This document shows, one piece after another, positions 1 to 64,000 of a stretch of DNA of 64,000 nt. Position numbers and translations under genes: made by a program. Under the pieces are notes generated by a model, which saw only the letters and a list, made by a program, of their open reading frames with translations, was not told the origin of the DNA and did no database searches. The stretch's first letter is position 1, and each line of letters begins with the position of its first letter. Location: contig NZ_CP082322.1 in NCBI RefSeq assembly GCF_019884725.1, positions 1,736,001 through 1,800,000 of the forward strand, written 5' to 3'. This stretch comes from Leucobacter tenebrionis (lineage in GTDB: Bacteria; Actinomycetota; Actinomycetes; Actinomycetales; Microbacteriaceae).

Positions 1-264
1 CCCGTCGCCGTCGAGGTCATGCTCGAGGAGGGCATCGACATCACGACCGAGCAGCCCAAAGTGCTCACGCCGGAGGCGGTGCAGGCCTCGGACGTCGTCA
101 TCACGATGGGGTGCGGCGACGCGTGTCCCTTCTTCCCGGGTAAACGCTACGAGGATTGGAAGCTCGACGACCCCGCGGGGCAGGGCGTCGAAACGGTGCG
201 GTTGATCCGCGACCAGATCAAGAGCCGGGTCGAAGCTCTGATCGCGGAGCTCTCGCCGCAGTGA
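1..264 (+). CDS. arsC: arsenate reductase, LMW-phosphatase type, C-terminal part
   Basis: Reading frame 1 is open from the first base to TGA at 262-264, so the start and the N-terminal CX5R catalytic loop lie outside the window. The visible 87 residues include MGCGDACPFFPGK followed by YEDWKLDDPAGQ, the hallmark of arsenate reductases of the low-molecular-weight tyrosine phosphatase fold. The two cysteines in GCGDAC match the resolving-cysteine region. In actinobacteria this subgroup is usually coupled to mycothiol or thioredoxin; which one applies cannot be read here. It reduces arsenate to arsenite in the cytoplasm. Other ars genes would be to the left of the window. Confidence 0.88.
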   Translation, partial: PVAVEVMLEEGIDITTEQPKVLTPEAVQASDVVITMGCGDACPFFPGKRYEDWKLDDPAGQGVETVRLIRDQIKSRVEALIAELSPQ

Positions 265-320
265 TCGGGGTCGCTGCGGCGAGAGGGCTCACCCGCGCCC
301 GCGCCCCAGCGCTCCGCGTG

Positions 321-385
321 ATCGAGATGACACCTACGGCCTTCGTCAGCACCGGCGAAGGGCCGGAAGCGTCATCTCGATGACG
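321..385. terminator. inverted repeat after arsC
   Basis: An 11-base arm (atcgagatgac, 321-331) is repeated inverted at 371-381, with about 39 bases between. The right arm also sits in its own small palindrome (370-385, cgtcat-ctcg-atgacg). It lies between the end of arsC and the next gene. It could be a terminator or an operator; there is no T-run. Confidence 0.4.
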
Positions 386-417
386 AAAGCCTCGTAGCCC
401 TCGCCTAGGCTGAGGGC

Positions 418-1596
418 ATGTTCTTCGAGCCGGACACACTGCTCGCCGGCCCGCGCGGTCGCAGGCTGTGCTTCGAGGTCGCGATGGCGGCGGTCGAGCG
501 CATGATCGAGGCGGATGCGCGCGAGCAATGGCGCGCGAGCACCGTTCGCCACGCCGCCCGTCAGGCTGATCCCGACAGGCCGGTCGCCCGCGCGTACTTC
601 GGCTGGGGCGCTCGCGAGATGCCCCGGCCGCGCCGGGAGAGCAGCACCGGTTCACCGGCGGACGCGTTGACCGGAATACCGCTGGCCCGGCTCGGCGACG
701 CCGACCTGCTGGCAGCGCTGACGATGACGGTGAGTCGCGCTGCCTACTGGCAACCGCCGGACGGTGAAGACATGCTCGCGGCGGACCCCGAGCTGCGCGG
801 GCCCCTGTTGCGCGCCGCCGGGGCCATCGTCGCATCGCCCGCCGTAGCCTGGTGGCTCGACGCCTTCGGCGATGCAGGATCGGGGCCACCGCGGCAGTGG
901 GCCGTGGGCTGGGAGGACGAGGCGCATCACGGTACCGGACCCGTGCAGCGTCCCGTCTCCGGAGTCCTGCGGGAGTGGGGCGAGCACGTGCGCGCCTGCG
1001 AGGAGCGGTCGCGCCGGGAGCGGCCACTCGATCCGGCGGCGAACTGAAGCGGGGAGTGGTGGTCGGTCCCTCCGTACGATCTCGCCACTTCGACCCGCGA
1101 GCTGGACGGATTCGGGCCTGTCGGCCTGTACCTGGTGGAGGACGATTTCGGGTGGGATCGCGCAGTCGCGCGCCCGGTGGGGATTCCTCCGGGGCTCGAG
1201 ATCGCTGTCATCCGCACGGCTGACGACTGGGCCGATCTCTGCCGGGAGTTCCCGCTCGCCGTGACCGCGGAGAAGCGGCAGGACTGGTACCGCACGACCG
1301 GCCGCGCCGGGGAATGGGTGATGCCCGACTGGGAGCAGGTCGCCGGGCACTACGACGGCGTGCATCTGACGACGCACGCCTACCTCACCGCGGCAGGGCG
1401 CGCGATCGACCTCGGCGATCCTTCGGCCCCGGATCCCGCCCACAACCCACGGGCGAGCGTGATCGCCGGCTGGAATCCGGACCAGACGTTCTGGCTCACG
1501 GATCGAGTGCGCGTCTGGGATGAGCCCGCGGTCTGGGAGCAGCAGGAACCGGATGCCGGATCGGGGCTCTTCAGGTGGCGCCAGAAGGAGAGCTGA
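418..1596 (+). pseudogene. conserved hypothetical protein gene split by an in-frame TGA
   Basis: Two open stretches in the same frame, 418-1047 (209 aa) and from about 1048 to 1596, are separated by a single TGA at 1045-1047. Translation through the stop gives PLDPAAN-stop-SGEWWSVPPYDL, with typical high-GC codon use on both sides. The first possible restart is a weak GTG at 1135, well inside conserved-looking sequence. A TGG-to-TGA change (Trp to stop) is the simplest explanation. The intact product would be about 392 residues and soluble, rich in W, D and R. I do not recognise a catalytic domain. It could be a true nonsense allele, a sequencing error, or two separate polypeptides. Confidence 0.6.
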
Positions 1597-1620
1597 CTCT
1601 CTGGCGCTCGGTGTTGTGGC

Positions 1621-1656
1621 TTAATAAAGTTATTCCTTAATTAAGAAAGAGTTGAA
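1621..1656 (+). promoter_or_regulatory. AT-rich promoter/operator of the ArsR-SRPBCC pair
   Basis: An AT-rich island in otherwise GC-rich DNA holds the palindrome cttaattaag (1636-1645) within ttccttaattaagaaa. It sits directly before the ArsR start at 1657 and overlaps the likely ribosome-binding stretch (aagaaagag). Autorepression by the ArsR protein is a reasonable inference. Confidence 0.5.
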
Positions 1657-2019
1657 ATGCCTGCATCGGACCCCCTGAGCCTCGTATTCGCGGCACTCGC
1701 CGACCCGACACGGCGCGAGATCGTCTCGCGGCTCGCTCAGGGCCCGGCGACCGTCGGCGAGGTGGCCGAGCCGTTCGCGGTCAGCGCTCCCGCGATCTCT
1801 CAGCACCTGAAAGTGCTGGAGCGCGCGGGGCTGGTCACCCGCACGACCCAGGCTCAGTGGCGGACCCTCACGATGCGGGCCGAGCCCCTCGACCAGGCTT
1901 CCGCCTGGGTGGAGCGGCAACGCCGCGAATGGAACCTGCGCCTCGACGCCCTCGAGGAGCACCTGCAGACCATGAAGACCCGTCCGAGCACCGACAACAG
2001 ACAAGAAACAGCATCATGA
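1657..2019 (+). CDS. ArsR-family winged-helix repressor
   Basis: A 120-residue protein with the ArsR fold: DPTRREIVSRL near the start, then the recognition helix region FAVSAPAISQHLKVLERAG (about residues 40-60), and a C-terminal helix ending in a basic tail. It lacks the metal-binding CxC box of ArsR/SmtB sensors, so it belongs to the SdpR-like group that regulates a neighbouring SRPBCC protein. Its stop overlaps the ATG of the SRPBCC gene (ATGA, 2016-2019), indicating translational coupling. An AT-rich palindrome just upstream is the probable operator. Confidence 0.9.
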   Translation: MPASDPLSLVFAALADPTRREIVSRLAQGPATVGEVAEPFAVSAPAISQHLKVLERAGLVTRTTQAQWRTLTMRAEPLDQASAWVERQRREWNLRLDALEEHLQTMKTRPSTDNRQETAS

Positions 2020-2486
2020 ACACGACCGACACCTCAACCGCGCAGGCCCCTCAGTTCTCGATCACCCGCGTTTTCGACGCCCCGCCCGAACTCGTATGGC
2101 GCGCCTGGACCGAGGAAGCCGAACTCGCGCACTGGCTGCACCCCTTCGGGGTCTCCACCGACCGCGTCTCCTTCGACGTCCGCGTCGGCGGCCGCTACCG
2201 GTACACGATGACCAATGACGAGACCGGCGAGGAGTACCCGACCGGAGGCGAGTACCTCGAGGTAGAGCCCTTCGAACGACTGGTCTTCACCTGGGGCGAG
2301 CCCGACGCCGCCGTCGCCACCGCTCCGGTCATCACACTGACCCTCACCCCGCAGGGAGAGCGCACCGAACTCGTCTTCCACCTGCGCGGCATCGAGGGCA
2401 AGCCCAGCGACGGCTTCGTCTACGACGGCTGGGACGAGGCCCTCACCAACTTCGGCCGCCATCTCGCCGGAGAAGAGCTGGGCTGA
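2016..2486 (+). CDS. SRPBCC (AHSA1-type) domain protein
   Basis: A 156-residue protein starting at the ATG that overlaps the ArsR stop. ITRVFDAPPELVWRAWTEE, followed by a tryptophan- and glycine-rich stretch (VRVGGRYRYTM), and a C-terminal GWDEALTNFGRHL are typical of the activator-of-Hsp90-like START/Bet v1 superfamily. The fold makes a hydrophobic cavity; the ligand is unknown. ArsR/SRPBCC pairs are very common in actinobacteria, and the SRPBCC protein may bind a small lipophilic compound sensed by the system. It ends before a pair of hairpins at 2521-2614. Confidence 0.88.
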   Translation: MNTTDTSTAQAPQFSITRVFDAPPELVWRAWTEEAELAHWLHPFGVSTDRVSFDVRVGGRYRYTMTNDETGEEYPTGGEYLEVEPFERLVFTWGEPDAAVATAPVITLTLTPQGERTELVFHLRGIEGKPSDGFVYDGWDEALTNFGRHLAGEELG

Positions 2487-2520
2487 GGTCTACGGGCCAG
2501 TAGGCCCGGCGCAGAATTTG

Positions 2521-2614
2521 CTGAACGCTCCGCGTTCAGATCTGAAAATTCCCGACCCTGTGGGGCCAGCGCGATCCTTGGTTGAACGCTGCCGCGTTCA
2601 ACCTTCAAAGGATC
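2521..2614. terminator. two adjacent hairpins, bidirectional terminator
   Basis: Hairpin one is ctgaacgc-tcc-gcgttcag (2521-2539). Hairpin two pairs gatcctt plus gttgaacgc (2573-2589) with gcgttcaac plus aaggatc (2594-2614). Both share a tgaacgc/gcgttca core. They lie between convergent genes; the second one contains the stop codon of the VOC gene. Confidence 0.65.
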
Positions 2615-3101
2615 CCGCCCATTCCCTCACGCGGGCGGCGCTCTCCTCCTCCGACAGATCCTCGACGCGCGTCATCACCGACCAGCGCACACCGAACGGA
2701 TCGCGGATGCTCGCGAAGCGGTCACCCGAGACGAAGTCGCTCGGCGCCTCGCGCACCACGGCACCGGCCGCGACCGCGCGTTCCACGACCGCGTCCACGT
2801 CGGGCACGTACAGACCCATCGAGTAGCAGTCGTCCTCGCCCTCCGGCGCGGCGACGAGGTGATAGTCCGACACCGGCTCACCGAGTTGCAGGTGCCCCTT
2901 GCCGAAGTCGAGCTCGGCGTGCGCCACCACCCCGCCCATCTCGGTCACGTCGACGACCCGGGCGCCGAAGACATCGCGGTAGAACTCGATCGCCTCGCCC
3001 GCCCTCGGGATCGCGAGGAAGGGAGTGAGACTGGTCGAGCCGTGGGGCATTCCGTCCGTCGTGTGCGCGCCGTTCGCGGCGCGGCTCTCATGTGCGTTCA
3101 T
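2598..3101 (-). CDS. VOC-superfamily (glyoxalase/PhnB-like) protein
   Basis: A 167-residue protein read from the ATG at 3101. LTPFLAIPRAGEAIEFYRDVF starts a beta-alpha-beta-beta-beta unit, and the second unit includes YVPDVDAVVERAVAAGA and IRDPFGVRWSVMTRVEDLS. This is the PhnB-like branch of the vicinal oxygen chelate fold, seen in antibiotic-resistance proteins, epimerases and uncharacterised enzymes; metal ligands are not obvious. The ending (LSEEESAARVREWA) is usual for this group. It is divergent from an AraC-type regulator 122 bases away, which may control it. Confidence 0.85.
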   Translation of the reverse strand: MNAHESRAANGAHTTDGMPHGSTSLTPFLAIPRAGEAIEFYRDVFGARVVDVTEMGGVVAHAELDFGKGHLQLGEPVSDYHLVAAPEGEDDCYSMGLYVPDVDAVVERAVAAGAVVREAPSDFVSGDRFASIRDPFGVRWSVMTRVEDLSEEESAARVREWAGSFEG

Positions 3102-3223
3102 GCCCTCAGCGTAGGATCGTGCCTCGCGAACGGCTTGCAGATTCGCGCCAGATCGCGCCGGTTCGCGGCCGGGTCGCGGGGACGGGCTGACGCGCCGGAG
3201 CGGTCGGAAGGGCGGGCACAGGA

Positions 3224-4027
3224 ATGGTCGACGAGGAACGGCGCGGTGTGCTCTACCCGCACCGCCTGCCCGAGTTCCATCGGATGCCACCGCGCCGCGA
3301 ACTGGAGCACGCGGTGCGCTGGTTCTGGATCCCCGAGTGGGATCTCGCCGACGGTGAGGAGTCCCGGCAAGAGCTGCTGCCCTTTCCCGTCTGCAATCTG
3401 GTCGTGGAGCCCGCAGCGGTGACCGCGGTCGGTCCGGCGACGCGGCGCTCAGAGCGAGTGCTGACGGGGCGCGGCTGGGCGGTGGGAGCGCTGCTCAGAC
3501 CCGCTGCGGTGCCGTCGTTGGCGCCGGATCCCGCGACGATCCGCGACGCCACTCGCATCGTCGAAGCTCCGCGCTTGCTCGCCGAGGTGAACCGAGCGAT
3601 GGAGGATCCCGAGTCTTCCGGCGCCGCACGCCGCGAGCGGGCTGTCTCGTTGCTCTCGGAGTGGATCCGGGAGCGAATTCCCGCACCGAGCACACCGGGT
3701 GACGGCGCACTCGCGAATCGACTGGCGGAGGAACTCGGGGATCCCGCGCTGACGCGCGTCGACCAGCTTCCGGATCGTCTGCACGTCTCGGTCCGCACCC
3801 TGCAGCGCGTCGCCGATCGCTTCTTCGGCCTCTCGCTGCACTCGATGATCCGGCGGCGGCGCATCCAGGAGGGCGCTGAGCGCCTGCGAGAGCAGCCCGA
3901 ACTCACCATCGCCGCACTCGCGAACGAACTCGGCTACGCGGATCACGCGCACTTCACAACCGATTTCAGGCGCTTGCTCGGTGTCACCCCGAGCGAGTAC
4001 CGCGCGAGAGCGGGAACGCGACCGTGA
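3224..4027 (+). CDS. AraC-family helix-turn-helix regulator
   Basis: A 267-residue protein with an N-terminal ligand-type domain (about 1-150, starting with HRMPPRRELEHAVRWFWIPEW) and two C-terminal HTH motifs: LHVSVRTLQRVADRFFGLS (around 190) and TIAALANELGYADHAHFTTDF (around 230), ending in LLGVTPSEYR, which is diagnostic for AraC/XylS proteins. The N-terminal WFW pattern matches the DUF6597-type sensor domain. It is transcribed away from the VOC gene and likely acts in the shared 122-base interval. The inducer is unknown. Confidence 0.88.
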   Translation: MVDEERRGVLYPHRLPEFHRMPPRRELEHAVRWFWIPEWDLADGEESRQELLPFPVCNLVVEPAAVTAVGPATRRSERVLTGRGWAVGALLRPAAVPSLAPDPATIRDATRIVEAPRLLAEVNRAMEDPESSGAARRERAVSLLSEWIRERIPAPSTPGDGALANRLAEELGDPALTRVDQLPDRLHVSVRTLQRVADRFFGLSLHSMIRRRRIQEGAERLREQPELTIAALANELGYADHAHFTTDFRRLLGVTPSEYRARAGTRP

Positions 4028-4043
4028 AGCCGCCTCCGATCAC

Positions 4044-4346
4044 TCAGACCGTGAAATCGGTCGCGGCGCGCGCCGAGGTCACCGTCTTCATGTAGTCGAC
4101 GACCGGCAGATGCTCGGGGTGCTGCGCGTACGCGGCCAGGCCTTCGGCGTCGTCGAAGTCGGCGATGAGGGTCAGGTCGTAGTTGGCGCCGTCGAACAGC
4201 TCATTCCGGTGCAGGGTGAGGGCGCGCACCGAGGCGACGCGCTCCCGCAGCGGTTCGATGAGGTCGACGGCTCGGGCTGCCTGGGCGTCGCGCTCGTCAC
4301 GGGTCTCGCCGGCGAACTTCCAGCTCACGATGTGGCGCAGGGTCAT
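4044..4346 (-). CDS. Dabb (stress-responsive alpha/beta barrel) protein
   Basis: A 100-residue protein beginning MTLRHIVSWKF, with NYDLTLIADFDDAEGLAAYAQHPEHLPV in the second half. This is the Dabb fold: a dimeric alpha/beta barrel used by some cyclases and decarboxylases but mostly uncharacterised in bacteria. H5 and the HPEH segment are family features. It stands alone between the convergent AraC gene and the glutaredoxin-like gene. The function in this organism is unknown. Confidence 0.88.
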   Translation of the reverse strand: MTLRHIVSWKFAGETRDERDAQAARAVDLIEPLRERVASVRALTLHRNELFDGANYDLTLIADFDDAEGLAAYAQHPEHLPVVDYMKTVTSARAATDFTV

Positions 4347-4461
4347 GGGGTTCCTTCGGGTTGAACGGGCCGGCAGGGGAGTCGACTGAGATCCTGCGAC
4401 TGCACGCAGGACGCCGGGTGCGAGCGGGATGGCGAGAACACTGCGCTGCGCTGCGTCCTGC

Positions 4462-4752
4462 TCACTTACGCGAGAACAGCCGCGGTCGACGCGAAGCCTT
4501 CTCCACTGCGGCGCTGAACCGGTCGGGATCGACGCGCCAGATCGCGTGGCGGCGGCCGTTGATCAACACCACCGGGATGTTCTCGGAGTGGAGCCTGGCG
4601 AGCTGCTGGTCCTGCAAGATGTCGAGCTCCCGGAGGGAGGTGGCGATCCCGCGCTCCGCCAGCTCACCGCGTACAGCGGCGATCACCTCGCGAGCATCGT
4701 CGCAGAGGTGGCAACCGGGTTTGCCGATGAGGGTGAGCTCGACGTTCGTCAC
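4462..4752 (-). CDS. glutaredoxin-like (DUF836) thiol protein
   Basis: A 96-residue protein from a GTG start at 4752. LTLIGKPGCHLCDDAREVI holds the CXXC redox pair (CHLC, about residues 15-18), and IPVVLING is the cis-proline loop of the thioredoxin fold. It belongs to the small glutaredoxin-like DUF836 group common next to translation or redox genes in actinobacteria. A role in thiol-disulfide exchange in the cytoplasm is expected; the partner is unknown. A strong hairpin (4804-4839) separates it from the bS22 gene. Confidence 0.85.
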   Translation of the reverse strand: MTNVELTLIGKPGCHLCDDAREVIAAVRGELAERGIATSLRELDILQDQQLARLHSENIPVVLINGRRHAIWRVDPDRFSAAVEKASRRPRLFSRK

Positions 4753-4803
4753 GATCGATCATTCTACGAGGCCGCGCACGCGGAACCGCGCGTCAGCGAA
4801 AAG

Positions 4804-4839
4804 ACGGAAGGGCACCGGGCGCAGCCCGGTGCCCTCCGT
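4804..4839 (-). terminator. terminator of the bS22 gene
   Basis: A 16-17 base GC-rich stem with one mismatch (acggaagggcaccgggc / gcccggtgccctccgt) and a three-base loop lies 47 bases downstream of the minus-strand bS22 gene and upstream of the glutaredoxin-like gene. Confidence 0.75.
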
Positions 4840-4885
4840 ACCTCGCGCTCCTGCGCGGCCAAGGGAACGGCAGCGCAGGGGGCGA

Positions 4886-4984
4886 TTACTTCTTGTTGCG
4901 GCGCTGGTGGCGCGTCTTGCGAAGCAGCTTGCGGTGCTTCTTCTTGGACATGCGCTTGCGGCGCTTCTTAATTACTGAACCCAC
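4886..4984 (-). CDS. small ribosomal protein bS22 (AURKAIP1/COX24-like)
   Basis: A 32-residue gene, shorter than most ORF cut-offs. From the GTG at 4984 it reads [20 protein letters not shown] followed by [12 protein letters not shown] and TAA. Eighteen of 32 residues are K or R. This matches the extremely basic actinobacterial protein annotated as AURKAIP1/COX24-domain protein and identified in mycobacterial ribosome structures as bS22, bound near the decoding centre of the 30S subunit. An internal ATG (M12) exists, but the GTG start gives the family's usual N-terminus. It has its own terminator and sits opposite the ArsR gene's end. Confidence 0.93.
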
Positions 4985-5096
4985 GGTTACCTCACAACGT
5001 CTCTCGGGCCGAAGGTATCGCGGCCCACAAAACACTTATATTACTCTGTCAGGCCGATGAGCGCGAAACGACCGGCGACCCCGTCGCCCGACAGCC

Positions 5097-5579
5097 CTAC
5101 GAACGGAGCTTGAAGCGTGCCACCAGCTCCTTGACCCGATGCTCGGCTCGGGCCGCGGCGCGACCGATCCGCTCGGCCGCCGCGGCGGTCTCCTCCGAGA
5201 GCACCTCGCTCTCGTCGAGGGGGTCGCCGAACGGGTCGTCCCCGTCGGGGCCGGGCACCCGATCCCCGTCCTCGGAGAGATACTCGACCGTCACCTCGGT
5301 GTCGAAACCGGCCGAGAGGAACGGGATCACGAAGTCCTCGACCATCTCGAGCGGCTCGGGATCGAGCGCATAGAAGCGATGCTGTCCCTCCTCGCGCACG
5401 GTCACCAGCTCGGCCTCGCGCAGCACCTTCAGGTGCTTCGACACCGTCGGCTGACTGATCTCCAACTGGGCGACGATTTCGGAGACGCTCATCTCGGCGT
5501 CCTGCTGGTGTCGCTCGAGCAGCACACGAAGAATATCGCGCCGGGTCGCGTCGGCGATGACTCCGAAAATATCTGGCAT
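5097..5579 (-). CDS. ArsR-type winged-helix regulator with acidic C-terminal extension
   Basis: A 160-residue protein read from the ATG at 5579. MPDIFGVIADATRRDILRVLL opens an ArsR-like domain, and LEISQPTVSKHLKVLREAE (about 42-60) is the recognition helix. No metal-binding CxC is present. After about residue 95 comes an acidic, low-complexity stretch (EDGDRVPGPDGDDPFGDPLDE) and a basic terminal helix (VKELVARFKLR). This arrangement beside bS22 is common in Microbacteriaceae. It is divergent from the potassium transporter pair, 171 bases away; whether it controls it is unknown. Confidence 0.85.
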   Translation of the reverse strand: MPDIFGVIADATRRDILRVLLERHQQDAEMSVSEIVAQLEISQPTVSKHLKVLREAELVTVREEGQHRFYALDPEPLEMVEDFVIPFLSAGFDTEVTVEYLSEDGDRVPGPDGDDPFGDPLDESEVLSEETAAAAERIGRAAARAEHRVKELVARFKLRS

Positions 5580-5750
5580 AGCCTCAAGGTTAGTCGGCCA
5601 GGGCGTTTCTCGCCCGCCCGTGCCGAGCCGGAGCTCGTCTACCCCGTGCCGGAACGGCCCGGCGTGTGTAGCATGACTGCTATTGAAAGCGGTCCGGCGC
5701 ATCGTCCGGCGCCGCGGGTCCCAGGGAACGAAGCAGGGAAAGAAGGAGTC

Positions 5751-7190
5751 GTGAGGGCACGCGCCTTGAGCCGTCGGGCTGCCGCCCCGCTCCCGCAGAA
5801 ATCCTGGATCAACGCGATGATCCACTCCTCGCCCGCCCGCTTCGCGCTGATGGTCTTCACCAGCCTCATCCTGCTCTGGACGGCCCTGCTCTCGTTGCCG
5901 ATCGCGAGCAACTCGCGCACGATGACCCCGCTCGCCGACGCGCTCTTCACCGCCGTCTCGGCGATCTGCGTCACGGGGCTCTCGACAGTCGACATGGCAT
6001 CGAACTGGTCGCTGTTCGGCGAGTTGGTGATCCTCGCCGGCCTGCAGATCGGGGGCATCGGCGTGCTCACCCTCGCGAGCATCCTCGGCCTCACCGTCAC
6101 CCGCCGCCTCGGCCTGCGGCAGCGACTGCTCGCCGCAGGCGACACCAACCCGATGCGCATGGGCCGCGACGTATCCGAGAGCCAGGCCGTCGGTCTCGGC
6201 GAGATCGGCGGCCTGCTGGTCGCGGTGGCGGCGAGCCTCGTGGTGATCGAGGCCGCCCTCACCATACTCATCACACCGCGGCTGATGGTCGCCGGATACG
6301 ACTTCTGGCACGCCCTCTGGAACGGCTTCTACCTCGCCGCATCCGCCTTCACCAATACCGGCTTCGTACCGCTGCCCGGGGGGCTCGCCCCCTTCGACAC
6401 CGATGTCTACCTGCTGACCGTGCTCGCCATCGGCGTGTTCCTGGGCGCGATCGGCTTCCCCGTCATCTTCGCGCTCTACCGCTACGTGACGGGCGGCGGC
6501 TGGCGCGCGCACAAGCGCCTCGGCCTGCACGCCAAGCTCACCCTCACCACCACCCTCATCTTCGTGATCGTGGGCTGGGTCGCCATCGGCGGGCTCGAGT
6601 TCGCGAACCCCGACACGCTGGGCGGTCACGGGTTCTGGGAGACGCTGCTCAGCTCCGGCTATATGTCGGTGATGACGCGCTCGGGCGGCCTCGGCATCAT
6701 CGACCCGGTCGATATGAACGGATCGACGCTGCTGGCCATGGACATGCTGATGTTCGTGGGCGGGGGATCGGCGTCGACCGCCGGCGGCATCAAGGTCACC
6801 ACGCTCGCCGTGCTGTTCCTCGCCGCTTACGCCGAGGCTCGCGGGTACCGCGACATCCAGGTCTTCGACCGCCGCATCCCCGACGAGGTGCTGCGCGTGT
6901 CGGTGTCGATCCTCATCTGGGGGGCGACGATCATCCTCGTTTCGACGGTCGCGCTGCTGCATTTCACCGGCCGCCCGCTCGACATCGTGCTCTTCGAGGT
7001 GATCTCGGCGTTCGGCACCTGCGGGCTATCGACCGGCTTGTCGAGCGAGATCTCGGATCCCGGCAAATACATTCTCGCGGCCACCATGTGGGCCGGCCGC
7101 GTGGGAACGGTGACGCTTGCCGCGGCCGTTGCGGCGTCGAGCCGTTCCCGCCTGTTCAAACTCCCCGAGGAAAGGCCGATCGTTGGTTGA
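5751..7190 (+). CDS. KtrB/TrkH-type potassium transporter membrane subunit
   Basis: A roughly 479-residue polytopic membrane protein. I chose the GTG at 5751 because aaagaaggag precedes it by two to three bases; an in-frame ATG at 5673 would add 26 unlikely residues. The four pore-loop repeats of the K+ channel-like superfamily are visible: ICVTGLS, AFTNTGF, MTRSGGLG and FGTCGLS, each placing the selectivity glycine. Length and loops suit KtrB, the sodium-dependent or constitutive K+ uptake subunit. Its stop overlaps the start of the cytoplasmic RCK subunit gene, so the two form one unit. Confidence 0.92.
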   Translation: MRARALSRRAAAPLPQKSWINAMIHSSPARFALMVFTSLILLWTALLSLPIASNSRTMTPLADALFTAVSAICVTGLSTVDMASNWSLFGELVILAGLQIGGIGVLTLASILGLTVTRRLGLRQRLLAAGDTNPMRMGRDVSESQAVGLGEIGGLLVAVAASLVVIEAALTILITPRLMVAGYDFWHALWNGFYLAASAFTNTGFVPLPGGLAPFDTDVYLLTVLAIGVFLGAIGFPVIFALYRYVTGGGWRAHKRLGLHAKLTLTTTLIFVIVGWVAIGGLEFANPDTLGGHGFWETLLSSGYMSVMTRSGGLGIIDPVDMNGSTLLAMDMLMFVGGGSASTAGGIKVTTLAVLFLAAYAEARGYRDIQVFDRRIPDEVLRVSVSILIWGATIILVSTVALLHFTGRPLDIVLFEVISAFGTCGLSTGLSSEISDPGKYILAATMWAGRVGTVTLAAAVAASSRSRLFKLPEERPIVG

Positions 7191-7848
7191 TATTCGCAGT
7201 GACGCCCCGGTGATCGTGATCGGCCTCGGCCGGTTCGGCGCCGCGACCGCAGGACAGCTCGACCGACAGGACCGCGAGGTGCTGGTCGTCGACACCGATC
7301 CCCAGCTCGTGCAGAAGTGGGCGGATCGTGTGACCCACGCCGTGCAGGCCGATGCCCGCTCCATGGAAGCGCTGCGCCAGATCGGCGCCGACGAGTTCCA
7401 GATCGCGGTCGTCGCCACCGGCGCATCGATCGAGGCGAGCGTGCTGATCGCCGCGAACCTCGTTGATCTCGGCATCCCCCAGATCTGGGCGAAGGCGATC
7501 TCGCTCTCGCACGGCAAGATCCTCGAGCGGATCGGCGTGAACCACGTCATCTATCCCGAGCGGGAGGCCGGCGAGCGCGTCGCACACCTGCTGAGCGGCA
7601 GCATGCTCGACTTCATCCAGTTCGACAACAACTACGTGATCGCGAAGATGTACCCGCCCCGCTCGATCCGCGGTCGCTCGCTCTCCGAGAGCGGGGTGCG
7701 CACCCGCTACCGCGTCACGGTGGTCGGTGTGAAGACTCCGGGTCAGCCGTTCACCCACGCGACTCAGGACACGGTGGTGTCGCCGCACGACCTCATCATC
7801 GTGAGCGGTACGGCCGCCGATGTGGAGCGCTTCGCGACGATCGGTTGA
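7183..7848 (+). CDS. KtrA/TrkA-type RCK regulatory subunit
   Basis: A 221-residue protein from a TTG start at 7183, overlapping the ktrB stop by eight bases; gaggaaag precedes the start. The RCK_N Rossmann motif VIGLGRFGAATAGQL is near the N-terminus, with VLVVDTD giving the acidic nucleotide-binding residue. An RCK_C domain follows (about 140-221; RSIRGRSLSESGVRTRYRVTV). It binds NAD(H) or ATP/ADP and gates the membrane subunit from the cytoplasm. Length is the usual one for KtrA. Confidence 0.92.
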   Translation: MVDIRSDAPVIVIGLGRFGAATAGQLDRQDREVLVVDTDPQLVQKWADRVTHAVQADARSMEALRQIGADEFQIAVVATGASIEASVLIAANLVDLGIPQIWAKAISLSHGKILERIGVNHVIYPEREAGERVAHLLSGSMLDFIQFDNNYVIAKMYPPRSIRGRSLSESGVRTRYRVTVVGVKTPGQPFTHATQDTVVSPHDLIIVSGTAADVERFATIG

Positions 7849-7881
7849 GGTTCGCGTCCCGAGTCGCCGAGGCGCGGAACA

Positions 7882-7943
7882 GGAGTCGCGACATGCTGCC
7901 TCGCAGCGCACTCGCGCTACACGAGACCGCGTGTCGCGACTCC
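7882..7943. terminator. inverted repeat between convergent genes
   Basis: Twelve-base arms ggagtcgcgaca (7882-7893) and tgtcgcgactcc (7932-7943) flank a 38-base interior. They are placed between the end of ktrA and the end of the minus-strand MHS transporter, so a bidirectional terminator is likely. Confidence 0.55.
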
Positions 7944-7973
7944 CACCTTTCGAGAGACGAGCTCAGCCCGGAG

Positions 7974-9350
7974 CTAGCGCTTCGCCGGCCTCCAGTCCTT
8001 CCACTCGCCGCTCCGCTCGAAGTCGAGGTCGAGCGGGACACCCGTACGATCTCTCAGCAGCGACGTCGCGAGCAGCCCGATCGCCGTCATGGTGAGCAGG
8101 TAGACGACGATGGCCCAGGTGGTGCCGAAGGACTGCAGCAGGATCTGCGCGATCGTGGGAGCGAACGCGCCGCCCAGCACTCCGCCGAGGGCGTAGCTGA
8201 TCGAGATGCCCGAATAGCGCACGGATGCAGGGAAGGTCTCGGAGTACCACACGGCCTGCGGCCCGTAGGTGAGCCCGAGGCCGACGGCGAGTAGACACGT
8301 ACCGACGAGCACTCCGCCGACGCCGCCGTTGAAGACGAACTGGAACAGCGGGATGATGCCCGCGGCCTGCACGAACCAACCGACCGTCACGACGGGCTTA
8401 CGGCCGAACCTGTCGGTCAGAGCGCCCGCCGCGAGAGTGGAGGCCGCCCAGACGACGGCAGCGGTGAGCACCGCGAGCTGAACGTGCACGGGATTGTAGC
8501 CCAGGCCGCCCTGATCCTCGAGGCGCGAGGCGAGTCCCTGCACGTAGCCTCCGGTGAGCATGTAGCCCACGGCGTTGTTGCCCGCGAAGAACAGCGCACT
8601 GACGATCACGAGCGGCAGGTGCTGCTTCAGCACCTGCACGATCGGCGCCGATTCCTGCTGACGCGTCTCCTTGATCTCGTTGAACACCGGCGACTCGTCG
8701 ACGGTGCGGCGGATGACGAAGCCCACCACGATCAGCACGACCGAGAACAGGAACGGCACGCGCCAACCCCACACCTCGAACGCCTCTCCCGGAGCGATCG
8801 CCCCCATGAGCGCGAGCATGGCGGAGGCGAGCAGCATGCCGAACGGCACACCCAGCTGCGGGAAGATGCCGTACAGACCGCGCTTGCCCGTGGGCGCGTG
8901 CTCGACCGACATCAGCACGGCGCCGCCCCACTCGCCGCCCGCGGAGATGCCCTGCAGGATGCGCAAGAAGATGAGGATCGCGGGAGCGGCCATCCCGATG
9001 GTCTGGTAGGTGGGCAGCAGTCCGATCCCGACCGTCGCGACCCCCATCAGCAGCAGTGTGATGACGAGCATCGGCCGACGCCCGAGCTTGTCGCCGAAGT
9101 GCCCGGCGAGGAACGCGCCGAGCGGGCGGAAGAGGAAGGAGAGGCCGATGGTCACGAGCGAGAGGATCTGCATCATGCCCGGGCCTGCGGGTTCGAAGAA
9201 GAGCTTCGCCAGCACGAGGTTCGCGGCGAAGGCGTAGATGAAGAAGTCGTACCACTCGATCGTGGTGCCGATCATCGATGCCGCGACGACCTTGCGGCGT
9301 TCGCGGCCGGTACTCTCGGTTCCGAGGTCGGCTGAGGCGGTGCTGGTCAT
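7974..9350 (-). CDS. MHS-family MFS transporter of P450 module 1
   Basis: A 458-residue, 12-helix major facilitator. It opens with IGTTIEWYDFFIYAFAANL, the signature of the metabolite:H+ symporter group (shikimate, proline/betaine, ketoglutarate carriers). GHFGDKLGRRPMLV is the loop 2-3 motif and GRKPVVTVGW its repeat. The gene follows the P450 gene on the same strand by 64 bases and is probably co-transcribed with it, so it should import the P450 substrate or a related organic acid. It is a clear paralogue of the carrier at 17625-19001 (shared WYDFFIYA, GGEWGGAVLM, LTYGPQA). Confidence 0.9.
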   Translation of the reverse strand: MTSTASADLGTESTGRERRKVVAASMIGTTIEWYDFFIYAFAANLVLAKLFFEPAGPGMMQILSLVTIGLSFLFRPLGAFLAGHFGDKLGRRPMLVITLLLMGVATVGIGLLPTYQTIGMAAPAILIFLRILQGISAGGEWGGAVLMSVEHAPTGKRGLYGIFPQLGVPFGMLLASAMLALMGAIAPGEAFEVWGWRVPFLFSVVLIVVGFVIRRTVDESPVFNEIKETRQQESAPIVQVLKQHLPLVIVSALFFAGNNAVGYMLTGGYVQGLASRLEDQGGLGYNPVHVQLAVLTAAVVWAASTLAAGALTDRFGRKPVVTVGWFVQAAGIIPLFQFVFNGGVGGVLVGTCLLAVGLGLTYGPQAVWYSETFPASVRYSGISISYALGGVLGGAFAPTIAQILLQSFGTTWAIVVYLLTMTAIGLLATSLLRDRTGVPLDLDFERSGEWKDWRPAKR

Positions 9351-9414
9351 AGTTCGACGTCCTTGTCTGATGGTTGGGTGGGTGAGAAGACGCGGCGGAT
9401 TGGTACGGGATCCG

Positions 9415-10617
9415 TCACCACGTCACGGGCAGGGCCGTGATCCCGCGGAACACCCAGCCGTCCCAGCGGGTGTCGCGGTCGGTCGCGAGTTCGAGACCGG
9501 GGATCCGCTCGTAGAGGCGCGGCAAGGCGTACTCTCCCACCGCGGTCTTGGCGGCCCAGCGGCCGGCGCACATGTGCACTCCCGCGCCGAAGCCGAGGTG
9601 TCCGCGCGCACGCCGGCGCACGTCGTAGTGCGCTGCGTGCGGGAACACCGCTTCGTCACGGTTGGCGCTCGCGAGCAGGAGACCCATGTTCGCGCCGGCG
9701 GGCAGCGAGAATCCTTCTAGCTCGGTATCGTCGACGAGCTCACGCGGAATCATTCCGATCGGCGACTGCCAGCGCACGGTCTCCTCGAAGACGTCGCCCC
9801 AGGCGACCTCGCCCGCCAGCACCTCGGCCCGCTGGTCCGGGTGCGTGGAGAGCGCCCAGACGATGTTCGTGATCATGTGCTGCGGCTCGTTCATCCCGCC
9901 CGAGATCGTCAGGTGGACGTTCGCGCGTACGGTCTCCTCCGGGAGACCGACTTGGAGCAGGTGGGAGGTGATCGACCCGTCGGGGGTGCGGCGCAGCACC
10001 GGCAGCAGCGAATCGAGGATCGTGTTCACCTCCGCCTGGCTCCGATCGCAGCGCCGCCAGATATCGGCGTCGTCGAGCAGGTTGCCGATTCCGGCGATGT
10101 AGTCGGTGGACCAGCGGCGCATGTCGTCGACGTGCACGTCCGATGGGAAGCCCAGCAGGTCGATGAGGTTCTGACTCGCAACCGGCGCCGCGAAGTCGCG
10201 GTTCAGATCGGCGTGCGCCGGGCCGATCTCCAGCAGCCGAGCGATCCAGCGGTCGACGTTCTTCTCGAAGCTGGGCGACCACACCTCCTTGATGGCCCTG
10301 GGTCGCAGAGTGGGGTTGATGGCGGAGCGCTCTGCCGCGTGAGCCGGATCGTCCTTCCTCAGCATCGGACGCCCGCCGAGCGCGCGCATCATGGTGAGGT
10401 TCTGCTCCGAGTAGGAGCTGAAGCGCTCCGGGTGCTGCTCGGCCCAGCTCACCGCCGCGTGCGTGGTGAGAAAGTAGCGCTGGACGGCGGGCGCGAAGAC
10501 CACTGGTCCCGTCTCTCGAAGCCGCTCGTAGCTGGGGTATGGATCGCGCATCGCCTCCCGCGGATCGAACCAGTCGGCCACCGGGACTTCGACGGCGGCG
10601 AGTGCAGTGCCGGGCAT
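9415..10617 (-). CDS. cytochrome P450, stand-alone (module 1)
   Basis: A 400-residue soluble bacterial P450 starting at the ATG at 10617, preceded by an aaaggag box. Heme loop FGAGVHMCAG gives the thiolate ligand Cys350; the K-helix ExxR is EETVR (about 278-282). The I-helix reads SGGMNEPQH at 239-247, without the usual acid-threonine pair (AGxDT), which is odd for a monooxygenase. No N-terminal anchor is present. Electrons most likely come from the [2Fe-2S] ferredoxin and reductase encoded divergently at 11855-13370. Closely similar in layout to the P450 part of the fusion at 13494-16469. The substrate is unknown. Confidence 0.93.
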   Translation of the reverse strand: MPGTALAAVEVPVADWFDPREAMRDPYPSYERLRETGPVVFAPAVQRYFLTTHAAVSWAEQHPERFSSYSEQNLTMMRALGGRPMLRKDDPAHAAERSAINPTLRPRAIKEVWSPSFEKNVDRWIARLLEIGPAHADLNRDFAAPVASQNLIDLLGFPSDVHVDDMRRWSTDYIAGIGNLLDDADIWRRCDRSQAEVNTILDSLLPVLRRTPDGSITSHLLQVGLPEETVRANVHLTISGGMNEPQHMITNIVWALSTHPDQRAEVLAGEVAWGDVFEETVRWQSPIGMIPRELVDDTELEGFSLPAGANMGLLLASANRDEAVFPHAAHYDVRRRARGHLGFGAGVHMCAGRWAAKTAVGEYALPRLYERIPGLELATDRDTRWDGWVFRGITALPVTW

Positions 10618-10632
10618 GGCTGCTCCTTTGCA

Positions 10633-10657
10633 GATCCGTGTTCGTTGCTCACGGATC
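10633..10657. promoter_or_regulatory. dyad upstream of the P450 gene, putative LysR site
   Basis: A perfect dyad, gatccgtg-N9-cacggatc, lies 16 bases before the P450 start. A further cacggat copy, followed by ggataatcc, lies at 10710-10719. The spacing suits a LysR-type operator for the regulator encoded just upstream; this is inference. Confidence 0.45.
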
Positions 10658-10755
10658 ATCCTGCATACGAAACAACCTCGCCTCAAACGGTGCTTTCCGG
10701 TCTTTGATCACGGATAATCCGGGGATTGCCTCGTCGAGTCCATCAGCCGGCATCC

Positions 10756-11724
10756 TCACCCCAGACGGTCGCCCAAGCTCGTCATCATCTCTCCTCGCAG
10801 TTGCTTCGCGCAGTCGACCACCGCGGCGACCCTGGGGGGCAGAGGGTTCTGCGGCCAGGCGACGAGCACCTCGACGGGTCTGGGAGCCGGCACGATGGGC
10901 AGGTAGACGACACGGCGTCCGTCCCACGTCTCGGGCGAGACATTGCGCCGCATCAGCAGTGTGTACCCCAGCCCGCGCCCCACGAGCGCTCGGCACAGCT
11001 CGTAATCGGCGGTCCGGTGAGCGATGCGAGGGGTTATGCCCCGGCTCGACATGATCTCGAGCGTGTGAGTGCGGCTGGCCGCGATATCGAGCATGATCAT
11101 CGGCTCCTCCGCGACCTCCGAGAGATCGACGCTGTCGCGGGATGCGAGCGGATGCTCCTCCGATACGACGAGCATCGCCTCGGTGGTGGTGAGCGCGACG
11201 CGCTCGTACTCCGGCGGGACCTCGATGTCGAAGGTGACGACCAGGTCGAGTTCAGCACCCTCGGCTGCAGAGAGCATCGTGCCCAGATCGCCTGTCCGGT
11301 ACTCGATGTGGACACCGGGGTAGTTCTGGCGGGTCGCGATGAGCAGACGCGGGAGGATGAGACTCGCGAGCGTATTGATGAGGCCGATACGCACCGGGCC
11401 GACGATCGAGGACTGCTCGCGCCCGACCGAAGCGGTGAGTTCTGCACCGTCCGTAACGATTCTTCGGGCCAGCGGAAGGATCGTCAGCCCGTCCGAGGTG
11501 AGGGTGGCGCCGCGCGATCTCTGCCGCTTGAAGAGCGAGGCGCCGAGCGCGCGCTCCATTGCCGTGAGCGCGTCGGAAACCGCCGAGTCGGAGGCGTGCA
11601 GGGCGGCAGCGGCACCCGAGATCGAACCGGAGTCGGCGACGGCGAGGAAGCACTCGATCTGACGCAGAGTGAAGGGCAGCGACGGAAGACGGCGAGAGAG
11701 GTCGAGCGCTTCACGAGTATCCAT
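10756..11724 (-). CDS. LysR-family regulator of P450 module 1
   Basis: A 322-residue protein from the ATG at 11724 (an upstream in-frame ATG at 11778 is less likely). The N-terminal winged HTH includes FTLRQIECFLAVADSGSI and DSAVSDALTAMERALG. The C-terminal inducer-binding domain runs from about residue 105 (GPVRIGLINTLAS). It lies between the P450 gene and the divergent ferredoxin gene, placed to control both sides. It is a paralogue of the LysR at 16584-17507 (shared FTLRQ, AxSDAxTxxE, HRTxxYE and GRGLGY features). The ligand is unknown. Confidence 0.9.
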   Translation of the reverse strand: MDTREALDLSRRLPSLPFTLRQIECFLAVADSGSISGAAAALHASDSAVSDALTAMERALGASLFKRQRSRGATLTSDGLTILPLARRIVTDGAELTASVGREQSSIVGPVRIGLINTLASLILPRLLIATRQNYPGVHIEYRTGDLGTMLSAAEGAELDLVVTFDIEVPPEYERVALTTTEAMLVVSEEHPLASRDSVDLSEVAEEPMIMLDIAASRTHTLEIMSSRGITPRIAHRTADYELCRALVGRGLGYTLLMRRNVSPETWDGRRVVYLPIVPAPRPVEVLVAWPQNPLPPRVAAVVDCAKQLRGEMMTSLGDRLG

Positions 11725-11854
11725 GACGGCATTATCCCGGGTTAGCCGGGGAAGCACTACGACTTTTTCCGCTTCCATAGGGGTAGGCGATCCGTCATCA
11801 TCGGTGGAGACGCCCGCAGCGCGGGTCGTGACAGGACGATCGAAGGAGGCAAGG

Positions 11855-12175
11855 ATGCCGAGGATCAGCTACGTGGAGCCGGCCGGGGACTCCCGGGACG
11901 TCGAGGTGGAACCGGGGGTCTCGGTGATGCGCGCCGCGATCCTGAACGGCGTCGAGGGCATCATCGGAGAGTGCGGCGGACAGGCGATGTGCGCCACCTG
12001 CCATGTCTTCGTGGAGCGCACCGATGGCGAGTTGCCCGAGGTCGGCGACGACGAGGAGGAGATGCTGGAGTGCACCGCCGACGAGCGCCTCGAGAACAGC
12101 CGCCTCGGATGCCAGCTGCGCGCCGGTGATCACTTCGACGAGCTCGTGGTGCGCCTCCCCGAGAGGCAGGTGTGA
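11855..12175 (+). CDS. [2Fe-2S] ferredoxin, adrenodoxin/putidaredoxin type
   Basis: A 106-residue protein with cluster ligands Cys40, Cys46, Cys49 and Cys86 (GECGGQAMCATCHV ... LGCQL), the C-X5-C-X2-C-Xn-C spacing of vertebrate-type ferredoxins that serve bacterial P450s. The ATG at 11855 follows gaaggaggc. The reductase gene starts two bases after its stop, so the two are coupled. It should shuttle single electrons from the FAD reductase to the P450 at 9415-10617, possibly also to others. Confidence 0.94.
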   Translation: MPRISYVEPAGDSRDVEVEPGVSVMRAAILNGVEGIIGECGGQAMCATCHVFVERTDGELPEVGDDEEEMLECTADERLENSRLGCQLRAGDHFDELVVRLPERQV

Positions 12176-12176
12176 C

Positions 12177-13370
12177 GTGAACGGCGACGCCGTGATCCTG
12201 GGGGCGGGCCAGGGAGGCCTCACTGCGGCAGTGACGCTGCGAGAGCGCGGCTGGGTCGGCGCGATCCATCTCGTCGGAGAGGAGAACCGCGCGCCGTATC
12301 AGCGCCCACCGCTGTCGAAGGGATACCTCTCTGGTGTCGAATCTGAGCATGATCTGCTGCTCAGAAGCCTTGAATCGCTGGAACGCGATCAGATTGCGAC
12401 GCACCTGGGTGTCGCGGCGGTGTCGCTCGACACCGTGCGACAGCGAGTCGCGCTGAGCAATGGGACGGCACTCGCCTACAACGCTCTGATCTTCGCGACG
12501 GGATCCACACCCAGGCGGCTTTCGCTGGCCGGGAGCGAGTTCTCCGGCATCCACTCGGTCCGCACCGTGCAAGACTCCGACACCCTGCGCAAGGACCTCG
12601 AGCGCGGCGGGGATACCGTATTCATCGGCGGAGGCTTCCTGAACCTAGAAGTAGCCGCAGAAGCCTCCAAGCACGGCCGAGTGACGATACTCGAGGTCGC
12701 ACCCCAGATCCTTGGTCGTGTACTGAGCCGGGAGAGCGCTGAGGCCCTCGCCGACTTTCACTCGGGCCTCGGCATCGAGATCCGCTGCGGAGTCGAGATC
12801 GCCGGAATCACGGGCGACCGAGGCCGCGTCAGTGCGGTCGAGCTGAAGGACGGGACCGCGATCCCCGCCTCACGAGTCGTCGTATCGATCGGCGCAGAAC
12901 CGCGCGACGAACTCGCGCGGGAGGCGGGGATCAGGATCGCAGGCGGGATCGAGGTCGATGTGAACCTGCGATCCAGCGATCCCCGAATCTTCGCGATCGG
13001 CGACTGCGCACGCTATCCCAGCCCTTTCGCGGAGTGCGAAATGCGCGTGGAATCGGTGCAGAACGCCACAGACCAGGCGCGCTACGTCGCCGGTCTGCTG
13101 ACGGGCGGGCCGGAGAGCGGATACCGTGCGGTGCCCTGGTTCTGGAGCACGCAGGGGGAACGGCGGCTGCAGATCGCGGGAATCGCAATGCCGGGAGATG
13201 CCGCGCGAGTGGTCGAGCGCGGCGACGGAGGCAAACTCGTGGTCGAGCGGGTGCGCGATGGTCGCGTATCGGCCGTCGAGACGATCAACGCGCCCGGCGC
13301 CCACATGCGTGCGCGCCGGGCACTCGCGGCGTTCCCGGATCAGGCGATTGCGGCCGCCGCGGTCACCTGA
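12177..13370 (+). CDS. ferredoxin reductase, putidaredoxin-reductase type
   Basis: A 397-residue FAD protein from a GTG at 12177. VILGAGQGGLTAA (FAD Rossmann, about 6-18), RPPLSKGYL (43-51), FIGGGFLNLEVA (149-160, NAD(P)H domain) and IFAIGDCARYP (271-281, FAD-phosphate contact) are all present and in order, and it ends with the C-terminal interface domain. It moves electrons from NAD(P)H to the [2Fe-2S] ferredoxin just upstream. A truncated paralogue remains at 40613-41125. Confidence 0.94.
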   Translation: MNGDAVILGAGQGGLTAAVTLRERGWVGAIHLVGEENRAPYQRPPLSKGYLSGVESEHDLLLRSLESLERDQIATHLGVAAVSLDTVRQRVALSNGTALAYNALIFATGSTPRRLSLAGSEFSGIHSVRTVQDSDTLRKDLERGGDTVFIGGGFLNLEVAAEASKHGRVTILEVAPQILGRVLSRESAEALADFHSGLGIEIRCGVEIAGITGDRGRVSAVELKDGTAIPASRVVVSIGAEPRDELAREAGIRIAGGIEVDVNLRSSDPRIFAIGDCARYPSPFAECEMRVESVQNATDQARYVAGLLTGGPESGYRAVPWFWSTQGERRLQIAGIAMPGDAARVVERGDGGKLVVERVRDGRVSAVETINAPGAHMRARRALAAFPDQAIAAAAVT

Positions 13371-13405
13371 TCTCGGGTTCGCGTCCCGAATCGCCCGCTG
13401 CTTGA

Positions 13406-13467
13406 ACGCGGAGTCTCAATCTGCTGCTTCACCGATGGGTGAGACAGCAGATTGAGACTCCGCGTTT
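13406..13467. terminator. 22-bp perfect hairpin between convergent genes
   Basis: Arms at 13406-13427 and 13446-13467 are perfect reverse complements (core cggagtctcaatctgctg). The 18-base interior holds a second short stem (tcacc/ggtga). It separates the convergent ferredoxin reductase and P450-fusion genes and should stop transcription from both. Confidence 0.75.
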
Positions 13468-13493
13468 CCGCCCGACGCCGGCCCGAGGGCCCC

Positions 13494-16469
13494 TCACGCG
13501 CGGGAGACCGTCGCGGCCGCCACCTCGGCGAAGACGCCCGCCGCCCAGTCGCGGGCCGCCTCCGCCGCCGGGATCGACCCGCCTGCGTCGTGCCGGCCGT
13601 ACTCCCCCAGCCGCGAGGCTCCGCACGCCTGCAGCGCCTCGTCGACGAGTTCGCTGCCGCGCGAGTAGGTGCGCTCGTAGCTGCGGTCGCCCATGCCGAA
13701 CACCGCATAGCGCACACCCGCGAGGTCGGGGCGCTCCTCGAGCAGTCGGCGCACGAACGGCTGGGCCGAGCTCGGCACCTCGCCGTCTCCGTAGGTCGAG
13801 CACACGATGAGGTGCATCCGCGCGGGATCGAGTTCGTCGGCGCGCACGTCTCCGAGGTCCCGCACCCGCACATCCGCCGCCTCCCCGAAGAGGCGCGAGA
13901 GCTCGTCGGCCACGAGCTCCGCACCACCCGACTCGGTGCCGAAGAGGATCGTCGTCGGCACCTCCGCTCCGATCTCCGCGACGCCGCCCGCGTCGAGCGG
14001 CGGCAGTTCGAGACTCGCGTCGCCCGCGGCCTCGAGCTGGGCTTCGCGACTCTGCAGCTTCGCCCGCTCGCGGCCGGGGGCAGCGGTGAGGCGCTCCCGC
14101 AGGTCGATGCGGCGCCAGCCGTCGAAGTCGGTCTCCCCGTCGATCGAGGGCAAACCGGGTGCGGAGGCCGTCACGGCGCCCGATTGCAGGTCCGCGGCAA
14201 CGATGAGCGCGAGGTCCCGTGCGTCGGCCCGCTGATCCGGGATCGTGCCGCGGGGCCCGCGGCGCAGCCAGCCCGCGGTGTAGAGGCCCGGTTTCACCCG
14301 GCCGTCGGGGTGGGCGCCCGGTTCGACGGGGGCGCCGGTGTCGGAGGCGAATCCGACTGCGGTGATCACATCGGAGGTGGGGATCCGCACCTCCCCCTCC
14401 GCGCCGCTGAACACCGCGGCCTCGACCCGCTCCATCCCTTCCAGCCGCTCGGGCGAGAGGCCGAACCACCACTCCAGGGTGACGCGCGGGTCGGTAACGG
14501 GATCCGCGAGGAGCGCCCGCACCGCGTCGATGCGCGCGTCGCGTCCGTCGTCGGGCAGTTCTCCCGCGCCGTGCACGACGTGCCGCACCCCGGGCAGCCC
14601 GGCCAGTTCGCGCACCATCACGGGGTCGAACTTCGCCGACGCGGGGGCGCTGCGCCCCACGAGATGCAGTGTGCGCACCCGCTCGGTGAAGCGCCGGTGG
14701 GCGGCATCGTCGATATCGGACCCCTCGAGGCCCGCGGCGTCTCGAGCGACGAGGCGGGCGACGTCCATCGCCACGTTGCCGTGCCCGACCACGACCACGC
14801 TCTCCCCCAGCGGCTCGGGCGCCTGCTCGTCAGGGTGGGTGTTGAGGAATCGGGTGACCGCTCCCGCACCGCGCACGCGCGGGAGCGAGGCGCCGGGCAC
14901 CGGCAGCTCGGCGTCGCGGTGCATACCGGTGGCGAGCACCACGACGTCGTAGGCCCGTTCGAGCTCCTCGAGGGCGAAGTCGACTCCCAGGCGGCAGTTG
15001 CCCCTGAACCGCACGCCCTCCTCGGTGAAGAGCCGATCGAACTGCCGGGCCACCGCCTTCGTGCCCTGGTGGTCGGCCGCCACGCCGTAGCGCACGAGCC
15101 CGTAGGGCGTGGGCAGTTCGTCGAACACCTCGATCGGCGCAGCGGGGAAGGTGCGCCGCAGAGCCTGCGCGGTGAAGCTGCCGGCGGGTCCGGATCCCAC
15201 GATCGCCACGCGGGGCGCGGGGGCGTCGTCGGTGCGCGCTTCGGCGGCCCGGCTGTCGGAGACTCCGGATCCTGATCGACGCCCGCTCCACGTCGCGGGC
15301 AGCTTCAGCATGCCACGGAACACCCAGCCGCCGATCTCCGCCGGATCCTCGTCGATGAGCGACAGTCCCTCCAGCGACGAGAAGAGCAGCGGGAGCGCCA
15401 CCTCGGCGACCTCGGCCCGCGCGGCCCAGGCTCCGAGGCAGACGTGCACGCCCTTGCCGAAGGCGAGGTGGGGCTTCGCCTCGCGGCGGATGTCGAAGGC
15501 CGCGGGATCGTTCCAGACTCGCTCGTCGCGGTTCGCGGAGAGGATGCAGATGCCCAGCCGGGCGCCGGCGGGAAGGCGCACACCCGCGAGTTCGGTGTCC
15601 CGCGTGACCTGGCGCGAGTACAGCCCGATCGGCGCGACCCAGCGGATCGTCTCGTCGAAGACGGCCTGCCAGAGCGAGGGGTCCCGCTCGACCGCGGCAC
15701 GCTGCTCGGGGTGGGTGAGCAGCGCCCAGGCCGCCACGCCGAGCGCATCGCGCGGCTCGTTGAGACCGCCGCCGATCGTCATCTTCACGTTGGCCCTGAT
15801 CCGCTCGATCGGCATCTTGTAGTCGGGGATCTGCAGCAGCTGCGACAGCAGCGACTCGTTCGGATTCGCGGCGTGCCACGCGAGCATCTCGTCGAGCGCC
15901 GCGTCGACCTCGTCGAACGATTGCTTGCCGAGCGCCCACACCTCCGGATCGTCGGCGTAGTTGCCGGTCGCGTCGATCATGGTCTGCGACCAGCGCTGCA
16001 GATCCTGCTGCGTGGCATTGTGCAGGCCGATGAGCTCGCGCAGGCTCTCGGCCGCGAAGGGCGCCGAGAAATCCCAGATCAGATCCGCTCCCGGCCCCTT
16101 CGCGATGAGCTCTTCGAGGTAGCGCTCGGCGTTGCGCTGGAACTTCGCCTTCCAGATGCGCTGCACCGCGCCGGGCCGGAGCGCGGGCTGCCAGGCCTTC
16201 CGCTCGATGTAGTGCTCGGGATCATCCCGGCGCAGCATCGAGTGGCCCATCGCCCGGATCTGCAGCGACCCCTGCTCATCGGCCGAGAAGATCTGCTGAT
16301 CGAGCTCGGTCTCGTGCACCGCCTCGTAGGAGGTGATGAGGTAACGGCCGACCTGCGGCACCCAGTGCACGCCGCCCTCGGCGCGGAGCCGCTCGTAGAT
16401 CGGGAAGGGATCGCGGTAGAGGTCGGGAATGGTGACCCAGTCGGCGACCGGAGCCTCGTTGCTCGTCAT
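13494..16469 (-). CDS. P450 - FAD/NADPH reductase - FMN flavodoxin fusion
   Basis: One 991-residue reading frame holds three redox domains. Residues 1-395: P450 with I-helix IGGGLNEPRD (232-241), ExxR DETIR (272-276) and heme loop FGKGVHVCLG with Cys344. Residues 419-805: adrenodoxin-reductase/FprA-like domain with GSGPAG (425-430) for FAD, RYGVAADHQG, and GHGNVA (562-567) for NADPH. Residues 838-991: flavodoxin/FMN domain with ILFGTESGGAE and CSTYGDGEVP, like the FMN domain of diflavin reductases. Linkers rich in A, S, D and E join them. Electron path NADPH-FAD-FMN-heme within one chain is inferred. The order and the FAD-domain family differ from CYP102 and CYP116B. It is divergent from a LysR gene 114 bases away. 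Confidence 0.93.
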   Translation of the reverse strand: MTSNEAPVADWVTIPDLYRDPFPIYERLRAEGGVHWVPQVGRYLITSYEAVHETELDQQIFSADEQGSLQIRAMGHSMLRRDDPEHYIERKAWQPALRPGAVQRIWKAKFQRNAERYLEELIAKGPGADLIWDFSAPFAAESLRELIGLHNATQQDLQRWSQTMIDATGNYADDPEVWALGKQSFDEVDAALDEMLAWHAANPNESLLSQLLQIPDYKMPIERIRANVKMTIGGGLNEPRDALGVAAWALLTHPEQRAAVERDPSLWQAVFDETIRWVAPIGLYSRQVTRDTELAGVRLPAGARLGICILSANRDERVWNDPAAFDIRREAKPHLAFGKGVHVCLGAWAARAEVAEVALPLLFSSLEGLSLIDEDPAEIGGWVFRGMLKLPATWSGRRSGSGVSDSRAAEARTDDAPAPRVAIVGSGPAGSFTAQALRRTFPAAPIEVFDELPTPYGLVRYGVAADHQGTKAVARQFDRLFTEEGVRFRGNCRLGVDFALEELERAYDVVVLATGMHRDAELPVPGASLPRVRGAGAVTRFLNTHPDEQAPEPLGESVVVVGHGNVAMDVARLVARDAAGLEGSDIDDAAHRRFTERVRTLHLVGRSAPASAKFDPVMVRELAGLPGVRHVVHGAGELPDDGRDARIDAVRALLADPVTDPRVTLEWWFGLSPERLEGMERVEAAVFSGAEGEVRIPTSDVITAVGFASDTGAPVEPGAHPDGRVKPGLYTAGWLRRGPRGTIPDQRADARDLALIVAADLQSGAVTASAPGLPSIDGETDFDGWRRIDLRERLTAAPGRERAKLQSREAQLEAAGDASLELPPLDAGGVAEIGAEVPTTILFGTESGGAELVADELSRLFGEAADVRVRDLGDVRADELDPARMHLIVCSTYGDGEVPSSAQPFVRRLLEERPDLAGVRYAVFGMGDRSYERTYSRGSELVDEALQACGASRLGEYGRHDAGGSIPAAEAARDWAAGVFAEVAAATVSRA

Positions 16470-16583
16470 TGCACACCTCGTTGTTCTGAACTGCAGTATG
16501 TCTTCGAGTATGCGCGCGGTGCATAACGAAACAAAAACGGAATTATCTGCATTGATTATTCGGATACGTGTGAGAATTGCCGC

Positions 16584-17507
16584 ATGCCCGCGAACTCCTC
16601 CGCCCCGCTGCCGTCGTTCACCCTGCGGCAGCTCGCGTACTTCGTCGCGGCCGCCGACGAGGGCACCATCACGGGCGCGGCGGAGACGCTCCGGGTCTCA
16701 CCCTCGGCCATGTCCGACGCCATCACGGAACTCGAGTCCGCGATGCGCGAGCGGCTCTGCGTGCGTCGGCGCGCCCACGGCCTCACGCTCACCCCGGCCG
16801 GCCGCCGACTCGTGCAGCACGCCAGGCGGATGCTGGCAGAGGCCGAGGAGCTGCACCGCTCCGTGGGAGGCGAGGGGCGGCTCTCGGGCCCCGTCGTGCT
16901 CGGCTGCTACCCCACCCTCGCCCCCACGATCCTTCCCCCGCTGCTGCAGGACTTCGCCGCGCTCCACCCCGGCATCGAGCTCTCGATCCGGGAGTCCACG
17001 CAGGACCGTCTGGCCCACGACCTCGCATCCGGCCGCATCGATGTGGCGGTCGTCTACGACATGCTCGTGCCGGTCGACACCGAACGCGCCAGACTGTACG
17101 AACTGCAGGCCCACGCACTGCTCGCCGCCGGTCACCCGCTGGCCGCGCGCGAGACGGTGCAGCTGGAGGATCTGGCCGGCGACGACCTCATCCTGCTCGA
17201 CGCGCCGCCATCCAGCGAGCACACCCTCTCGGTGTTCGCCGAGCGGGGCCTCCGCCCCCGCATCAAGCACCGCACCGCGAGCTACGAGGTGGTGCGCACA
17301 CTCGTCGCACGCGGCCTGGGCTACGGCGTCCTCGTCTCCCGCGTGGCGAATCCGAACAGCTACGAGGGGTTGCCGCTGGTGGCGAAGACGATCGTGCCGC
17401 AGGTGCGACCCGTGGCGGTCGACATGGTCTGGGCGGTCGACAGACCGGTGCCCGCGCGAACCCGAGCGCTGATCGAGTTCGCTCGAGGGGTCGATTGGCC
17501 GTCGTGA
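16584..17507 (+). CDS. LysR-family regulator of P450 module 2
   Basis: A 307-residue LysR protein: FTLRQLAYFVAAADEGTI and SPSAMSDAITELESAM form the N-terminal HTH, and the inducer domain starts near GPVVLGCYPTLAP (about 105). It is divergent from the P450 fusion gene (114 bases, AT-richer at 16525-16565) and is followed by the MHS carrier 117 bases downstream on the same strand. Control of the fusion P450, and perhaps of the carrier, is the expected role. It is a paralogue of the LysR at 10756-11724. Confidence 0.9.
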   Translation: MPANSSAPLPSFTLRQLAYFVAAADEGTITGAAETLRVSPSAMSDAITELESAMRERLCVRRRAHGLTLTPAGRRLVQHARRMLAEAEELHRSVGGEGRLSGPVVLGCYPTLAPTILPPLLQDFAALHPGIELSIRESTQDRLAHDLASGRIDVAVVYDMLVPVDTERARLYELQAHALLAAGHPLAARETVQLEDLAGDDLILLDAPPSSEHTLSVFAERGLRPRIKHRTASYEVVRTLVARGLGYGVLVSRVANPNSYEGLPLVAKTIVPQVRPVAVDMVWAVDRPVPARTRALIEFARGVDWPS

Positions 17508-17624
17508 GAAGGGCCCCCGCGAGCACCCTGTCGCGCGTCGGGGTCTCCGGGCAAGTAACATGCTCGGCAAGCGCGCTTCTCAGAGCCTGCCCTCGATCAC
17601 GATAGACGAAGGAGTCGAATCGAT

Positions 17625-19001
17625 ATGAGTACGTCCGCAGAATCGAGTCTCACACCGACGGGAACGATCGCCACAGAGACCGACAGACGACGCGTCGTCT
17701 TCGCCACCGTGGTCGGCACGACCGTCGAGTGGTACGACTTCTTCATCTACGCGCAGGGAGCCGCCCTCGTCTTCGCGGCGCTCTTCTTCGAGCCGGCCGG
17801 GGCGGGGATGGCGCAGATCCTGTCGTTCTTCACCGTCGGCATCAGCTTCCTGTTCCGTCCGCTCGGGGCGTTCCTCGCCGGTCACTTCGGCGATAAGTAC
17901 GGCCGGCGCGTCGTACTCATGTGGACGCTCATCCTGATGGGTGCGGCGACCACGCTGGTCGGCCTGCTGCCGACATACGCGACCATCGGAGCAGCCGCTC
18001 CCGTGCTGCTGATCCTGCTGCGCGTGCTGCAGGGCGTCTCGGCCGGCGGCGAGTGGGGCGGCGCCGTGCTGATGGCCGTGGAGCACGCACCGAAGACCAA
18101 GCGCGGTCTCTACGGCTGCTCCCCGCAGATCGGCGTGCCCCTCGGCATGCTGCTCGCGTCGGGTGTCATGGCGCTCGTCGCACTTCCCGGGCAGGAGTTC
18201 TTCCTCTCCTGGGGCTGGCGCATCCCCTTCCTGTTCAGCTTCGTGCTGATCCTGATCGGCTTCTACATCCGGCGCCGCGTCGAGGAGAGCCCGGTCTTTA
18301 CCGAGATCGCCGAGCGCGCGGAGGCGACGAAGAACCCGGTCGGCAAGCTCTTCCGCCGCTACACCCCGCTCGTCATCCTGGCCGCCCTCATCTTCGCCGG
18401 CAACAATGCGGTCGGCTACATGTCGACGGGCGGGTACATCCAGCGCTACGCGACCGACCCCGAGGGTCCGCTCGGCATGGAGCCCGCGCCGGTGCTGCTG
18501 GCGGTCACCGGCTCCGCCGCCACCTGGCTGATCTTCACGTGGGTCGGCGGCTGGCTCTGCGATAAGATCGGCCGCCGCACCACCTACATCATCGGCTGGG
18601 TCTCGCTGCTGATCGGGATCGCGGCGCTGTTCCCGCTCGTGAACACCGGCAGCATCGGCATGCTGTTCCTGGGGCTGGCGCTCCTGACCCTGGGCCTCGG
18701 CCTCACCTACGGTCCCCAGGCCGCCCTGTACTCGGAGCTGTTCCCCGCCTCGGTCCGCTTCTCCGGCGTGTCGATCTCGTACGCGATCGGCGCGATCGTG
18801 GGCGGGGCGTTCGCGCCCATGATCGCCACCGCGCTCGTCCAGGCGACCGGCACCACGGTGTCGGTGCAGATCTACCTGTCGACGATCGTGGTGCTCGCGC
18901 TCATCTCGACGCTGCTGGTGAAGGATCGCATGGGCATCCCCCTCGGGCCCGACAACGAGGAGGAGCAGGCCAGGATGCCGATCTACGGCGCCAAGGGCTG
19001 A
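17625..19001 (+). CDS. MHS-family MFS transporter of P450 module 2
   Basis: A 458-residue, 12-helix carrier, the same length as the module 1 carrier. VGTTVEWYDFFIYAQGAAL opens it; GHFGDKYGRRVVLMW and LCDKIGRRTTYII are the two loop motifs, and VEESPVF marks the central loop typical of metabolite:H+ symporters. A gaaggag box precedes the ATG. It ends just before a strong terminator. It should import the substrate of the neighbouring P450 fusion or a product of it; no specific ligand can be read. Confidence 0.9.
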   Translation: MSTSAESSLTPTGTIATETDRRRVVFATVVGTTVEWYDFFIYAQGAALVFAALFFEPAGAGMAQILSFFTVGISFLFRPLGAFLAGHFGDKYGRRVVLMWTLILMGAATTLVGLLPTYATIGAAAPVLLILLRVLQGVSAGGEWGGAVLMAVEHAPKTKRGLYGCSPQIGVPLGMLLASGVMALVALPGQEFFLSWGWRIPFLFSFVLILIGFYIRRRVEESPVFTEIAERAEATKNPVGKLFRRYTPLVILAALIFAGNNAVGYMSTGGYIQRYATDPEGPLGMEPAPVLLAVTGSAATWLIFTWVGGWLCDKIGRRTTYIIGWVSLLIGIAALFPLVNTGSIGMLFLGLALLTLGLGLTYGPQAALYSELFPASVRFSGVSISYAIGAIVGGAFAPMIATALVQATGTTVSVQIYLSTIVVLALISTLLVKDRMGIPLGPDNEEEQARMPIYGAKG

Positions 19002-19008
19002 CCGGCAA

Positions 19009-19037
19009 GGGTGCGGAGCCGACCCGGCTCCGCACCC
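19009..19037. terminator. 13-bp hairpin terminator
   Basis: gggtgcggagccg, loop acc, then cggctccgcaccc followed by a C/T-rich tail. It sits eight bases after the MHS transporter stop and faces the end of the convergent TetR gene. Confidence 0.8.
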
Positions 19038-19062
19038 CTCTTGCTCCGGGCGCCTATCGGCC

Positions 19063-19644
19063 TCAAGGTCGGGCGCGGATGCCCTCCAGCGCCGAGGAGA
19101 GGCGACGCTCCGTTGTCGCACGGTCCAGTTCGCCCTCGTGCCAGAGCAGACGGAAGTAGATCGGTGCGTACAGCATCTCGACGAGTTCATCGGGTCGGAG
19201 ATCATCGCGTAGGCTGCCTTCGCGCACCGCCCGATGGATGAGCTCGGCAACGACGTCTCTCCGCTGGTACCAGAACCGCTCTTTGAACGCGGTCATGGCA
19301 GCGCTCTGGAACTGGCACTCGGCGACGAGCTGGGCGATCAGGCGCCCCTCGTGCCCCGAATAGATCTCGGCGAGCGACACCATGTGCTCTCGAAGCGCGT
19401 CGATCGCCGGGAGATCCTCCCTGATCGCGGTGCGCGCCACGTGATTGTCGAGGAACGTGTCGATGATCAGCTCGGTCTTGCTCGGCCACCACCGGTAGAT
19501 GGTGGTCTTGCTCACCCCGGCCTCGCGGGCGATGCGTTCGATGGAGAGCTCTCGCACGCTGAGCGCATCGGGCCGGTGTTCGTCCAGCAGGCTCATCGTC
19601 GCCTCGAGGATCGCGCGATGGCTCTGCTCGCTTCGTACTGCCAT
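19063..19644 (-). CDS. TetR-family regulator
   Basis: A 193-residue protein with the TetR HTH at residues 25-50 (IAREAGVSKTTIYRWWPSK) and a helical ligand domain with SGHEGRLIAQLVAECQ, which resembles TetR_C_16-type proteins. It starts at 19644, 32 bases after the stop of the AAHS transporter gene, so it is likely the last gene of the operon led by the FAH gene at 24721. It may respond to a pathway intermediate or efflux substrate; the operator is not identified. Confidence 0.9.
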   Translation of the reverse strand: MAVRSEQSHRAILEATMSLLDEHRPDALSVRELSIERIAREAGVSKTTIYRWWPSKTELIIDTFLDNHVARTAIREDLPAIDALREHMVSLAEIYSGHEGRLIAQLVAECQFQSAAMTAFKERFWYQRRDVVAELIHRAVREGSLRDDLRPDELVEMLYAPIYFRLLWHEGELDRATTERRLSSALEGIRARP

Positions 19645-19676
19645 CTCTCGAGGATACGCGCTTTCGGCGCCCCGGC

Positions 19677-21059
19677 TCAGGCCGCGGCCCCGGCGGGTTG
19701 CGGTTCGACCGCCGAATCCGAGTGCCGGGAGACGGCGCGGAGGCCGGCGAGCAGGGCGAGCAGGATGAACACGGGCACGAGCAGCGCTGAGAAGAACCCG
19801 CTGAGACCGAGGCCCGCGCCGATCAGCGCTCCGCCCGCCGCACCGCCCGCCGCCGATCCGAGCCGCCCGCTGAACTCGGTCGATCCCACCCCGGTGCCGC
19901 GCACGTCGGTGGGATACGCCGCCGCGGCCAGCACCGAGCGCGTCGGGCCGCAGGCCGAGGGCAGCAGGAAGCCGGTGACCGAGAGGAGCGCCAGAAGCGC
20001 GCCGTAGCCCGGTGACGGCGCGAGCCCGATCACCAGCACGGCCATCGCCGTCAGCGCGAGCGCGATCCCGATCGTCGCGAACCGCGAGGCCCGCACCAGG
20101 ACGACGCCGAGCAGCAGACCGCCCAGCACGCTGGTGAAGCCGTACGCCCCGACGATGGTGCTGCTCTGCACGGTATCGAGTCCCGGCTCGGGAAGCTGCA
20201 GCATGGTCGGCAGGTACTGCACCACCATCAGCTGGGTGCCGAGCGAGAAGAACCCGAAGGCCCAGAGCAGGATCGTCCGCGGGGCGAAGCGCCTCGAGAA
20301 GAGCTGCCGCCAGGCGCCGTGATCCGCGGTCCCTCTCGGCTGCGCCGCTCCCTCCAACAGGGCTCCCACCGAGCGGGGGTCCAGCCTGGCCGCGGCTCGC
20401 GCCGCCCTCTCGAGATCGCCTCGGGCGACGAGGAAGGGCGGGGCCTCCGGCACCACCAGGGCCAGCACGACGGCGATGACCAGCGGGATCGCGCCTCCGG
20501 CGATCAGCAGCCCCTCCCACCCAGCGGTCGGGATGATGACGGCGGCGAGCGTCGCGCCGACGGTGGTGCCGAGGCCCACGAACGCGTAGGCGGTCGCGAG
20601 CATGGCGGACCGGCGCCTCGGCGGCATGAGGTCGGCGAGGAGCGTGTTGCCCGTCGCCATCGCGGCTCCCATCCCGAGGCAGGCGAGCAGGCGCCAGGCG
20701 GAGAAGGACGCGAAGTCGGTCGAACTCGCCCCCAGCGCGGTGCCCGCCCCGAAGAGCAGGGTGGTCGTCACCAGCACGGGTTTGCGCCCCCAGCGATCGG
20801 CCGCCCGACCGGCCACGAGCGCACCTACCCCCATCGCGATGAACCCCGCCGAGACGAGCGCGGCGATCCCGCCCCCGATGGACACGCCCCACTGCTCGAT
20901 GAGCGAGGGGAAGATGTGGCTGACGATGGTGACGTCCATGCCGTCCGCGAGCAGCACCAGCGCGATGAGAAGGAACGCCACCCACTGGCGAGGGGTGAGT
21001 CGCGGGTCTCCGGAAGAGCCGCGGGTGCCGGTGAGTCGCTGGGCATCGGTGTGCGTCAT
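19677..21059 (-). CDS. AAHS-type MFS transporter (aromatic acid symporter-like)
   Basis: A 460-residue, 12-helix carrier. LLADGMDVTIVSHIFPSL in helix 1 has the D in the GxD(V/T) position typical of aromatic-acid:H+ symporters such as PcaK/BenK, and GRAADRWGRKPVLVTT is the loop 2-3 motif. The position, directly after acetoacetyl-CoA synthetase, cupin and FAH-like genes on the same strand, supports uptake of the aromatic or ring-derived substrate of this cluster. The exact substrate is unknown. Confidence 0.85.
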   Translation of the reverse strand: MTHTDAQRLTGTRGSSGDPRLTPRQWVAFLLIALVLLADGMDVTIVSHIFPSLIEQWGVSIGGGIAALVSAGFIAMGVGALVAGRAADRWGRKPVLVTTTLLFGAGTALGASSTDFASFSAWRLLACLGMGAAMATGNTLLADLMPPRRRSAMLATAYAFVGLGTTVGATLAAVIIPTAGWEGLLIAGGAIPLVIAVVLALVVPEAPPFLVARGDLERAARAAARLDPRSVGALLEGAAQPRGTADHGAWRQLFSRRFAPRTILLWAFGFFSLGTQLMVVQYLPTMLQLPEPGLDTVQSSTIVGAYGFTSVLGGLLLGVVLVRASRFATIGIALALTAMAVLVIGLAPSPGYGALLALLSVTGFLLPSACGPTRSVLAAAAYPTDVRGTGVGSTEFSGRLGSAAGGAAGGALIGAGLGLSGFFSALLVPVFILLALLAGLRAVSRHSDSAVEPQPAGAAA

Positions 21060-21111
21060 GGGGGTCTCCTGCTTCGTCGAAGGATGTCGTGGACGGGGAT
21101 CGCCGGGTCGT

Positions 21112-23097
21112 TCAGCTCGCGGGCAGCACCGCGGATTCCCGCTCCTCGGCGAAGCGCGCGTAAGCCGAGAGCAGTGCGGGATCGTCGACGGCCCCGAGGT
21201 CGGCCACCTCGGCGAGGGAGGCCCCCTGGATCAGCCGCTTCACCGGGACCTCGAGCTTCTTGCCGGTCCGGGTGTGCGGGATCCCGGGCATGACGACGAT
21301 GTCGTCGGGCACGTACCGCGGCGAGAGATGCGTGCGGATCGCCGCGACGATCGCGGTTCGCGCCGCCGACTCGTCGACGCCCTCGGCGAGTCTCACGAAC
21401 AGCGGCATGTAGTAGCCGTCGTCGCCGATCTCGGCGCCGACGATGAGCGCCTCGACGACCTCGGGCAGGGCCTCGACGATCGCGTAGATGTCGGCGGAGC
21501 CCAGCCTGAGTCCGTTGCGGTTGAGCGTCGAGTCGCTTCTGCCGTGGATGAGGATTCCCTCCTTCGCGAACTCGACGAAGTCCCCGTGACGCCAGACGCC
21601 CGGGTACGTCTCGAAGTAGCTCGCGCGGTAGCGCTCGGATCCGGGGTCATCCCAGAAGAAGAGCGGCATCGACGGCATCGGCGCCGTGACGACGAGCTCG
21701 CCCCTGCCGCGCGCGGGCTGCCCGTTCTCGTCCCAGGACTCGACCCGCACCCCGAGCGCCGGGGCCTGGATGTACCCCACGCGCACGGGGAGCGTCGGCG
21801 TGCCGCCGACGAACACCGAGGCGATGTCGGTTCCCCCGCTCATCGAGCTGAGCCAGACGTCCCCGACGTTCGCGTACACCCATCGGTACCCGTCGCTCGA
21901 CAGGGGGGAGCCGGTGACCTGCACGCAGCGCAGCGCCGAGAGATCGTGGTCTTCGCTGGGACGCAGCTCCGTCTTCGCGCACGCGTGGATGAACCCTGCG
22001 CTGACCCCGACGGCGGCGGCCCGCGTCTCGGCGGCGACCTCCCAGACGTGGTCGACCGAGGGGTAGACGGGGTTGCCGTCGAGCAGCACCGCGGTCGCGC
22101 CGACGCCGAGGGAGGAGACCAGGGAGTTCCAGAGCACCCAGCTCGTCGACGCGACGTTCAGGTACCGGTCCCCCGGCCTCAGATCCGAGTGGATGAGCAG
22201 CATCTTCAGAGTCTCGAGCAGGGCTCCGCCGTGGCCGTGCACGATCCCCTTCGGCTTGCCGGTGGTACCGGACGAGAAGAGCACCCAGAGCGGATGGCTG
22301 AACTCGACATCGGTGAAGCGCAGCTCGTGATGACCCGAGACGGCCTCCTCCCACACGACGCTCGGCTGCGCCGTCGCGGGCGGCGGCACCTCGGTGTGCC
22401 CCGTCGCCCAGATCACGCGATCGACCCCGGGCAGTGCCGCGAGCACCTCGCCCAACTCGGTCCGACGGTCGCGATCCCGACCCGACAGCCGATAGCCGGG
22501 AGCGGCGATCACCACCTTCGGATCCAGCTGCGCGAACCGCGAGATGATCGCACCGGGTCCGAACTCGGGTGCGCACACCGACCAGGTGGCCCCGAGCGCC
22601 GCGGTGGCGAGCAGCCCCACCACCGCCTCAGCGACGTTGGGCAGCACCCCCACGACCCGGTCCCCGGCACCGACGCCCTGACTGCGCAGATACGCACCGA
22701 GCGCGGCCGTCTGGCGGCGCAGCTCCTCCCAGCTCGTCTCAGTGGTCGTCCCGTTCTCGTCGACCGCGATGAGCGCGACGCCGTCGCGCCCGGCGAGCAG
22801 GTGCCGCGCGAAGTTCACCGTGCGGCCGGGGAACCACCGCGCCCCCGGCATGGCGGGGTCCGGCAGCACCGGCCCTGCCTCGCCCGCGAGCTCCACCCCC
22901 GCGTACTCCGCGAACAGCTCCCAGAACGCCTCCGGCTCGTCGACCGACCAGCGCCAGAGCTCGTCGTAGCCGTCGCCGAACGAGGCGCCCCGCGCTCTCG
23001 CGAGCCCGGCGAAGCGCGTCACGTGGGCGGCCGCCGCGGTCGCGTCATCCGGAGCCCAGATCACCTCGCCGTCGCCGGCCGCGGGGTCGATGATCAC
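21112..23097 (-). CDS. acetoacetyl-CoA synthetase
   Basis: A 661-residue ANL-superfamily ligase from a GTG at 23097 that overlaps the cupin stop (GTGA). LFSSGTTGKPKGIVHGHGG is the ATP-binding P-loop, SGGTDIASVF and YPGVWRHGDFVEF follow, and NRNGLRLGSADIY plus HTRTGKKLEVPVKR contain the catalytic lysine. The N-terminal ACAS_N region (WSVDEPEAFW) and the total length match acetoacetate-CoA ligase rather than acetyl-CoA synthetase. It converts acetoacetate, ATP and CoA to acetoacetyl-CoA in the cytoplasm. Beside an FAH-like hydrolase this would salvage acetoacetate released by ring cleavage; the thiolase at 34383 could finish the route. Confidence 0.93.
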   Translation of the reverse strand: MIIDPAAGDGEVIWAPDDATAAAAHVTRFAGLARARGASFGDGYDELWRWSVDEPEAFWELFAEYAGVELAGEAGPVLPDPAMPGARWFPGRTVNFARHLLAGRDGVALIAVDENGTTTETSWEELRRQTAALGAYLRSQGVGAGDRVVGVLPNVAEAVVGLLATAALGATWSVCAPEFGPGAIISRFAQLDPKVVIAAPGYRLSGRDRDRRTELGEVLAALPGVDRVIWATGHTEVPPPATAQPSVVWEEAVSGHHELRFTDVEFSHPLWVLFSSGTTGKPKGIVHGHGGALLETLKMLLIHSDLRPGDRYLNVASTSWVLWNSLVSSLGVGATAVLLDGNPVYPSVDHVWEVAAETRAAAVGVSAGFIHACAKTELRPSEDHDLSALRCVQVTGSPLSSDGYRWVYANVGDVWLSSMSGGTDIASVFVGGTPTLPVRVGYIQAPALGVRVESWDENGQPARGRGELVVTAPMPSMPLFFWDDPGSERYRASYFETYPGVWRHGDFVEFAKEGILIHGRSDSTLNRNGLRLGSADIYAIVEALPEVVEALIVGAEIGDDGYYMPLFVRLAEGVDESAARTAIVAAIRTHLSPRYVPDDIVVMPGIPHTRTGKKLEVPVKRLIQGASLAEVADLGAVDDPALLSAYARFAEERESAVLPAS

Positions 23098-23711
23098 GCG
23101 ACGCTCCGGGCGGTGGCCCCGGCCCGACGCCGCTCGGCGATCTCGCCGGCGGAGAGGGCCGGGGTGCCGATGAGCACGAACAGCATCCGCGCCGGCCGGT
23201 CGGTGCGATTCGACCAGGCGTGGCTCGTCGCGCGCTGCACGACGATGTCGCCGGGCCGCACCACCGTCTCGCCATCGTCGACCATCAGCACGACCTCGCC
23301 GTCGAGCACCACCGCGTAGTCGAGCGAGTCGGTGCGGTGGAACCAGAAGTGCTTGCCGCCGCTGCTGTCGTGGCCGGCGCGGGCCTCGTCGTGACCGTCG
23401 AGCTCGGTGAAGATGACCGAGCTCGCGTCGTCGGGATACACCGAGTCGGGCGGGAAGTCCGCGATGCGCAGGATGGTCTGCCCGGGGCCCGGGAACGACG
23501 GCACCTCGGCGTCGCCCGCCGCCGCGTCGACGTCCGTGACGTGGTCGATCTCGGGGTCGAGCGTCATCCACGGCACGGTCGCCCCGAAGCCGGGGATGGT
23601 GTCCGATTCGAAATGGTGCGGGGCGGGCCCGTCGAAGAGGATGACGGCCTTCCCGTCGTCGTCGTGACCGGTGACGACCCTGCGTACGGCTGCGCGGGCC
23701 ACGGGGTTCAC
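23094..23711 (-). CDS. cupin-domain protein
   Basis: A 205-residue protein from a GTG at 23711, coupled at both ends (GTGA overlaps with the FAH-like gene before and the ligase gene after). One conserved cupin barrel is visible near residues 120-185: DSLDYAVVLDGEVVLMVDDG, then RPGDIVVQRATSHAW with a histidine in the second cupin motif. The first motif lacks the full HxH pattern, so metal binding is uncertain. This cupin type recurs in aromatic catabolic clusters; it could be an isomerase, a lyase or an accessory sensor. It is too short and divergent for homogentisate dioxygenase. Confidence 0.82.
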   Translation of the reverse strand: MNPVARAAVRRVVTGHDDDGKAVILFDGPAPHHFESDTIPGFGATVPWMTLDPEIDHVTDVDAAAGDAEVPSFPGPGQTILRIADFPPDSVYPDDASSVIFTELDGHDEARAGHDSSGGKHFWFHRTDSLDYAVVLDGEVVLMVDDGETVVRPGDIVVQRATSHAWSNRTDRPARMLFVLIGTPALSAGEIAERRRAGATARSVA

Positions 23712-24721
23712 TCCCCGTCCTCGTAGGGGTAGGGGCGCGGCTCCGGCCACCAGGGAGTCGTCTCCTTCTGGCCGGCGAGCCGGTTGCGCAGCGTGCCGAC
23801 GCCCTCGAGCTCGAGCTCGACGACGTCGCCCGGTTCGATGAGGCGGTTGATCTCGACACCGGCGCCGAAGCCCATGGTCCCGGAGCCAATGAGGTCTCCG
23901 ACCTGCAGCTGCCCGTAGAGCGAGACGTAGGCGACCAGCTCCGCCGGAGTGTAGACGAAGTTCTCCACGCGGGTATCGGATCGCACCTCGCCGTTGACCC
24001 GCACCTGACCGGTCAGCCCCTCGATCGACTCGATCTCGTCGAGGGTGGTGATCCACGGGCCGATGCCGTAGGCGAAGTCCTTGCTGTGCTGGGCCCCCAT
24101 GCCGATCGGGCTCTCGAGCGCCTGCACGTCGCGCAGGCTCCAGTCGTTGAAGATCGTGATGCCGAACACGTGCGAGAGCGCGTCGTCCGGAGTGAGATTG
24201 CGGCCGGGCCTTCCGATGATGTAGCCGATCTCGAGCTCGTAATCGAGCTTCTCGGAGATGCTCGGATACGGCACCTCCTCCTCGTGCCCGTACACCGTCG
24301 CCGTGTTGCCCTTGAAGAACCCGGGGCGCTCGTAGACGGCGCGCACCGGCTTGCCGTGCACCACGTTCTTGAAGTAGTTCTCGATGTGGGTGCCGAAGGT
24401 GAGGCCGTCGCGGATCACCGGCGGATCGATCGCCGCTCGCCACGACACGGAGTCGATCGGGGCGGATGCGTCGTCGGCGGCGGCGAGGGCCTCGTGGGCC
24501 CTGTCCAGGAAGGCGTCTCCCGCCGCCAGTGCGTTCGACAGGCTGGCCGGGAAGAGCGCGAGCGAGACCTCGCGCGCGCGGTCGGGCGTGGCCCCGTTGC
24601 GCTGCAGCGCGAGCGAGTAGGCGCGGGCGAGGTCGATGACGCGCCCGGCCTCGGGCTCGACCGCGACGACCCGCGTCACTTCGCCGTCGGGCGATGGAAC
24701 CGAGATCCGTCCGATTTTCAT
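23708..24721 (-). CDS. fumarylacetoacetate hydrolase family protein (1)
   Basis: A 337-residue enzyme. The metal-site segments are YELEIGYIIGR (two of the acidic ligands), FNDWSLRDVQ (third acidic ligand), and LIGSGTMGFGAGVEI near the C-terminus. HIENYFKNV around residue 120 corresponds to the active-site His region. Its N-terminal extension and the YPSISEKLDYELEIG context put it with FAH/UGL-000128-type hydrolases. It is first gene of the operon FAH-cupin-AACS-AAHS-TetR, behind a strong dyad (24745-24767). Release of acetoacetate from an acylpyruvate-type intermediate is suggested by the ligase two genes downstream. Confidence 0.88.
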   Translation of the reverse strand: MKIGRISVPSPDGEVTRVVAVEPEAGRVIDLARAYSLALQRNGATPDRAREVSLALFPASLSNALAAGDAFLDRAHEALAAADDASAPIDSVSWRAAIDPPVIRDGLTFGTHIENYFKNVVHGKPVRAVYERPGFFKGNTATVYGHEEEVPYPSISEKLDYELEIGYIIGRPGRNLTPDDALSHVFGITIFNDWSLRDVQALESPIGMGAQHSKDFAYGIGPWITTLDEIESIEGLTGQVRVNGEVRSDTRVENFVYTPAELVAYVSLYGQLQVGDLIGSGTMGFGAGVEINRLIEPGDVVELELEGVGTLRNRLAGQKETTPWWPEPRPYPYEDGE

Positions 24722-24744
24722 GAGGCCTCCTTAGGCTTCTTTGC

Positions 24745-24767
24745 ATACGGTACGTTTAGTATCGTAT
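24745..24767. promoter_or_regulatory. 23-bp dyad operator, TATCGTAT family
   Basis: atacggtac-gttta-gtatcgtat: the nine-base arms are inverted repeats with one mismatch. It is placed 24 bases before the FAH start. Related elements occur at 29496-29510, 31681-31718 and 39210-39224. Confidence 0.65.
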
Positions 24768-24803
24768 AGAGATTCCATCGGAGTGTCCACTCCGCCGGGA
24801 AAC

Positions 24804-24844
24804 GAAGCGCCGATCTCCGGAATGCCTCCGGAGATCGGCGCTTC
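24804..24844 (-). terminator. 18-bp perfect hairpin terminator
   Basis: Arms 24804-24821 and 24827-24844 (gaagcgccgatctccgga and its complement) pair perfectly around the loop atgcc. It lies nine bases after the stop of the flavin monooxygenase gene and ends the operon that begins at 29477 or earlier. Confidence 0.85.
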
Positions 24845-24852
24845 CAGCGCGG

Positions 24853-26058
24853 CTACGCCGTGATCTCGCTCCCGTCGCCGATATCGGCCAGCTGGGAGAG
24901 CGTCTGCTTCATCGTGCCGTCGCCCTGGTTCTTCTGCAGGAACTTCGTGTGGTCGAAGACCAGATCCCGCAGCGGTGCGGGCACGTGATGGAATATCTTG
25001 CCCGTGAAGTAGGCCTGCTCCTTCACCGCGGTCGTGTGCGGCTTGCGCTCGTCCTCGAACGCCTGCAGCGCGCTCCGCACCGCGGCGAGATCCGAGATGT
25101 CGACGCCCTTCATATGACGCGCGAGGAAGTACCCGTCCTCGATCGACATTCCCGCGCCGTACGCCGCGTAGGGGGAGGTCGCGTGCGAGGCGTCCCCGAT
25201 CAGCGTGACCCGGCCCTTGGACCACTGCTCCATCGGCTTGCGATCGAGGATCTCCCAGCGGTGCGTGCTCTCGGGCTCGGTCCGCGCGATGAAGCTCGGC
25301 AGCGGCTCGTCGAAGTGGCCGACGAGGTTCAGGGCGTAGGAGCGGATGTCCTCGACCTCGAAGGGGGCTCCGGGCTCCCACTTCTCGATCACCCACCACT
25401 CGTAACCGTCCCGACCCTCGTGCCTGATGGGGGTGTACGAGCCCTGCACCTTGCGATCGTGGGCGAACACTCCTCGAGTGCCGATCTCCTCGTCGGTGAG
25501 GAACCAGCCCCCCAGCAGGTGGATACCGTGATACCGCTTCGGAGACGGCCCCCACAGCTGCGTTCGCACCGCGGACTCGACGCCGTCGGCGCCGATCAGC
25601 AGGTCCACGTGCTCGGGTTCGCCCTCGGTGAAGCGCAGTTCCACGCTGTCGCCGCGGTCGACGAACTCGGTGAACCTGCGGTCGAGCTGCAGCACGCCGT
25701 CGGCGAGCGCGTCGACCATGCGCTTGTAGAGGCCCCACCGGATCAGCCCGATGAACCCGCCGTTGTACTCCGCGGCGACGTCGTCGGGGACGAAGAACTC
25801 GGCTCGGAATCGACCATCGTGGCGCCGGAGCTGGGTGAACGCCGGGGCGCCGAGCTCGGTGACGTCCACGCCGAGCGCGCGGAGCGCCTTCTGCGGCGCG
25901 GGCCACAGATTGAGGATGTTGCCCGCCGCGCGGATCTCCGGATACCGCTCGAAGAGCCGCACCTCCCAGCCCAGCCTGGTCAGGGCGAGTGCGGCCGCGA
26001 GTCCCGCCGGACCGGCGCCGATGATCCCCGCCCTCGGTGTCTTGGTGTGTTTCGCCAT
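24853..26058 (-). CDS. class A FAD-dependent monooxygenase (salicylate hydroxylase-like)
   Basis: A 401-residue flavoprotein: GIIGAGPAGLAAALAL (FAD Rossmann), DLLIGADGVESAVR (DG motif, around 155) and TLIGDASHATSPYAAYGAGM (GD motif, around 295). The GD context and length match single-component aromatic hydroxylases of the salicylate/6-hydroxynicotinate type. It likely hydroxylates or decarboxylatively hydroxylates an aromatic acid using NAD(P)H and O2. It is the last gene of the minus-strand run from the extradiol dioxygenase. The substrate is unknown. Confidence 0.88.
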   Translation of the reverse strand: MAKHTKTPRAGIIGAGPAGLAAALALTRLGWEVRLFERYPEIRAAGNILNLWPAPQKALRALGVDVTELGAPAFTQLRRHDGRFRAEFFVPDDVAAEYNGGFIGLIRWGLYKRMVDALADGVLQLDRRFTEFVDRGDSVELRFTEGEPEHVDLLIGADGVESAVRTQLWGPSPKRYHGIHLLGGWFLTDEEIGTRGVFAHDRKVQGSYTPIRHEGRDGYEWWVIEKWEPGAPFEVEDIRSYALNLVGHFDEPLPSFIARTEPESTHRWEILDRKPMEQWSKGRVTLIGDASHATSPYAAYGAGMSIEDGYFLARHMKGVDISDLAAVRSALQAFEDERKPHTTAVKEQAYFTGKIFHHVPAPLRDLVFDHTKFLQKNQGDGTMKQTLSQLADIGDGSEITA

Positions 26059-26097
26059 ACTTCCGCTCCCTTCGGGTGGTGCGTCGTCGCACCGCTG

Positions 26098-26934
26098 TCA
26101 GACGCCTCTTCGCGCCTCTCGCATCGGTTCGGGATCGTGCAGCTCGTCGAGGGGGGCGCCCCGCAGCAGGCCGAGCCCTCGCCGCACCTCGCTCACGAAC
26201 GTCAGACCGCGCGGCTCGACGTCGAGGCTGAGCGGACGCGCGCCCCAGTGCGACGCGGCCGCAGCCCCGAATCCCGCCCGCTCCATCAGAGCGACGCCCG
26301 CCTCGGTACGCAGGGACTCCGCGAGCCGCACGGCCCGCACGAGCGCGCGCAGGTAGTCGAGCAGTTCTGGGGAGCGCACGAGCTCGGTGCGGACGATGAG
26401 CCCCTGGCCCGGCAGCTCCGGGAACCGCTCGGAGAGGTCCAGCACCCGCACCGCCCCTTCTTCGGCCGCAAGGAGATCGAACGGGGGGCCGAGCAGCGTC
26501 GCGTCGACGTCCCCGGCGAGCAGCGCCTCCATGCGCTCCTGCACGCCCCCGACCTCTTCGTACCGCACGTCGATGCCGGCGTCGGCGAACAGCTTCCGGG
26601 CGATGAGCGAGAACCCGTTCGCGTAGGCGTCGACCGCGAAGCCGGCACCGCTGAGCGCCTCGAGCGCGTCGAGCCCCGGGCGCGCGTACAGGTGCAGCGG
26701 CGTGGTGCGCTCCATCTGGGCGACCAGCCGCACATCGGCTCCGGCGGCCGTCCACTCGAAGAGGTTGTCGATCGCCGAGACCACGAGGTCGAGTTCGCCG
26801 CTCAGCAGGCCCCGCAGCTGAGCGGCGCTGCCCCTGGTCCGCTCGAGGCCGATGTCGAGGCCCGCGAGCAGACCCCGCTCCCGGGCCACGACGAGCGGGA
26901 CCGGTTCGACGAAGTGGCTCTGCCGGAGCGTCAT
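26098..26934 (-). CDS. NMT1/ThiY-like periplasmic-binding-fold protein lacking signal peptide
   Basis: A 278-residue protein whose ATG (26934) overlaps the stop of the FAH-like gene (ATGA). The sequence follows the type 2 binding-protein pattern: FVEPVPLVVARERGLL at the N-terminus, GELDLVVSAIDNLFEW, a hinge (GFAVDAYANGFSLIARKLF), GDVDATLLGPPFDLLA. No hydrophobic signal, lipobox or Tat motif precedes it, so it is predicted cytoplasmic, and no permease or ATPase gene adjoins. The fold also occurs in enzymes such as 4,5-dihydroxyphthalate decarboxylase. It may be an enzyme or intracellular sensor. Confidence 0.75.
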   Translation of the reverse strand: MTLRQSHFVEPVPLVVARERGLLAGLDIGLERTRGSAAQLRGLLSGELDLVVSAIDNLFEWTAAGADVRLVAQMERTTPLHLYARPGLDALEALSGAGFAVDAYANGFSLIARKLFADAGIDVRYEEVGGVQERMEALLAGDVDATLLGPPFDLLAAEEGAVRVLDLSERFPELPGQGLIVRTELVRSPELLDYLRALVRAVRLAESLRTEAGVALMERAGFGAAAASHWGARPLSLDVEPRGLTFVSEVRRGLGLLRGAPLDELHDPEPMREARRGV

Positions 26935-27944
26935 CGCCGGGAGCGCTGCCAGGGCGGCGGCACGCCCTTCGCACCGCGAACGGGAGTGCGCTGCAAGCCG
27001 AGTCCGGTGATGGCGCCCTCCATCACGTCCCCGTCTCGGAGGAACCGCTGCCAGTGGGAGCCGTTGCCCGCGGGCGACCCGGTGATCAGCAGATCCCCCG
27101 GCTGGATGATCGCGTACGACGAAACGTACGAGATCAGGCTCGGCACGTCGAACATCAGGTCGTCCGTGCTCGCATCCTGCATCACGTCGCCGTTCAGCTT
27201 CAGCGTGATCCGCAGATCGCCCGGATCCTCCACGTAGCGCGCCGGCACGAGCCACGGCCCCGTCGGGAAGAAGGTCGGCTGGTTCTTGCCGCGGAACCAG
27301 TCGGTGCCGATGTTGGCGACGTCCGGGCGCGGGATCAGCGAGCGCGCGGAGACGTCGTTCACGATCGTGTACCCGGCGATGTGGTCGAAGGCCTCTTCGA
27401 TCGGGATGTGGTGGCCCGCCCGGCCGATCACCACGCCGAGCTCCAGCTCCCAGTCGATGTCGTCGCCGACCTCGGGGAGCTGCACGTCGTCGAAGGCGCC
27501 GCTCACCGCCGAGGGGATGCCGGTCCAGACGTAGGGATCGCCGTGCGCCCGGCGCTCGTCGTTCTCCTTCGCCGCCTCGGCCCAGAGCTCCGCGTCGTTC
27601 GCGCCCGGTCTCCCGAGCCTGTGCGCCACGCTCATCTGGAGGATGTGCTCTCGGTAGTTCGCGCCCGCGGCGAGGATCGGACCGATCGGCTGCACCGGCG
27701 GGAGGATCCTGCCGGAGTCCACGGGTCCGGAGGGGATCCGGCCACGCGCGCCGGGATCCGCCAGCGCGGCCTCGATCCGGTCGAGGTTCGCGTCCCAATC
27801 CTCGAAGAGATCCGAGGTCTGCACGATGCCGGGGAGCAGCCCGCGGAGGTCGTACCGCTGGTCTCCGGCCACCGCGACGGGCACCCGTTCACCGCCGATC
27901 CCGACGGTGCCGAGCACGAAGGGGGCGTTCACGTTATCGACCAT
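26931..27944 (-). CDS. fumarylacetoacetate hydrolase family protein (2)
   Basis: A 337-residue member with the classic C-terminal FAH domain: GPILAAGANYREHI, WELELGVVIGR (metal acids), YTIVNDVSARSLIPR, and QPGDLLITGSPAGNG. The patterns match ureidoglycolate lyase/2-hydroxyhepta-2,4-diene-1,7-dioate isomerase-like hydrolases. Only distantly like the other FAH protein at 23708, so the two should serve different steps. It lies between the binding-fold protein (overlap) and the MhpA-like hydroxylase 30 bases upstream, in the extradiol dioxygenase operon, where hydrolysis of a ring-fission product is plausible. Confidence 0.9.
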   Translation of the reverse strand: MVDNVNAPFVLGTVGIGGERVPVAVAGDQRYDLRGLLPGIVQTSDLFEDWDANLDRIEAALADPGARGRIPSGPVDSGRILPPVQPIGPILAAGANYREHILQMSVAHRLGRPGANDAELWAEAAKENDERRAHGDPYVWTGIPSAVSGAFDDVQLPEVGDDIDWELELGVVIGRAGHHIPIEEAFDHIAGYTIVNDVSARSLIPRPDVANIGTDWFRGKNQPTFFPTGPWLVPARYVEDPGDLRITLKLNGDVMQDASTDDLMFDVPSLISYVSSYAIIQPGDLLITGSPAGNGSHWQRFLRDGDVMEGAITGLGLQRTPVRGAKGVPPPWQRSRR

Positions 27945-27974
27945 GGGGCAGCTCCGAGCGTTCGTGGTTGTTCA

Positions 27975-29477
27975 TCAGACGGCGACGGCCGGCCGACTCT
28001 GGGAGGGGAGGCGCTGGATGAGCGCCGCGAGCTCCGCGGCGGAATCCGCGACCCCGAGCACGTACCTGTCGGGCCTCACCACCACGCCGAGCCCGCCCGA
28101 GGCCTCGAGCAGCCCACGCGTCTGCGACTCGTCGAGCAGCACGGCGACGTCGCGATCGTCCTCGAGCCGGCTCCTGAGATCGGGGTCCAGCGCATCGTAC
28201 GCCTCCCGCGCGGCGGCGACGACGAAGCGCCTCCCCACGAGGTCGTCGAGCCTCGTGCCGTCTTCGAGGATCGGCTGCACGCTGAGCGCGCCGGCGCGCT
28301 CGTCGACGTCGCCGGTGTGGATCCCCGGACCGAGGCGCGGCGAGACGGGTGCGAGCGAGGCCGGGTTGGCCCGGATCACCGCGTCCCGTTCGGCGGCCAC
28401 GGCCGGGTCGGTCGTCTGCACGTACAGCGCGGCCTGCACCGCCTGCTCCACCCAGGCGCGCGCGTGCGGCTTGCGCTCCGTCTCGTAGGTGTCGAGCAGA
28501 CCGTCGTCGGCGAGCCCCCGCGCCACGAGGTCGAGCTTCCACGAGAGATTGGCGACGTCGCGGATCCCCGCGCACAGCCCCTGCCCGAACATGGGCGGAG
28601 CGAGGTGCGCCGCATCTCCGGCGAGGAAGACGTTGCCGATCCGCCACTGCCGGGCGATGCGGCCGCGGAAGGTGTATAGCACCTGGCGGTCCGGGGTGAA
28701 CCTGTCGGCCGGGAGCACGCCGTGGCTGATGCGCTCGATGCCCTCCGGCGTCACGATCTCCTCGGGGTCGTCCCCCGGCATGACCATGAACTCCATGCGG
28801 ACGCGGCTGCCGGGCAGCCGCACCCAGAGCGCCGGGCGCGTGTGGTGTCCGAGGAAGATCATGTCGTCCTCGTACCCCGGGCTGTCGACGAGGTGACCGT
28901 CGACGACGACCCACTGCCGGTCCTCGCCGAACCGGTCGGCCTCGATGCCGAACGACTGGCGAACGGCGGATCTGGCGCCGTCGGCCGCGATCGCCCAGCG
29001 CGCTCGCAGCGTGGTCTCGGAGCCGTCGGCGTCACGGATGTCGACCTCGACCCCGATGTCGGTGTTGCGCACCGCGAGCGCCTCCACTCCCACGCGGAGG
29101 TCGACGTTCGGAAGGCCGTCGACGACGTCGCGCAGCAGCGCTTCGATGTCGGGCTGGTGGAAGTTGAGATCGTCGTGCCACCCCTGCGAGCCGAACTGAC
29201 CGGTCGGGAGCCTGAGGAGGATCTCGCGAGCCTCGTTCTCCATGTGCATCGAGGCCATCGGGATGGTGACCTTGCGGAACTCGTCGGTGACGCCGAGCGA
29301 CTGCAGGGTGCGGAAGGTCTCGCCGTCGAAGTGCACGGCCCTGGCCGTGGGCCAGATCTGCTGGTCCTTGTCGATCCCGATCGCTCGCAGCCCCGCTCGT
29401 CCCATCAGACCGAGAGCCACGGTGCCGACCGGCCCCGCGCCGACCACGATGACGTCGGCGTCGAATATTTCCCGCAT
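27975..29477 (-). CDS. class A FAD monooxygenase, MhpA/PHBH-like
   Basis: A 500-residue aromatic hydroxylase: VIVVGAGPVGTVALGLMGRA (FAD), RWAIAADGARSAVRQSFG (DG motif) and VFLAGDAAHLAPPMFGQGL (GD motif), followed by the thioredoxin-like C-terminal extension of phenol-hydroxylase-type enzymes. The QGLCAGIRDVANLSWKL stretch is typical of 3-(3-hydroxyphenyl)propionate hydroxylase. It should add an ortho hydroxyl so that the extradiol dioxygenase encoded just upstream can cleave the ring. A TATCGTAT element lies 19 bases before the start. The true substrate is unknown. Confidence 0.9.
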   Translation of the reverse strand: MREIFDADVIVVGAGPVGTVALGLMGRAGLRAIGIDKDQQIWPTARAVHFDGETFRTLQSLGVTDEFRKVTIPMASMHMENEAREILLRLPTGQFGSQGWHDDLNFHQPDIEALLRDVVDGLPNVDLRVGVEALAVRNTDIGVEVDIRDADGSETTLRARWAIAADGARSAVRQSFGIEADRFGEDRQWVVVDGHLVDSPGYEDDMIFLGHHTRPALWVRLPGSRVRMEFMVMPGDDPEEIVTPEGIERISHGVLPADRFTPDRQVLYTFRGRIARQWRIGNVFLAGDAAHLAPPMFGQGLCAGIRDVANLSWKLDLVARGLADDGLLDTYETERKPHARAWVEQAVQAALYVQTTDPAVAAERDAVIRANPASLAPVSPRLGPGIHTGDVDERAGALSVQPILEDGTRLDDLVGRRFVVAAAREAYDALDPDLRSRLEDDRDVAVLLDESQTRGLLEASGGLGVVVRPDRYVLGVADSAAELAALIQRLPSQSRPAVAV

Positions 29478-29495
29478 GTCACTCCTTTGTGTGCA

Positions 29496-29510
29496 GTACG
29501 TATCGTATCG
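29496..29510. promoter_or_regulatory. TATCGTAT element before the MhpA-like gene
   Basis: gtacgtatcgtatcg is identical over 15 bases to 39210-39224 in front of the ABC importer genes. The half-site gtatcgtat is shared with the 24745-24767 dyad. Confidence 0.6.
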
Positions 29511-29575
29511 TAATTATGATAACCGCCCTGAGGCCCGCTGACAACTGCTGTCCGCGAGCCTCCGAGGGGCGTCTC

Positions 29576-30625
29576 TCAGCGTTGGTCGGGATCGCTCACG
29601 CGCACCGCAGCGGCGACCATCGCCTCCTCCGAGCCCTCGACCAGGCCCTGCTCGGTGGCGGTCGGGCCGGACGCCGGGGGGAACGCCTCGAGCATCGTCT
29701 GCGGCAGCACCCGGTTGCGGTAGAAGTCGTCGTTGCCCTGCGACGGGTGCCAGCGGAAGGGCTCCCAGTCGGGCACGTAGTTGCGGTAGCCGCCGGTGTT
29801 CAGCTCGATGCGGAGCCCGCTCGGCTCGCGGAAGTAGAGGAAGGCCTGCTCCCCCACTCCGTGGACACCGGGGCCGTACTCGATGGGAGTGCCGCGCTCG
29901 ATCAGCAGATCGGCGGCCCGGTCGAGCTCGGCGCGCGTATCGACCCACCACGCGTAGTGGTGGATGCGACCGGAGCCGTCGTTCGATCCGTCGAGCAGGA
30001 TCCCGAGGTCGTGCGACTTCTCGTTCGTGGTCAGCACGCCGAAGAAGGTCACATCCTTGCCCTCGATCTCGAACCCGGAGTATCCCATGCGCCGGAACCC
30101 CAGCGTCTCGCTGTACCAGTTCGCGAACCCCTCGACGTCTCGCGAGGCGATGGTCACGTGGTCGAGGTGACGGGCCGCGATTCCCACCGCGCGGCGCTTC
30201 TCCGGACGGTCGGGGAACTCGGACGCGAACTCGCCCGTGCCGTGATACCGCTCGGCTTCCCAGAAGAGCTGCATCGTGTGACCGAACGGTCCGGTGAAGA
30301 CGTAGGAGCGTCCGAGGTGCGCCCCCGGCTCCTTCCACTCGCCCCCGTAGCCGGCGGCCTCGATCCGCTCGACCGCCTCGTCGAGCGCCTCGTCGCTGGT
30401 CGTGCGCCACGCCATCGAGACGAGTCCGGGCGCGACGCCCTTCTTCAGCACCAGGCTGTAGGTGTAGAAGTCCCCCCAGGCGCGCAGGTAGACCTTCTCA
30501 TCGTCCTTGTCGATCACCCGGAGGCCCACCTCCTCCACGTAGTAGCGGACGCTCTCCTCGAGGTCGAGCGCGTAGATCTCGAGGTGGGTGAGCTGCGACA
30601 GCAGATTCAACGTCTTCATCGACAT
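29576..30625 (-). CDS. extradiol ring-cleavage dioxygenase, VOC (type I)
   Basis: A 349-residue two-module VOC protein. Module one starts QLTHLEIYALDLEESVRYYV; module two starts ARHLDHVTIASRDVEGFANWY. Candidate Fe(II) or Mn(II) ligands are the His in LDHVTIAS, the His pair in RIHHYAWWVD and the Glu in LRIELNTGG, the 2-His-1-carboxylate set of catechol 2,3-dioxygenases. The length is about 30-40 residues more than usual because of a C-terminal tail. It lies 98 bases upstream of the MhpA-like gene and just downstream of a LysR gene. It should cleave a catechol next to the hydroxyls. Confidence 0.9.
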   Translation of the reverse strand: MSMKTLNLLSQLTHLEIYALDLEESVRYYVEEVGLRVIDKDDEKVYLRAWGDFYTYSLVLKKGVAPGLVSMAWRTTSDEALDEAVERIEAAGYGGEWKEPGAHLGRSYVFTGPFGHTMQLFWEAERYHGTGEFASEFPDRPEKRRAVGIAARHLDHVTIASRDVEGFANWYSETLGFRRMGYSGFEIEGKDVTFFGVLTTNEKSHDLGILLDGSNDGSGRIHHYAWWVDTRAELDRAADLLIERGTPIEYGPGVHGVGEQAFLYFREPSGLRIELNTGGYRNYVPDWEPFRWHPSQGNDDFYRNRVLPQTMLEAFPPASGPTATEQGLVEGSEEAMVAAAVRVSDPDQR

Positions 30626-30703
30626 TCCCTTTCTTCAGGTGCACGACTTCGTGCCTCGTGCTCCACTCTGATCGAACAAGATGATGCGGGGAATCCCGAC
30701 CTG

Positions 30704-31633
30704 TCAATGATGAATATTGTGTTTCGCAATAGTGTCGTCATGCGCACGCTTCAGCACCTCGCGCAGCCAGAGATGCCCTGCGTCGTGCGAGCGGTCCCGA
30801 TGCCACCAGAAGGCATCCCGGATGGGGTCCAGCGGCTCCGGCGGCCTCACCACCCGCACCCCCTCTCCCCGCGCCTCGGCCTGCCGCGCCAGCGTGTCTG
30901 GGAGCAGGGCGACCCGGTCCGTGCCCGCCACGAGCGACGGCACCACGAGGAAGTGCGGGGTCACGACCGCGGTCGTCAGATCCACCCCCTGGGCCTGCAG
31001 CTGCCGACGGGCCGGGGTCATTCCGTCCCGCGGAGCGAGCGTGTGCACCCAGCGCCGCCGCGAGAACTCCTCGACGGTGACCTGTTCGCCGATCTCCGAT
31101 TCCGCGTCGACGATGCACACCCAGTCCTCGACGTACAGGTCGAGGTGATCCTCGTCCGCCAGGTATCCGTGCGGCAGGATCAGCCCGTCGATCGAGCGGA
31201 GGGAGTCGGGGAGCTCGTTCACCAGCTGCGACGAGGCCGGCACGAACTCGAGGCGGATCATGGGCGCCTCGGCCGTCACGATGCGGTTCAGCGCCGGCGC
31301 CATCCGCGCGATCGCGTAGTCGACGCCGGCGATCTCGAACGTGCGGGTGCTCGCGGCCGCGTCGAAGGTCGCCTCCAGCTGCAGCACCCGGTCGAGCTCG
31401 CCCATCATCGCAGGCAGCTCGGCCAGCAGCTGCTGGCCGAGCACGGTGAGCTCGTGCTGCCGGCCCTTGCGAACGAGCAGCGGATCGCCAAAGTGGGATC
31501 GCAGACGCGAGAGCGATATGGACATGGTGGGCTGCGCGACGTGCAGCCGCTCGGCGGCCCGCGTCACGCTGCGCTCCTCGAGCAGCGCGCGCAGTGGGCG
31601 CAGCAGGTTGTAGTCGACACTGACCATGCTCAT
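30704..31633 (-). CDS. LysR-family regulator of the catabolic cluster
   Basis: A 309-residue LysR protein: LLRPLRALLEERSVTRAAERL and VAQPTMSISLSRLRSHFGDPLLVRKG form the NodD/NahR-like HTH. The inducer domain starts near FEIAGVDYAIARM. It is upstream of the extradiol dioxygenase gene on the same strand and divergent from the OCD-DapA-like pair (131 bases apart, containing the 38-base dyad 31681-31718). It is the best candidate for the factor that reads the TATCGTAT elements, but no binding evidence exists. Confidence 0.9.
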   Translation of the reverse strand: MSMVSVDYNLLRPLRALLEERSVTRAAERLHVAQPTMSISLSRLRSHFGDPLLVRKGRQHELTVLGQQLLAELPAMMGELDRVLQLEATFDAAASTRTFEIAGVDYAIARMAPALNRIVTAEAPMIRLEFVPASSQLVNELPDSLRSIDGLILPHGYLADEDHLDLYVEDWVCIVDAESEIGEQVTVEEFSRRRWVHTLAPRDGMTPARRQLQAQGVDLTTAVVTPHFLVVPSLVAGTDRVALLPDTLARQAEARGEGVRVVRPPEPLDPIRDAFWWHRDRSHDAGHLWLREVLKRAHDDTIAKHNIHH

Positions 31634-31680
31634 GATCGTAGCTACCCCGACGCTCGAGAGACGGACGTTCTATCCGGTAG

Positions 31681-31718
31681 AGTCTATTAGATACGATCCG
31701 TTTCGGATAGGATAGACT
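31681..31718. promoter_or_regulatory. 38-base dyad between LysR and OCD genes
   Basis: Outer arms agtctat / atagact are perfect and the centre atccg-ttt-cggat is perfect; between them atacgatcc-gtttc-ggataggat keeps the 9-5-9 spacing of the 24745-24767 operator. It lies 47 bases before the OCD start and 48 bases before the LysR start. Confidence 0.65.
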
Positions 31719-31764
31719 CGCAGGCATCCGCGCAACCCGGGGCGGAGCACCACAAAGGAGTGCC

Positions 31765-32778
31765 GTGAGTTCAGAAGATACCCCACCGCCCGCGCCGCCG
31801 CTCTTCCTCACCGATGCGGACGTGCAGCAGCTGTCCGACTGGGACGACGCGATCGCCACCATCCGCGCCGCGTACGCTGCCCCCGAAGACGACGGGCGCA
31901 CCCCCGGGCGGATCTTCGCGCAGACCTCCCGGGAGTGGACGCGCATCATGCCGTCGATCCCCGCGAGCGGGCGACTGTTCGGTTCGAAGGCGATCGTCGG
32001 CTCGTTCGCCGACGGCCTGCAGGTGAGCTACCTGATCTCCCTCTTCGACAAGTCGGACGCCGCACTGGTCGCGCTGATCGACGGCAACCGGGTCACCGGG
32101 CTCCGCACCGCGGCGACGACCGCCGTCGCCGCGGCCGCCATCACACCGGGAGGCCCCCTGAGCATCGGGATCGTGGGCTCGGGCTTCGAGGCGAGATCCC
32201 ACCTCGAGGCGCTCTCCCGCGTGCTCGAAGTCTCGGAGATCCGGATCTTCAGCCCGACGGAGGCGAACCGCGAGCGCTTCGCCTCCGAGGTCGACGGCGC
32301 CTACGGCGCTCCGGCCTGGGCGGTCGCCAGCGCGGAGGCCGCCGCGAGAGGCGCGGACCTGCTGCTGTGCGCCGCCAGGTCCCGCGACGAGAGCCCGACC
32401 GTGCAGGCCGAGTGGGTGGGTGATTCCGCCACGGTCCTCTCCATCGGCTCCACCACGCCGGCGCAGCGAGAACTGCCCGTCGAACTCCTGGAGCGCGCCG
32501 CGACGATCGTCGTCGACACGTTCGACGAGGTCGTCCACGGCAGCGGCGACATGCTCGCCGCCGCCGAAGCCGGAGTGGCGGTCGAGCACAAGACCGTCAC
32601 CCTGAACGCGGTGCTCACGGAGACGCAGCGCGTCGATCCCGAGCAGGGCATCCGCATCTACAAGTCGACGGGCTCGGGGCTGCAGGACATCGCTGTCGCC
32701 GAGATGCTCGTCGAGCGGGCGCAGCGGGCCGGAACCGGCACCCGCCTGCCCGTGGGCATCGTGACCAGCCGTAAATGA
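31765..32778 (+). CDS. ornithine cyclodeaminase/mu-crystallin family enzyme
   Basis: A 337-residue protein from a GTG at 31765 with aaaggag before it. The Rossmann motif SIGIVGSGFEARSHLEAL (about 133-150), RTAATTAVAA before it and IYKSTGSGLQDIAVAEM near the C-terminus are the family hallmarks. Known members are NAD(P)-dependent: ornithine cyclodeaminase, ketimine reductase, alanine dehydrogenase or amino-acid synthases. The specific residues of true ornithine cyclodeaminase are not clear here. It precedes a DapA-like lyase gene by 16 bases, so a joint step on an imino or keto acid is possible. Confidence 0.88.
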   Translation: MSSEDTPPPAPPLFLTDADVQQLSDWDDAIATIRAAYAAPEDDGRTPGRIFAQTSREWTRIMPSIPASGRLFGSKAIVGSFADGLQVSYLISLFDKSDAALVALIDGNRVTGLRTAATTAVAAAAITPGGPLSIGIVGSGFEARSHLEALSRVLEVSEIRIFSPTEANRERFASEVDGAYGAPAWAVASAEAAARGADLLLCAARSRDESPTVQAEWVGDSATVLSIGSTTPAQRELPVELLERAATIVVDTFDEVVHGSGDMLAAAEAGVAVEHKTVTLNAVLTETQRVDPEQGIRIYKSTGSGLQDIAVAEMLVERAQRAGTGTRLPVGIVTSRK

Positions 32779-32794
32779 ACGAAGGAGAACGCAG

Positions 32795-33814
32795 ATGGTC
32801 GATTACACCAAAGCAGAGGCCCGGGCCTGGGCGCGGCAGAATTTCCGCGGCACGGTGGCGGTGACGCACCCCTCGTACACACCGGACTTCAGCGGGATCA
32901 ACGAGAACGCGATCCGCCACGACGTCCTCCGGCTGAAGGAGCTCGGCTTCGCCGGCACCCTGATCGTGGCGGAGGTCAACGTCACCCCCGAGGAGAACGC
33001 CCGGATCACGGCCGTCGCGCGCGAGGCCGCCGGACCCGATTTCGCCCTGTTCTTCCACGCGATCTTCGGCACGCTCGAGGAGAACATCCGGGCCGCGAAC
33101 CTCGCCACGACGGCCGGCGCCGACCGCGCGCTGCTCGCCTATCCCGCGGCGTTCTGGCCGACGTCGTACGACGAGGTGTTCGAGTACACCAGGGCCTTCA
33201 CCGAGGGCACCGACCTGGCCACCATGCTCTTCCCGCTTCCCGCGTGGGGCTTCGAGCGTATCCACCCCGCCGGCATGAGCGTCGAGTTCGTGCGCCGCGT
33301 GCTCGACGAACTGCCCAGCATCGTCGCGATCAAGGCCGAACAGGGCTACCCGGGCATCCCCGGCGTGATGGAGATGTACCACCACTTCCACGAAGAGGTC
33401 GTGATCTCCTGCCCCATCGAGGCCGAGACGATCCCGCTCATGTCGGTGCTCGACTTCCAGTTCTCGGGCACCAGCAACACCAACTGGATGGGCGACTACT
33501 ATCCGCGCGCGTTCGAGCTGGCCCGCACCGGGCGCTGGGAGGAGGCCATGAAGCTGTACTGGCAGGTGCACCCGGCCCGCCAGGCCAACACCGCCATCTC
33601 CAGCACCTCGACGCCCGGCACCAGCACCATCAACCGCACCCAGTGGAAGTACCAGGAGTGGCTGGCGGGCTTCAACGGCGGCGCCCTGCGGCCGCCGTCG
33701 TCCAAGATGCCGGATCGCTTCATGAAGCAGGCTCGCCAGGCGCTCATCGCCTCAGGGCTGCCGGTGACCGACTCCCTCGACGAAGAGTTCGTCCGCGGGC
33801 GCACCGCGGCGTAG
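32795..33814 (+). CDS. dihydrodipicolinate synthase (DapA) family lyase
   Basis: A 339-residue class I aldolase-fold protein. The Schiff-base lysine is likely in SIVAIKAEQGYPG (about residue 177), and the tyrosine pocket in LLAYPAAFWP (about 115). The usual GTTGE substrate loop near residue 50 is replaced by LIVAEVNVT, so it is not a lysine-biosynthetic DapA. Family members act as keto-acid aldolases, lyases or hydratase-aldolases (for example NahE). The last codons and the TAG are part of a short tandem duplication. It forms an operon with the OCD-like gene. Confidence 0.85.
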   Translation: MVDYTKAEARAWARQNFRGTVAVTHPSYTPDFSGINENAIRHDVLRLKELGFAGTLIVAEVNVTPEENARITAVAREAAGPDFALFFHAIFGTLEENIRAANLATTAGADRALLAYPAAFWPTSYDEVFEYTRAFTEGTDLATMLFPLPAWGFERIHPAGMSVEFVRRVLDELPSIVAIKAEQGYPGIPGVMEMYHHFHEEVVISCPIEAETIPLMSVLDFQFSGTSNTNWMGDYYPRAFELARTGRWEEAMKLYWQVHPARQANTAISSTSTPGTSTINRTQWKYQEWLAGFNGGALRPPSSKMPDRFMKQARQALIASGLPVTDSLDEEFVRGRTAA

Positions 33815-33855
33815 CGGCACCGCGGCGTAGCGGCACCGCGGCGTAGCGGCACCGG
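33801..33855. repeat. 16-bp tandem repeat including a stop codon
   Basis: The unit cggcaccgcggcgtag is present in full at 33815-33830 and 33831-33846, preceded by a near copy that encodes the DapA-like C-terminus (RTAA-stop) and followed by a partial copy. Slippage at the gene end is the likely origin. Confidence 0.85.
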
Positions 33856-33883
33856 CGACCTGCCGCCTGTGAGACGCGCAAAC

Positions 33884-33950
33884 GGTATGGGATCTGCCGT
33901 AGATATGCCGGATCCGCGTGATCCGGCATATCTACGGCAGATCCCATACC
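33884..33950. terminator. 31-bp perfect hairpin between convergent genes
   Basis: Arms 33884-33914 and 33920-33950 are perfect reverse complements around the loop cgcgt. It starts 69 bases after the DapA-like stop and ends 29 bases before the thioesterase stop. It is far longer than a normal intrinsic terminator stem. Confidence 0.85.
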
Positions 33951-33979
33951 TTCGGCGGATTCAGACCCCCGCCCGTGGA

Positions 33980-34381
33980 CTAAACTCTCGGTCGCATCAC
34001 GCGCCCCGTGCCCCGGAACAGCGCGATCTCCCGACCGTCGGCGCGCACGATCACGTCGACCACCATCCTGCGGTCGTCCACGAAGAACGTCGACGCCTCG
34101 GCCACCAGGGTGGCGCCCACTTCCGCCGGCGCGAGATAGGTGATGGAGGCCTCCGCCGTCGCGGCGCCCGGCAGCAGCGAGTTGGCCGCGCAGGCGAACG
34201 CCTGGTCCGCGAGCGTGAACGTGTATCCGCCCTGCGCGACCCCGTGCCCGTTCGCCATCTCGGCCGAGACGACCAGCTCGGCGGTCGCCTGCCCTCCGCT
34301 CGCGCTCGTCACCTTCAGGCCGAGGGACTGGCCGCTGCGCTCGGCCGCCAGCAGCTGCTGCACGTACGGATCGATGCTCAT
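33980..34381 (-). CDS. PaaI-type hotdog thioesterase
   Basis: A 133-residue hotdog-fold protein from the ATG at 34381. ANGHGVAQGGYTFTLADQAFACAAN holds the HGxxxGG-type turn and the Asp on the long helix used by PaaI thioesterases. FFVDDRRMVVDVIVRADG follows. It should hydrolyse an aromatic or hydroxyacyl-CoA. It begins one base after the thiolase stop, so it is the last gene of the ABC-thiolase operon, where it may rescue stalled CoA esters. Confidence 0.9.
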   Translation of the reverse strand: MSIDPYVQQLLAAERSGQSLGLKVTSASGGQATAELVVSAEMANGHGVAQGGYTFTLADQAFACAANSLLPGAATAEASITYLAPAEVGATLVAEASTFFVDDRRMVVDVIVRADGREIALFRGTGRVMRPRV

Positions 34382-34382
34382 C

Positions 34383-35621
34383 TCACGCCAGCCGCTCGAT
34401 GACCATCGCCATGCCCTGACCGCCCCCGACGCAGAGCGTCGCAAGCCCCAGGGTTCCGTCACGATCCGCCAGCCCGTGCGCCAGCGTCCCGACGAGGCGC
34501 ACCCCCGTCGCCCCGAACGGGTGGCCCAGAGCGATCGCTCCGCCGTGCGGGTTGACGATCTCGGGATCCGCACCGAGCTGCCGGACCACCGGCACGACCT
34601 GGGCCGCGAACGCCTCGTTCAGCTCGATCAGGTCGAGATCCCCGATGCCGAGCCCCAGCCGCTCGAGCAGGCGTCCCGAGGCCTCGACGGGCCCCAGCCC
34701 CATGATCTCCGGGGAGAGCGCGCTCGCTCCCGCTCCGAGCACGCGTGCGAGCGGGGTCAGGCCGAGCTCCCGCGCGCGACGCGCGCTCATCAGCACGGCG
34801 GCCGAGGCGCCGTCGTTGAGCGGGCTCGCATTCCCCGCGGTGACCGTGCCGGTCTCGATGAATGCGGGCGGCAGCCCCTGGAGCACCTCGAGCGTGGTCT
34901 GCGGCCTCGGGCCGTCATCGGCGTCGACCACCGAGCCGTCCGCACGGGTATAGGGGGCGATCTCGCGGTCGAAGTAGCCGTCCGCGATCGCCCGCGCCGC
35001 GCGCTGCTGCGAGCGCAGCGCCCAGGAGTCCTGGTCGAGCCGCGTCGTGCCCGTGAGCCGCGCCACGAACTCCGCGGTCTTGCCCATCGCGATGTAGATG
35101 TCGGGATCCTCACCGCTCTCGCGCGGATCCCGCCACGGCTCTCCCGAGGCGAAGAGCGCGTCGGCCCGAGCCGCGGCGCGCGCGGACGCGGGGTGGGGGT
35201 TCGTGGTCGTCGGCGGCTCCACGGAGGTCGACTCGACGCCCGCGACGAGGTAGGCGTCGCCGTCGCCGGCGCGGATTGCCCGAGCGGCCGAGGCCACGGC
35301 CTCGAGCGATGATGCGCAGAAGCGGTTGATCGTCGCACCGGGCAACCCGTCACGGCCGGCGAGCACCGCGATCCTGCGGGCGAGGTTGTCGCCCTGCGCG
35401 CCCTGCGGGACCGCGGTGCCCACCCAGAAGTCCTGCAGCTCCCCCGGGTCGAGACCCGGAACCCGCTCGATCGCCGCGGCAATGGCGGCGACGCCCAGAT
35501 CTTCGGGTCGTTCGGATGCGAGCGAGCCCTTCCGGGCCCGCCCGAACGGGGTCCTGGCATACGACACGAGCACGGCATCCGTCGCGGCGAGGGGTCTGTT
35601 GGGGGCGCTGATCTGCGGCAT
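34383..35621 (-). CDS. acetyl-CoA acetyltransferase (thiolase)
   Basis: A 412-residue thiolase; I prefer the ATG at 35621 because aaggag lies eight bases before it (an in-frame GTG is at 35627). Active residues are the nucleophile Cys in NRFCASSLEA, the His in NPHGGAIALGHPFGATG and the second Cys in ATLCVGGGQG. It would cleave 3-ketoacyl-CoA or acetoacetyl-CoA to acetyl-CoA. It follows a sugar-type permease gene by 33 bases, an unusual partner. Together with acetoacetyl-CoA synthetase it could complete acetoacetate use. Confidence 0.92.
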   Translation of the reverse strand: MPQISAPNRPLAATDAVLVSYARTPFGRARKGSLASERPEDLGVAAIAAAIERVPGLDPGELQDFWVGTAVPQGAQGDNLARRIAVLAGRDGLPGATINRFCASSLEAVASAARAIRAGDGDAYLVAGVESTSVEPPTTTNPHPASARAAARADALFASGEPWRDPRESGEDPDIYIAMGKTAEFVARLTGTTRLDQDSWALRSQQRAARAIADGYFDREIAPYTRADGSVVDADDGPRPQTTLEVLQGLPPAFIETGTVTAGNASPLNDGASAAVLMSARRARELGLTPLARVLGAGASALSPEIMGLGPVEASGRLLERLGLGIGDLDLIELNEAFAAQVVPVVRQLGADPEIVNPHGGAIALGHPFGATGVRLVGTLAHGLADRDGTLGLATLCVGGGQGMAMVIERLA

Positions 35622-35654
35622 TCGCACGGTCTCCTTCGGGTTCTTCCAGAACGT

Positions 35655-36680
35655 TCAGAACCGGTCTCTCACGTGGCGATCGCGGCCGTAGAGCGCAACG
35701 ACGCCGATGATGACCAGGCCGTAGATGATGCGGCTCTGGCCGTCGCTCATCCCGTTGCTCACCACGATGGTCGAGAGCAGGGTGAGGATCGTGGCGCCCA
35801 GCACGGTGCGCGTGTAGCTGCCTCGGATCGAGCCGAAGGTGGTGCCGCCGAGCAGCACCGCGGCGAGACCCGTGAAGAGGTAGGGGTCGCCGCTGGTCGC
35901 GTTCCACCCCGAGCTGAAGCTCGCGAGGAGCATGCCCGCAATCCCGGCGGTGACGCCCGACATGGCGAAGACCCCCGTCCAGACCGTGCCGGTGCTGATC
36001 CGGGCGAGCCCCGCGGCGCGGCGGTTGGCGCCCGTCGCGTAGAGGCGCCTCCCGTTCACGGTGCGCGCGAGGAAGAGCCAGACGAGCACCGCGGCGACGA
36101 CGACGATGAGGATCAGGGGAGGTACGGGCAGGCCGAAGGTCGTGCTCGTGATGCCGGTCAGGCTCCGCAGGGCATCGGGGGGAGCCGAGGAGTAGTCGGC
36201 GTTCGCGATGAACAACGTGCCCCCGGTCAGGGCCGCGCTGACGCCGAGCGTGAGCACCAGGGGCTGCACCTCGTATCGGTGGCTCACGAAGCCGACGAAG
36301 GCTCCCACCCCGCCGCAGACGGCGACGGTGGTCAGCAGGGCGAGCGGCAGGGGCCATCCGGCTCCGGTGGCGAGATTCGAGGCAACGAACGATCCCACGA
36401 TGATGTACCCCGGGATCGCCAGGTCGAGCCCTCCGAGGATGACGACCAGGGTCTGCCCCATGGCGGCGAGGGCGAGCAGGGAGACGAGCATCAGGATCGA
36501 GACGATCGACACCGGGTTCAAGATGCTGGGCACGGTCGCCACCAGCCAGGCGGCGAGCACCGTCAGCACCGCGATCTGCAGGATGGGTAGTCGCAGCAGT
36601 GCGGTCCGGAATCCCGCGATCCCGCGCGGCGAAGGCAGAGGGGTGTTGACCGTCGCGGTCGGGGGTCGTGTGTTCATCAT
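35655..36680 (-). CDS. ABC transporter permease, ribose/AI-2 type (1)
   Basis: A 341-residue membrane protein with eight to ten hydrophobic segments. GQTLVVILGGLDLAIPGYIIVG is the BPD_transp_2 (RbsC/LsrC-like) motif, and GLAAVLLGGTTFGSIRGS the conserved cytoplasmic EAA-like loop. The start at 36680 overlaps the stop of the second permease gene. It forms the import channel with the permease at 36677-37633 and the ATPase at 37630-39150. Confidence 0.9.
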   Translation of the reverse strand: MMNTRPPTATVNTPLPSPRGIAGFRTALLRLPILQIAVLTVLAAWLVATVPSILNPVSIVSILMLVSLLALAAMGQTLVVILGGLDLAIPGYIIVGSFVASNLATGAGWPLPLALLTTVAVCGGVGAFVGFVSHRYEVQPLVLTLGVSAALTGGTLFIANADYSSAPPDALRSLTGITSTTFGLPVPPLILIVVVAAVLVWLFLARTVNGRRLYATGANRRAAGLARISTGTVWTGVFAMSGVTAGIAGMLLASFSSGWNATSGDPYLFTGLAAVLLGGTTFGSIRGSYTRTVLGATILTLLSTIVVSNGMSDGQSRIIYGLVIIGVVALYGRDRHVRDRF

Positions 36681-37633
36681 CGCTTCCCTTCGCCGCGAGT
36701 CGACAGCAGCGTCGCGCTGAGCAGCACCCCGAGGATGAGCACGGCGCCGTACGCGAACTGGATGAAGTTGGTCTGCACGCCGGCGGCGGTGAGGAACTGC
36801 TGGATCAGGTAGAGCGCGAAGGCTCCGAGCATGGATCCGACGAGGCCTCCCCGCCCGCCCAGCAGGCTCGTCCCCCCGAGCACCACCGCGGCGAGGCCGA
36901 GGAGCGCGTAGGTGGTCGCGAGCGAGGTCTCCGAGGACTGCAGCAGGGCGGACAGCGCGATTCCCCCGATCCCGGCGAAGAGGCCGCCGAGCGAGTAGGC
37001 GAGCACCCTCACGGCAGTCACGTTCACGCCCGAACCGTAGGCCGACACGTCGCTGTCGCCCGTGGCGAGCAGGTTTCGCACGAACGCCGTGCGGCGCAGC
37101 AGGTACCAGATCAGCAGTGCCGAACCGATGGTGATCACGGCTCCGGGCACCACGCCCACCGAGCGCGCCAGCCCCTCGCTCCATCGGTCGCTCGCGGACA
37201 CGGGGGTCCGTGCGATGGTCTGCGAGAGCCCGACGAGCAGGAAGAGCATACCCACGGTCGCGACGACCGGGTGCAGCCGCACCACGGCGACGAGCACGCC
37301 GTTGATCGCGCCGATCCCGGTCGCGAGCAGCAGCAGGATCGGGATCGCGAGCGGCGCGCTCCCGAGCCCCGCGGGCATGAGCACGGCGATGAAGACGACG
37401 CTGATGAACGTCGTCAGGGGGCCCACGGACACGTCCATGCCGCCGGAGAGAATGGCGGGGGTCGAGGCGAAGCCGACGAGGGCGAACGGGGCGAAGGTGC
37501 CGAGGATCGCCGGCCATCGGGCCGGGTCCAGGAAGCTCGGGGAGACGATGACGTTGAGCACCAGGAGCACAACGCACAGCAGCAGCGCGAACGCCCAGGG
37601 GCGCTGACGGAAGAACGAGAGGACGCCGTTCAT
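36677..37633 (-). CDS. ABC transporter permease, ribose/AI-2 type (2)
   Basis: A 318-residue membrane protein of the same BPD_transp_2 family (TPAILSGGMDVSVGPLTTFISV; GLAAVVLGGTSLLGGRGGLVGS). Its ATG overlaps the ATPase stop (ATGA). Two different permease genes in one operon indicate a heterodimeric channel, as in LsrC/LsrD. Confidence 0.9.
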   Translation of the reverse strand: MNGVLSFFRQRPWAFALLLCVVLLVLNVIVSPSFLDPARWPAILGTFAPFALVGFASTPAILSGGMDVSVGPLTTFISVVFIAVLMPAGLGSAPLAIPILLLLATGIGAINGVLVAVVRLHPVVATVGMLFLLVGLSQTIARTPVSASDRWSEGLARSVGVVPGAVITIGSALLIWYLLRRTAFVRNLLATGDSDVSAYGSGVNVTAVRVLAYSLGGLFAGIGGIALSALLQSSETSLATTYALLGLAAVVLGGTSLLGGRGGLVGSMLGAFALYLIQQFLTAAGVQTNFIQFAYGAVLILGVLLSATLLSTRGEGKR

Positions 37634-39150
37634 GAGACGCTCCCCGCCGGCTGGCCGAAGTAGGCGGAGACGACCGCCTCGTGCGTGATCCCCTCGTGGG
37701 CGAGGTCGGCGAACACCTCGCGGTCGCGGAACACGAGTGCGCGGTCGACGAGCTCGACGATCTCGTCGACCTCGCTCGACAGCATGACCACGCCCATCCC
37801 CTCCGACGCGAGGCGGTTGAGCGTCGCGTAGATCTCCCGCTTCGTCGAGATGTCCACTCCGCGCGTGGGATCGTTCAGCAGCAGCACGTCCGGGCCGGTG
37901 GCGAGCCACCTGGCCAGCAGCACCTTCTGCTGGCTGCCGCCGGAGAGGGTCGAGATCGGGTCGTCGGGGCTGCCGAGGCGGATGCTCAGGCCGTCGACGA
38001 ACCCGCTGAATCGCTCCCGCATCCGCCGCGCGCTGACCAGCCCGCCCCGGCGGTCCTCCCGCAGCGTCGGCAGCGCGAAGTTCTCCCGGATCGACATCGC
38101 CTCGAAGAGCGACTCGCCCCGGCGCTCTCGGGGGAGGTACGCGATCCCGAGCCGCCCGGCCCGCCGCCACGTGACCTCGGTGTCGCCCCGGCCGCGGGAA
38201 CCGATGCGCACGACCCGGCCCGCTCCGCTCGCGACACCGCCCAGCCGGCGGATGAAGAGGTCCTGCCCGTGCCCCTCCAGTCCGCAGAGCCCGATGATCT
38301 CGCCGGCCCGCACCGTGAGGTCGATCGGGGCGGCGCCGTCCCCGAGCCGCACGCCCCGCGCCTCCAGCACCGCGGCACCCGGCGTGCGGGGCTCTTTCTC
38401 GCGGGCGGCGAGCCCGCCGCGCTCCCCGGTCATGTCCTGGATCAGGTTCGGGATCGACATCGCCTCACGTTCGACCGTCGAGACGGTCCGTCCGGTGCGC
38501 AACACGGTGACCCGATCCGAGACGGCCTCGACCTCGTCCATGCGGTGCGAGATGAATAGCACGCTCGCCCCCTCCTCGGTGAGTCGCCGCATCTCGGCGA
38601 AGAGCCGGTCGCGGGTCTGCACGTCGAGCGCCGCAGTCGACTCGTCGAGGATCAGCACTCGGGGGTCGCGCACGAGCGACCGCGCGATGCAGACGGCCTG
38701 GCGCTCGGAGAGCGAGAGCTTCGCCGCCGGCAGGTCGAGCGGAGCGTCTCCGAGAAGGCGCCCCAGCACTTCGGCCGCCTTCTCCCGCTGCGAGGCGGGG
38801 GACAGCCTCCGGCGGAAGAGTCCGCCCGCGCCGAGCCAGACGTTGTCGACGACCGATTGCCCTCCGGCGGTCAGCACCTCCTGGAAGACCGTCTCGATCC
38901 CGAGCTCGCTCGCCTCCCGGGGCGAGCGCATCGAGACGTCCGAGCCGCCGAGGCGCACGGTGCCCTGATCGGGCTGATGCACGCCTCCGATGATCTTGAC
39001 GAGCGTGCTCTTCCCCGACCCGTTCTCGCCGAGCAGCGTGTGCACCTCGCCGGCGTGCAGCTTGATCGATGCGTGCACGAGTGCGCGGGTGGCGCCGAAG
39101 CGCTTGCCGATGCCGTCGAGACTTAGGCGCGGGGGTTGATGCTCATTCAT
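37630..39150 (-). CDS. ABC importer ATPase with two nucleotide-binding domains
   Basis: A 506-residue duplicated ATPase of the RbsA/MglA/LsrA type. Domain 1: GENGSGKSTLVKIIGG (Walker A), KLSLSERQAVCIARSL (signature), VLILDESTAAL (Walker B). Domain 2 has the degenerate Walker A of this class (CGLEGHGQDLFIRRLGG) but an intact signature STLSGGSQQKVLLARWL and LLLNDPTRGVD. The ATG at 39150 follows gaggag. It energises the two permeases; the binding protein is encoded divergently at 39299. Confidence 0.93.
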   Translation of the reverse strand: MNEHQPPRLSLDGIGKRFGATRALVHASIKLHAGEVHTLLGENGSGKSTLVKIIGGVHQPDQGTVRLGGSDVSMRSPREASELGIETVFQEVLTAGGQSVVDNVWLGAGGLFRRRLSPASQREKAAEVLGRLLGDAPLDLPAAKLSLSERQAVCIARSLVRDPRVLILDESTAALDVQTRDRLFAEMRRLTEEGASVLFISHRMDEVEAVSDRVTVLRTGRTVSTVEREAMSIPNLIQDMTGERGGLAAREKEPRTPGAAVLEARGVRLGDGAAPIDLTVRAGEIIGLCGLEGHGQDLFIRRLGGVASGAGRVVRIGSRGRGDTEVTWRRAGRLGIAYLPRERRGESLFEAMSIRENFALPTLREDRRGGLVSARRMRERFSGFVDGLSIRLGSPDDPISTLSGGSQQKVLLARWLATGPDVLLLNDPTRGVDISTKREIYATLNRLASEGMGVVMLSSEVDEIVELVDRALVFRDREVFADLAHEGITHEAVVSAYFGQPAGSVS

Positions 39151-39209
39151 GCGACTCCTCGTCGAGTTCTCCGCATCGTCGCGGAGGGCACGTTTCCATA
39201 ACATAAACT

Positions 39210-39224
39210 GTACGTATCGTATCG
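39210..39224. promoter_or_regulatory. TATCGTAT element in the divergent ABC promoter region
   Basis: gtacgtatcgtatcg is identical to 29496-29510. It lies 60 bases before the ATPase start and 75 bases before the binding-protein start, so it can serve both directions. Confidence 0.6.
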
Positions 39225-39243
39225 AATGTGGCTATCATTGTGC

Positions 39244-39260
39244 AACGCCCCCGGGGCGTT
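39244..39260. repeat. 17-base inverted repeat in the divergent promoter
   Basis: aacgcccc-c-ggggcgtt is a perfect 8-1-8 dyad between the TATCGTAT element and the binding-protein start. It could be a second operator or a 5' leader hairpin. Confidence 0.45.
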
Positions 39261-39298
39261 CACCACACACTCAACATCCACTCGACGAGGAGTTCAGA

Positions 39299-40543
39299 TT
39301 GAGCAAGCACATCCACCAGAGACGACCGATCACCAGGGCGTTCACCGCCCTCGCCGTGGCGGGCCTCGCGCTCTCCGGTTGCGCCTCCGGCTCCGGCGGC
39401 GGGTCCGACGGCGCCGACGACACCACCGCGTCCTCCGATCTCGGCGAGTGCGGCACCGTGCCCGTGCTCGAACCCAATGATCCGAACGGCCTGCTGGACG
39501 GCCTCAGCGACGAGGTGAAGTCCGCATACAACGGCTACCCGCTCGAGATCAAGGAGTCGGCCTGGGCCGACTGGACCCCCGACCACGAGGGGCCGTTCAC
39601 TGCAGCCATGATCACCAATCCGCCGACCAACCCGTTCCAGGTCAGCCTCTACGATGCGATCAAGAAGACGCTCGCCGAGAACGACGTGGAGCTCATCGCC
39701 GAGTACGCCCCGGCGAACCACCAGGACGTGCCGCAGCAGCTGCAGCAGTTCGAGGAGGCGATGTCCCGCGATCCCGACATCATCTACTTCCTCCCGCTCG
39801 CCCCCGAGCCGAGCCTCGAGGTCATCGAGGCCGCGGGGGAGGCGGGGATCCCGGTGGTCGTCTTCCAAACCCCGGTCGACTCCGAGTACGCCCTCAGCGT
39901 GGCGAGCAACCAGGTGCTCCAGTCGATGGAAGTGGGCGCCCAGGTCTACGAGGCGATGGGCGGCGAGGGCAACCTCCTGCGCGTCGCCGGAGTCCCCGGC
40001 ATCACGAGCGACACCGACGCGCTGGCCGGTTACAACGCCGCGCTCGAACTCTGCCCGGGCATCTCCATCGGCGGCGAGGTGACCGGCTTCTTCGAGTCGG
40101 GCACCGCCCAGGCGGAGACGCTGAAGTACCTCTCGGCGAACCCCGCGCCGGTGGACGGCGTCATCCACTCGGGCACGATGGGCCTCGGCGTGCTCAACGC
40201 CTTCCTGGAGTCCGGGCGCGAACCCGTGCCCATCGCGGACATCGGCGCCCTGCAGGGCTTCATCAGCTGGGCGCTGCAGAACCCCGACTACCCCTACGTC
40301 GGCACCGCGTCGCCCACCGCGAGGATGGGGGAGGCCATGGCGGAGGTGGGGATCCGAACCCTGCACGGCGAGGGCCCGAAGGTGAACCAGGTCATCACCC
40401 ACCCGTTCATCGTCAATCGCGACAACATCGAGGAGTGGGGCGACGAGTCCTGGGACCTTGCGGACCAGACCGACTTCGCGGGCGATCCGAAGGCGTACTT
40501 CCCCGGCGACTCGCTGGACGAGTTCTTCAACAACCCGGGTTGA
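39299..40543 (+). CDS. substrate-binding lipoprotein, sugar ABC type
   Basis: A 414-residue protein from a TTG at 39299, six bases after gaggag. A basic start, hydrophobic stretch and lipobox ALSGCAS (Cys about residue 29) mark a lipoprotein. The mature part has the periplasmic-binding type 1 pattern: AAMITNPPTNPFQVSLYDAI, IIYFLPLAPEPSLEVIEAAGEAGIPVVV. This fold binds sugars or autoinducers, but the operon context (thiolase, thioesterase, catabolic regulon motif) suggests another ligand. It is unusually long in its N-terminal part, which has a Cys in GECGTVPVL. Confidence 0.88.
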   Translation: MSKHIHQRRPITRAFTALAVAGLALSGCASGSGGGSDGADDTTASSDLGECGTVPVLEPNDPNGLLDGLSDEVKSAYNGYPLEIKESAWADWTPDHEGPFTAAMITNPPTNPFQVSLYDAIKKTLAENDVELIAEYAPANHQDVPQQLQQFEEAMSRDPDIIYFLPLAPEPSLEVIEAAGEAGIPVVVFQTPVDSEYALSVASNQVLQSMEVGAQVYEAMGGEGNLLRVAGVPGITSDTDALAGYNAALELCPGISIGGEVTGFFESGTAQAETLKYLSANPAPVDGVIHSGTMGLGVLNAFLESGREPVPIADIGALQGFISWALQNPDYPYVGTASPTARMGEAMAEVGIRTLHGEGPKVNQVITHPFIVNRDNIEEWGDESWDLADQTDFAGDPKAYFPGDSLDEFFNNPG

Positions 40544-40550
40544 GTCCCGA

Positions 40551-40596
40551 GAGGGCCCCGCTCCCCTGGTGAACCGCACCGGGGAGCGGGGCCCTC
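40551..40596 (+). terminator. 16-bp hairpin terminator with extended loop stem
   Basis: gagggccccgctcccc (40551-40566) pairs with its perfect complement at 40581-40596; the loop contains a further ggtg/cacc pair. It lies seven bases after the binding-protein stop. Confidence 0.85.
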
Positions 40597-40612
40597 CCAC
40601 GCGCTCGGCTCT

Positions 40613-41125
40613 GTGAGGGATTCGGCTACGGTGAGAGGGATCCGGCGGGAGAAGTCAGACGGAGTCACCGCGATCCTCGGCCGCGACGGATGGGCGGTCG
40701 GCGTCGAACTGGCGGACGGCGAGCGGATCGCGGCCTCCGGGATCGTGGTCGACGGCAACCTGCGGATGAGCGACGAGGGCGTCTTCGCGATCGGCGACTG
40801 CGCGCGATACCCAAACCGGTTCGCGGGTACTGAGATGCGCGTCGAGTCGGTGCAGAACGCGACCGACCACGCGCGCCACGTTGCGGCCGTGCTCACCGGC
40901 GCCGCCGAGAGCGACTACCGCTCCGTGCTCTGGTTCTGGAGCACCCAGGGCGACCGCCGACTGCAGATCGCGGGGATCGCGATGCCCGACGACGAGGCCC
41001 GCCCGATTGAGCAGGGCGACGACGGCAAGCTCGTGGTGGAGCGGTGGCGCGCCGGCCGGCTGGTCGCCGTCGAGACGATCAATGCCCCGGGGCCTCACAT
41101 GCCGGCCCGGCGCGCGCTCGCCTGA
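40613..41125 (+). pseudogene. truncated ferredoxin reductase remnant
   Basis: The 170-residue frame matches only the C-terminal half of the intact reductase at 12177-13370 (about residues 205-384): VFAIGDCARYPNRF, MRVESVQNATDHARHVA, LWFWSTQGDRRLQIAGIAMP and VETINAPGPHMPARRALA. The FAD GxGxxG and most of the NAD(P)H domain are absent. About 24 residues are also missing in frame before the GDCARYP motif (DGERIAASGIVVDGNLR in place of a 41-residue segment). The product cannot bind FAD normally, so it is a decaying gene. No P450 or ferredoxin gene adjoins it and no transposase scar is visible. Confidence 0.88.
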
Positions 41126-41142
41126 CCCGGCAAGGAACGCCG

Positions 41143-41994
41143 CTACTCGCCGCGCTCGAGCTCCTCGGACCGGCGCACGTTCGCGGCGAGCGCCCGGTCG
41201 AACAGATCGCCCCAGTCGGCCTCCTGCAGCACCGCGACCGCCTGCTCGGTCGTGCCCTTCGGGCTCGTCACATTGCGTCGCAGCTGCTCGGGCTCCTCGT
41301 CGCTGCGCACCATCAGCTCGGCGGCGCCGGCGATCGTCTGCTGCACCAGCAGCCGCGCCTGCTCCGCGTCGAACCCCATCCGCCGAGCAGCGGCGGTCAT
41401 GTGCTCGGCGTAGAGGAAGACATAGGCCGGCCCCGATCCCGAGACCGCGGCGACGTCGTTGATCTGGTCCTCGCGCACCACGAGCACCGAGCCGACCGTC
41501 TCGAACAGGCGCCGCACCGTGTCGACCGCCTGATCGCTCGCCGACGAGCCTCCCGCGATTCCCGTCACGCCCCGCCCGATGTGCGACGGCGTGTTCGGCA
41601 TCGCCCGCACCACCGAGACGCCCTCGGGCAGTTCCGCCTCGATCGCGCTGCTCGGAACCCCGGCCGCGACGCTGACCACGATCGCGCCCGGCTCGAGCGC
41701 GTCGGCGATCTCGCGCGCGGCGTCCGAGATCATCCACGGCTTCACCGCGAGGATCACGAGGCCCGCGCCGCGCACTGCGCGGCGGTTCGCCTCGGGATCG
41801 CTCTCTCCCGCGAAGGCCACCACGTCTTCGGCGTCGTCGAATGCCGCGGCGCTCGCCGCCGATCGGGTCGTCACCGCGATCGGCAGTTCGATGCTCACGT
41901 CGGGCGCTCGCAGGCCGGTGAGGATCGCGCCCCCCATCGAGCCGACTCCGATCATGGCGGTGCGGGGCAGGGTTTCGTTCGTCGTCTCGCGCAT
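41143..41994 (-). CDS. proC: pyrroline-5-carboxylate reductase
   Basis: A 283-residue enzyme: TAMIGVGSMGGAILTGL (NADPH Rossmann), LVILAVKPWMI, VVRAMPNTPSHIGRGVTGI and the C-terminal signature SGSGPAYVFLYAEHMTAAAR with RNVTSPKGTTEQAV. It reduces pyrroline-5-carboxylate to proline in the cytoplasm. The length is standard. It is downstream of the TRAP-aldehyde dehydrogenase operon on the same strand (73 bases) but is probably transcribed independently as a housekeeping gene. Confidence 0.95.
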   Translation of the reverse strand: MRETTNETLPRTAMIGVGSMGGAILTGLRAPDVSIELPIAVTTRSAASAAAFDDAEDVVAFAGESDPEANRRAVRGAGLVILAVKPWMISDAAREIADALEPGAIVVSVAAGVPSSAIEAELPEGVSVVRAMPNTPSHIGRGVTGIAGGSSASDQAVDTVRRLFETVGSVLVVREDQINDVAAVSGSGPAYVFLYAEHMTAAARRMGFDAEQARLLVQQTIAGAAELMVRSDEEPEQLRRNVTSPKGTTEQAVAVLQEADWGDLFDRALAANVRRSEELERGE

Positions 41995-42067
41995 GGTTCA
42001 AGTCTACGAGCGAGGCTGCGCGGGGAGACGCCCGCCGGTGGGTGTCTCTCCGCGCGGCCCCGGTCGC

Positions 42068-43471
42068 TCAGACCGTGATGACCTTCGGCGCGGCGACGGC
42101 CTTGAGTCCGTGCGCTCCGAACTCGAGCCCGTACCCCGAGGCCTTCACCCCGCCGAACGGCACCATCGGGTTGAGGGTGCCGTGCTGGTTGATCCACACC
42201 GTACCCGCCTCGATCCGCTCCGCAACCCTGCGGGCCTCGTCGGGGTCACCCCAAACCGAGGCGCCGAGGCCCTGCTCGGAGGCGTTGGCCCGAGCGATCG
42301 CATCCTCGAGATCGGTGTAGCGGATGATCGGGATCACCGGACCGAACTGCTCCTCGTCGACCAGCGCCGCACCGTCTTCGATGTCGGTCACGATCGTGGT
42401 GCGGTAGAACTGCGCCCCGAGTTCGGCGGCTGGTTCGCCTCCGGTCACGATCCGCGCACCCCGGGCACGCGCGTCGTCGACCAGGCGCCCCACGATCTCG
42501 AACTGCTGCGGCGTCGTCAGCGGGCCGAGCAGGTTCCCCTCTTCCGTGCCCGGCCCCATGGGCACCGCATCCGCGATCTCCGCGAGCGCGGCGACCACGT
42601 CGTCATGCACCGAGTCGTGCACGTACAGGCGCTTGAGGGCCGCGCAGGTCTGACCCGTGTTGATGAAGATGCCCCAGAACAGGCCCTCTGCGATCGCCCG
42701 CGCATCCGCGCCGGGCAGCACGATCCCCGGATCGTTGCCTCCGAGTTCGAGCGTCAGCCTCGCGAGGTTGTCGGCCGAGCTGCGCACGATCTCACGGCCG
42801 GTCTCGGTCGAGCCGGTGAACATGACCTTGTCGATCCCGGGATGGCTCGCGATGCGCGCCCCGACCTCGCGGTTGCCGGACACGACGGTCAGCACTCCGG
42901 CCGGCAGATGACAGTTCATGAGCTCCACCACCGCGAGCACGCTCAGCGGCGTGTAGCTGCTCGGCTTCACCACGACGGCGTTTCCCATCCGCAGCGACGG
43001 CGCGATCTGCCAGATCCCGATCAGCGCCGGCCAGTTCCACGGGCCGATCGCCGCGACGACGCCGAGCGGCACGTAGTGCAGCTCCGACCGCGTCCCCTCC
43101 GCCTCGAACAGCACTTCGGGCTCGATCGCGGTGTCGGCCGCGTTCCGCACCCACACCGCGCACCCGCCCGCTTCGAACCGCGCGCCTGCGCCGTTCAGCG
43201 GTTTGCCCTGCTCCCGCGCGATGATCTGGGCGAGTTCCTCGGCGTGAGCCTCGATCTCGTCGGCGGCGATGCGCAGCAGCCGCGAGCGCTCGTGATGGCC
43301 CAGCGCGGCCCACCCCGTCTGCGCCTCCCGCGCCGTCTCCACGGCGGCGTCGAGATCGGCGACCGTGTGCACGGGCGCATACCCGATCGTCTCCCCGGTA
43401 GCGGCGTCGGGTATCGCGCGCCCGGCCGCCTCGGCCACCGTGATCGCGTTCAGCAATGCGTTGTCCGTCAT
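42068..43471 (-). CDS. NAD(P)+-dependent aldehyde dehydrogenase
   Basis: A 467-residue ALDH. Catalytic Cys lies in NTGQTCAALKRLYVH (about 285), general base Glu in LTLELGGNDPGIVL (about 250); GPWNWPALIGIWQIAPSL and FTGSTETGREI are the cofactor-binding segments. It oxidises an aldehyde to the acid. The family includes succinate-semialdehyde and betaine-aldehyde enzymes; the specific one is not clear. It is last in the TRAP operon, so it likely processes an aldehyde derived from the imported acid. Confidence 0.9.
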   Translation of the reverse strand: MTDNALLNAITVAEAAGRAIPDAATGETIGYAPVHTVADLDAAVETAREAQTGWAALGHHERSRLLRIAADEIEAHAEELAQIIAREQGKPLNGAGARFEAGGCAVWVRNAADTAIEPEVLFEAEGTRSELHYVPLGVVAAIGPWNWPALIGIWQIAPSLRMGNAVVVKPSSYTPLSVLAVVELMNCHLPAGVLTVVSGNREVGARIASHPGIDKVMFTGSTETGREIVRSSADNLARLTLELGGNDPGIVLPGADARAIAEGLFWGIFINTGQTCAALKRLYVHDSVHDDVVAALAEIADAVPMGPGTEEGNLLGPLTTPQQFEIVGRLVDDARARGARIVTGGEPAAELGAQFYRTTIVTDIEDGAALVDEEQFGPVIPIIRYTDLEDAIARANASEQGLGASVWGDPDEARRVAERIEAGTVWINQHGTLNPMVPFGGVKASGYGLEFGAHGLKAVAAPKVITV

Positions 43472-43506
43472 TCTCTGCTCCTCTTCTCGCTCTGCCGGCG
43501 CACCGG

Positions 43507-44670
43507 TCAGCGGTCCTCGAACGACGCCACACAGGCCGCCGTCGCATCGTCATAGGCGACATCGTCGTAGGTCTCGAGGCCGTCGATGTACTGATCCAGC
43601 ACGCCCTCGGCGTCGTCGAGACCCTGCTCCGTGGCGAGGTCGATCCACATCTCCTTGCCCGTGTCGCCCAGTGCGTCCTTCCATGCCTGCGTGTCCTGCT
43701 CCTCCCACGCGTTCAGGGACTTCACCGTCGGCGCGTCCTTCATCTGCTGGCACTGACCCGCCGCGACCTCGTTGAAGGCGGCGATGCCGGCGCCCGTGTT
43801 GAGCTCGTCGGTCACCTGATCGAACTGCTCACGGAGGTCATCCGGCAGAGAGTCGTAGGCATCGGCGTTGACCCACATGCCGAAGGTCGAGTACTGGCCG
43901 ACGCCGGGATCCGTCCAGTCGGGCAGCAGCTCCATCAGTCCGTAGTTCACGGGGAAGTCGATGGCGCCGCCGATCATCGATACGACACCCCGTTCGACCG
44001 CCTCGTAGGTCTCGGGAGCGGTGACCGCGACGATGTTCCCGCCCGCGTCGCCGACGGCCTGCTGGATGATCGGGCCCGAGACTCTCACCTGGGCTCCCTG
44101 GAACTGGGAGACGTTCGTGATCGGTTCATGCCCGCCGAGCAGGAAGCGCCCCACCGGCCACGTGGCGACGTGGTGCAGGCCGTTGCGCTCCATGATCGCC
44201 TTCGCCGGATCGTAGTCCCGGTGCAGGTCGTAGATCGACTGCATCGTCGCCTGAGCGTTCTGGCTTAGGAACGGGATGCTCACCATGCTCGTGGACGGGA
44301 AGTACTGCGGCGTGTAGTCGGGCACGGTCACGCCGATCTGGGCCCGGCCGTCGCGTACGCAGTCGGCGACTTCGGGCGCTTTGCACAGCGCCTCGGTGGC
44401 GGTCCGCTCGAAGTTGATGCGACCCTCCGTGACCTCCTCGACGCGGTCGAGGAACCAGTTCTGCACCGCCGCGTTGGGGGTGTCGGCCTGAGCGCCCGTC
44501 ACGAGCGTCCAGGTGACGGTCTCCCCGCCGCCATCGCCTCCTTCGCCGCCCGGCGACGCGTTGTTGATGCCCGAGCAGCCGGCGAGCACGAGGCCCGCGA
44601 CCGCGATGAGGCCGATCGATCCGGCGGCTCGGCCGAGCCCCCTGGGGTGCTGTCGAGTGGAGAACATCAT
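43507..44670 (-). CDS. dctP: TRAP transporter solute-binding lipoprotein
   Basis: A 387-residue protein with lipobox VLAGCSG and a mature part of the DctP fold: VTWTLVTGAQADTPNAAVQNWF, then the helix with QGAQVRVSGPIIQQAVGDAGGNIV, where an arginine usually clamps the carboxylate. The sequence is closer to the TRAP proteins for longer or aromatic acids than to classical C4-dicarboxylate DctP. It delivers an organic acid to the DctQM membrane pair encoded upstream. The ligand is unknown. Confidence 0.88.
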   Translation of the reverse strand: MMFSTRQHPRGLGRAAGSIGLIAVAGLVLAGCSGINNASPGGEGGDGGGETVTWTLVTGAQADTPNAAVQNWFLDRVEEVTEGRINFERTATEALCKAPEVADCVRDGRAQIGVTVPDYTPQYFPSTSMVSIPFLSQNAQATMQSIYDLHRDYDPAKAIMERNGLHHVATWPVGRFLLGGHEPITNVSQFQGAQVRVSGPIIQQAVGDAGGNIVAVTAPETYEAVERGVVSMIGGAIDFPVNYGLMELLPDWTDPGVGQYSTFGMWVNADAYDSLPDDLREQFDQVTDELNTGAGIAAFNEVAAGQCQQMKDAPTVKSLNAWEEQDTQAWKDALGDTGKEMWIDLATEQGLDDAEGVLDQYIDGLETYDDVAYDDATAACVASFEDR

Positions 44671-44785
44671 CGTCCTTTCGTGGGTGTTCCGCCGCGTGGG
44701 GCGGGGTTGACTTCATTGTTCAGCGGCCCGGCCGCGCTGTCGTTGGCGAACGGCGCAGCCGGGTGAGGCGTTCGCGCAAGCCTGA

Positions 44786-46240
44786 TCAGCCGGCCCCCTG
44801 CGCGACGAGCGAGGGCAGGAACAGGGTGATCGCGGGCACGAAGAAGAGGATCGCCGAGACTACGAGATCCATCAGCATGAGCGGCAGCACGCCCTTGAAC
44901 ACGGTCTCCGTGCGCACCCCGGTGGCACCGGATACGACGAAGCAGGTCATGCCCACCGGCGGGGTCACCATCCCGATCGCCGTCAGCTTCACGATCATGA
45001 GCCCGAGCCAGATCCCGTCGAACCCCAGTTCCATCGCGATCGGGTAGATGATCGGGATGGTGATGATGAGCACTGAGATCTCGTCGAGCGCTGTGCCGAG
45101 CGGCAGCAGGAGGAGCAGGAGCAGGCCGATCGTGAGGAGCGGCGGCACGTCGAGCCCCGCCACCCAGTTCGTGACCGTGTCAGGCACGTGGGCCGCGATC
45201 AGGAAGGTCGAGAACACGCTCGAGCCCACCAGGATCATGAAGACCATCGACGTCGTCTGAGCCGTGTCGAGCAGGGCGCCCTTCACCTTGTCCCACACGA
45301 CGCTCCAGCCCTCGCGCCGGAATTCCCAGAGCAGGATCACGAGCGCCACGAATGCCGCGATGGCGGCTGATTCGGTCGAGGTGAATATCCCGGAGAACAT
45401 GCCGCCGAGGATGATCAAGAAGATCACGCCCAGACGCACGAGGCCTCGCCACGGCAGATCTCTCAGCGTGCGCCCGTAGACCTGTCGCACGGCCTCGGTG
45501 TCGGGGGTCCCCGGGGGCAGCTGGGAGATGCTCGCGGCCGGCTCGGCGGCTCCGGATCGCGCTCCGCGCTGCGCCGCCGCATCCGCGTGCGCGACCGCGA
45601 CAGCCTCGGTGAGCGTCGCCTCGGGGCGCACGATCTGCCGGTGCCCCACCACCAGGATGTACACGATGTAGCCGAGCGCGGAGAGCACGCCGGGAATGAT
45701 GCCGGCCGCGAGGATCTGCGCGACCGATTCGCCCGTCATGATCGCGTACAGCACCAGGAATGTGCTGGGCGGGATGACGACGCCGAGCGTGCCCGCGATC
45801 GCGACGATGCCCGTCGCGAGCGCAGCCGGGTAGCCGTAGGCTCGCATCTGCCCGACCGACAGCTTCGACATGGTCGCGGCCGTGCCGATACTCGAACCGG
45901 AAACCGCCGAGACCCCCGCGCACGCCATCACCGTGGCGACGCCGAGACCCCCGGGGAAACGGCTGACCATGTGGTTGGCGACCGCGAACACGTGCTCCGC
46001 GATCCGCGCCCGCATGGCGAACATGCCCATGAGGATGAACATGGGGATGATGGTCAGCGAGAAGCTCGCCGTCGCGCTGAACGGTACCGAGCCGAGCACA
46101 TTGGTGGTGTAGTCGGTACCCTGCAGGATCCCGAGGCCCAGCGCCCCCGTCAGCGCGAGCGAGAGCGCGACCGGCATGCGCAGCATGAGCAGCACGAGCA
46201 GCAGGGCGACCACCGCGAGCACGATCATTGTGACGAGCAT
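44786..46240 (-). CDS. dctM: TRAP transporter large permease
   Basis: A 484-residue membrane protein with about 12 hydrophobic helices. GVSAVSGSSIGTAATMSKL and GTLGVVIPPSTFLVLYAIM are characteristic DctM segments, with the mirrored repeat in the second half (PLLTIGLLLLLLLPLGTALD). A hydrophilic stretch of about 40 residues near the middle (position 210-250) is longer than usual. It runs the sodium-coupled transport step. Confidence 0.93.
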   Translation of the reverse strand: MLVTMIVLAVVALLLVLLMLRMPVALSLALTGALGLGILQGTDYTTNVLGSVPFSATASFSLTIIPMFILMGMFAMRARIAEHVFAVANHMVSRFPGGLGVATVMACAGVSAVSGSSIGTAATMSKLSVGQMRAYGYPAALATGIVAIAGTLGVVIPPSTFLVLYAIMTGESVAQILAAGIIPGVLSALGYIVYILVVGHRQIVRPEATLTEAVAVAHADAAAQRGARSGAAEPAASISQLPPGTPDTEAVRQVYGRTLRDLPWRGLVRLGVIFLIILGGMFSGIFTSTESAAIAAFVALVILLWEFRREGWSVVWDKVKGALLDTAQTTSMVFMILVGSSVFSTFLIAAHVPDTVTNWVAGLDVPPLLTIGLLLLLLLPLGTALDEISVLIITIPIIYPIAMELGFDGIWLGLMIVKLTAIGMVTPPVGMTCFVVSGATGVRTETVFKGVLPLMLMDLVVSAILFFVPAITLFLPSLVAQGAG

Positions 46241-46279
46241 GACTGGCCTCCCATCAGCGGGAGGGTGCGGGTGCGATCC

Positions 46280-46825
46280 CTACGCATCGAGCACCACCTC
46301 CGTCTCTTCTCCGTAAGCGGTGCGCCCCCGGATCACGCGCACCAGGTTGACGATCGCGACGACCGTCCAGAACAGCACGCCGACGGCGATGATCCAGCGC
46401 AGGGGCCAGATCGGCCACTGCACGAGGCCGAACCGGGTCTCGCTCATGCTCGTGGACTGCGCGGCGCGCAGGAACAGGGCGGCGGTCGTCCAAGCGAGAA
46501 TGCCCGTGTTGAGCACCCAGACGAGCATCGAGACGACGCGAGCCGGCACCGGCTTCAAACGATCGGTGACGACGGTGACAGCGACGTGACCGCCCTGAAT
46601 CGAGGTCCATGCCAGACCGAGGAACACGGAGGCGACCAGCGCGGTCTCCGCGATCTCCATCATCCCCGGCAAGCTCGCCCGCGTGATGCTGCGCACGAGC
46701 ACATCGATCACGGTCGCGAGCATGAGCACGACGAGCGCGCTCGCCGCGACGACGCCCAGCGCGGCGCTGCACCGCTGCAACAGGCGGTCGAAAGCCGATC
46801 CGCCGGGTTCCGCAGAGGTTCCCAT
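46280..46825 (-). CDS. dctQ: TRAP transporter small permease
   Basis: A 181-residue protein with four hydrophobic helices. VIDVLVRSITRASLPGMMEIAET is the DctQ signature, and QGGHVAVTVVTDRL follows helix 2. It starts nine bases after the dehydrogenase stop and is followed by dctM after 39 bases, in one operon. Confidence 0.9.
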   Translation of the reverse strand: MGTSAEPGGSAFDRLLQRCSAALGVVAASALVVLMLATVIDVLVRSITRASLPGMMEIAETALVASVFLGLAWTSIQGGHVAVTVVTDRLKPVPARVVSMLVWVLNTGILAWTTAALFLRAAQSTSMSETRFGLVQWPIWPLRWIIAVGVLFWTVVAIVNLVRVIRGRTAYGEETEVVLDA

Positions 46826-46833
46826 ACCGAGCC

Positions 46834-47721
46834 CTACCGATCCCGCCAGAACTCGAAGGCGCGGGTGTGGTCAACGTCGCCGAGCGCCTCGAGCGCCTCA
46901 CCCATGGCGCCCGTCACCGCGTCGCAGACGGGAGCCTCGCGACCGGCGGCCCGCTGCACGCGCTGGGCGATCCGCACATCCTTCGTGAACAGCGGCAGGG
47001 CGAACCCGCTGGCAAAGCGGCCATCGACGACGTGCTCGGGCAGCACGTGGGTGGTCACGAAGCTCTGACCCGTGGACGCGTTGAACACGTCGACCATCAC
47101 CGAGGGATCGAGGCCGAAACGGCTTCCCGCTATCAACGCCTCTGAGGAGGCCGTGAACGCCGCAGCGGCGACGAAGTTGTTGAGCGCCTTCATCGCGTGC
47201 CCGGTGCCCAGCCTGCCCGTTCGGAAGATGCGGGAGCTCATGGTCTCGATCACCGGGATCGCACGCTCGGCTGCGGCGTCGTCGTCGGCCCCGAGCATGA
47301 TCGAGAGCGTGCCGTCGACCGCGCGCTCCCGCGCACCGGAGACCGGCGCGTCGACCATCGCATACCCCGCCCTCTCCAGCGCCTCGCCGGTCTCGACCGT
47401 CTCCGTCGGATCCGAGGAGCTCATATCGACGAACACGGTTCCGGGCCGAGCGGGAATCCTCGGCGCTCCGTCGTCATCGAGGAGCGCCCGGCGCACGATC
47501 GCGCTCGTCGGCAGCATCATCACGATGACCTCGCGATCGGAGAGGTCGGAGACGCTCGACACCGCCGTCGCACCGATGCGGGCGGCGAGCTTCCGCGCCC
47601 GATCCTGATCCACGTCGAAGAGGGCGAGGTCGAACGCGCCCGATGCCGAGATGTTGCTCGACATCGGATCCCCCATCGTGCCCAGGCCGATGAAGCCGAC
47701 CCGCGTGATCTGATTGTTCAT
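46834..47721 (-). CDS. 3-hydroxyisobutyrate dehydrogenase-family oxidoreductase
   Basis: A 295-residue enzyme: VGFIGLGTMGDPMSSNISAS (NAD-binding), FVDMSSSDPTETVETGEAL, MVDAPVSGARERAVDGTLS (substrate motif) and the catalytic lysine in GHAMKALNNFVAAAAF. This group oxidises beta-hydroxy acids (3-hydroxyisobutyrate, tartronate semialdehyde, glycerate-like). It starts at 47721 behind an aaaggaac box and precedes dctQ by nine bases, so the imported TRAP substrate may be a hydroxy acid. Confidence 0.9.
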   Translation of the reverse strand: MNNQITRVGFIGLGTMGDPMSSNISASGAFDLALFDVDQDRARKLAARIGATAVSSVSDLSDREVIVMMLPTSAIVRRALLDDDGAPRIPARPGTVFVDMSSSDPTETVETGEALERAGYAMVDAPVSGARERAVDGTLSIMLGADDDAAAERAIPVIETMSSRIFRTGRLGTGHAMKALNNFVAAAAFTASSEALIAGSRFGLDPSVMVDVFNASTGQSFVTTHVLPEHVVDGRFASGFALPLFTKDVRIAQRVQRAAGREAPVCDAVTGAMGEALEALGDVDHTRAFEFWRDR

Positions 47722-47757
47722 ATCGTCGTTCCTTTCAGCTCTCATGCCCGCCGCCCG

Positions 47758-48171
47758 TCAGGGGCGGGCCGCCTCGCCGTCGAACTCCGGCACGATCCCC
47801 CGCTCGGCGAGGATCTCCTCGACCGCGCGCAGACCCTCGACCGCCGCGGGGATGCCGCAGTAGAGGATCGAGTGGATGACCACCTCGCGCAGTTCGAGCG
47901 GGGTGACCCCGTTCTCGAGCGCGCCTCGGGCGTGCACTCTGAGCTCGTGGGATTTGCCCTGTGCGATGAGCATCGCGAAGGTGACCCGGCTGCGCTCCGC
48001 ATACGTCAGCCCCTCTCGCTGCCAGATATCGCCGAAGCAGTACCGGGTGACGAAATCCTGGAGCTTGTCGTTGAGGTCCGTGGTGTGCTCGACCTGCCCC
48101 TCGGCCCCCTCCGGGCCGAACATCGTGCGCCGCTGGTTCAGACCGACCTCGTATAGCTCGTCTTGGATCAC
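47758..48171 (-). CDS. carboxymuconolactone decarboxylase-like protein
   Basis: A 137-residue helical protein from a GTG at 48171, behind aaggag. The CMD/AhpD family pattern is visible: FGDIWQREGLTYAERSRVTFAM, then GKSHELRVHARGALENGVTPLELREVVIHSILYCGIPAA. A single cysteine (YCG) and no CXXC exclude the AhpD redox type; the His and Glu pattern resembles PcaC-like decarboxylases. It is first gene of the TRAP operon, divergent from an AraC regulator. Confidence 0.88.
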   Translation of the reverse strand: MIQDELYEVGLNQRRTMFGPEGAEGQVEHTTDLNDKLQDFVTRYCFGDIWQREGLTYAERSRVTFAMLIAQGKSHELRVHARGALENGVTPLELREVVIHSILYCGIPAAVEGLRAVEEILAERGIVPEFDGEAARP

Positions 48172-48385
48172 AATCCGCTCCTTTGAAGATTCCCCCGCGA
48201 CCGCGTCGCCGCGTGCATCTCACAGTGTGGCGGAGCGACGGCACCCTGAAGTTGTCCAACGCCGCACGCAAACTGGCAGTTCGCGCAGCCGCCGCAGGGT
48301 TCACCCCGTCACGTATGGATGGCTCGCCCCGATGCGCCTACTCTTAAGGCGGACGAGGATGTTCATCTGACAGGGAGGCAAGCCG

Positions 48386-49354
48386 ATGTCGGCGCACGAT
48401 CCGCAATACTCGATGGAGTCTCACGACTCGGTGGGCTTCGATGATTGGGTACGACTCGTCGGCAATCGGTTCGTTCCCCTCGCGCTCTCGACGAAGTCGC
48501 CGGAGACCTTCTCGGGCACGATCCGCACCCGCACGATCGGCGGGATCTGCATCACCGATATCGCAGCCTCTCCGCACAGCGTTCACCGCCTCTCGAACGC
48601 GATCCGCCGGGATAAGAACGACCACCTCAAGCTGAGCATGCAGCTCGAGGGGACGGGGCTCGTCATGCAGGACGGGCGCAGCGCTCACCTGAGCCCGGGG
48701 GACGCGGCGATCTACGACACCTCCCGCCCCTACACGCTGGAGTACGACGGTCCGATGCGCTCGCTCGTCATGCTCTTCCCCCACTCCATGCTCGGGCTGT
48801 CGGCGAGCATGGTGCACACGGTGACCGCGGCGCGACTGGCGGGCGACAGCGGGATCGGCAGGGTGATCTGCCCGTTCATGCAGCACATGGCCGAGAACCT
48901 CGATCACCTCGAGGGGGTGAACGGCTCGCGCATCATGCACAGCGCCTTCGAGCTGATCACAGCGCTCCTCTCCGCCGAGATCCAATCGAGAGCATCCGAA
49001 GACGAGCACGGAGTGGCCTTCGAATCGGTGCGCAGGTACATCGACGCGCACCTCACCGATCCCGGCCTCACCATCGATGCGATCGCCAAGAGTCACTTCA
49101 TCTCCACCCGCCAGCTGCAGTACCTGTTCCAGGAAGAGGGCCTCACCGTCTCCGGCTACATCCGATCCCGGCGTCTCGAACGCTGCCGGATCGATCTCGA
49201 GGACTCCGCCCTGCGGGAACGCACAGTGCTGCAGATCGCGCAGGCCGCGGGCTTCATCGACCTCAGTCACTTCAGCAAGCTCTTCAAGTCGACCTACGGT
49301 CGCACGCCGCGCGAGCACCGACTCGCGCATCTCCGCGCAGTCCCGCTTCTATGA
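48386..49354 (+). CDS. AraC-family regulator of the TRAP operon
   Basis: A 322-residue protein with an AraC-binding-like N-terminal domain (cupin type, AYL...QDGRSAHLSPGDAAIYDTSRPY near 95-120) and C-terminal double HTH: TIDAIAKSHFISTRQLQYLFQ and VLQIAQAAGFIDLSHFSKLFK, ending YGRTPREHR. This is the NimR/FeaR-like layout. It is divergent from the carboxymuconolactone decarboxylase-like gene across 214 bases, so it probably activates the TRAP operon in response to the imported acid. Confidence 0.9.
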   Translation: MSAHDPQYSMESHDSVGFDDWVRLVGNRFVPLALSTKSPETFSGTIRTRTIGGICITDIAASPHSVHRLSNAIRRDKNDHLKLSMQLEGTGLVMQDGRSAHLSPGDAAIYDTSRPYTLEYDGPMRSLVMLFPHSMLGLSASMVHTVTAARLAGDSGIGRVICPFMQHMAENLDHLEGVNGSRIMHSAFELITALLSAEIQSRASEDEHGVAFESVRRYIDAHLTDPGLTIDAIAKSHFISTRQLQYLFQEEGLTVSGYIRSRRLERCRIDLEDSALRERTVLQIAQAAGFIDLSHFSKLFKSTYGRTPREHRLAHLRAVPLL

Positions 49355-49407
49355 CCCGATCCGGAGGCCTCCCCCGTAGAATGTGGGCAAGCGACGAAGG
49401 GATCGAG

Positions 49408-49710
49408 ATGACCGCGAGTAGCGAGCACCGGGCACACATCGAAGAGGCGCTGCTGGACGGCGCGAGGATCTCCCGGGTGATCAGCCTCGACCTCGGAGAG
49501 GTCGACGGCGAACTCATGGTCGCGGCGAAGGTGGACCTCGATCCCGATCTCACGATGCGCGAGGTCTCGTTCGTGCTGCACCAGGCCAAGCGCCGGGTGC
49601 AGGCCGCGGTCGCCGAGGTCGCCGTGATCTACCTCGAGCCCGACGTCTACCTCGACCCGAACGCGGCGACGCCGTCGACCAGCTCCATCGTCACGCTGTC
49701 GTACGACTGA
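49408..49710 (+). CDS. orphan protein resembling the cation-efflux (CDF) dimerisation domain
   Basis: A 100-residue protein from the ATG at 49408 (gaaggg upstream; in-frame ATGs at 49351 and 49381 are possible). The pattern HIEEALLDGARISRVISLDL, GELMVAAKVDLDPDLTMREV and VIYLEPDVYLDP follows the C-terminal cytoplasmic domain of CDF zinc/cobalt transporters, but there is no membrane part. It follows the AraC gene, which its longest possible frame even overlaps. It may be a free-standing metal-binding or regulatory module; the assignment rests on pattern only. Confidence 0.6.
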   Translation: MTASSEHRAHIEEALLDGARISRVISLDLGEVDGELMVAAKVDLDPDLTMREVSFVLHQAKRRVQAAVAEVAVIYLEPDVYLDPNAATPSTSSIVTLSYD

Positions 49711-49863
49711 CCCGTCGGGCACCGAGAGTTCACCGGCGCGTCACGCGCCGAGCCCCAGGAGGACATCCGCGCTCCCTAGCGTGGTGTCGGATCGGCACCG
49801 CCCCGGGCGGTGCCGCGAGCGCCGGCCCGGCGATCCGCACCCACGTCACGAAAGGGAATCCAC

Positions 49864-51006
49864 GTGAATTCTCGCGCACTCCTGCGCTCCGCAGCTCTGG
49901 TCACCACCGCCCTCCTGCTGGGCGGCACCCTCGCGGCCTGCTCCTCGAACGGCGACGGCGACGACACCGCTTCTGGGAGCGTCGTCGATGCCTCGACCGC
50001 CACCAGCGCCGCCGATCTCGGCGGCTTCGACGCGCTCGTCGAGGCCGCTCAAGCCGAGGGCGAGCTCAACGTGATCGCGCTGCCCGAGGACTGGGCCAAC
50101 TACGGCGCGATCATCGCCGGCTTCGAGGAGGAGTACGGCATCGCGGTCAACTCCGCGTCGCCCGACGCGTCGAGCGCCGAGGAAATCCAGGCCGCCGAGA
50201 ATCTCAAGGGCCAGGACACCGCCCCCGACGTCTTCGACCTCGGCGCGGCCGTCGCGCTCGAGAACACCGACAAGTTCGCGCCTTACAAGGTCGAGACCTG
50301 GGATGACATCCCCGACGAGAACAAGCACCCCGAAGGGCTCTGGGTGAACAACTACTCGGGCGTCATGTCGATCGGCTACGACAGCGACAAGCTGCCCGAG
50401 CCCACCTCGCTCGACGATCTGCTGAGCGACGACTACCGCGGTGCGGTCGCGCTGAACGGCGACCCGACGCAGGCCGGTGCGGCGTTCGCCGCGGTGGGCT
50501 GGATCGCGGCGCTGAACGGCGGCGGCGTCGACGACTTCGGCCCCGGCATCGACTTCGTGGGTCAGCTGCGCGGAGCGGGCAACTTCCTCACCCTCGACCC
50601 CACGCCCGCGACCATCGCGTCGGGCGAGACCCCGGCCGTGTTCGACTGGTCGTTCAACAACGTCGCCGCCGCGGCCGACAAGCCGAGCTGGAAGACCACG
50701 GTCATCCCCGGCGCCGCGTACGTCAGCTTCTACAACGAGGCCATCAATGCCGACGCCCCGCACCCGGCGGCCGCCCGCCTCTGGCAGGAGTGGATCTTCT
50801 CGGACGAGGCGCAGGCCCTGTTCCTCGAGGGGAACGCCGTGCCCGTGCGCGTCGACGCCCTGAAGGCCTCGGGCGCCGCCGATGAGGGTGTCATCGAGGC
50901 AGCGACGTTCGGAACGGAGGGCGACGACTGGATCTCGCCCGACCAGGCGCAGACCGAGTCCGCGAACGAGGTGCTCGCCGAGCGCTGGGCCGCGACGATC
51001 AAGTGA
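49864..51006 (+). CDS. ABC substrate-binding lipoprotein, iron/phosphonate/spermidine type
   Basis: A 380-residue protein from a GTG at 49864 with aaaggga upstream. Signal and lipobox GTLAACSS give a lipid-anchored Cys near residue 25. The mature part is a type 2 binding protein: LVEAAQAEGELNVIALPEDW, then PDVFDLGAAVAL, VNNYSGVMSIGYDSDKLP, and KTTVIPGAAYVSFYNEAIN. The pattern fits the Fe3+/2-aminoethylphosphonate/putrescine family. It starts a four-gene operon with two permeases and an ATPase, with 4-base overlaps. Confidence 0.88.
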   Translation: MNSRALLRSAALVTTALLLGGTLAACSSNGDGDDTASGSVVDASTATSAADLGGFDALVEAAQAEGELNVIALPEDWANYGAIIAGFEEEYGIAVNSASPDASSAEEIQAAENLKGQDTAPDVFDLGAAVALENTDKFAPYKVETWDDIPDENKHPEGLWVNNYSGVMSIGYDSDKLPEPTSLDDLLSDDYRGAVALNGDPTQAGAAFAAVGWIAALNGGGVDDFGPGIDFVGQLRGAGNFLTLDPTPATIASGETPAVFDWSFNNVAAAADKPSWKTTVIPGAAYVSFYNEAINADAPHPAAARLWQEWIFSDEAQALFLEGNAVPVRVDALKASGAADEGVIEAATFGTEGDDWISPDQAQTESANEVLAERWAATIK

Positions 51007-51920
51007 CGGCTCGCGGCGCCTCGCGCCTCCCGGTCGAGCCGGGTCGCGCGGGGCGCCGCTCCGCTTCCCTCATGAAGTCGCGCATCCTCCCGGCACTCGG
51101 GCTCGCCCCGTTTGCGGCCTACGTGCTGCTGTTCCTCGCCGTGCCCACGCTGCTCGCCATCGGCAGCGGGTTCTTCGACGACGAGGGGTTCACCCTCGAC
51201 AACCTGGGCGCGCTGCTCGCCCCCGCCACGCTCGAGGCGTTCGGCGCCAGCGTCTGGGTGAGCGCCCTCACCGCCGCCATCGGCGCGGTGGTGGGAGCGG
51301 TGCTCTGCTGGGCCCTCGCGGCTCTGCCCGAGACGGGGCCGCTGCGCCGGGTCGTCGACTCGGCCAGCTCCGTGCTGGCGCAGTTCGGCGGTGTCATGCT
51401 CGCCTTCGCGTTCATCGCGACCATCGGCATCCAAGGCATCGTCACGGTGGTGCTGCGCGAGCGGGGCGGGGTCGACATCTATTCGGGCGGCGTCTGGCTC
51501 TACGAGCTGCCCGGCCTCATCCTGCCCTATCTCTACTTCCAGGTGCCCCTCATGGTCATCACCTTCCTGCCCGCCGTCAGCGCGCTGCGGCCGGGCTGGG
51601 CAGAGGCGGTCGCCACGCTGGGCGGGTCGAGCGGCGCGTACTGGCTGCGGGTCGGCCTGCCGATGCTCGCGCCCGCGTTCCTCGGCTCGCTGCTGCTGCT
51701 GTTCGCCAACGCGTTCTCGTCGTACGCGACCGCGGCGGCGCTCATCAGCCAGGGCTCGCAGATCGTGCCGCTGCAGATCCGCGCCGCCCTCATCGGCGAG
51801 ACCGGCGGCAGCAGCGCGAGCTCGGCGGGCGCCCTCGCGCTCGGCATGATCGTCGTGATGACCGCGGTGATGCTCGTCTACGGGCGGCTCATGGCGCGCG
51901 CCGCGAGGTGGCAGCGATGA
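51003..51920 (+). CDS. ABC permease (1), spermidine/phosphonate type
   Basis: A 305-residue protein with six hydrophobic helices. Its GTG at 51003 overlaps the binding-protein stop (GTGA). The EAA loop is WAEAVATLGGSSGAYWLRVGLP. It pairs with the permease at 51917. Confidence 0.9.
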   Translation: MTARGASRLPVEPGRAGRRSASLMKSRILPALGLAPFAAYVLLFLAVPTLLAIGSGFFDDEGFTLDNLGALLAPATLEAFGASVWVSALTAAIGAVVGAVLCWALAALPETGPLRRVVDSASSVLAQFGGVMLAFAFIATIGIQGIVTVVLRERGGVDIYSGGVWLYELPGLILPYLYFQVPLMVITFLPAVSALRPGWAEAVATLGGSSGAYWLRVGLPMLAPAFLGSLLLLFANAFSSYATAAALISQGSQIVPLQIRAALIGETGGSSASSAGALALGMIVVMTAVMLVYGRLMARAARWQR

Positions 51921-52807
51921 GCGCGCGAGTGACCGGGCGCCCCTCGCCCGTCGCCGCCCGCATCGTCGTCGCGGTCGTCGGCGGCCTCTTCCTGATCCCG
52001 CTGGTCGCCATGCTCGAGTTCACACTGCGGCAGACCGCCGGCGGCTACGGCCTCGAGCACTGGGCGGCGCTGTTCGATCCCGAGAACGCGCGCAGGTACC
52101 GCACGCTGTTCCAGGGCATCGGCAACTCCTTCGCGCTCGCGGCCATCGCACTCGCGATCGTGCTCGTGCTGTTCTTCCCCACGATCGTGCTGGTGCACCT
52201 GCGCTTCCCGCGCCTCGAGCGCGGGCTCGACCTGCTCACCGTGCTGCCGATCGCGATCCCCGCGATCGTGCTCGTGGTGGGCTTCGCACCCGTCTACCGG
52301 GTGATCGGGCAGCTGTTCGGGTCGGGGGCCTGGACGCTCGGACTCGCCTACGGCGTGCTCGTGCTGCCGTTCGCGTACCGCGCCATCGTGGCCGATCTGC
52401 AGGGCATGGACGCCCGCACCCGCGCCGAGGCCGCCCGGTCGCTCGGCGCGGGCTGGGGCACCGTGCTCGTGCGGGTCATCGCGCCGGGCGTGCGGCGAGG
52501 CCTGCTCGCCGCCTCGCTGCTTACCATCGCGATCGTGCTCGGCGAGTTCACCGTCTCGTCGCTGCTCAACCGCACGACCCTGCAGGTCGCGCTGCTGCAG
52601 GTGTCGAAGTCCGACCCGTTCGCGGCCGTCATCGTCTCGCTGCTCTCGCTCATCGGCGCCTTCGCCGTGCTGCTCGCGGTGAGCAGCACCGGATCGGCGA
52701 AGCGGCGAGGCGCGCGACGCGTCGGCGGCCCCGTCGCGGGCGCGCTCGCCGCACCCGGCGCCCCGGCCGCGCCCGCCCCCGTTTCCGCCACCGCCAAGGA
52801 GTCCTGA
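51917..52807 (+). CDS. ABC permease (2), spermidine/phosphonate type
   Basis: A 296-residue permease starting at the ATG that overlaps the previous stop (ATGA). EAA loop: RAEAARSLGAGWGTVLVRVIAP. The C-terminus is an alanine/proline-rich tail. It forms the channel with the first permease. Confidence 0.9.
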   Translation: MSARVTGRPSPVAARIVVAVVGGLFLIPLVAMLEFTLRQTAGGYGLEHWAALFDPENARRYRTLFQGIGNSFALAAIALAIVLVLFFPTIVLVHLRFPRLERGLDLLTVLPIAIPAIVLVVGFAPVYRVIGQLFGSGAWTLGLAYGVLVLPFAYRAIVADLQGMDARTRAEAARSLGAGWGTVLVRVIAPGVRRGLLAASLLTIAIVLGEFTVSSLLNRTTLQVALLQVSKSDPFAAVIVSLLSLIGAFAVLLAVSSTGSAKRRGARRVGGPVAGALAAPGAPAAPAPVSATAKES

Positions 52808-52808
52808 C

Positions 52809-53879
52809 GTGTCCACCGATCCCTCGACCACCGGTTCCTCGGTCCGCCTGGAGCGGGTCGCCAAGTCCTACGGCTCCACCACGGTGCTGCACGGCGTCGA
52901 CCTCGAGCTCGCCCCCGGAGAGCTGATCTGCCTGCTCGGCCCCTCGGGCTGCGGCAAGACGACCGCGCTGCGCTGCATCGCCGGGCTCGAGCCCGTCTCG
53001 GGCGGCCGCGTGCTCATCGGCGGCGACGACGTCACGGGGGTGCCAGTGAACCGCCGCGACATCGGCATGGTCTTCCAGCAGTACTCGCTCTTCCCCCACC
53101 TCACGGTGGCGCGCAACGTCGAGTTCGGCCTCGAGATGCGGCGCGTGCCGAGGGCCGAGCGGGCGGCGCGCAGCGCCGACATGCTCGACATCGTGGGCCT
53201 CTCGCACCTCGCCGAGCGCTTTCCGCACGAGCTGTCGGGCGGCCAGCAGCAGCGCGTGGCGCTCGCCCGCGCCCTCGTCACCCGGCCGCGAGCCCTGCTG
53301 CTCGACGAGCCGCTCTCGGCGCTCGACGCCAAGGTGCGCGTACGGCTGCGCGAGCAGATCCGGCTCATCCAGACCGAGCTCGGCATCACGACCGTGTTCG
53401 TCACCCACGATCAGGAGGAGGCGCTCGCCGTCTCGGACCGGGTCGCCGTGATGGAGGGCGGCCGGATCGCGCAGCTCGGCACGCCCGAAGAGCTCTACCG
53501 CCGCCCCGCGTCGCCCTTCGTGGCCGACTTCGTGGGGCTCTCGAACCGGGTCGACGGCCGACTCGAGGGCGATCGGGTAATCGTGCGCGGCGCCGAACTC
53601 CCCGTCGTGGCGCCGCCCGCGACCGGCGGCGCCGAGGTTCGGGTCTACGTGCGCCCGGAGCACGTGCGGCTCGGGGCCGGCTCCCAGCGGGGCGCGGGGC
53701 AGCTCGACGCAGTGGTGGTGTCGAGCGGATTCCTCGGGCCGATCCGACGCACCATCGTGCAGTTCGCAGATGGCGACACGCTCGCGGTGCAGCACAGCGC
53801 CGAGGCGGCCTACGGGGCGGGCGACCGCGTGCGGGTGTCGTTCGCCGCGGAGCCCGTGACGGTGGCGCCGCGGAGCTGA
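52809..53879 (+). CDS. ABC ATPase, PotA/FbpC type
   Basis: A 356-residue ATPase from a GTG at 52809, one base after the permease stop. Walker A GPSGCGKTTALRCIAG, Q-loop VFQQYSLFPH, signature LSGGQQQRVALARALV and Walker B LLLDEPLSALD are intact. The C-terminal TOBE domain (VYVRPEHVRLG) is typical of importers for spermidine, iron or phosphonate. It energises the two permeases. A hairpin follows its stop. Confidence 0.93.
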   Translation: MSTDPSTTGSSVRLERVAKSYGSTTVLHGVDLELAPGELICLLGPSGCGKTTALRCIAGLEPVSGGRVLIGGDDVTGVPVNRRDIGMVFQQYSLFPHLTVARNVEFGLEMRRVPRAERAARSADMLDIVGLSHLAERFPHELSGGQQQRVALARALVTRPRALLLDEPLSALDAKVRVRLREQIRLIQTELGITTVFVTHDQEEALAVSDRVAVMEGGRIAQLGTPEELYRRPASPFVADFVGLSNRVDGRLEGDRVIVRGAELPVVAPPATGGAEVRVYVRPEHVRLGAGSQRGAGQLDAVVVSSGFLGPIRRTIVQFADGDTLAVQHSAEAAYGAGDRVRVSFAAEPVTVAPRS

Positions 53880-53899
53880 TCGACGCGCCGCGCGCCCGC

Positions 53900-53965
53900 G
53901 GTGAGGGATCCGGCTCCGGTGCGGCCTCGGAACGCCGCGGTCGCACCGGAGTCGGAGCCCTCACC
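53900..53965. terminator. 24-base imperfect hairpin between convergent genes
   Basis: Arms 53900-53923 and 53942-53965 match at 22 of 24 positions (ggtgaggg ... ccggtgcg). The right arm covers the tadA stop codon. It should end transcription of both the ABC operon and tadA. Confidence 0.7.
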
Positions 53966-54434
53966 GACGCTGCTCGAAGAACTCTCGCAGCAGCGCGGTG
54001 CTCTGCTCGGCGCGCACCCCGGACACCACCTCGGGCACCGGGTGCGGCAGGCGGCCGTCGCGCAGCAGGTCGTAGACGCTGCCCGCGGCCCCGGCCTTCT
54101 CGTCCCACGCGCCGAACACGACCCGCGGCAGGCGCGCGGCGAGGATCGCCCCCGCGCACATCGCGCACGGCTCCAGGGTGACCACGAGCGTGCAGTCGTC
54201 GAGCACCCGGTCGCCGAGGGCCCGCGCCGCCTCGCGGATGGCGATGACCTCGGCGTGGCCCGTCGGATCCGGATCGCCCTCGCGCGCGTTGCGGCCCGTG
54301 CCGAGCAGCGAGCCCTGCGGCCCCAGCAGCACCGCGCCCACGGGGATCTCCCCCTCACCAGCGGCGCGGCGCGCCTCCGCGAGCGCGAGGTCCATCGCGG
54401 CGAGGTCGCCTGGCGATGGAGGGAAGGGGGGCAC
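53961..54434 (-). CDS. tadA: tRNA adenosine(34) deaminase
   Basis: A 157-residue cytidine-deaminase-fold enzyme from a GTG at 54434. Zinc motifs are GHAEVIAIREA (His and catalytic Glu) and EPCAMCAGAIL (two Cys). It converts the wobble adenosine of tRNA-Arg(ACG) to inosine. The length and the TGHAEV-x-PCAMC spacing are those of TadA rather than guanine deaminase. It is divergent from upp (17 bases apart), the usual actinobacterial arrangement. Confidence 0.93.
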   Translation of the reverse strand: MPPFPPSPGDLAAMDLALAEARRAAGEGEIPVGAVLLGPQGSLLGTGRNAREGDPDPTGHAEVIAIREAARALGDRVLDDCTLVVTLEPCAMCAGAILAARLPRVVFGAWDEKAGAAGSVYDLLRDGRLPHPVPEVVSGVRAEQSTALLREFFEQRR

Positions 54435-54451
54435 GGCAATAGGATAGGCGC

Positions 54452-55090
54452 ATGCGAGTCTTCGTTGCGGATCATCCGCTGATCACCCACAAGCTGACGG
54501 TGCTGCGCGACGAGAACACGCCGCAGCCCACGTTCCGGCTGCTCATCGAGGAGCTCATGACGCTGCTCGCCTACGAGGCCACCCGCGAGGTGCGCGTCGA
54601 GCCGCACGGGATCGTCACGCCCGTCTCCCCCACCACCGGGGTGCGCCTCAGCGAGCCGCTGCCGCTCATCGTGCCGATCCTGCGGGCCGGTCTCGGCATG
54701 CTCGAGGGCATGGTGAAGCTCGTGCCCACCGCCGAGGTGGGTTTCCTCGGCATGGTGCGCGACGAGCAGACGCTCGAGCCCACCACCTACGCCGAGCGTC
54801 TGCCCGACTCGCTCGCGGGTCGCCAGTGCTTCGTGCTCGACCCCATGCTCGCGACCGGCGGGTCGCTCGCCGCGGCCATCGAGTTCCTGTTCGCGCGAGG
54901 CGCTGACGACGTCACCGCGATCTGCGTGCTCGGCACCCCCGAGGGCGTCGAGGTGATCCGCAAGGCCGCCGGCGACCGCAAGGTGACCCTCGTGCTGGGC
55001 GCGCTCGACGAGGGGCTCAACGAGCAGGCGTACATCGTGCCGGGCCTCGGCGACGCGGGCGACCGCCTGTACGGCACCGTCGACCGCTGA
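54452..55090 (+). CDS. upp: uracil phosphoribosyltransferase
   Basis: A 212-residue salvage enzyme. [14 protein letters not shown] is the family motif, [18 protein letters not shown] the PRPP-binding loop, and [16 protein letters not shown] the uracil-binding C-terminus. It makes UMP from uracil and PRPP. Length and motifs are complete. It shares a 17-base divergent region with tadA. Confidence 0.96.
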
Positions 55091-55107
55091 AGCGGCCGAT
55101 CCGCCGC

Positions 55108-55137
55108 TTGACACGGCCCGCAATGCTTTGCTTAACT
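55108..55137 (+). promoter_or_regulatory. candidate promoter of the leader ORF
   Basis: ttgaca (55108-55113) is followed after 18 bases by ttaact (55132-55137). The leader ATG at 55145 would be at or within a few bases of the transcription start. Confidence 0.5.
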
Positions 55138-55144
55138 GTGCGTT

Positions 55145-55249
55145 ATGCATGAGACCATTCGCACCCAGTCCGCCTTCGAGGTGAACTTTGGGCAGACCGG
55201 CATGATGATGGCCGGTCACGGTGTCATGCGCTGTCGAATGTGCATGTGA
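55145..55249 (+). CDS. 34-residue leader peptide candidate with Cys/Met-rich end
   Basis: A short frame, ATG at 55145 to TGA at 55249, reads MHETIRTQSAFEVNFGQTGM, then MMAGHGVMRCRMCM and stop. Seven of the 34 residues are Met after the start and two are Cys; the last seven are MRCRMCM. It follows a good promoter-like pair at a near-leaderless distance and precedes the winged-helix regulator gene by 217 bases. Codon use is normal. A translated leader or attenuator that senses sulfur amino acid charging is a possible role; alternatively it is a small functional protein. Not proven. Confidence 0.5.
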   Translation: MHETIRTQSAFEVNFGQTGMMMAGHGVMRCRMCM

Positions 55250-55466
55250 ACGACTTCTGAACCTCGTTCGCCCCGTCGAGTCCGCAGACTCGTCACCCGC
55301 GTGAATCGCTGAGCGCCGTCGATCCCGGATCCGCAGCTCGATTCGCACCCCGCGAGCACCGTGCCCCTTCCCGGCCCGGCTCGCAGCATCGCACCCGCGG
55401 CTCTGACCGCACCCGCCGCAGTACCCGCTTCCGGTACGCGGCACGACAGCTTCGAAGGACATCATC
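55250..55466. other. 217-base interval between leader ORF and winged-helix gene
   Basis: No further gene-like frame is evident on either strand. Part is C-rich and low in purines (55350-55450). A ribosome-binding site is weak (gaaggaca at 55454-55461). Together with the leader ORF the gene-poor region between upp and the regulator is 376 bases. Confidence 0.6.
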
Positions 55467-56183
55467 ATGAACGCCACCACCGCACAGGCCCCCCGCTCCG
55501 CCCAGACCCTCCGCTCGGTCCGCCCCGACCTCGCCGCCGATCTGCCCGCGCAGGCGGCACCCGAGCGCAACGTGCCCGAGGGCACCGAGGTGCGAGGCTT
55601 CGCCCTCTACGTCGGACTCGCCGACGACAAGATCGCCGACGGCGACCCCCGACTCGGCGAGATCGTCACCCGCATCAAGCAGCTCGTCGCCCAGCTGTCA
55701 CCCGCTGCCGAGACATACGCTGCTGTGGCGCTCGCCCCCGAGGGCACCGGCGGCCGCGACGTCGACGTGGTGCGCCTCGCCCTCGGCGATCCCGCCGCGC
55801 ACGCGCGCCAGAAGCAGCACGAGGCCGAAACCGAGGATCGCGTCGCCGGCGGCGTCGTGCTCGATCTCTCCCGCAAGCGCGTGCTGCTCGACAATGTTGC
55901 GGCGGCGCTCACGTTCCGCGAGTTCGAACTGCTGCAGTACCTCGTACTGCGCGAGGGCCGCACCATCAGCCGCGAGGAGCTCATCACCGGCCTGTGGGGC
56001 GATGCGCCCGCCGACGAGGTGCCGAGCGAGCGCACCATCGACGTGCACGTGCGGCGACTGCGCGTGAAGCTCGCCCAGTACCAGGACATCGTGCGCACCG
56101 TGCGCGGCACGGGCTACCGCTTCGACCGGCACGCCGACGTCTCGATCCTGCACACCGCGGCCCCGAGCCCCGATGTGTTCTGA
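55467..56183 (+). CDS. OmpR/PhoB-type winged-helix DNA-binding protein without receiver
   Basis: A 238-residue protein. The C-terminal half (about 130-225) is a Trans_reg_C winged helix: LTFREFELLQYLVLREGRTI, SREELITGLWG, RTIDVHVRRLRVKLAQ and VRTVRGTGYRF. The N-terminal 120 residues lack the Asp-Thr-Lys phosphorylation site of receiver domains; instead there is a conserved-looking ALYVGLADDKIADGDPRLGE block. Such proteins are widespread in Microbacteriaceae and of unknown signal. It is preceded by the Cys/Met leader ORF, possibly its control element. Confidence 0.85.
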   Translation: MNATTAQAPRSAQTLRSVRPDLAADLPAQAAPERNVPEGTEVRGFALYVGLADDKIADGDPRLGEIVTRIKQLVAQLSPAAETYAAVALAPEGTGGRDVDVVRLALGDPAAHARQKQHEAETEDRVAGGVVLDLSRKRVLLDNVAAALTFREFELLQYLVLREGRTISREELITGLWGDAPADEVPSERTIDVHVRRLRVKLAQYQDIVRTVRGTGYRFDRHADVSILHTAAPSPDVF

Positions 56184-56308
56184 GAGTCACCTGCGCACCG
56201 AGCAGATCGACGACGAGCGGATCGGTAAACCGAGACGTCCGTAGCTTCCGGCGGGCCCCGGCCTGCGGTAACGTCGTTTTCACACGAAGTTTCGAAGGAG
56301 ACACCGAT

Positions 56309-56947
56309 ATGTCAACGCTTCCTCCCGAAGGCCAGGGCGAACAGCCGACCGGCGGCCAGCCCACCAGCATCCCGCCGACCGGCGCTCCGAACGAGCCGCC
56401 CGCAGCCCCCACGGCTCCTGAGAATCCTGATCCCCAGACTCCGCCCGCGCAGCCTCAGTACGACGCCCCGCAGCCCCCGCCTCAGTACGCTCCTCCGGTG
56501 GCCCCCGAGTACCAGGCGCCTCCGCAGCAGCCGGGTTACCAGCCTCCGGCGGGCGGCCAGGTGCCTCCGGGGGGCTATCAGCAGGCCGGGTACCAGCAGC
56601 CCGTCGCCGATCCCGTGAGCAACATCACGCTGAACTACTGGCTGTCGGTGTTCTTCGTCTGGGTGCCCGCGCTGATCTTCTACCTCATCGAGAAGGACAA
56701 GGGCAATCCGCAGTCGTACGCCTTCCACCGCGACAACCTCAACTTCTCGCTGGTGCGGACGGGCCTCTACGTGATCATCGTCATCGCAGGTTTCATCCCC
56801 TACCTGAACCTGATCCTGGTGCCGCTCATCTGGATCGCCCAGATCGTCACCTTCATCTTCCACATCATCGCTGCGGCGAAGGCCCCCGAGGCGTACCGCC
56901 GCGGCGAGCAGCCCGGATTCATCTTCAACATCCCGTTCGTCAAGTAA
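56309..56947 (+). CDS. DUF4870 membrane protein with Pro/Gln-rich N-terminus
   Basis: A 212-residue protein from the ATG at 56309 (gaaggag nine bases before). Residues 1-100 are a disordered region of P, Q, A, G and Y repeats (QYAPP, GYQ-type). Residues 110-205 carry three hydrophobic helices and the DUF4870 pattern (YAFHRDNLNFSLVRTGLYVI; LILVPLIWIAQIVTFIFHI; IFNIPFVK). The function is unknown. Its 3' end overlaps the end of the convergent TIGR02611 gene by eight bases. Confidence 0.88.
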   Translation: MSTLPPEGQGEQPTGGQPTSIPPTGAPNEPPAAPTAPENPDPQTPPAQPQYDAPQPPPQYAPPVAPEYQAPPQQPGYQPPAGGQVPPGGYQQAGYQQPVADPVSNITLNYWLSVFFVWVPALIFYLIEKDKGNPQSYAFHRDNLNFSLVRTGLYVIIVIAGFIPYLNLILVPLIWIAQIVTFIFHIIAAAKAPEAYRRGEQPGFIFNIPFVK

Positions 56948-57329
56948 GCGGTGACGCCCCGGAGGGCGGTTCGTCGGATTCGCCGGCTTCGGCCTTGCGA
57001 GCCCGACGCGCCGCCCTCCACATGTTCCAGCGCTCCCAGAATCGGGCGAGCACCTTCCGCAGCCACCCGAGCAGGCGGCGCGCCCAGTGGTACTCGGTGC
57101 CCAGGATCGTGAGCCCGATGAAGACGATGAGCCAGCCCGGACCGGGTAGGGGAACGAGGATCAGCCCGACGATCACCACGAGCACGCCCAGCACGGTGAC
57201 GACGACCTTGTAGGTCGTGTTCAGCCAGGGGCGTCGACGGATCGCAGCGCGCCAGCGCTCCATGAAGCGTCCGAAGCGCTTGCTCAGTCGATGGACGCGC
57301 TCCGCATCGCCGGCGTAGGGGTCGGACAT
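56940..57329 (-). CDS. TIGR02611-family small membrane protein (PGPGW)
   Basis: A 129-residue protein from the ATG at 57329. Two adjacent hydrophobic helices include VPLPGPGWLIVFIGLTILG, with the PGPGW motif of the TIGR02611 actinobacterial family, followed by a basic C-terminal part (LRKVLARFWERWNMWRAARRA). It is presumably an inner-membrane protein; the role is unknown. Confidence 0.9.
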   Translation of the reverse strand: MSDPYAGDAERVHRLSKRFGRFMERWRAAIRRRPWLNTTYKVVVTVLGVLVVIVGLILVPLPGPGWLIVFIGLTILGTEYHWARRLLGWLRKVLARFWERWNMWRAARRARKAEAGESDEPPSGASPLT

Positions 57330-57451
57330 ACCGAGAGAATACGGGTTCGGGCTGGCATTCGGCTTGAGAGGTCGCGTCTCGCACCTCCGAATCCGCCGCG
57401 AGTCGCCCCGAGTGACCCCGTCCACCAGCGGCGCGGCGGTACTGTCGGAGC

Positions 57452-57880
57452 ATGAACTGCCCCAGTGACGGAACCACCCTGCTCATGAGCGAGCGCCAGG
57501 GCATCGAGATCGACTACTGCCCGCAGTGCCGGGGAGTCTGGCTCGACCGCGGTGAGCTCGACAAGATCCTCGAACGCGCACACGCCGAGGCTGACGCGAT
57601 CCCATCATCGCAGGCACCGTCCTCGGTTGCCCCTCCCACGGAGGCGCCGCAGCAGCCGACCTATCCGCAGCCTGCGCAGCCCCCGGCCTACCCGCAGGCC
57701 GCGCCCAGGTACGACGAGCCGCGGTACGACGAGCCGCGGTACGAGGATCGCCGCCATGACGGCCCGCGCGATCCCTACTACGGCGACCGCGGCTACGACA
57801 ACCGCGGCTACGACCGCCGCCGCGATCCCCGAGCGCGCAAGAAGAGGCCCTTCGACTTCCTCGACGATCTCTTCGACTGA
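57452..57880 (+). CDS. TFIIB-type zinc-ribbon protein with low-complexity tail
   Basis: A 142-residue protein. MNCPSDGTTLLMSERQGIEI and YCPQCRGVWLDRGEL form the zf-TFIIB ribbon with cysteines 3, 23 and 26 (the first knuckle is CPSDG, having one Cys only). After residue 50 a P/Q/A stretch and tandem RYDEP units (PRYDEPRYDEPRYEDRR), then a D/R/G/Y-rich part and FDFLDDLFD at the end, as in related actinobacterial proteins. Nucleic-acid or protein binding is possible; the role is unknown. Confidence 0.85.
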   Translation: MNCPSDGTTLLMSERQGIEIDYCPQCRGVWLDRGELDKILERAHAEADAIPSSQAPSSVAPPTEAPQQPTYPQPAQPPAYPQAAPRYDEPRYDEPRYEDRRHDGPRDPYYGDRGYDNRGYDRRRDPRARKKRPFDFLDDLFD

Positions 57881-57899
57881 GCGCGGGCTCGCGCCGCCG

Positions 57900-57976
57900 C
57901 CCAGGGAGGAGATCGCGTTTCGGACGGGTGGGTTCCAGGGCGGATCCACCGCCTGAAACGCGATCTCCTCCCTGGG
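57900..57976. terminator. 22-bp perfect hairpin arms between convergent genes
   Basis: cccagggaggagatcgcgtttc has its perfect complement at 57955-57976, with a 33-base interior that itself holds ggtgg/ccacc. It lies 20 bases after the zinc-ribbon stop and 80 bases before the M20 gene's end. Confidence 0.75.
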
Positions 57977-58020
57977 AGCGGGCCCAGATGGGACTGCAAG
58001 GCCGGAGCAGGCAGGCAGGG

Positions 58021-58051
58021 CTAGCAGAGCAAGCAGGACTAGCAGAGCAAG
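58021..58051. repeat. short tandem repeat, 18-base period
   Basis: ctagcagagcaag occurs at 58021-58033 and 58039-58051, within a run of agcag/caggc units (58007-58055). It is non-coding and abuts the stop of the M20 gene. Confidence 0.75.
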
Positions 58052-58055
58052 ACTG

Positions 58056-59315
58056 CTACTCCCCGACGAGCGCCCCCTGCGCGAGGCGGCGCACCACGCC
58101 GGTCAGGTGGTCGACGCCCGCCACGAGGTCCTCGTCGCGGGTGAACTCCTTGAGGTTGTGCGAGATGCCGTCGACGCTCGGCACGAAGAGCATCACGGTG
58201 GGCACCGTGTCCTTCATATTGGTGGAGTCGTGGCCGGCCACCGTCATCACCCGGTCGCTGGTGAGGCCCAGTTCCTCGGCGACCTCGCGGGCCAGCTCCA
58301 GGCCGTGCTCGGGGTAGGGGTTCTGATCCCAGCTGTGCTCGGCCACGATCTCGATCTCCACGCGATCCTCGCGCTTCACCCGCTCCACGGTCTCCATGAC
58401 CCTCGCGTAGGCGGCGCTCAGCACCTCGCTGCTCGGCGAGCGCAGGTCGAACAGCAGCTGCACCTCGCTCGCCACCACGACGGGCGAGTTCGGGTAGACG
58501 TTGATCTCGCCGCAGGCCGTGTGCAGCGCTCCCGGTTCGAACTCGTCGACGAGCTCGCGCGCAGCGACGATGAGTCGCGCGGCGCCGAGCAGGGCGTCTC
58601 GACGGTCGGACATGAGCGTCGATCCGCTGTGCGCCTGCTCGCCCGTGATCTTGAACTCGAACTTGCGCGCTCCCCAGGTGGCGTTCACGAGGCCGATGGT
58701 CACGCCGTCCTCCTCCATGCTGCGCCCCTGCTGCACGTGGATCTCGGCGTACGACGCCACATCGGGCCCCTCGAATCCGCCGCGCTCGCCGATCGCGTCG
58801 AGCGCGTCCTTGACGGTAATTCCACGAGGGTCAGGCGTCGCGAGCGCGTCCATGAGCGGCATCTTGCCCGTGAACACCGAGCTGCCCATCATGGAGGGCT
58901 TGAAGCGGGATCCCTCCTCGTTGAACCAGTTCACCACTGCGAGGTTGAAGCGCGCCTTCGAGGGGTGGGCCCGCAGCTCCTCGGCGACGCGGAAGCACGC
59001 GTGCGCCGCAGCCATGACGCCGTAGGCCCCGTCGAAGCGCCCGGCGGTCGGCTGCGAATCCATGTGCGAGCCGGTGAGCACGTAGGGCGCGCCGGGCACG
59101 AGCTCGAGCAGCCCGAACTGGTTGCCGATCGCGTCGCGCTGCACCGTGAAGCCGTGCGATTCGAGCAGCCTCGCGAACCACTTCCGCTGCTGCCCGTCGG
59201 CCTCGCTCGCGGCCTGCCGCTCGACGCCGTTCGTGCCCTCGACCGCGCCGAAGCGCGAGTGCACGGCCCAGTCGGCGAGAAACGCCTCCGCCTGCGGGGA
59301 GTTCTGCTCGGTCAT
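58056..59315 (-). CDS. M20-family amidohydrolase (allantoate/N-carbamoyl amino acid type)
   Basis: A 419-residue metallopeptidase from the ATG at 59315. Metal and catalytic residues: TGSHMDSQPTAGRFDGAYG, FNEEGSRFKPSMMGSS, the dimerisation/His motif AEIHVQQGRSME, and GHDSTNMK near the C-terminus. The HVQQGRSME and GARKFEFKITGEQAHSG strings match L-carbamoylase/allantoate amidohydrolase enzymes. It hydrolyses an N-carbamoyl or ureido group. It follows the amidohydrolase gene by 28 bases in the same operon. Confidence 0.9.
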   Translation of the reverse strand: MTEQNSPQAEAFLADWAVHSRFGAVEGTNGVERQAASEADGQQRKWFARLLESHGFTVQRDAIGNQFGLLELVPGAPYVLTGSHMDSQPTAGRFDGAYGVMAAAHACFRVAEELRAHPSKARFNLAVVNWFNEEGSRFKPSMMGSSVFTGKMPLMDALATPDPRGITVKDALDAIGERGGFEGPDVASYAEIHVQQGRSMEEDGVTIGLVNATWGARKFEFKITGEQAHSGSTLMSDRRDALLGAARLIVAARELVDEFEPGALHTACGEINVYPNSPVVVASEVQLLFDLRSPSSEVLSAAYARVMETVERVKREDRVEIEIVAEHSWDQNPYPEHGLELAREVAEELGLTSDRVMTVAGHDSTNMKDTVPTVMLFVPSVDGISHNLKEFTRDEDLVAGVDHLTGVVRRLAQGALVGE

Positions 59316-59343
59316 GTTTCGTCCTCTCGGTGCGGGGTTGGGA

Positions 59344-60993
59344 TCAGGATCGCGAGTCGTAGCTGAGCTCGCCGCCGAGCACGGTGGCGACCACCTCGAG
59401 CTCGGCAATGCTCGGTGCGGTGAGCGGCGAGGCCGAGAACACGGCGAAGTCGGCGAGCTTGCCCCGCTCGAGCGTACCCTTGTCGGCGATCTGACCGGTG
59501 GCGCGGGCGGCCCACTCGGTATGGGTGCGCAGTGCCTCCCCGGGCGTCAGCGCCTCGGAGGCTCCGAGCACCGCACCGCTGTCGGTGCGGCGGTCGACGG
59601 CCGACTGCATGCCGCGGCGCAGGTTGTTGTCGGCGACGGGCAGGTCGGAGGATCCGGCGAGCAGAACCCCGGCATCGACCACCGAGCGGCCGCGGTAGAG
59701 CCAGTCGGCGCGCTCGGGGCCGACGCGATCCGCCATCTGGTCGCCGATGGGGCCGATGAAGCCGGCCTGGGGCGTCACCGCGATCCGGAGCCTCCCGGCG
59801 CGCTCGAGCTGGTCGGGGCGCGCGATGCCGAAGTGCTCGATGCGGCACGGTGCGGCGAGGCGGCCGTAGCGATCCTGCGCCTCCTCGATGAGGTCGAGGG
59901 CGAGATCGATCGCCGCGTCTCCGATGGCGTGCAGCGCGAGCGGCCAGCCGGCGCGGTAGGCGCCGAGCGCGCGCTCGCGGTAGGTCTCGGGTTCGTCGAG
60001 CAGGTAGCCGCGGCTGTGGTCGTGGCCGCAGAAATCCTCGGTGACGGCGGCCGTGGCGCCGAGCAGGGAGCCGTCGAGGAATACCTTGACGTGCCCGAAT
60101 CGCACGGCGTCGTCGCCGAAGCCGTAGCGGATGCCCAGGTCGAGCCCGCGGCCGCGACCCTCGCCGTGGAAGTCGGCGGCGTGCCCCTCGAGGGGGCGCA
60201 GCGCGTCGATGGCGGGCATGAGCTGCGCTCGGGCGTGCAGGCGCCCCCGCTCGGTCGCGGCCTGGTAGGCGGCGACCTCGACGGGGCTGTGGCCGATCCA
60301 TCCCCCGCCCACACCCGCCTCGGTGAAGCTCGTGATCCCCTCTGCGGCGTAGCGCGAGGTGGCCGCCTCGAGCGCCTCGACGAGCCGCTCGGTCGAGTAG
60401 GGCAGCAGCAGCGTCTGCACGAGCCCCTGCGCCGCCTCCTCGACGAGTCCGGTCGGCGTGCCGTCGGCGTCGCGCACCACGACCCCGCCGACGGGATTCT
60501 CGAAGCCGGGATCCATGGCGCCGACGAGCCGCAGCGTGGCGGTGTTGGTGATCGAGGCATGACCCGAGGTGTGGCGCAGGTAGAGCGGGCGCGCGCCCGT
60601 GATCTCGTCGAGTCTGGCGATGTCGGGGAAGGCGCCGCCGTGGTGCGCTTGGTTGAAGCCGGTGCCGTGCACCCAGGCGTCGGGATCACCTGCCGCGTCG
60701 AGGCGGGCAACCTCGGCCTCGACCAGCGCGTAGAGCTCATCGAGGCCGCGGGCGCGGCTGAGGTCGATCGAGGCGAGACCGAGCCCCCACCAGGCGGTGT
60801 GGCAGTGGGCGTCGATGAGACCGGGCGTGACGACGGCGTCACCGAAGTCGAGCGTGCGATCCGCCTCGAGCCCGGCGATCTGCTCGTCGAAGCCGACGAT
60901 GCGGCCGCCGATCACGCCGACGGTGCGCGCGGTGGGGCGTGCCGGATCCATCGTGAGGATCTCACCCGCGGTGAGGATCAGGTCGAGCTTCAT
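59344..60993 (-). CDS. amidohydrolase, YtcJ/Amidohydro_3 type
   Basis: A 549-residue metal-dependent hydrolase. VTPGLIDAHCHTAWWG gives the HxH metal site, ALHAIGDAAIDLAL and CRIEHFGIARP the later histidines, and AGSSDLPVADNN the last Asp. The C-terminus has ALTPGEALRTHTEWAARATG and GTLERGKLADFAVF. YtcJ-like enzymes act on N-formyl, N-acyl or cyclic amides. It lies between the ThDP enzyme and the M20 hydrolase in the operon and may open or deacylate an amide substrate before it. Confidence 0.9.
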   Translation of the reverse strand: MKLDLILTAGEILTMDPARPTARTVGVIGGRIVGFDEQIAGLEADRTLDFGDAVVTPGLIDAHCHTAWWGLGLASIDLSRARGLDELYALVEAEVARLDAAGDPDAWVHGTGFNQAHHGGAFPDIARLDEITGARPLYLRHTSGHASITNTATLRLVGAMDPGFENPVGGVVVRDADGTPTGLVEEAAQGLVQTLLLPYSTERLVEALEAATSRYAAEGITSFTEAGVGGGWIGHSPVEVAAYQAATERGRLHARAQLMPAIDALRPLEGHAADFHGEGRGRGLDLGIRYGFGDDAVRFGHVKVFLDGSLLGATAAVTEDFCGHDHSRGYLLDEPETYRERALGAYRAGWPLALHAIGDAAIDLALDLIEEAQDRYGRLAAPCRIEHFGIARPDQLERAGRLRIAVTPQAGFIGPIGDQMADRVGPERADWLYRGRSVVDAGVLLAGSSDLPVADNNLRRGMQSAVDRRTDSGAVLGASEALTPGEALRTHTEWAARATGQIADKGTLERGKLADFAVFSASPLTAPSIAELEVVATVLGGELSYDSRS

Positions 60994-61028
60994 GGTGCTG
61001 CTCCTTCTCGGTCGTGGTCGCGGATCGC

Positions 61029-62684
61029 TCAGGCGGCGATCTCGTCGGGGGCGGGCGGCATGACCTCGCTGCTGATGAGCACGTGGATCAGCGCCGGGCC
61101 GTCCACGGCGAGCGCCCGGTCGAGGGCGGGGGCGAACTCCTCGGTGGTCTCGACCCGCTCGCCGTGTCCGCCGAACGATTCCATCCACGCCTTGAAGTCG
61201 GGGTTCGCCATGCGGGTACCGGAGGGGCGGCCGGGGTAGTGCTTCTGCTGGTGCTGCACGATCGTGCCGTAGATGCCGTTGTCGACGACGATCACGAGCG
61301 GCTTCGACCCGTGCGCGAAGGCTGTGGCGACCTCCTGGCCGTTCATGAGGAAGTCGCCGTCGCCGCACACCGCGACCGCGCGCCGGTCGGGGAACGCGAG
61401 CGAGGCGGCGACGGCCGCCGGTACCGCGAGACCCATCGCGCCATTGCGGGCACCCACGAGGCTCGCCGGCGCAAGGTGCCGCACAAAGCGATGCGCCCAG
61501 ATCGTCGCGTTGCCCGCACCGAAGGTGAGGATCGCCTCGCCCCGCAGGCGGTCGTCGAGTGCGGCGAACGCGACGCCGAGGTCGACACCGGCATCGGCGA
61601 GGGCTCCGGGCACCGAGGCGTCGGATCGATGCATCGCGAAACGAGTCTGGGCGGCTGCGCGCTCCCCGCGCCAGGAGTCGTCGCGATCCCCGCGCGCCAG
61701 ATCGGGATCGACGGCGGCGAGCGCGCTCACGAACGCTCGCGGTGTTGCGACGATCTGCTGATCGATCCGGCCCGCGTGAGCCTTGCCCTCGGCATCGGCG
61801 GTGACGAGCACGGTCTCGGCCTCGAATCCGAGCGTGTAGCCGTCGCTGAGCACGTCGGTTCGGGCGCAGCCGACGAACACGAGCAGGTCGGCCCGCGCGT
61901 ACCCCGCGGCCACCGCGTCGGCCCGCCCGTACCCGAGCCAGCCGGCCCACGCGCCGCTGTCGTGCGGCACCGCGTCGTACGCGCGCCAATCGGCGAACAC
62001 GGGCACTCCCGCCGCCTCGGCGAAGGCCGCGAGCTCCGCCCCGCAGCCTGAATGCCAGCCGTCGCCGCCGACCACGATCGCGGGGCGCTCAGCACGCGCG
62101 ATCCGCTCCACCAGCGCTGAGATCTCGTCCGAGTTCAGCGCGAGCACCGGCGCAGCGGTGGGGCCCGTCACGCGAGCATCGGTGACCTCGACCAGGAGAT
62201 CCTCGGGTAGCCCGACGACGACGGGGCCCGGCCGACCGGCGGCGGCGATCCGCATCGCCTCATCGGTCAGCTCGCCGGCACGAGCCGGGTCGTCGATCGT
62301 GATGACCCGCTTCGCGGTCGATCCGAACCATCCCGCGAGGTCGAACTCCTGGAACGACTCGCGCTCGCGATCCGCCACGGGGATGAGCCCCACGAACAGC
62401 ACGAGGGCCGTCGCATCCTGCCACGCAGTGTGGATCGAGATCATGGCGTTCGCCGCTCCGGGCCCGCGGGTGACCATCGCGATTCCCGGTCGGCCCGTGA
62501 GCCGACCCTCTGCGAGCGCCATGAAACCGGCGCCGCCCTCGTGCCGGCATACGACGGTCTCGATGGAGGAGTCGTGCAGCCCGTCGAGCACGTCGAGGTA
62601 GCTCTCGCCGGGCACGGCGTAGACGCGCTCCACGCCGTGCGCCTCGAGCGTGCGGACGATCAGGTGGCCGGCGGACTGTGACAT
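61029..62684 (-). CDS. thiamine diphosphate-dependent enzyme, acetolactate synthase-like
   Basis: A 551-residue ThDP enzyme with the three-domain layout: PYR domain with the cofactor glutamate in CRHEGGAGFMALAEG (about 47-61), central domain, PP domain with GDGDFLMNGQEVATAFAHG and VVDNGIYGT (GDG-N ThDP/Mg site). It has no clear FAD-binding features, so it may be a decarboxylase or carboligase rather than a true acetolactate synthase. It is the second gene of the operon after the MFS carrier. The substrate is unknown. Confidence 0.88.
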   Translation of the reverse strand: MSQSAGHLIVRTLEAHGVERVYAVPGESYLDVLDGLHDSSIETVVCRHEGGAGFMALAEGRLTGRPGIAMVTRGPGAANAMISIHTAWQDATALVLFVGLIPVADRERESFQEFDLAGWFGSTAKRVITIDDPARAGELTDEAMRIAAAGRPGPVVVGLPEDLLVEVTDARVTGPTAAPVLALNSDEISALVERIARAERPAIVVGGDGWHSGCGAELAAFAEAAGVPVFADWRAYDAVPHDSGAWAGWLGYGRADAVAAGYARADLLVFVGCARTDVLSDGYTLGFEAETVLVTADAEGKAHAGRIDQQIVATPRAFVSALAAVDPDLARGDRDDSWRGERAAAQTRFAMHRSDASVPGALADAGVDLGVAFAALDDRLRGEAILTFGAGNATIWAHRFVRHLAPASLVGARNGAMGLAVPAAVAASLAFPDRRAVAVCGDGDFLMNGQEVATAFAHGSKPLVIVVDNGIYGTIVQHQQKHYPGRPSGTRMANPDFKAWMESFGGHGERVETTEEFAPALDRALAVDGPALIHVLISSEVMPPAPDEIAA

Positions 62685-62757
62685 GGGTCGATCCTTTCGG
62701 ATGGAGGCGGGGAGAAGGAGTGGAGGGACCGCGCCGGGAGCTTCGCGGCGCGACCCT

Positions 62758-64000
62758 CTAGTGCTTGAAACCGGGCAGGTTCACGCTCAGGCGCGGCGCG
62801 AGAGCACCGGCGACGGCGGTGAACAACGACAGGAAGGCGAGCATCGCGGCGGCGGGCCACCAGTGATCGCCGGCCGAGGCGACGAAGCCGGTCGCGAGCA
62901 GCGGGATGAAGCCCGAGAGCATGCCCGCGGCGTTCTGCGCGAGCCCCACGCCGGTGTAACGGGTCTTCGCGGGGAAGAGGCCCGTGAGCACCGTGCCCGA
63001 GGCGGCGTAGGGCAGCGAGAGCGCGGAGACGGCGAGCGTCATCGCGAGCACCACGAGCACGGCGTTGCCCGACGAGAGCATGAGGAAGGCGGGCATCGCG
63101 ACGACGGCGGAGAGGATGCCGCCCCACAGGATCACGCGGCTCGCACCGTACTTCGCCCCCAGGATGCCGCCCCAGAGCAGTACGAAGATCTCGACGGCTG
63201 CCGCGACCATGCTGCCGAGCAGCATGAGGGAGGAGTCATAGCCCAATACGTTCACGCCGTACCAGACGCAGAAGGCGGTCACGAGGTAGAAGCCGCCCAC
63301 GCCGAGCAGGGCCGCGGCCATACCCACGATGATCTGCTTCCAGCTGTCGCGGAAGGTGGTGAGCACCGGGCTCTTGACGACCTCCCCCGACTCCTCGAGC
63401 TGACGGAACACCGGAGACTCCTCCAGCTTCGACCGGATGTAGACCGCCACGAGCAGCAGCGGCAGCGCGATGAGGAACGGGATGCGCCAGCCCCAAGCGT
63501 CGAAGTTCTGCTGCGAGAAGAGCAGCGTCATGATGAAGAAGCCGCCCGACGACAGGATCGTGCCGATGGGCGAGCCGATCTGCGGGACCGCCGCGTAGCG
63601 GGCGCGGAGGTGCAGCGGCGCGTTCTCGACCACGATGGTCATGGCCCCCGACCACTCGCCGCCGACGAAGAGGCCCTGCAGCACACGCAGCAGCACAAGC
63701 AGCACCGGCGCGGCGATGCCGATCGCGGCGTAGGTCGGCAGCATGCCGATCAGGCCGGTCACGAGGCCGATGCCGACGATCGTGATCATGAGCACCTTGC
63801 GGCGGCCGATGCGGTCGCCCATGCGACCGAAGATGATGCCGCCGATGGGGCGGGCCGCGAGGCCGACGCCGAAAGTGGCGAAGGATGCGAGCGCGGCCGC
63901 CGTCGCATTCTCGCTCGTGAAGTACTGGACGTTGAAGACCAGCGCCGCCGCGGCGCTGAAGAGGAAGAAGTCGTACCACTCGAGTGCGGTGCCGATCAGC
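62758..64000 (-). CDS. MHS-family MFS transporter, N-terminus beyond window
   Basis: The frame is open to the right edge; the visible 413 residues start within IGTALEWYDFFLFSAAAALV, so only about 25-30 residues and the start are missing. Motifs GRMGDRIGRRKVLMI and EESPVFRQLEE mark a metabolite:H+ symporter (ShiA/KgtP-like). It heads the operon MFS - ThDP enzyme - amidohydrolase - M20 hydrolase (74 bases to the ThDP gene) and presumably imports its substrate. It is more distant from the other two MHS carriers than they are from each other. Confidence 0.9.
   Translation of the reverse strand, partial: LIGTALEWYDFFLFSAAAALVFNVQYFTSENATAAALASFATFGVGLAARPIGGIIFGRMGDRIGRRKVLMITIVGIGLVTGLIGMLPTYAAIGIAAPVLLVLLRVLQGLFVGGEWSGAMTIVVENAPLHLRARYAAVPQIGSPIGTILSSGGFFIMTLLFSQQNFDAWGWRIPFLIALPLLLVAVYIRSKLEESPVFRQLEESGEVVKSPVLTTFRDSWKQIIVGMAAALLGVGGFYLVTAFCVWYGVNVLGYDSSLMLLGSMVAAAVEIFVLLWGGILGAKYGASRVILWGGILSAVVAMPAFLMLSSGNAVLVVLAMTLAVSALSLPYAASGTVLTGLFPAKTRYTGVGLAQNAAGMLSGFIPLLATGFVASAGDHWWPAAAMLAFLSLFTAVAGALAPRLSVNLPGFKH

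Follow-up and report, generated by a model that had tools for sequence, protein, structure and literature searches.

A One-Chain P450, Adrenodoxin-Reductase-Type FAD and Flavodoxin Protein as a Candidate Self-Sufficient Cytochrome P450 in Leucobacter tenebrionis

Introduction

The P450 redox classes tabulated in one review include class III, with separate FdR and flavodoxin, class VI, a flavodoxin-P450 fusion, class VII, of the CYP116B type, and class VIII, the CYP102 type, in which an FdR/FMN unit is attached to the P450 (PMC9112060). A 2020 paper counts two self-sufficient classes (PMC7260179), to which a 2022 review adds one (PMC9687028). A P450-FdR-flavodoxin chain of the adrenodoxin reductase (AdR) kind is absent from the redox-class table, so that the layout heme, AdR-type FAD, flavodoxin is untabulated in that review (PMC9112060). 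A title and abstract search of the open-access literature found no paper on a P450-AdR-Fld architecture.

The 64,000-nucleotide stretch of L. tenebrionis DNA analysed here (the window) encodes such a chain. In CYP102A (P450BM3, class VIII) the FMN domain precedes the FAD domain, whereas in the fusion an AdR/FprA-type FAD domain precedes the FMN domain. Both are single chains, and electrons in CYP102A run from NADPH through FAD and FMN to heme (PMC7260179), but its FAD domain has the FNR/CPR fold and not the glutathione-reductase fold (PMC9687028). Class VII CYP116B is likewise one chain with the heme domain first and the electron carrier last; it uses a phthalate-dioxygenase-type reductase and a [2Fe-2S] carrier (PMC7260179), whereas Fer2 is absent among the four Pfam matches of the fusion and Flavodoxin_1 is found instead. 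Class VI XplA/XplB has the same parts (reductase, flavodoxin and P450), but its flavodoxin is at the P450 N-terminus and its reductase is a separate protein, a layout present at locus L156, while the fusion carries its flavodoxin at the C-terminus and its reductase within the same chain. P450cin belongs to another P450 family than the fusion heme domain; with cindoxin and cindoxin reductase (class III) it passes electrons from an FAD reductase to an FMN flavodoxin to heme, an order that the fusion would match. It is nonetheless a three-component system (PMC9687028), and the fusion is one chain. The cyclohexanecarboxylate P450 of Paraburkholderia terrae KU-64 is another unusual one-chain P450, but it consists of a [2Fe-2S] ferredoxin, an FAD domain and, last, the P450 (PMC9687028).

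The initial annotation had set the protein apart from CYP102 and CYP116B in reductase family and domain order, and from P450cin with its separate partners, and Pfam, phmmer and the review table (PMC9112060) agree. Its comparison with P450cin as a one-chain version of the same logic holds, yet a nearer relative is CYP1232A24: according to section 12 of one review, the electron partners in its genome cluster are a flavodoxin and a flavodoxin reductase (PMC9687028). CYP1232A24 shares with the fusion a 62% identical heme domain and the same GGGLNEPRD stretch, and falls in its sister group; it differs in that the solved chain is unfused and its partners are reported as separate components (PMC9687028). 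The annotation knew of no characterised protein of this order, and the open-access title and abstract search listed none.

Domain Architecture of the Fusion

The gene is the reverse complement of the strand shown, the plus strand of the same interval not being the coding strand (Table 1). A single 991-residue frame runs unbroken from ATG to stop, with a third-position G+C of 0.91 and a Shine-Dalgarno-like GAGGTG immediately upstream of the ATG.

Table 1. Features of the fusion gene and its surroundings (window positions)
Feature	Positions	Strand	Evidence
P450 - FAD reductase - flavodoxin fusion gene, 991 aa	13494..16469	-	Frame; Pfam p450, Pyr_redox_2, Flavodoxin_1; one-piece homologues elsewhere
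P450 heme domain, residues 1-395 (Cys344 = 15438-15440)	15285..16469	-	phmmer to 6g71; GGGLNEPRD I-helix
Linker 1, variable, residues 396-416	15222..15284	-	Low identity; low pLDDT
AdR/FprA-type FAD + NAD(P)H domain, residues 417-812	14034..15221	-	phmmer 1cjc, 1lqt; Foldseek
Linker 2, residues 813-836	13962..14033	-	Mean pairwise identity 0.34
Flavodoxin-like FMN domain, residues 837-985	13515..13961	-	Flavodoxin_1; FMN-loop conservation
Divergent LysR-type regulator, probable regulator of fusion gene	16584..17507	+	LysR Pfam domains
MFS symporter, metabolite:H+ family	17625..19001	+	TIGR00883 390.7 bits, below cut-off 443.45
Second, stand-alone P450	9415..10686	-	BLASTP 175/394 = 44% identical to fused heme domain
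LysR-type regulator of second P450 cassette	10756..11778	-	Profile matches; locus comparison
[2Fe-2S] ferredoxin, probable partner of second P450	11855..12175	+	PF00111 24.9 bits (cut-off 21), E 2e-5; Cys pattern
HcaD-like ferredoxin reductase, probable partner of second P450	12003..13370	+	Pyr_redox_2, Reductase_C; NF042949 253.4 bits, below cut-off 450

The Pfam search that the initial annotation had proposed returned p450, Pyr_redox_2 and Flavodoxin_1, each above its cut-off, the last at residues 841-963 (3.2e-24, an E-value for the whole protein). By phmmer against the PDB, residues 5-395 match the P450 6g71 with 567 bits, residues 417-636 match adrenodoxin reductase 1cjc and residues 421-774 match FprA 1lqt, and Foldseek gives the FAD domain a TM-score of 0.77-0.78 to FprA/AdR by target length. 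The heme cysteine is present, GSGPAG occupies residues 425-430 and GHGNVA residues 562-567. Among 36 fused homologues, C344, G425/G427/P428/G430 and G562/G564/N565/V566/A567 are invariant, as are the FMN phosphate loop (E846/S847/G848/A850/E851) and Y893/G894/G896/E897. A complete P450, a GR-fold reductase domain of the FprA/AdR type and a C-terminal flavodoxin-like FMN domain, all proposed from the first reading, are thus confirmed. The I-helix stretch GGGLNEPRD lacks the usual Thr, and GGG[LM]NEP is found in 120/120 matches listed.

The GR-fold, GxGPxG, GxGNVA and the C-terminal GW..RGP.G.I stretch, which is included in the phmmer alignment to 1cjc/1lqt, place the FAD domain in the AdR/FprA family, whose paired arginine in GRRGP it lacks. 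These two residues bind the 2'-phosphate of NADPH. Because the second is replaced by serine in the fusion (P0001 has GRS, and S607 is shared by at least 90% of the 36 fused proteins), NADPH should not be assumed as the donor; the family of the reductase first annotated stands. Separate FprA partners show RS or RG in all nine cases shown, with RR in the distant L003 in the alignment.

Among the 36 fused proteins, mean pairwise identity is 0.17 in linker 1 and 0.62-0.78 in the domains; the predicted structure of this linker has pLDDT below 50 at residues 400-414. The AlphaFold model of the fusion (mean pLDDT 76.2, pTM 0.56, heme region below 50) is weak and uninformative on domain contacts, and it fits 6g71 with a TM-score of only 0.67 and an rmsd of 12.7.

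Relatives and a Proposed Redox-Partner Exchange

P450s more than 40% identical are assigned to one family and those more than 55% identical to one subfamily. At 62% identity to Arthrobacter CYP1232A24 (PDB 6g71), the closest solved P450, the heme domain, and it only, belongs to CYP1232. In a careful tree of 55 rows (67 minus 14 removed for long branches and thinning, plus two from Rhodococcus), the fused heme domains form one clade with support of 100/99 whose sister group includes CYP1232A24, and the fused clade joins P0130, P0131, P0132 and CYP1232A24 with support of 96/92. The fused reductase halves also form one clade. Of the 200 bootstrap trees of the careful tree, 2% unite the stand-alone P450s in a single clade, but long branches meet at the root of that tree; in the AU test that followed a quick tree, the tree holding them as one clade scored higher than the unconstrained tree by 10.01 log units (p-AU 0.624), and the quick tree and this test do not show these P450s to make up more than one clade.

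The partners of the stand-alone P450s are of another type. Among at least 48 stand-alone matches, 24 loci were examined: a [2Fe-2S] ferredoxin lies on the same strand within 5 kb of the P450 in all 24 and an FdR in 23, while FprA or flavodoxin is near none of the 24. The best 30 Micrococcaceae loci, viewed over about 3-4.2 kb, divide into 15 with an FAD domain in the P450 frame and no ferredoxin and 15 that have both ferredoxin and FdR but lack the FAD domain. Iron-sulphur and flavin partners are thus unmixed in the loci examined, as read from their genes. A relative of CYP1232A24 with separate flavodoxin genes was sought in ten genomes of one genus, which gave only 53-56% matches to CYP1232A24, and in 30 plasmid records, all below 60% to P0130; this intermediate was found in neither set and rests on a sentence of the review (PMC9687028).

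One fused clade, a sister group with CYP1232A24 and ferredoxin at all 24 stand-alone loci point to an apparent replacement of iron-sulphur by flavin partners, followed by fusion, in one lineage. On balance we favor the broader view that P450-AdR-Fld proteins may constitute a further self-sufficient class in Actinomycetota, produced by wholesale replacement of [2Fe-2S] with flavin partners, an iron-sparing swap caught at several stages, with both the stand-alone relatives that use iron-sulphur partners and the unfused system of CYP1232A24 still in existence.

Substrate and Catabolic Context

The likely job of the fusion would be to O-demethylate methoxyphenylacetates for the homoprotocatechuate pathway. 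CYP1232A24 is presumably a demethylase of dimethoxyphenylacetate. After it, the best P450 matches by phmmer are 8u09/8u19 (SyoA) and GcoA entries, both aromatic O-demethylases, the name that the GcoA entries carry in the phmmer output. HpaE-type genes occur within 8 kb in 10/26 named loci and HpaD-type genes in 7/26 (one representative of each was scanned and scored over its cut-off). In the host genome HpaD and HpaE, both over cut-off, are adjacent and more than 1.2 Mb from the fusion.

A different substrate for the same machine, which would then be a hydroxylase or a demethylase of another aromatic acid, is a real possibility but the less probable one. In its favor, HpaE-type genes are confined to those 10 named loci of the 26, none of them in Leucobacter, where HpaE, HpaD and FAA-hydrolase clusters appear in 0/11 named loci; six of the 26 have a phenol-2-monooxygenase-like gene and six another aldehyde dehydrogenase, besides or instead. 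Against it stand the 62% identity to the presumed dimethoxyphenylacetate demethylase and the presence of HpaD in 10/10 fused genomes of the order sample versus 112/386 others, a comparison uncorrected for kinship in which seven of the ten fused genomes are of one genus. HpaD is over cut-off in 48/54 genomes of the host genus, fused or unfused.

Neighboring Genes and Distribution

Of the named loci L025-L050, 25/26 (all but L034) have a divergent LysR gene next to the fusion, as do 18/18 loci of the same genus (L006-L023), and MFS genes like that in Table 1 are near the fusion in many loci of relatives. In the second P450 cassette, the ferredoxin frame opens with Met and has no domain match at a stricter 1e-8 limit. 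Homology of the HcaD-like reductase begins near residue 62, so its true start lies downstream of 12003.

A general role for the reductase half, also or mainly serving other P450s such as this neighbor, with fusion as mere tethering, is unlikely. Unfused FprA and flavodoxin pairs do adjoin other P450s in the host genus. The neighboring P450, however, is flanked by its own ferredoxin and FdR in a cassette that also occurs apart from the fusion (L060, L063, L064, L066), and the fused heme and reductase halves are each one clade, as expected for a dedicated pair. A reading of the FprA-Fld matches in the genus as two-domain fusions was rejected, since 8/8 junctions read show a stop or frame change; the order is FprA-Fld in 8/8 loci read, and at L054 the pair directly follows a P450 on the same strand. 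Two further candidate fusions were rejected: G508, a 1076-residue open frame around a P450, is a ferredoxin-type locus, and the P450 of G224/L093 stands alone.

Cofactor motifs occur in the same order in 119/120 matches listed (query included), P0110 lacking only the YGDGE pattern. The gene is in one piece in 19/54 genomes of the host genus, in named genomes of several genera, and in 2/394 genomes of a class sample, its own included. With dN/dS of 0.06-0.25 across the three domains (three pairs), all three are under purifying selection, and the fusion is a widespread conserved family, not a one-off. An artefact of read-through or assembly, with the domains being separate proteins, is extremely improbable. 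In Leucobacter massiliensis the two halves lie in different frames and a separate 600-residue reductase is on record (P0241), but the junction there contains a stretch resembling a damaged sequencing adaptor. The host genome is one contig of 3.38 Mb and independent assemblies repeat the one-frame layout, which confirms the uninterrupted frame first annotated and excludes the frameshift that the annotation had named as refutation.

Proposed Mechanism and Significance

These comparisons of genes and proteins make it probable that the fusion is a self-sufficient P450-AdR-Fld chain, a CYP1232A-like methoxyphenylacetate O-demethylase that arose once by partner swap. NAD(P)H would reduce the FAD of the AdR-type domain, from which single electrons would pass to FMN in the flavodoxin at the C-terminus. 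This flavodoxin, flexibly tethered, would shuttle to the N-terminal heme domain and meet it at its proximal face. The heme domain would most likely O-demethylate methoxylated phenylacetates (homovanillate-type acids) to give homoprotocatechuate for meta-cleavage. In evolution, an FprA and flavodoxin pair would have been acquired, and fused once, by a P450 lineage related to enzymes that work with a [2Fe-2S] ferredoxin and HcaD-type reductase.

A conserved family of different build offers a natural test of domain order and reductase fold in electron delivery, and might supply one-component aromatic O-demethylases. With orthologous heme domains served by ferredoxin, by a reportedly separate flavodoxin, or by a fused flavin unit, redox-partner exchange becomes directly open to study.

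Gene and domain order

The reading frame proposed in the initial annotation runs uninterrupted from ATG to stop over 991 codons, and Pfam places p450, Pyr_redox_2 and Flavodoxin_1 along it in the order described there. The FAD domain does belong to the FprA/adrenodoxin reductase type: phmmer matches residues 417-636 to 1cjc and 421-774 to 1lqt (FprA), and a Foldseek search with the AlphaFold model matches FprA/adrenodoxin reductase at TM 0.77-0.78 by target length. Among solved structures, phmmer pairs residues 5-395 with 6g71 (567 bits), CYP1232A24 of Arthrobacter sp., which is 62% identical to the heme domain (Foldseek on the AlphaFold model). That model is modest (mean pLDDT 76.2, pTM 0.56) and unfit for domain contacts; because it predicts the heme region badly (against 6g71, TM 0.67 and rmsd 12.7), the heme-domain fold is assigned from sequence.

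A protein search returned 271 matches, and the motif order was read in the 120 listed, query included. In 119 of those 120 the heme motif is followed in turn by those for FAD, the nucleotide, FMN and the FMN loop. The heme Cys344 and the GSGPAG and GHGNVA motifs named earlier are invariant, as Cys344, GxGPxG and GxGNVA, across 36 aligned fusions (identity to the query 64-88%, picked from two protein lists), as are the residues of ESGxAE, YGxGE and GDxSY. Mean pairwise identity in this set is 0.78 for the P450, 0.62 for the FAD and 0.66 for the FMN domain; it is 0.17 in the first linker and 0.34 in the second. In three pairs dN/dS is 0.06-0.08, 0.10-0.21 and 0.17-0.25 for these domains, respectively.

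Features of the window and of named loci
Location	Positions	Strand	Feature
Window	13494-16469	minus	P450-FAD-FMN fusion
Window	7974-13370	first three genes minus	Second P450 cassette: MFS - P450 - LysR / [2Fe-2S] ferredoxin + HcaD-like reductase, divergent
Window	19677-31633		Likely aromatic catabolic cluster
Window	29576-30625		Extradiol-type dioxygenase, 169 bits to HpaD, below cut-off
L038 (fused locus)	6466-6963		Small gene, 165 aa
L048 (Microbacterium MAG)	~9626-9644		Frame change within FAD domain
L050 (Leucobacter massiliensis)	~9170-9300		Fused gene split at linker 1
L156 (Rhodococcus erythropolis R138 plasmid)	4929-7922		Separate FAD reductase, then flavodoxin-P450 fusion

Distribution

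A one-piece, stop-free, nearly full-length match occurs in 19 of 54 genomes of the genus, its own genome counted, and three further genomes (G022, G036, G048) hold the fusion split, cut at a contig end or matched piecewise. With that genome again counted, the fusion is present in 10 of 396 genomes for the order, sampled evenly, and in 2 of 394 sampled for the class. Among named genomes, those carrying the fusion belong to Leucobacter, Agrococcus, Microbacterium, Serinicoccus, Labedella, Arthrobacter and Pseudoglutamicibacter, joined by a MAG of Subtercola and one unclassified strain of the Micrococcales. In Micrococcaceae, a related stand-alone P450 query matched in 60 of 245 genomes; fused loci make up 15 of the best 30, and in the remaining 30 genomes no open frame at the site exceeds 813 aa, the type being assigned from that length only, except at loci whose sequence was read. 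The gene in L048 is otherwise intact, and its frame change is perhaps a sequencing error. The stretch splitting L050 resembles a damaged sequencing adaptor, and the split is probably an assembly error in the public genome.

Redox partners and origin

At least 48 stand-alone matches were obtained. Within 5 kb of the P450 in the 24 loci examined lie a same-strand [2Fe-2S] ferredoxin (24/24), an HcaD-like ferredoxin reductase (23/24) and an oppositely oriented LysR gene (22/24), and FprA or flavodoxin in none of the 24. The FAD and ferredoxin types are unmixed, 15 and 15, in the best 30 Micrococcaceae loci, 13 of the latter 15 overlapping the 24-locus set; a LysR gene adjoins the P450 in both fused and stand-alone types. 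Rhodococcus plasmid relatives (~49-50%) likewise show P450-ferredoxin-reductase. The R. erythropolis plasmid locus L156 has an XplB/XplA-like layout.

The simplest reading of these sequences is that an iron-sulphur-served P450 switched to FprA-flavodoxin partners and fused with them. The direction from ferredoxin to flavin is suggested by the ferredoxin type being common to the outgroup P450 of the window and to Rhodococcus. Separate FprA and flavodoxin genes are present in many genomes of the genus; in the eight loci read they keep the FprA-flavodoxin order of the fusion, each time with a stop or frame change between the genes. Such pairs sit near other P450s, one of them CYP125-like, and in locus L054 three consecutive genes on one strand, for P450, FprA and flavodoxin, reproduce the domain order of the fusion. 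Klenk et al. proposed an Arthrobacter cluster of two P450s, flavodoxin and flavodoxin reductase, according to section 12 of a review (PMC9687028); the title of the paper it cites names CYP1232A24. No P450, flavodoxin and flavodoxin reductase cluster of that kind was found in 10 genomes of one genus and 30 plasmid records.

Fused heme domains form one clade in the quick tree (SH-aLRT 99; 37 fused among 67 rows) and in the careful tree (100/99; 30 among 55), where they group with P0130, P0131, P0132 and CYP1232A24 (96/92). A single split likewise divides the fused reductase halves (34 rows) from the 10 rows of unfused FprA + flavodoxin (SH-aLRT 99). The AU test after the quick tree counts against the ferredoxin-to-flavin direction: a tree holding all stand-alone P450s in one clade beat the unconstrained tree by 10.01 log units (p-AU 0.624). 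They form one clade in 2% of 200 bootstrap trees of the careful tree, with the caveat that long branches meet at its root.

Substrate and catalytic context

Neighbours were scanned over 8 kb in 26 named fused loci, 15 non-Leucobacter and 11 Leucobacter. Outside Leucobacter, genes for homoprotocatechuate meta-cleavage are frequent neighbours. Genes of the HpaE type (10/26), HpaD type (7/26) and FAA-hydrolase family (9/26) all lie in the 15 non-Leucobacter loci, and none occurs within 8 kb in the 11 Leucobacter loci. One representative of each type was scanned: HpaE (654.7 bits, cut-off 638.35) and HpaD (440.9, cut-off 321.4) pass, HpaH falls slightly below (343.8, cut-off 351.5), and the FAA hydrolase lies far below the HpaG cut-offs and above that of the general FAA-hydrolase model. 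The genome of the window has adjacent HpaD and HpaE at 3.02 Mb, both over cut-off. HpaD passes in 10/10 fused against 112/386 other genomes of the order sample (Fisher 5.9e-6, ignoring kinship, with 7 of the 10 from one genus); it does not discriminate within the genus, because 48 of 54 genomes have it. The small gene in L038 and 11 further loci lies mostly beside the LysR of fused loci, and the L038 copy had no NCBIfam match at E 1e-20.

The likely catabolic cluster of the window holds a PcaK-like transporter (below cut-offs), an AMP-ligase, FAA hydrolases and FAD_binding_3 monooxygenases (two of each), the extradiol-type dioxygenase tabulated above and LysR. The second P450 cassette recurs, whole or in part, away from the fusion in the same genus (L060, L063, L064, L066).

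After CYP1232A24, a demethylase of dimethoxyphenylacetate, the next-best P450s are SyoA/GcoA (phmmer; names via Foldseek). Together with these matches, the leading conjecture for the activity of the heme domain is O-demethylation of methoxyphenylacetates. Where most P450s carry an acid-Thr pair, a GGGxNEP stretch stands in all 120 proteins listed (of 271) and in 23 of 24 stand-alone loci. CYP1232A24, an oxygenase, nevertheless keeps the same stretch as the fusion. XplA has lost the pair, according to a review (PMC8081977). The nucleotide site of the fusion reads GRSxP, against GRRGP of adrenodoxin reductase, so its preference may not be for NADPH.

The architecture is, as first supposed, unlike the self-sufficient P450 classes in the relevant parts of PMC9112060, PMC7260179 and PMC9687028. 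Judged by its sequences, the fused P450 family is widespread and, as far as the open-access literature shows, uncharacterised.
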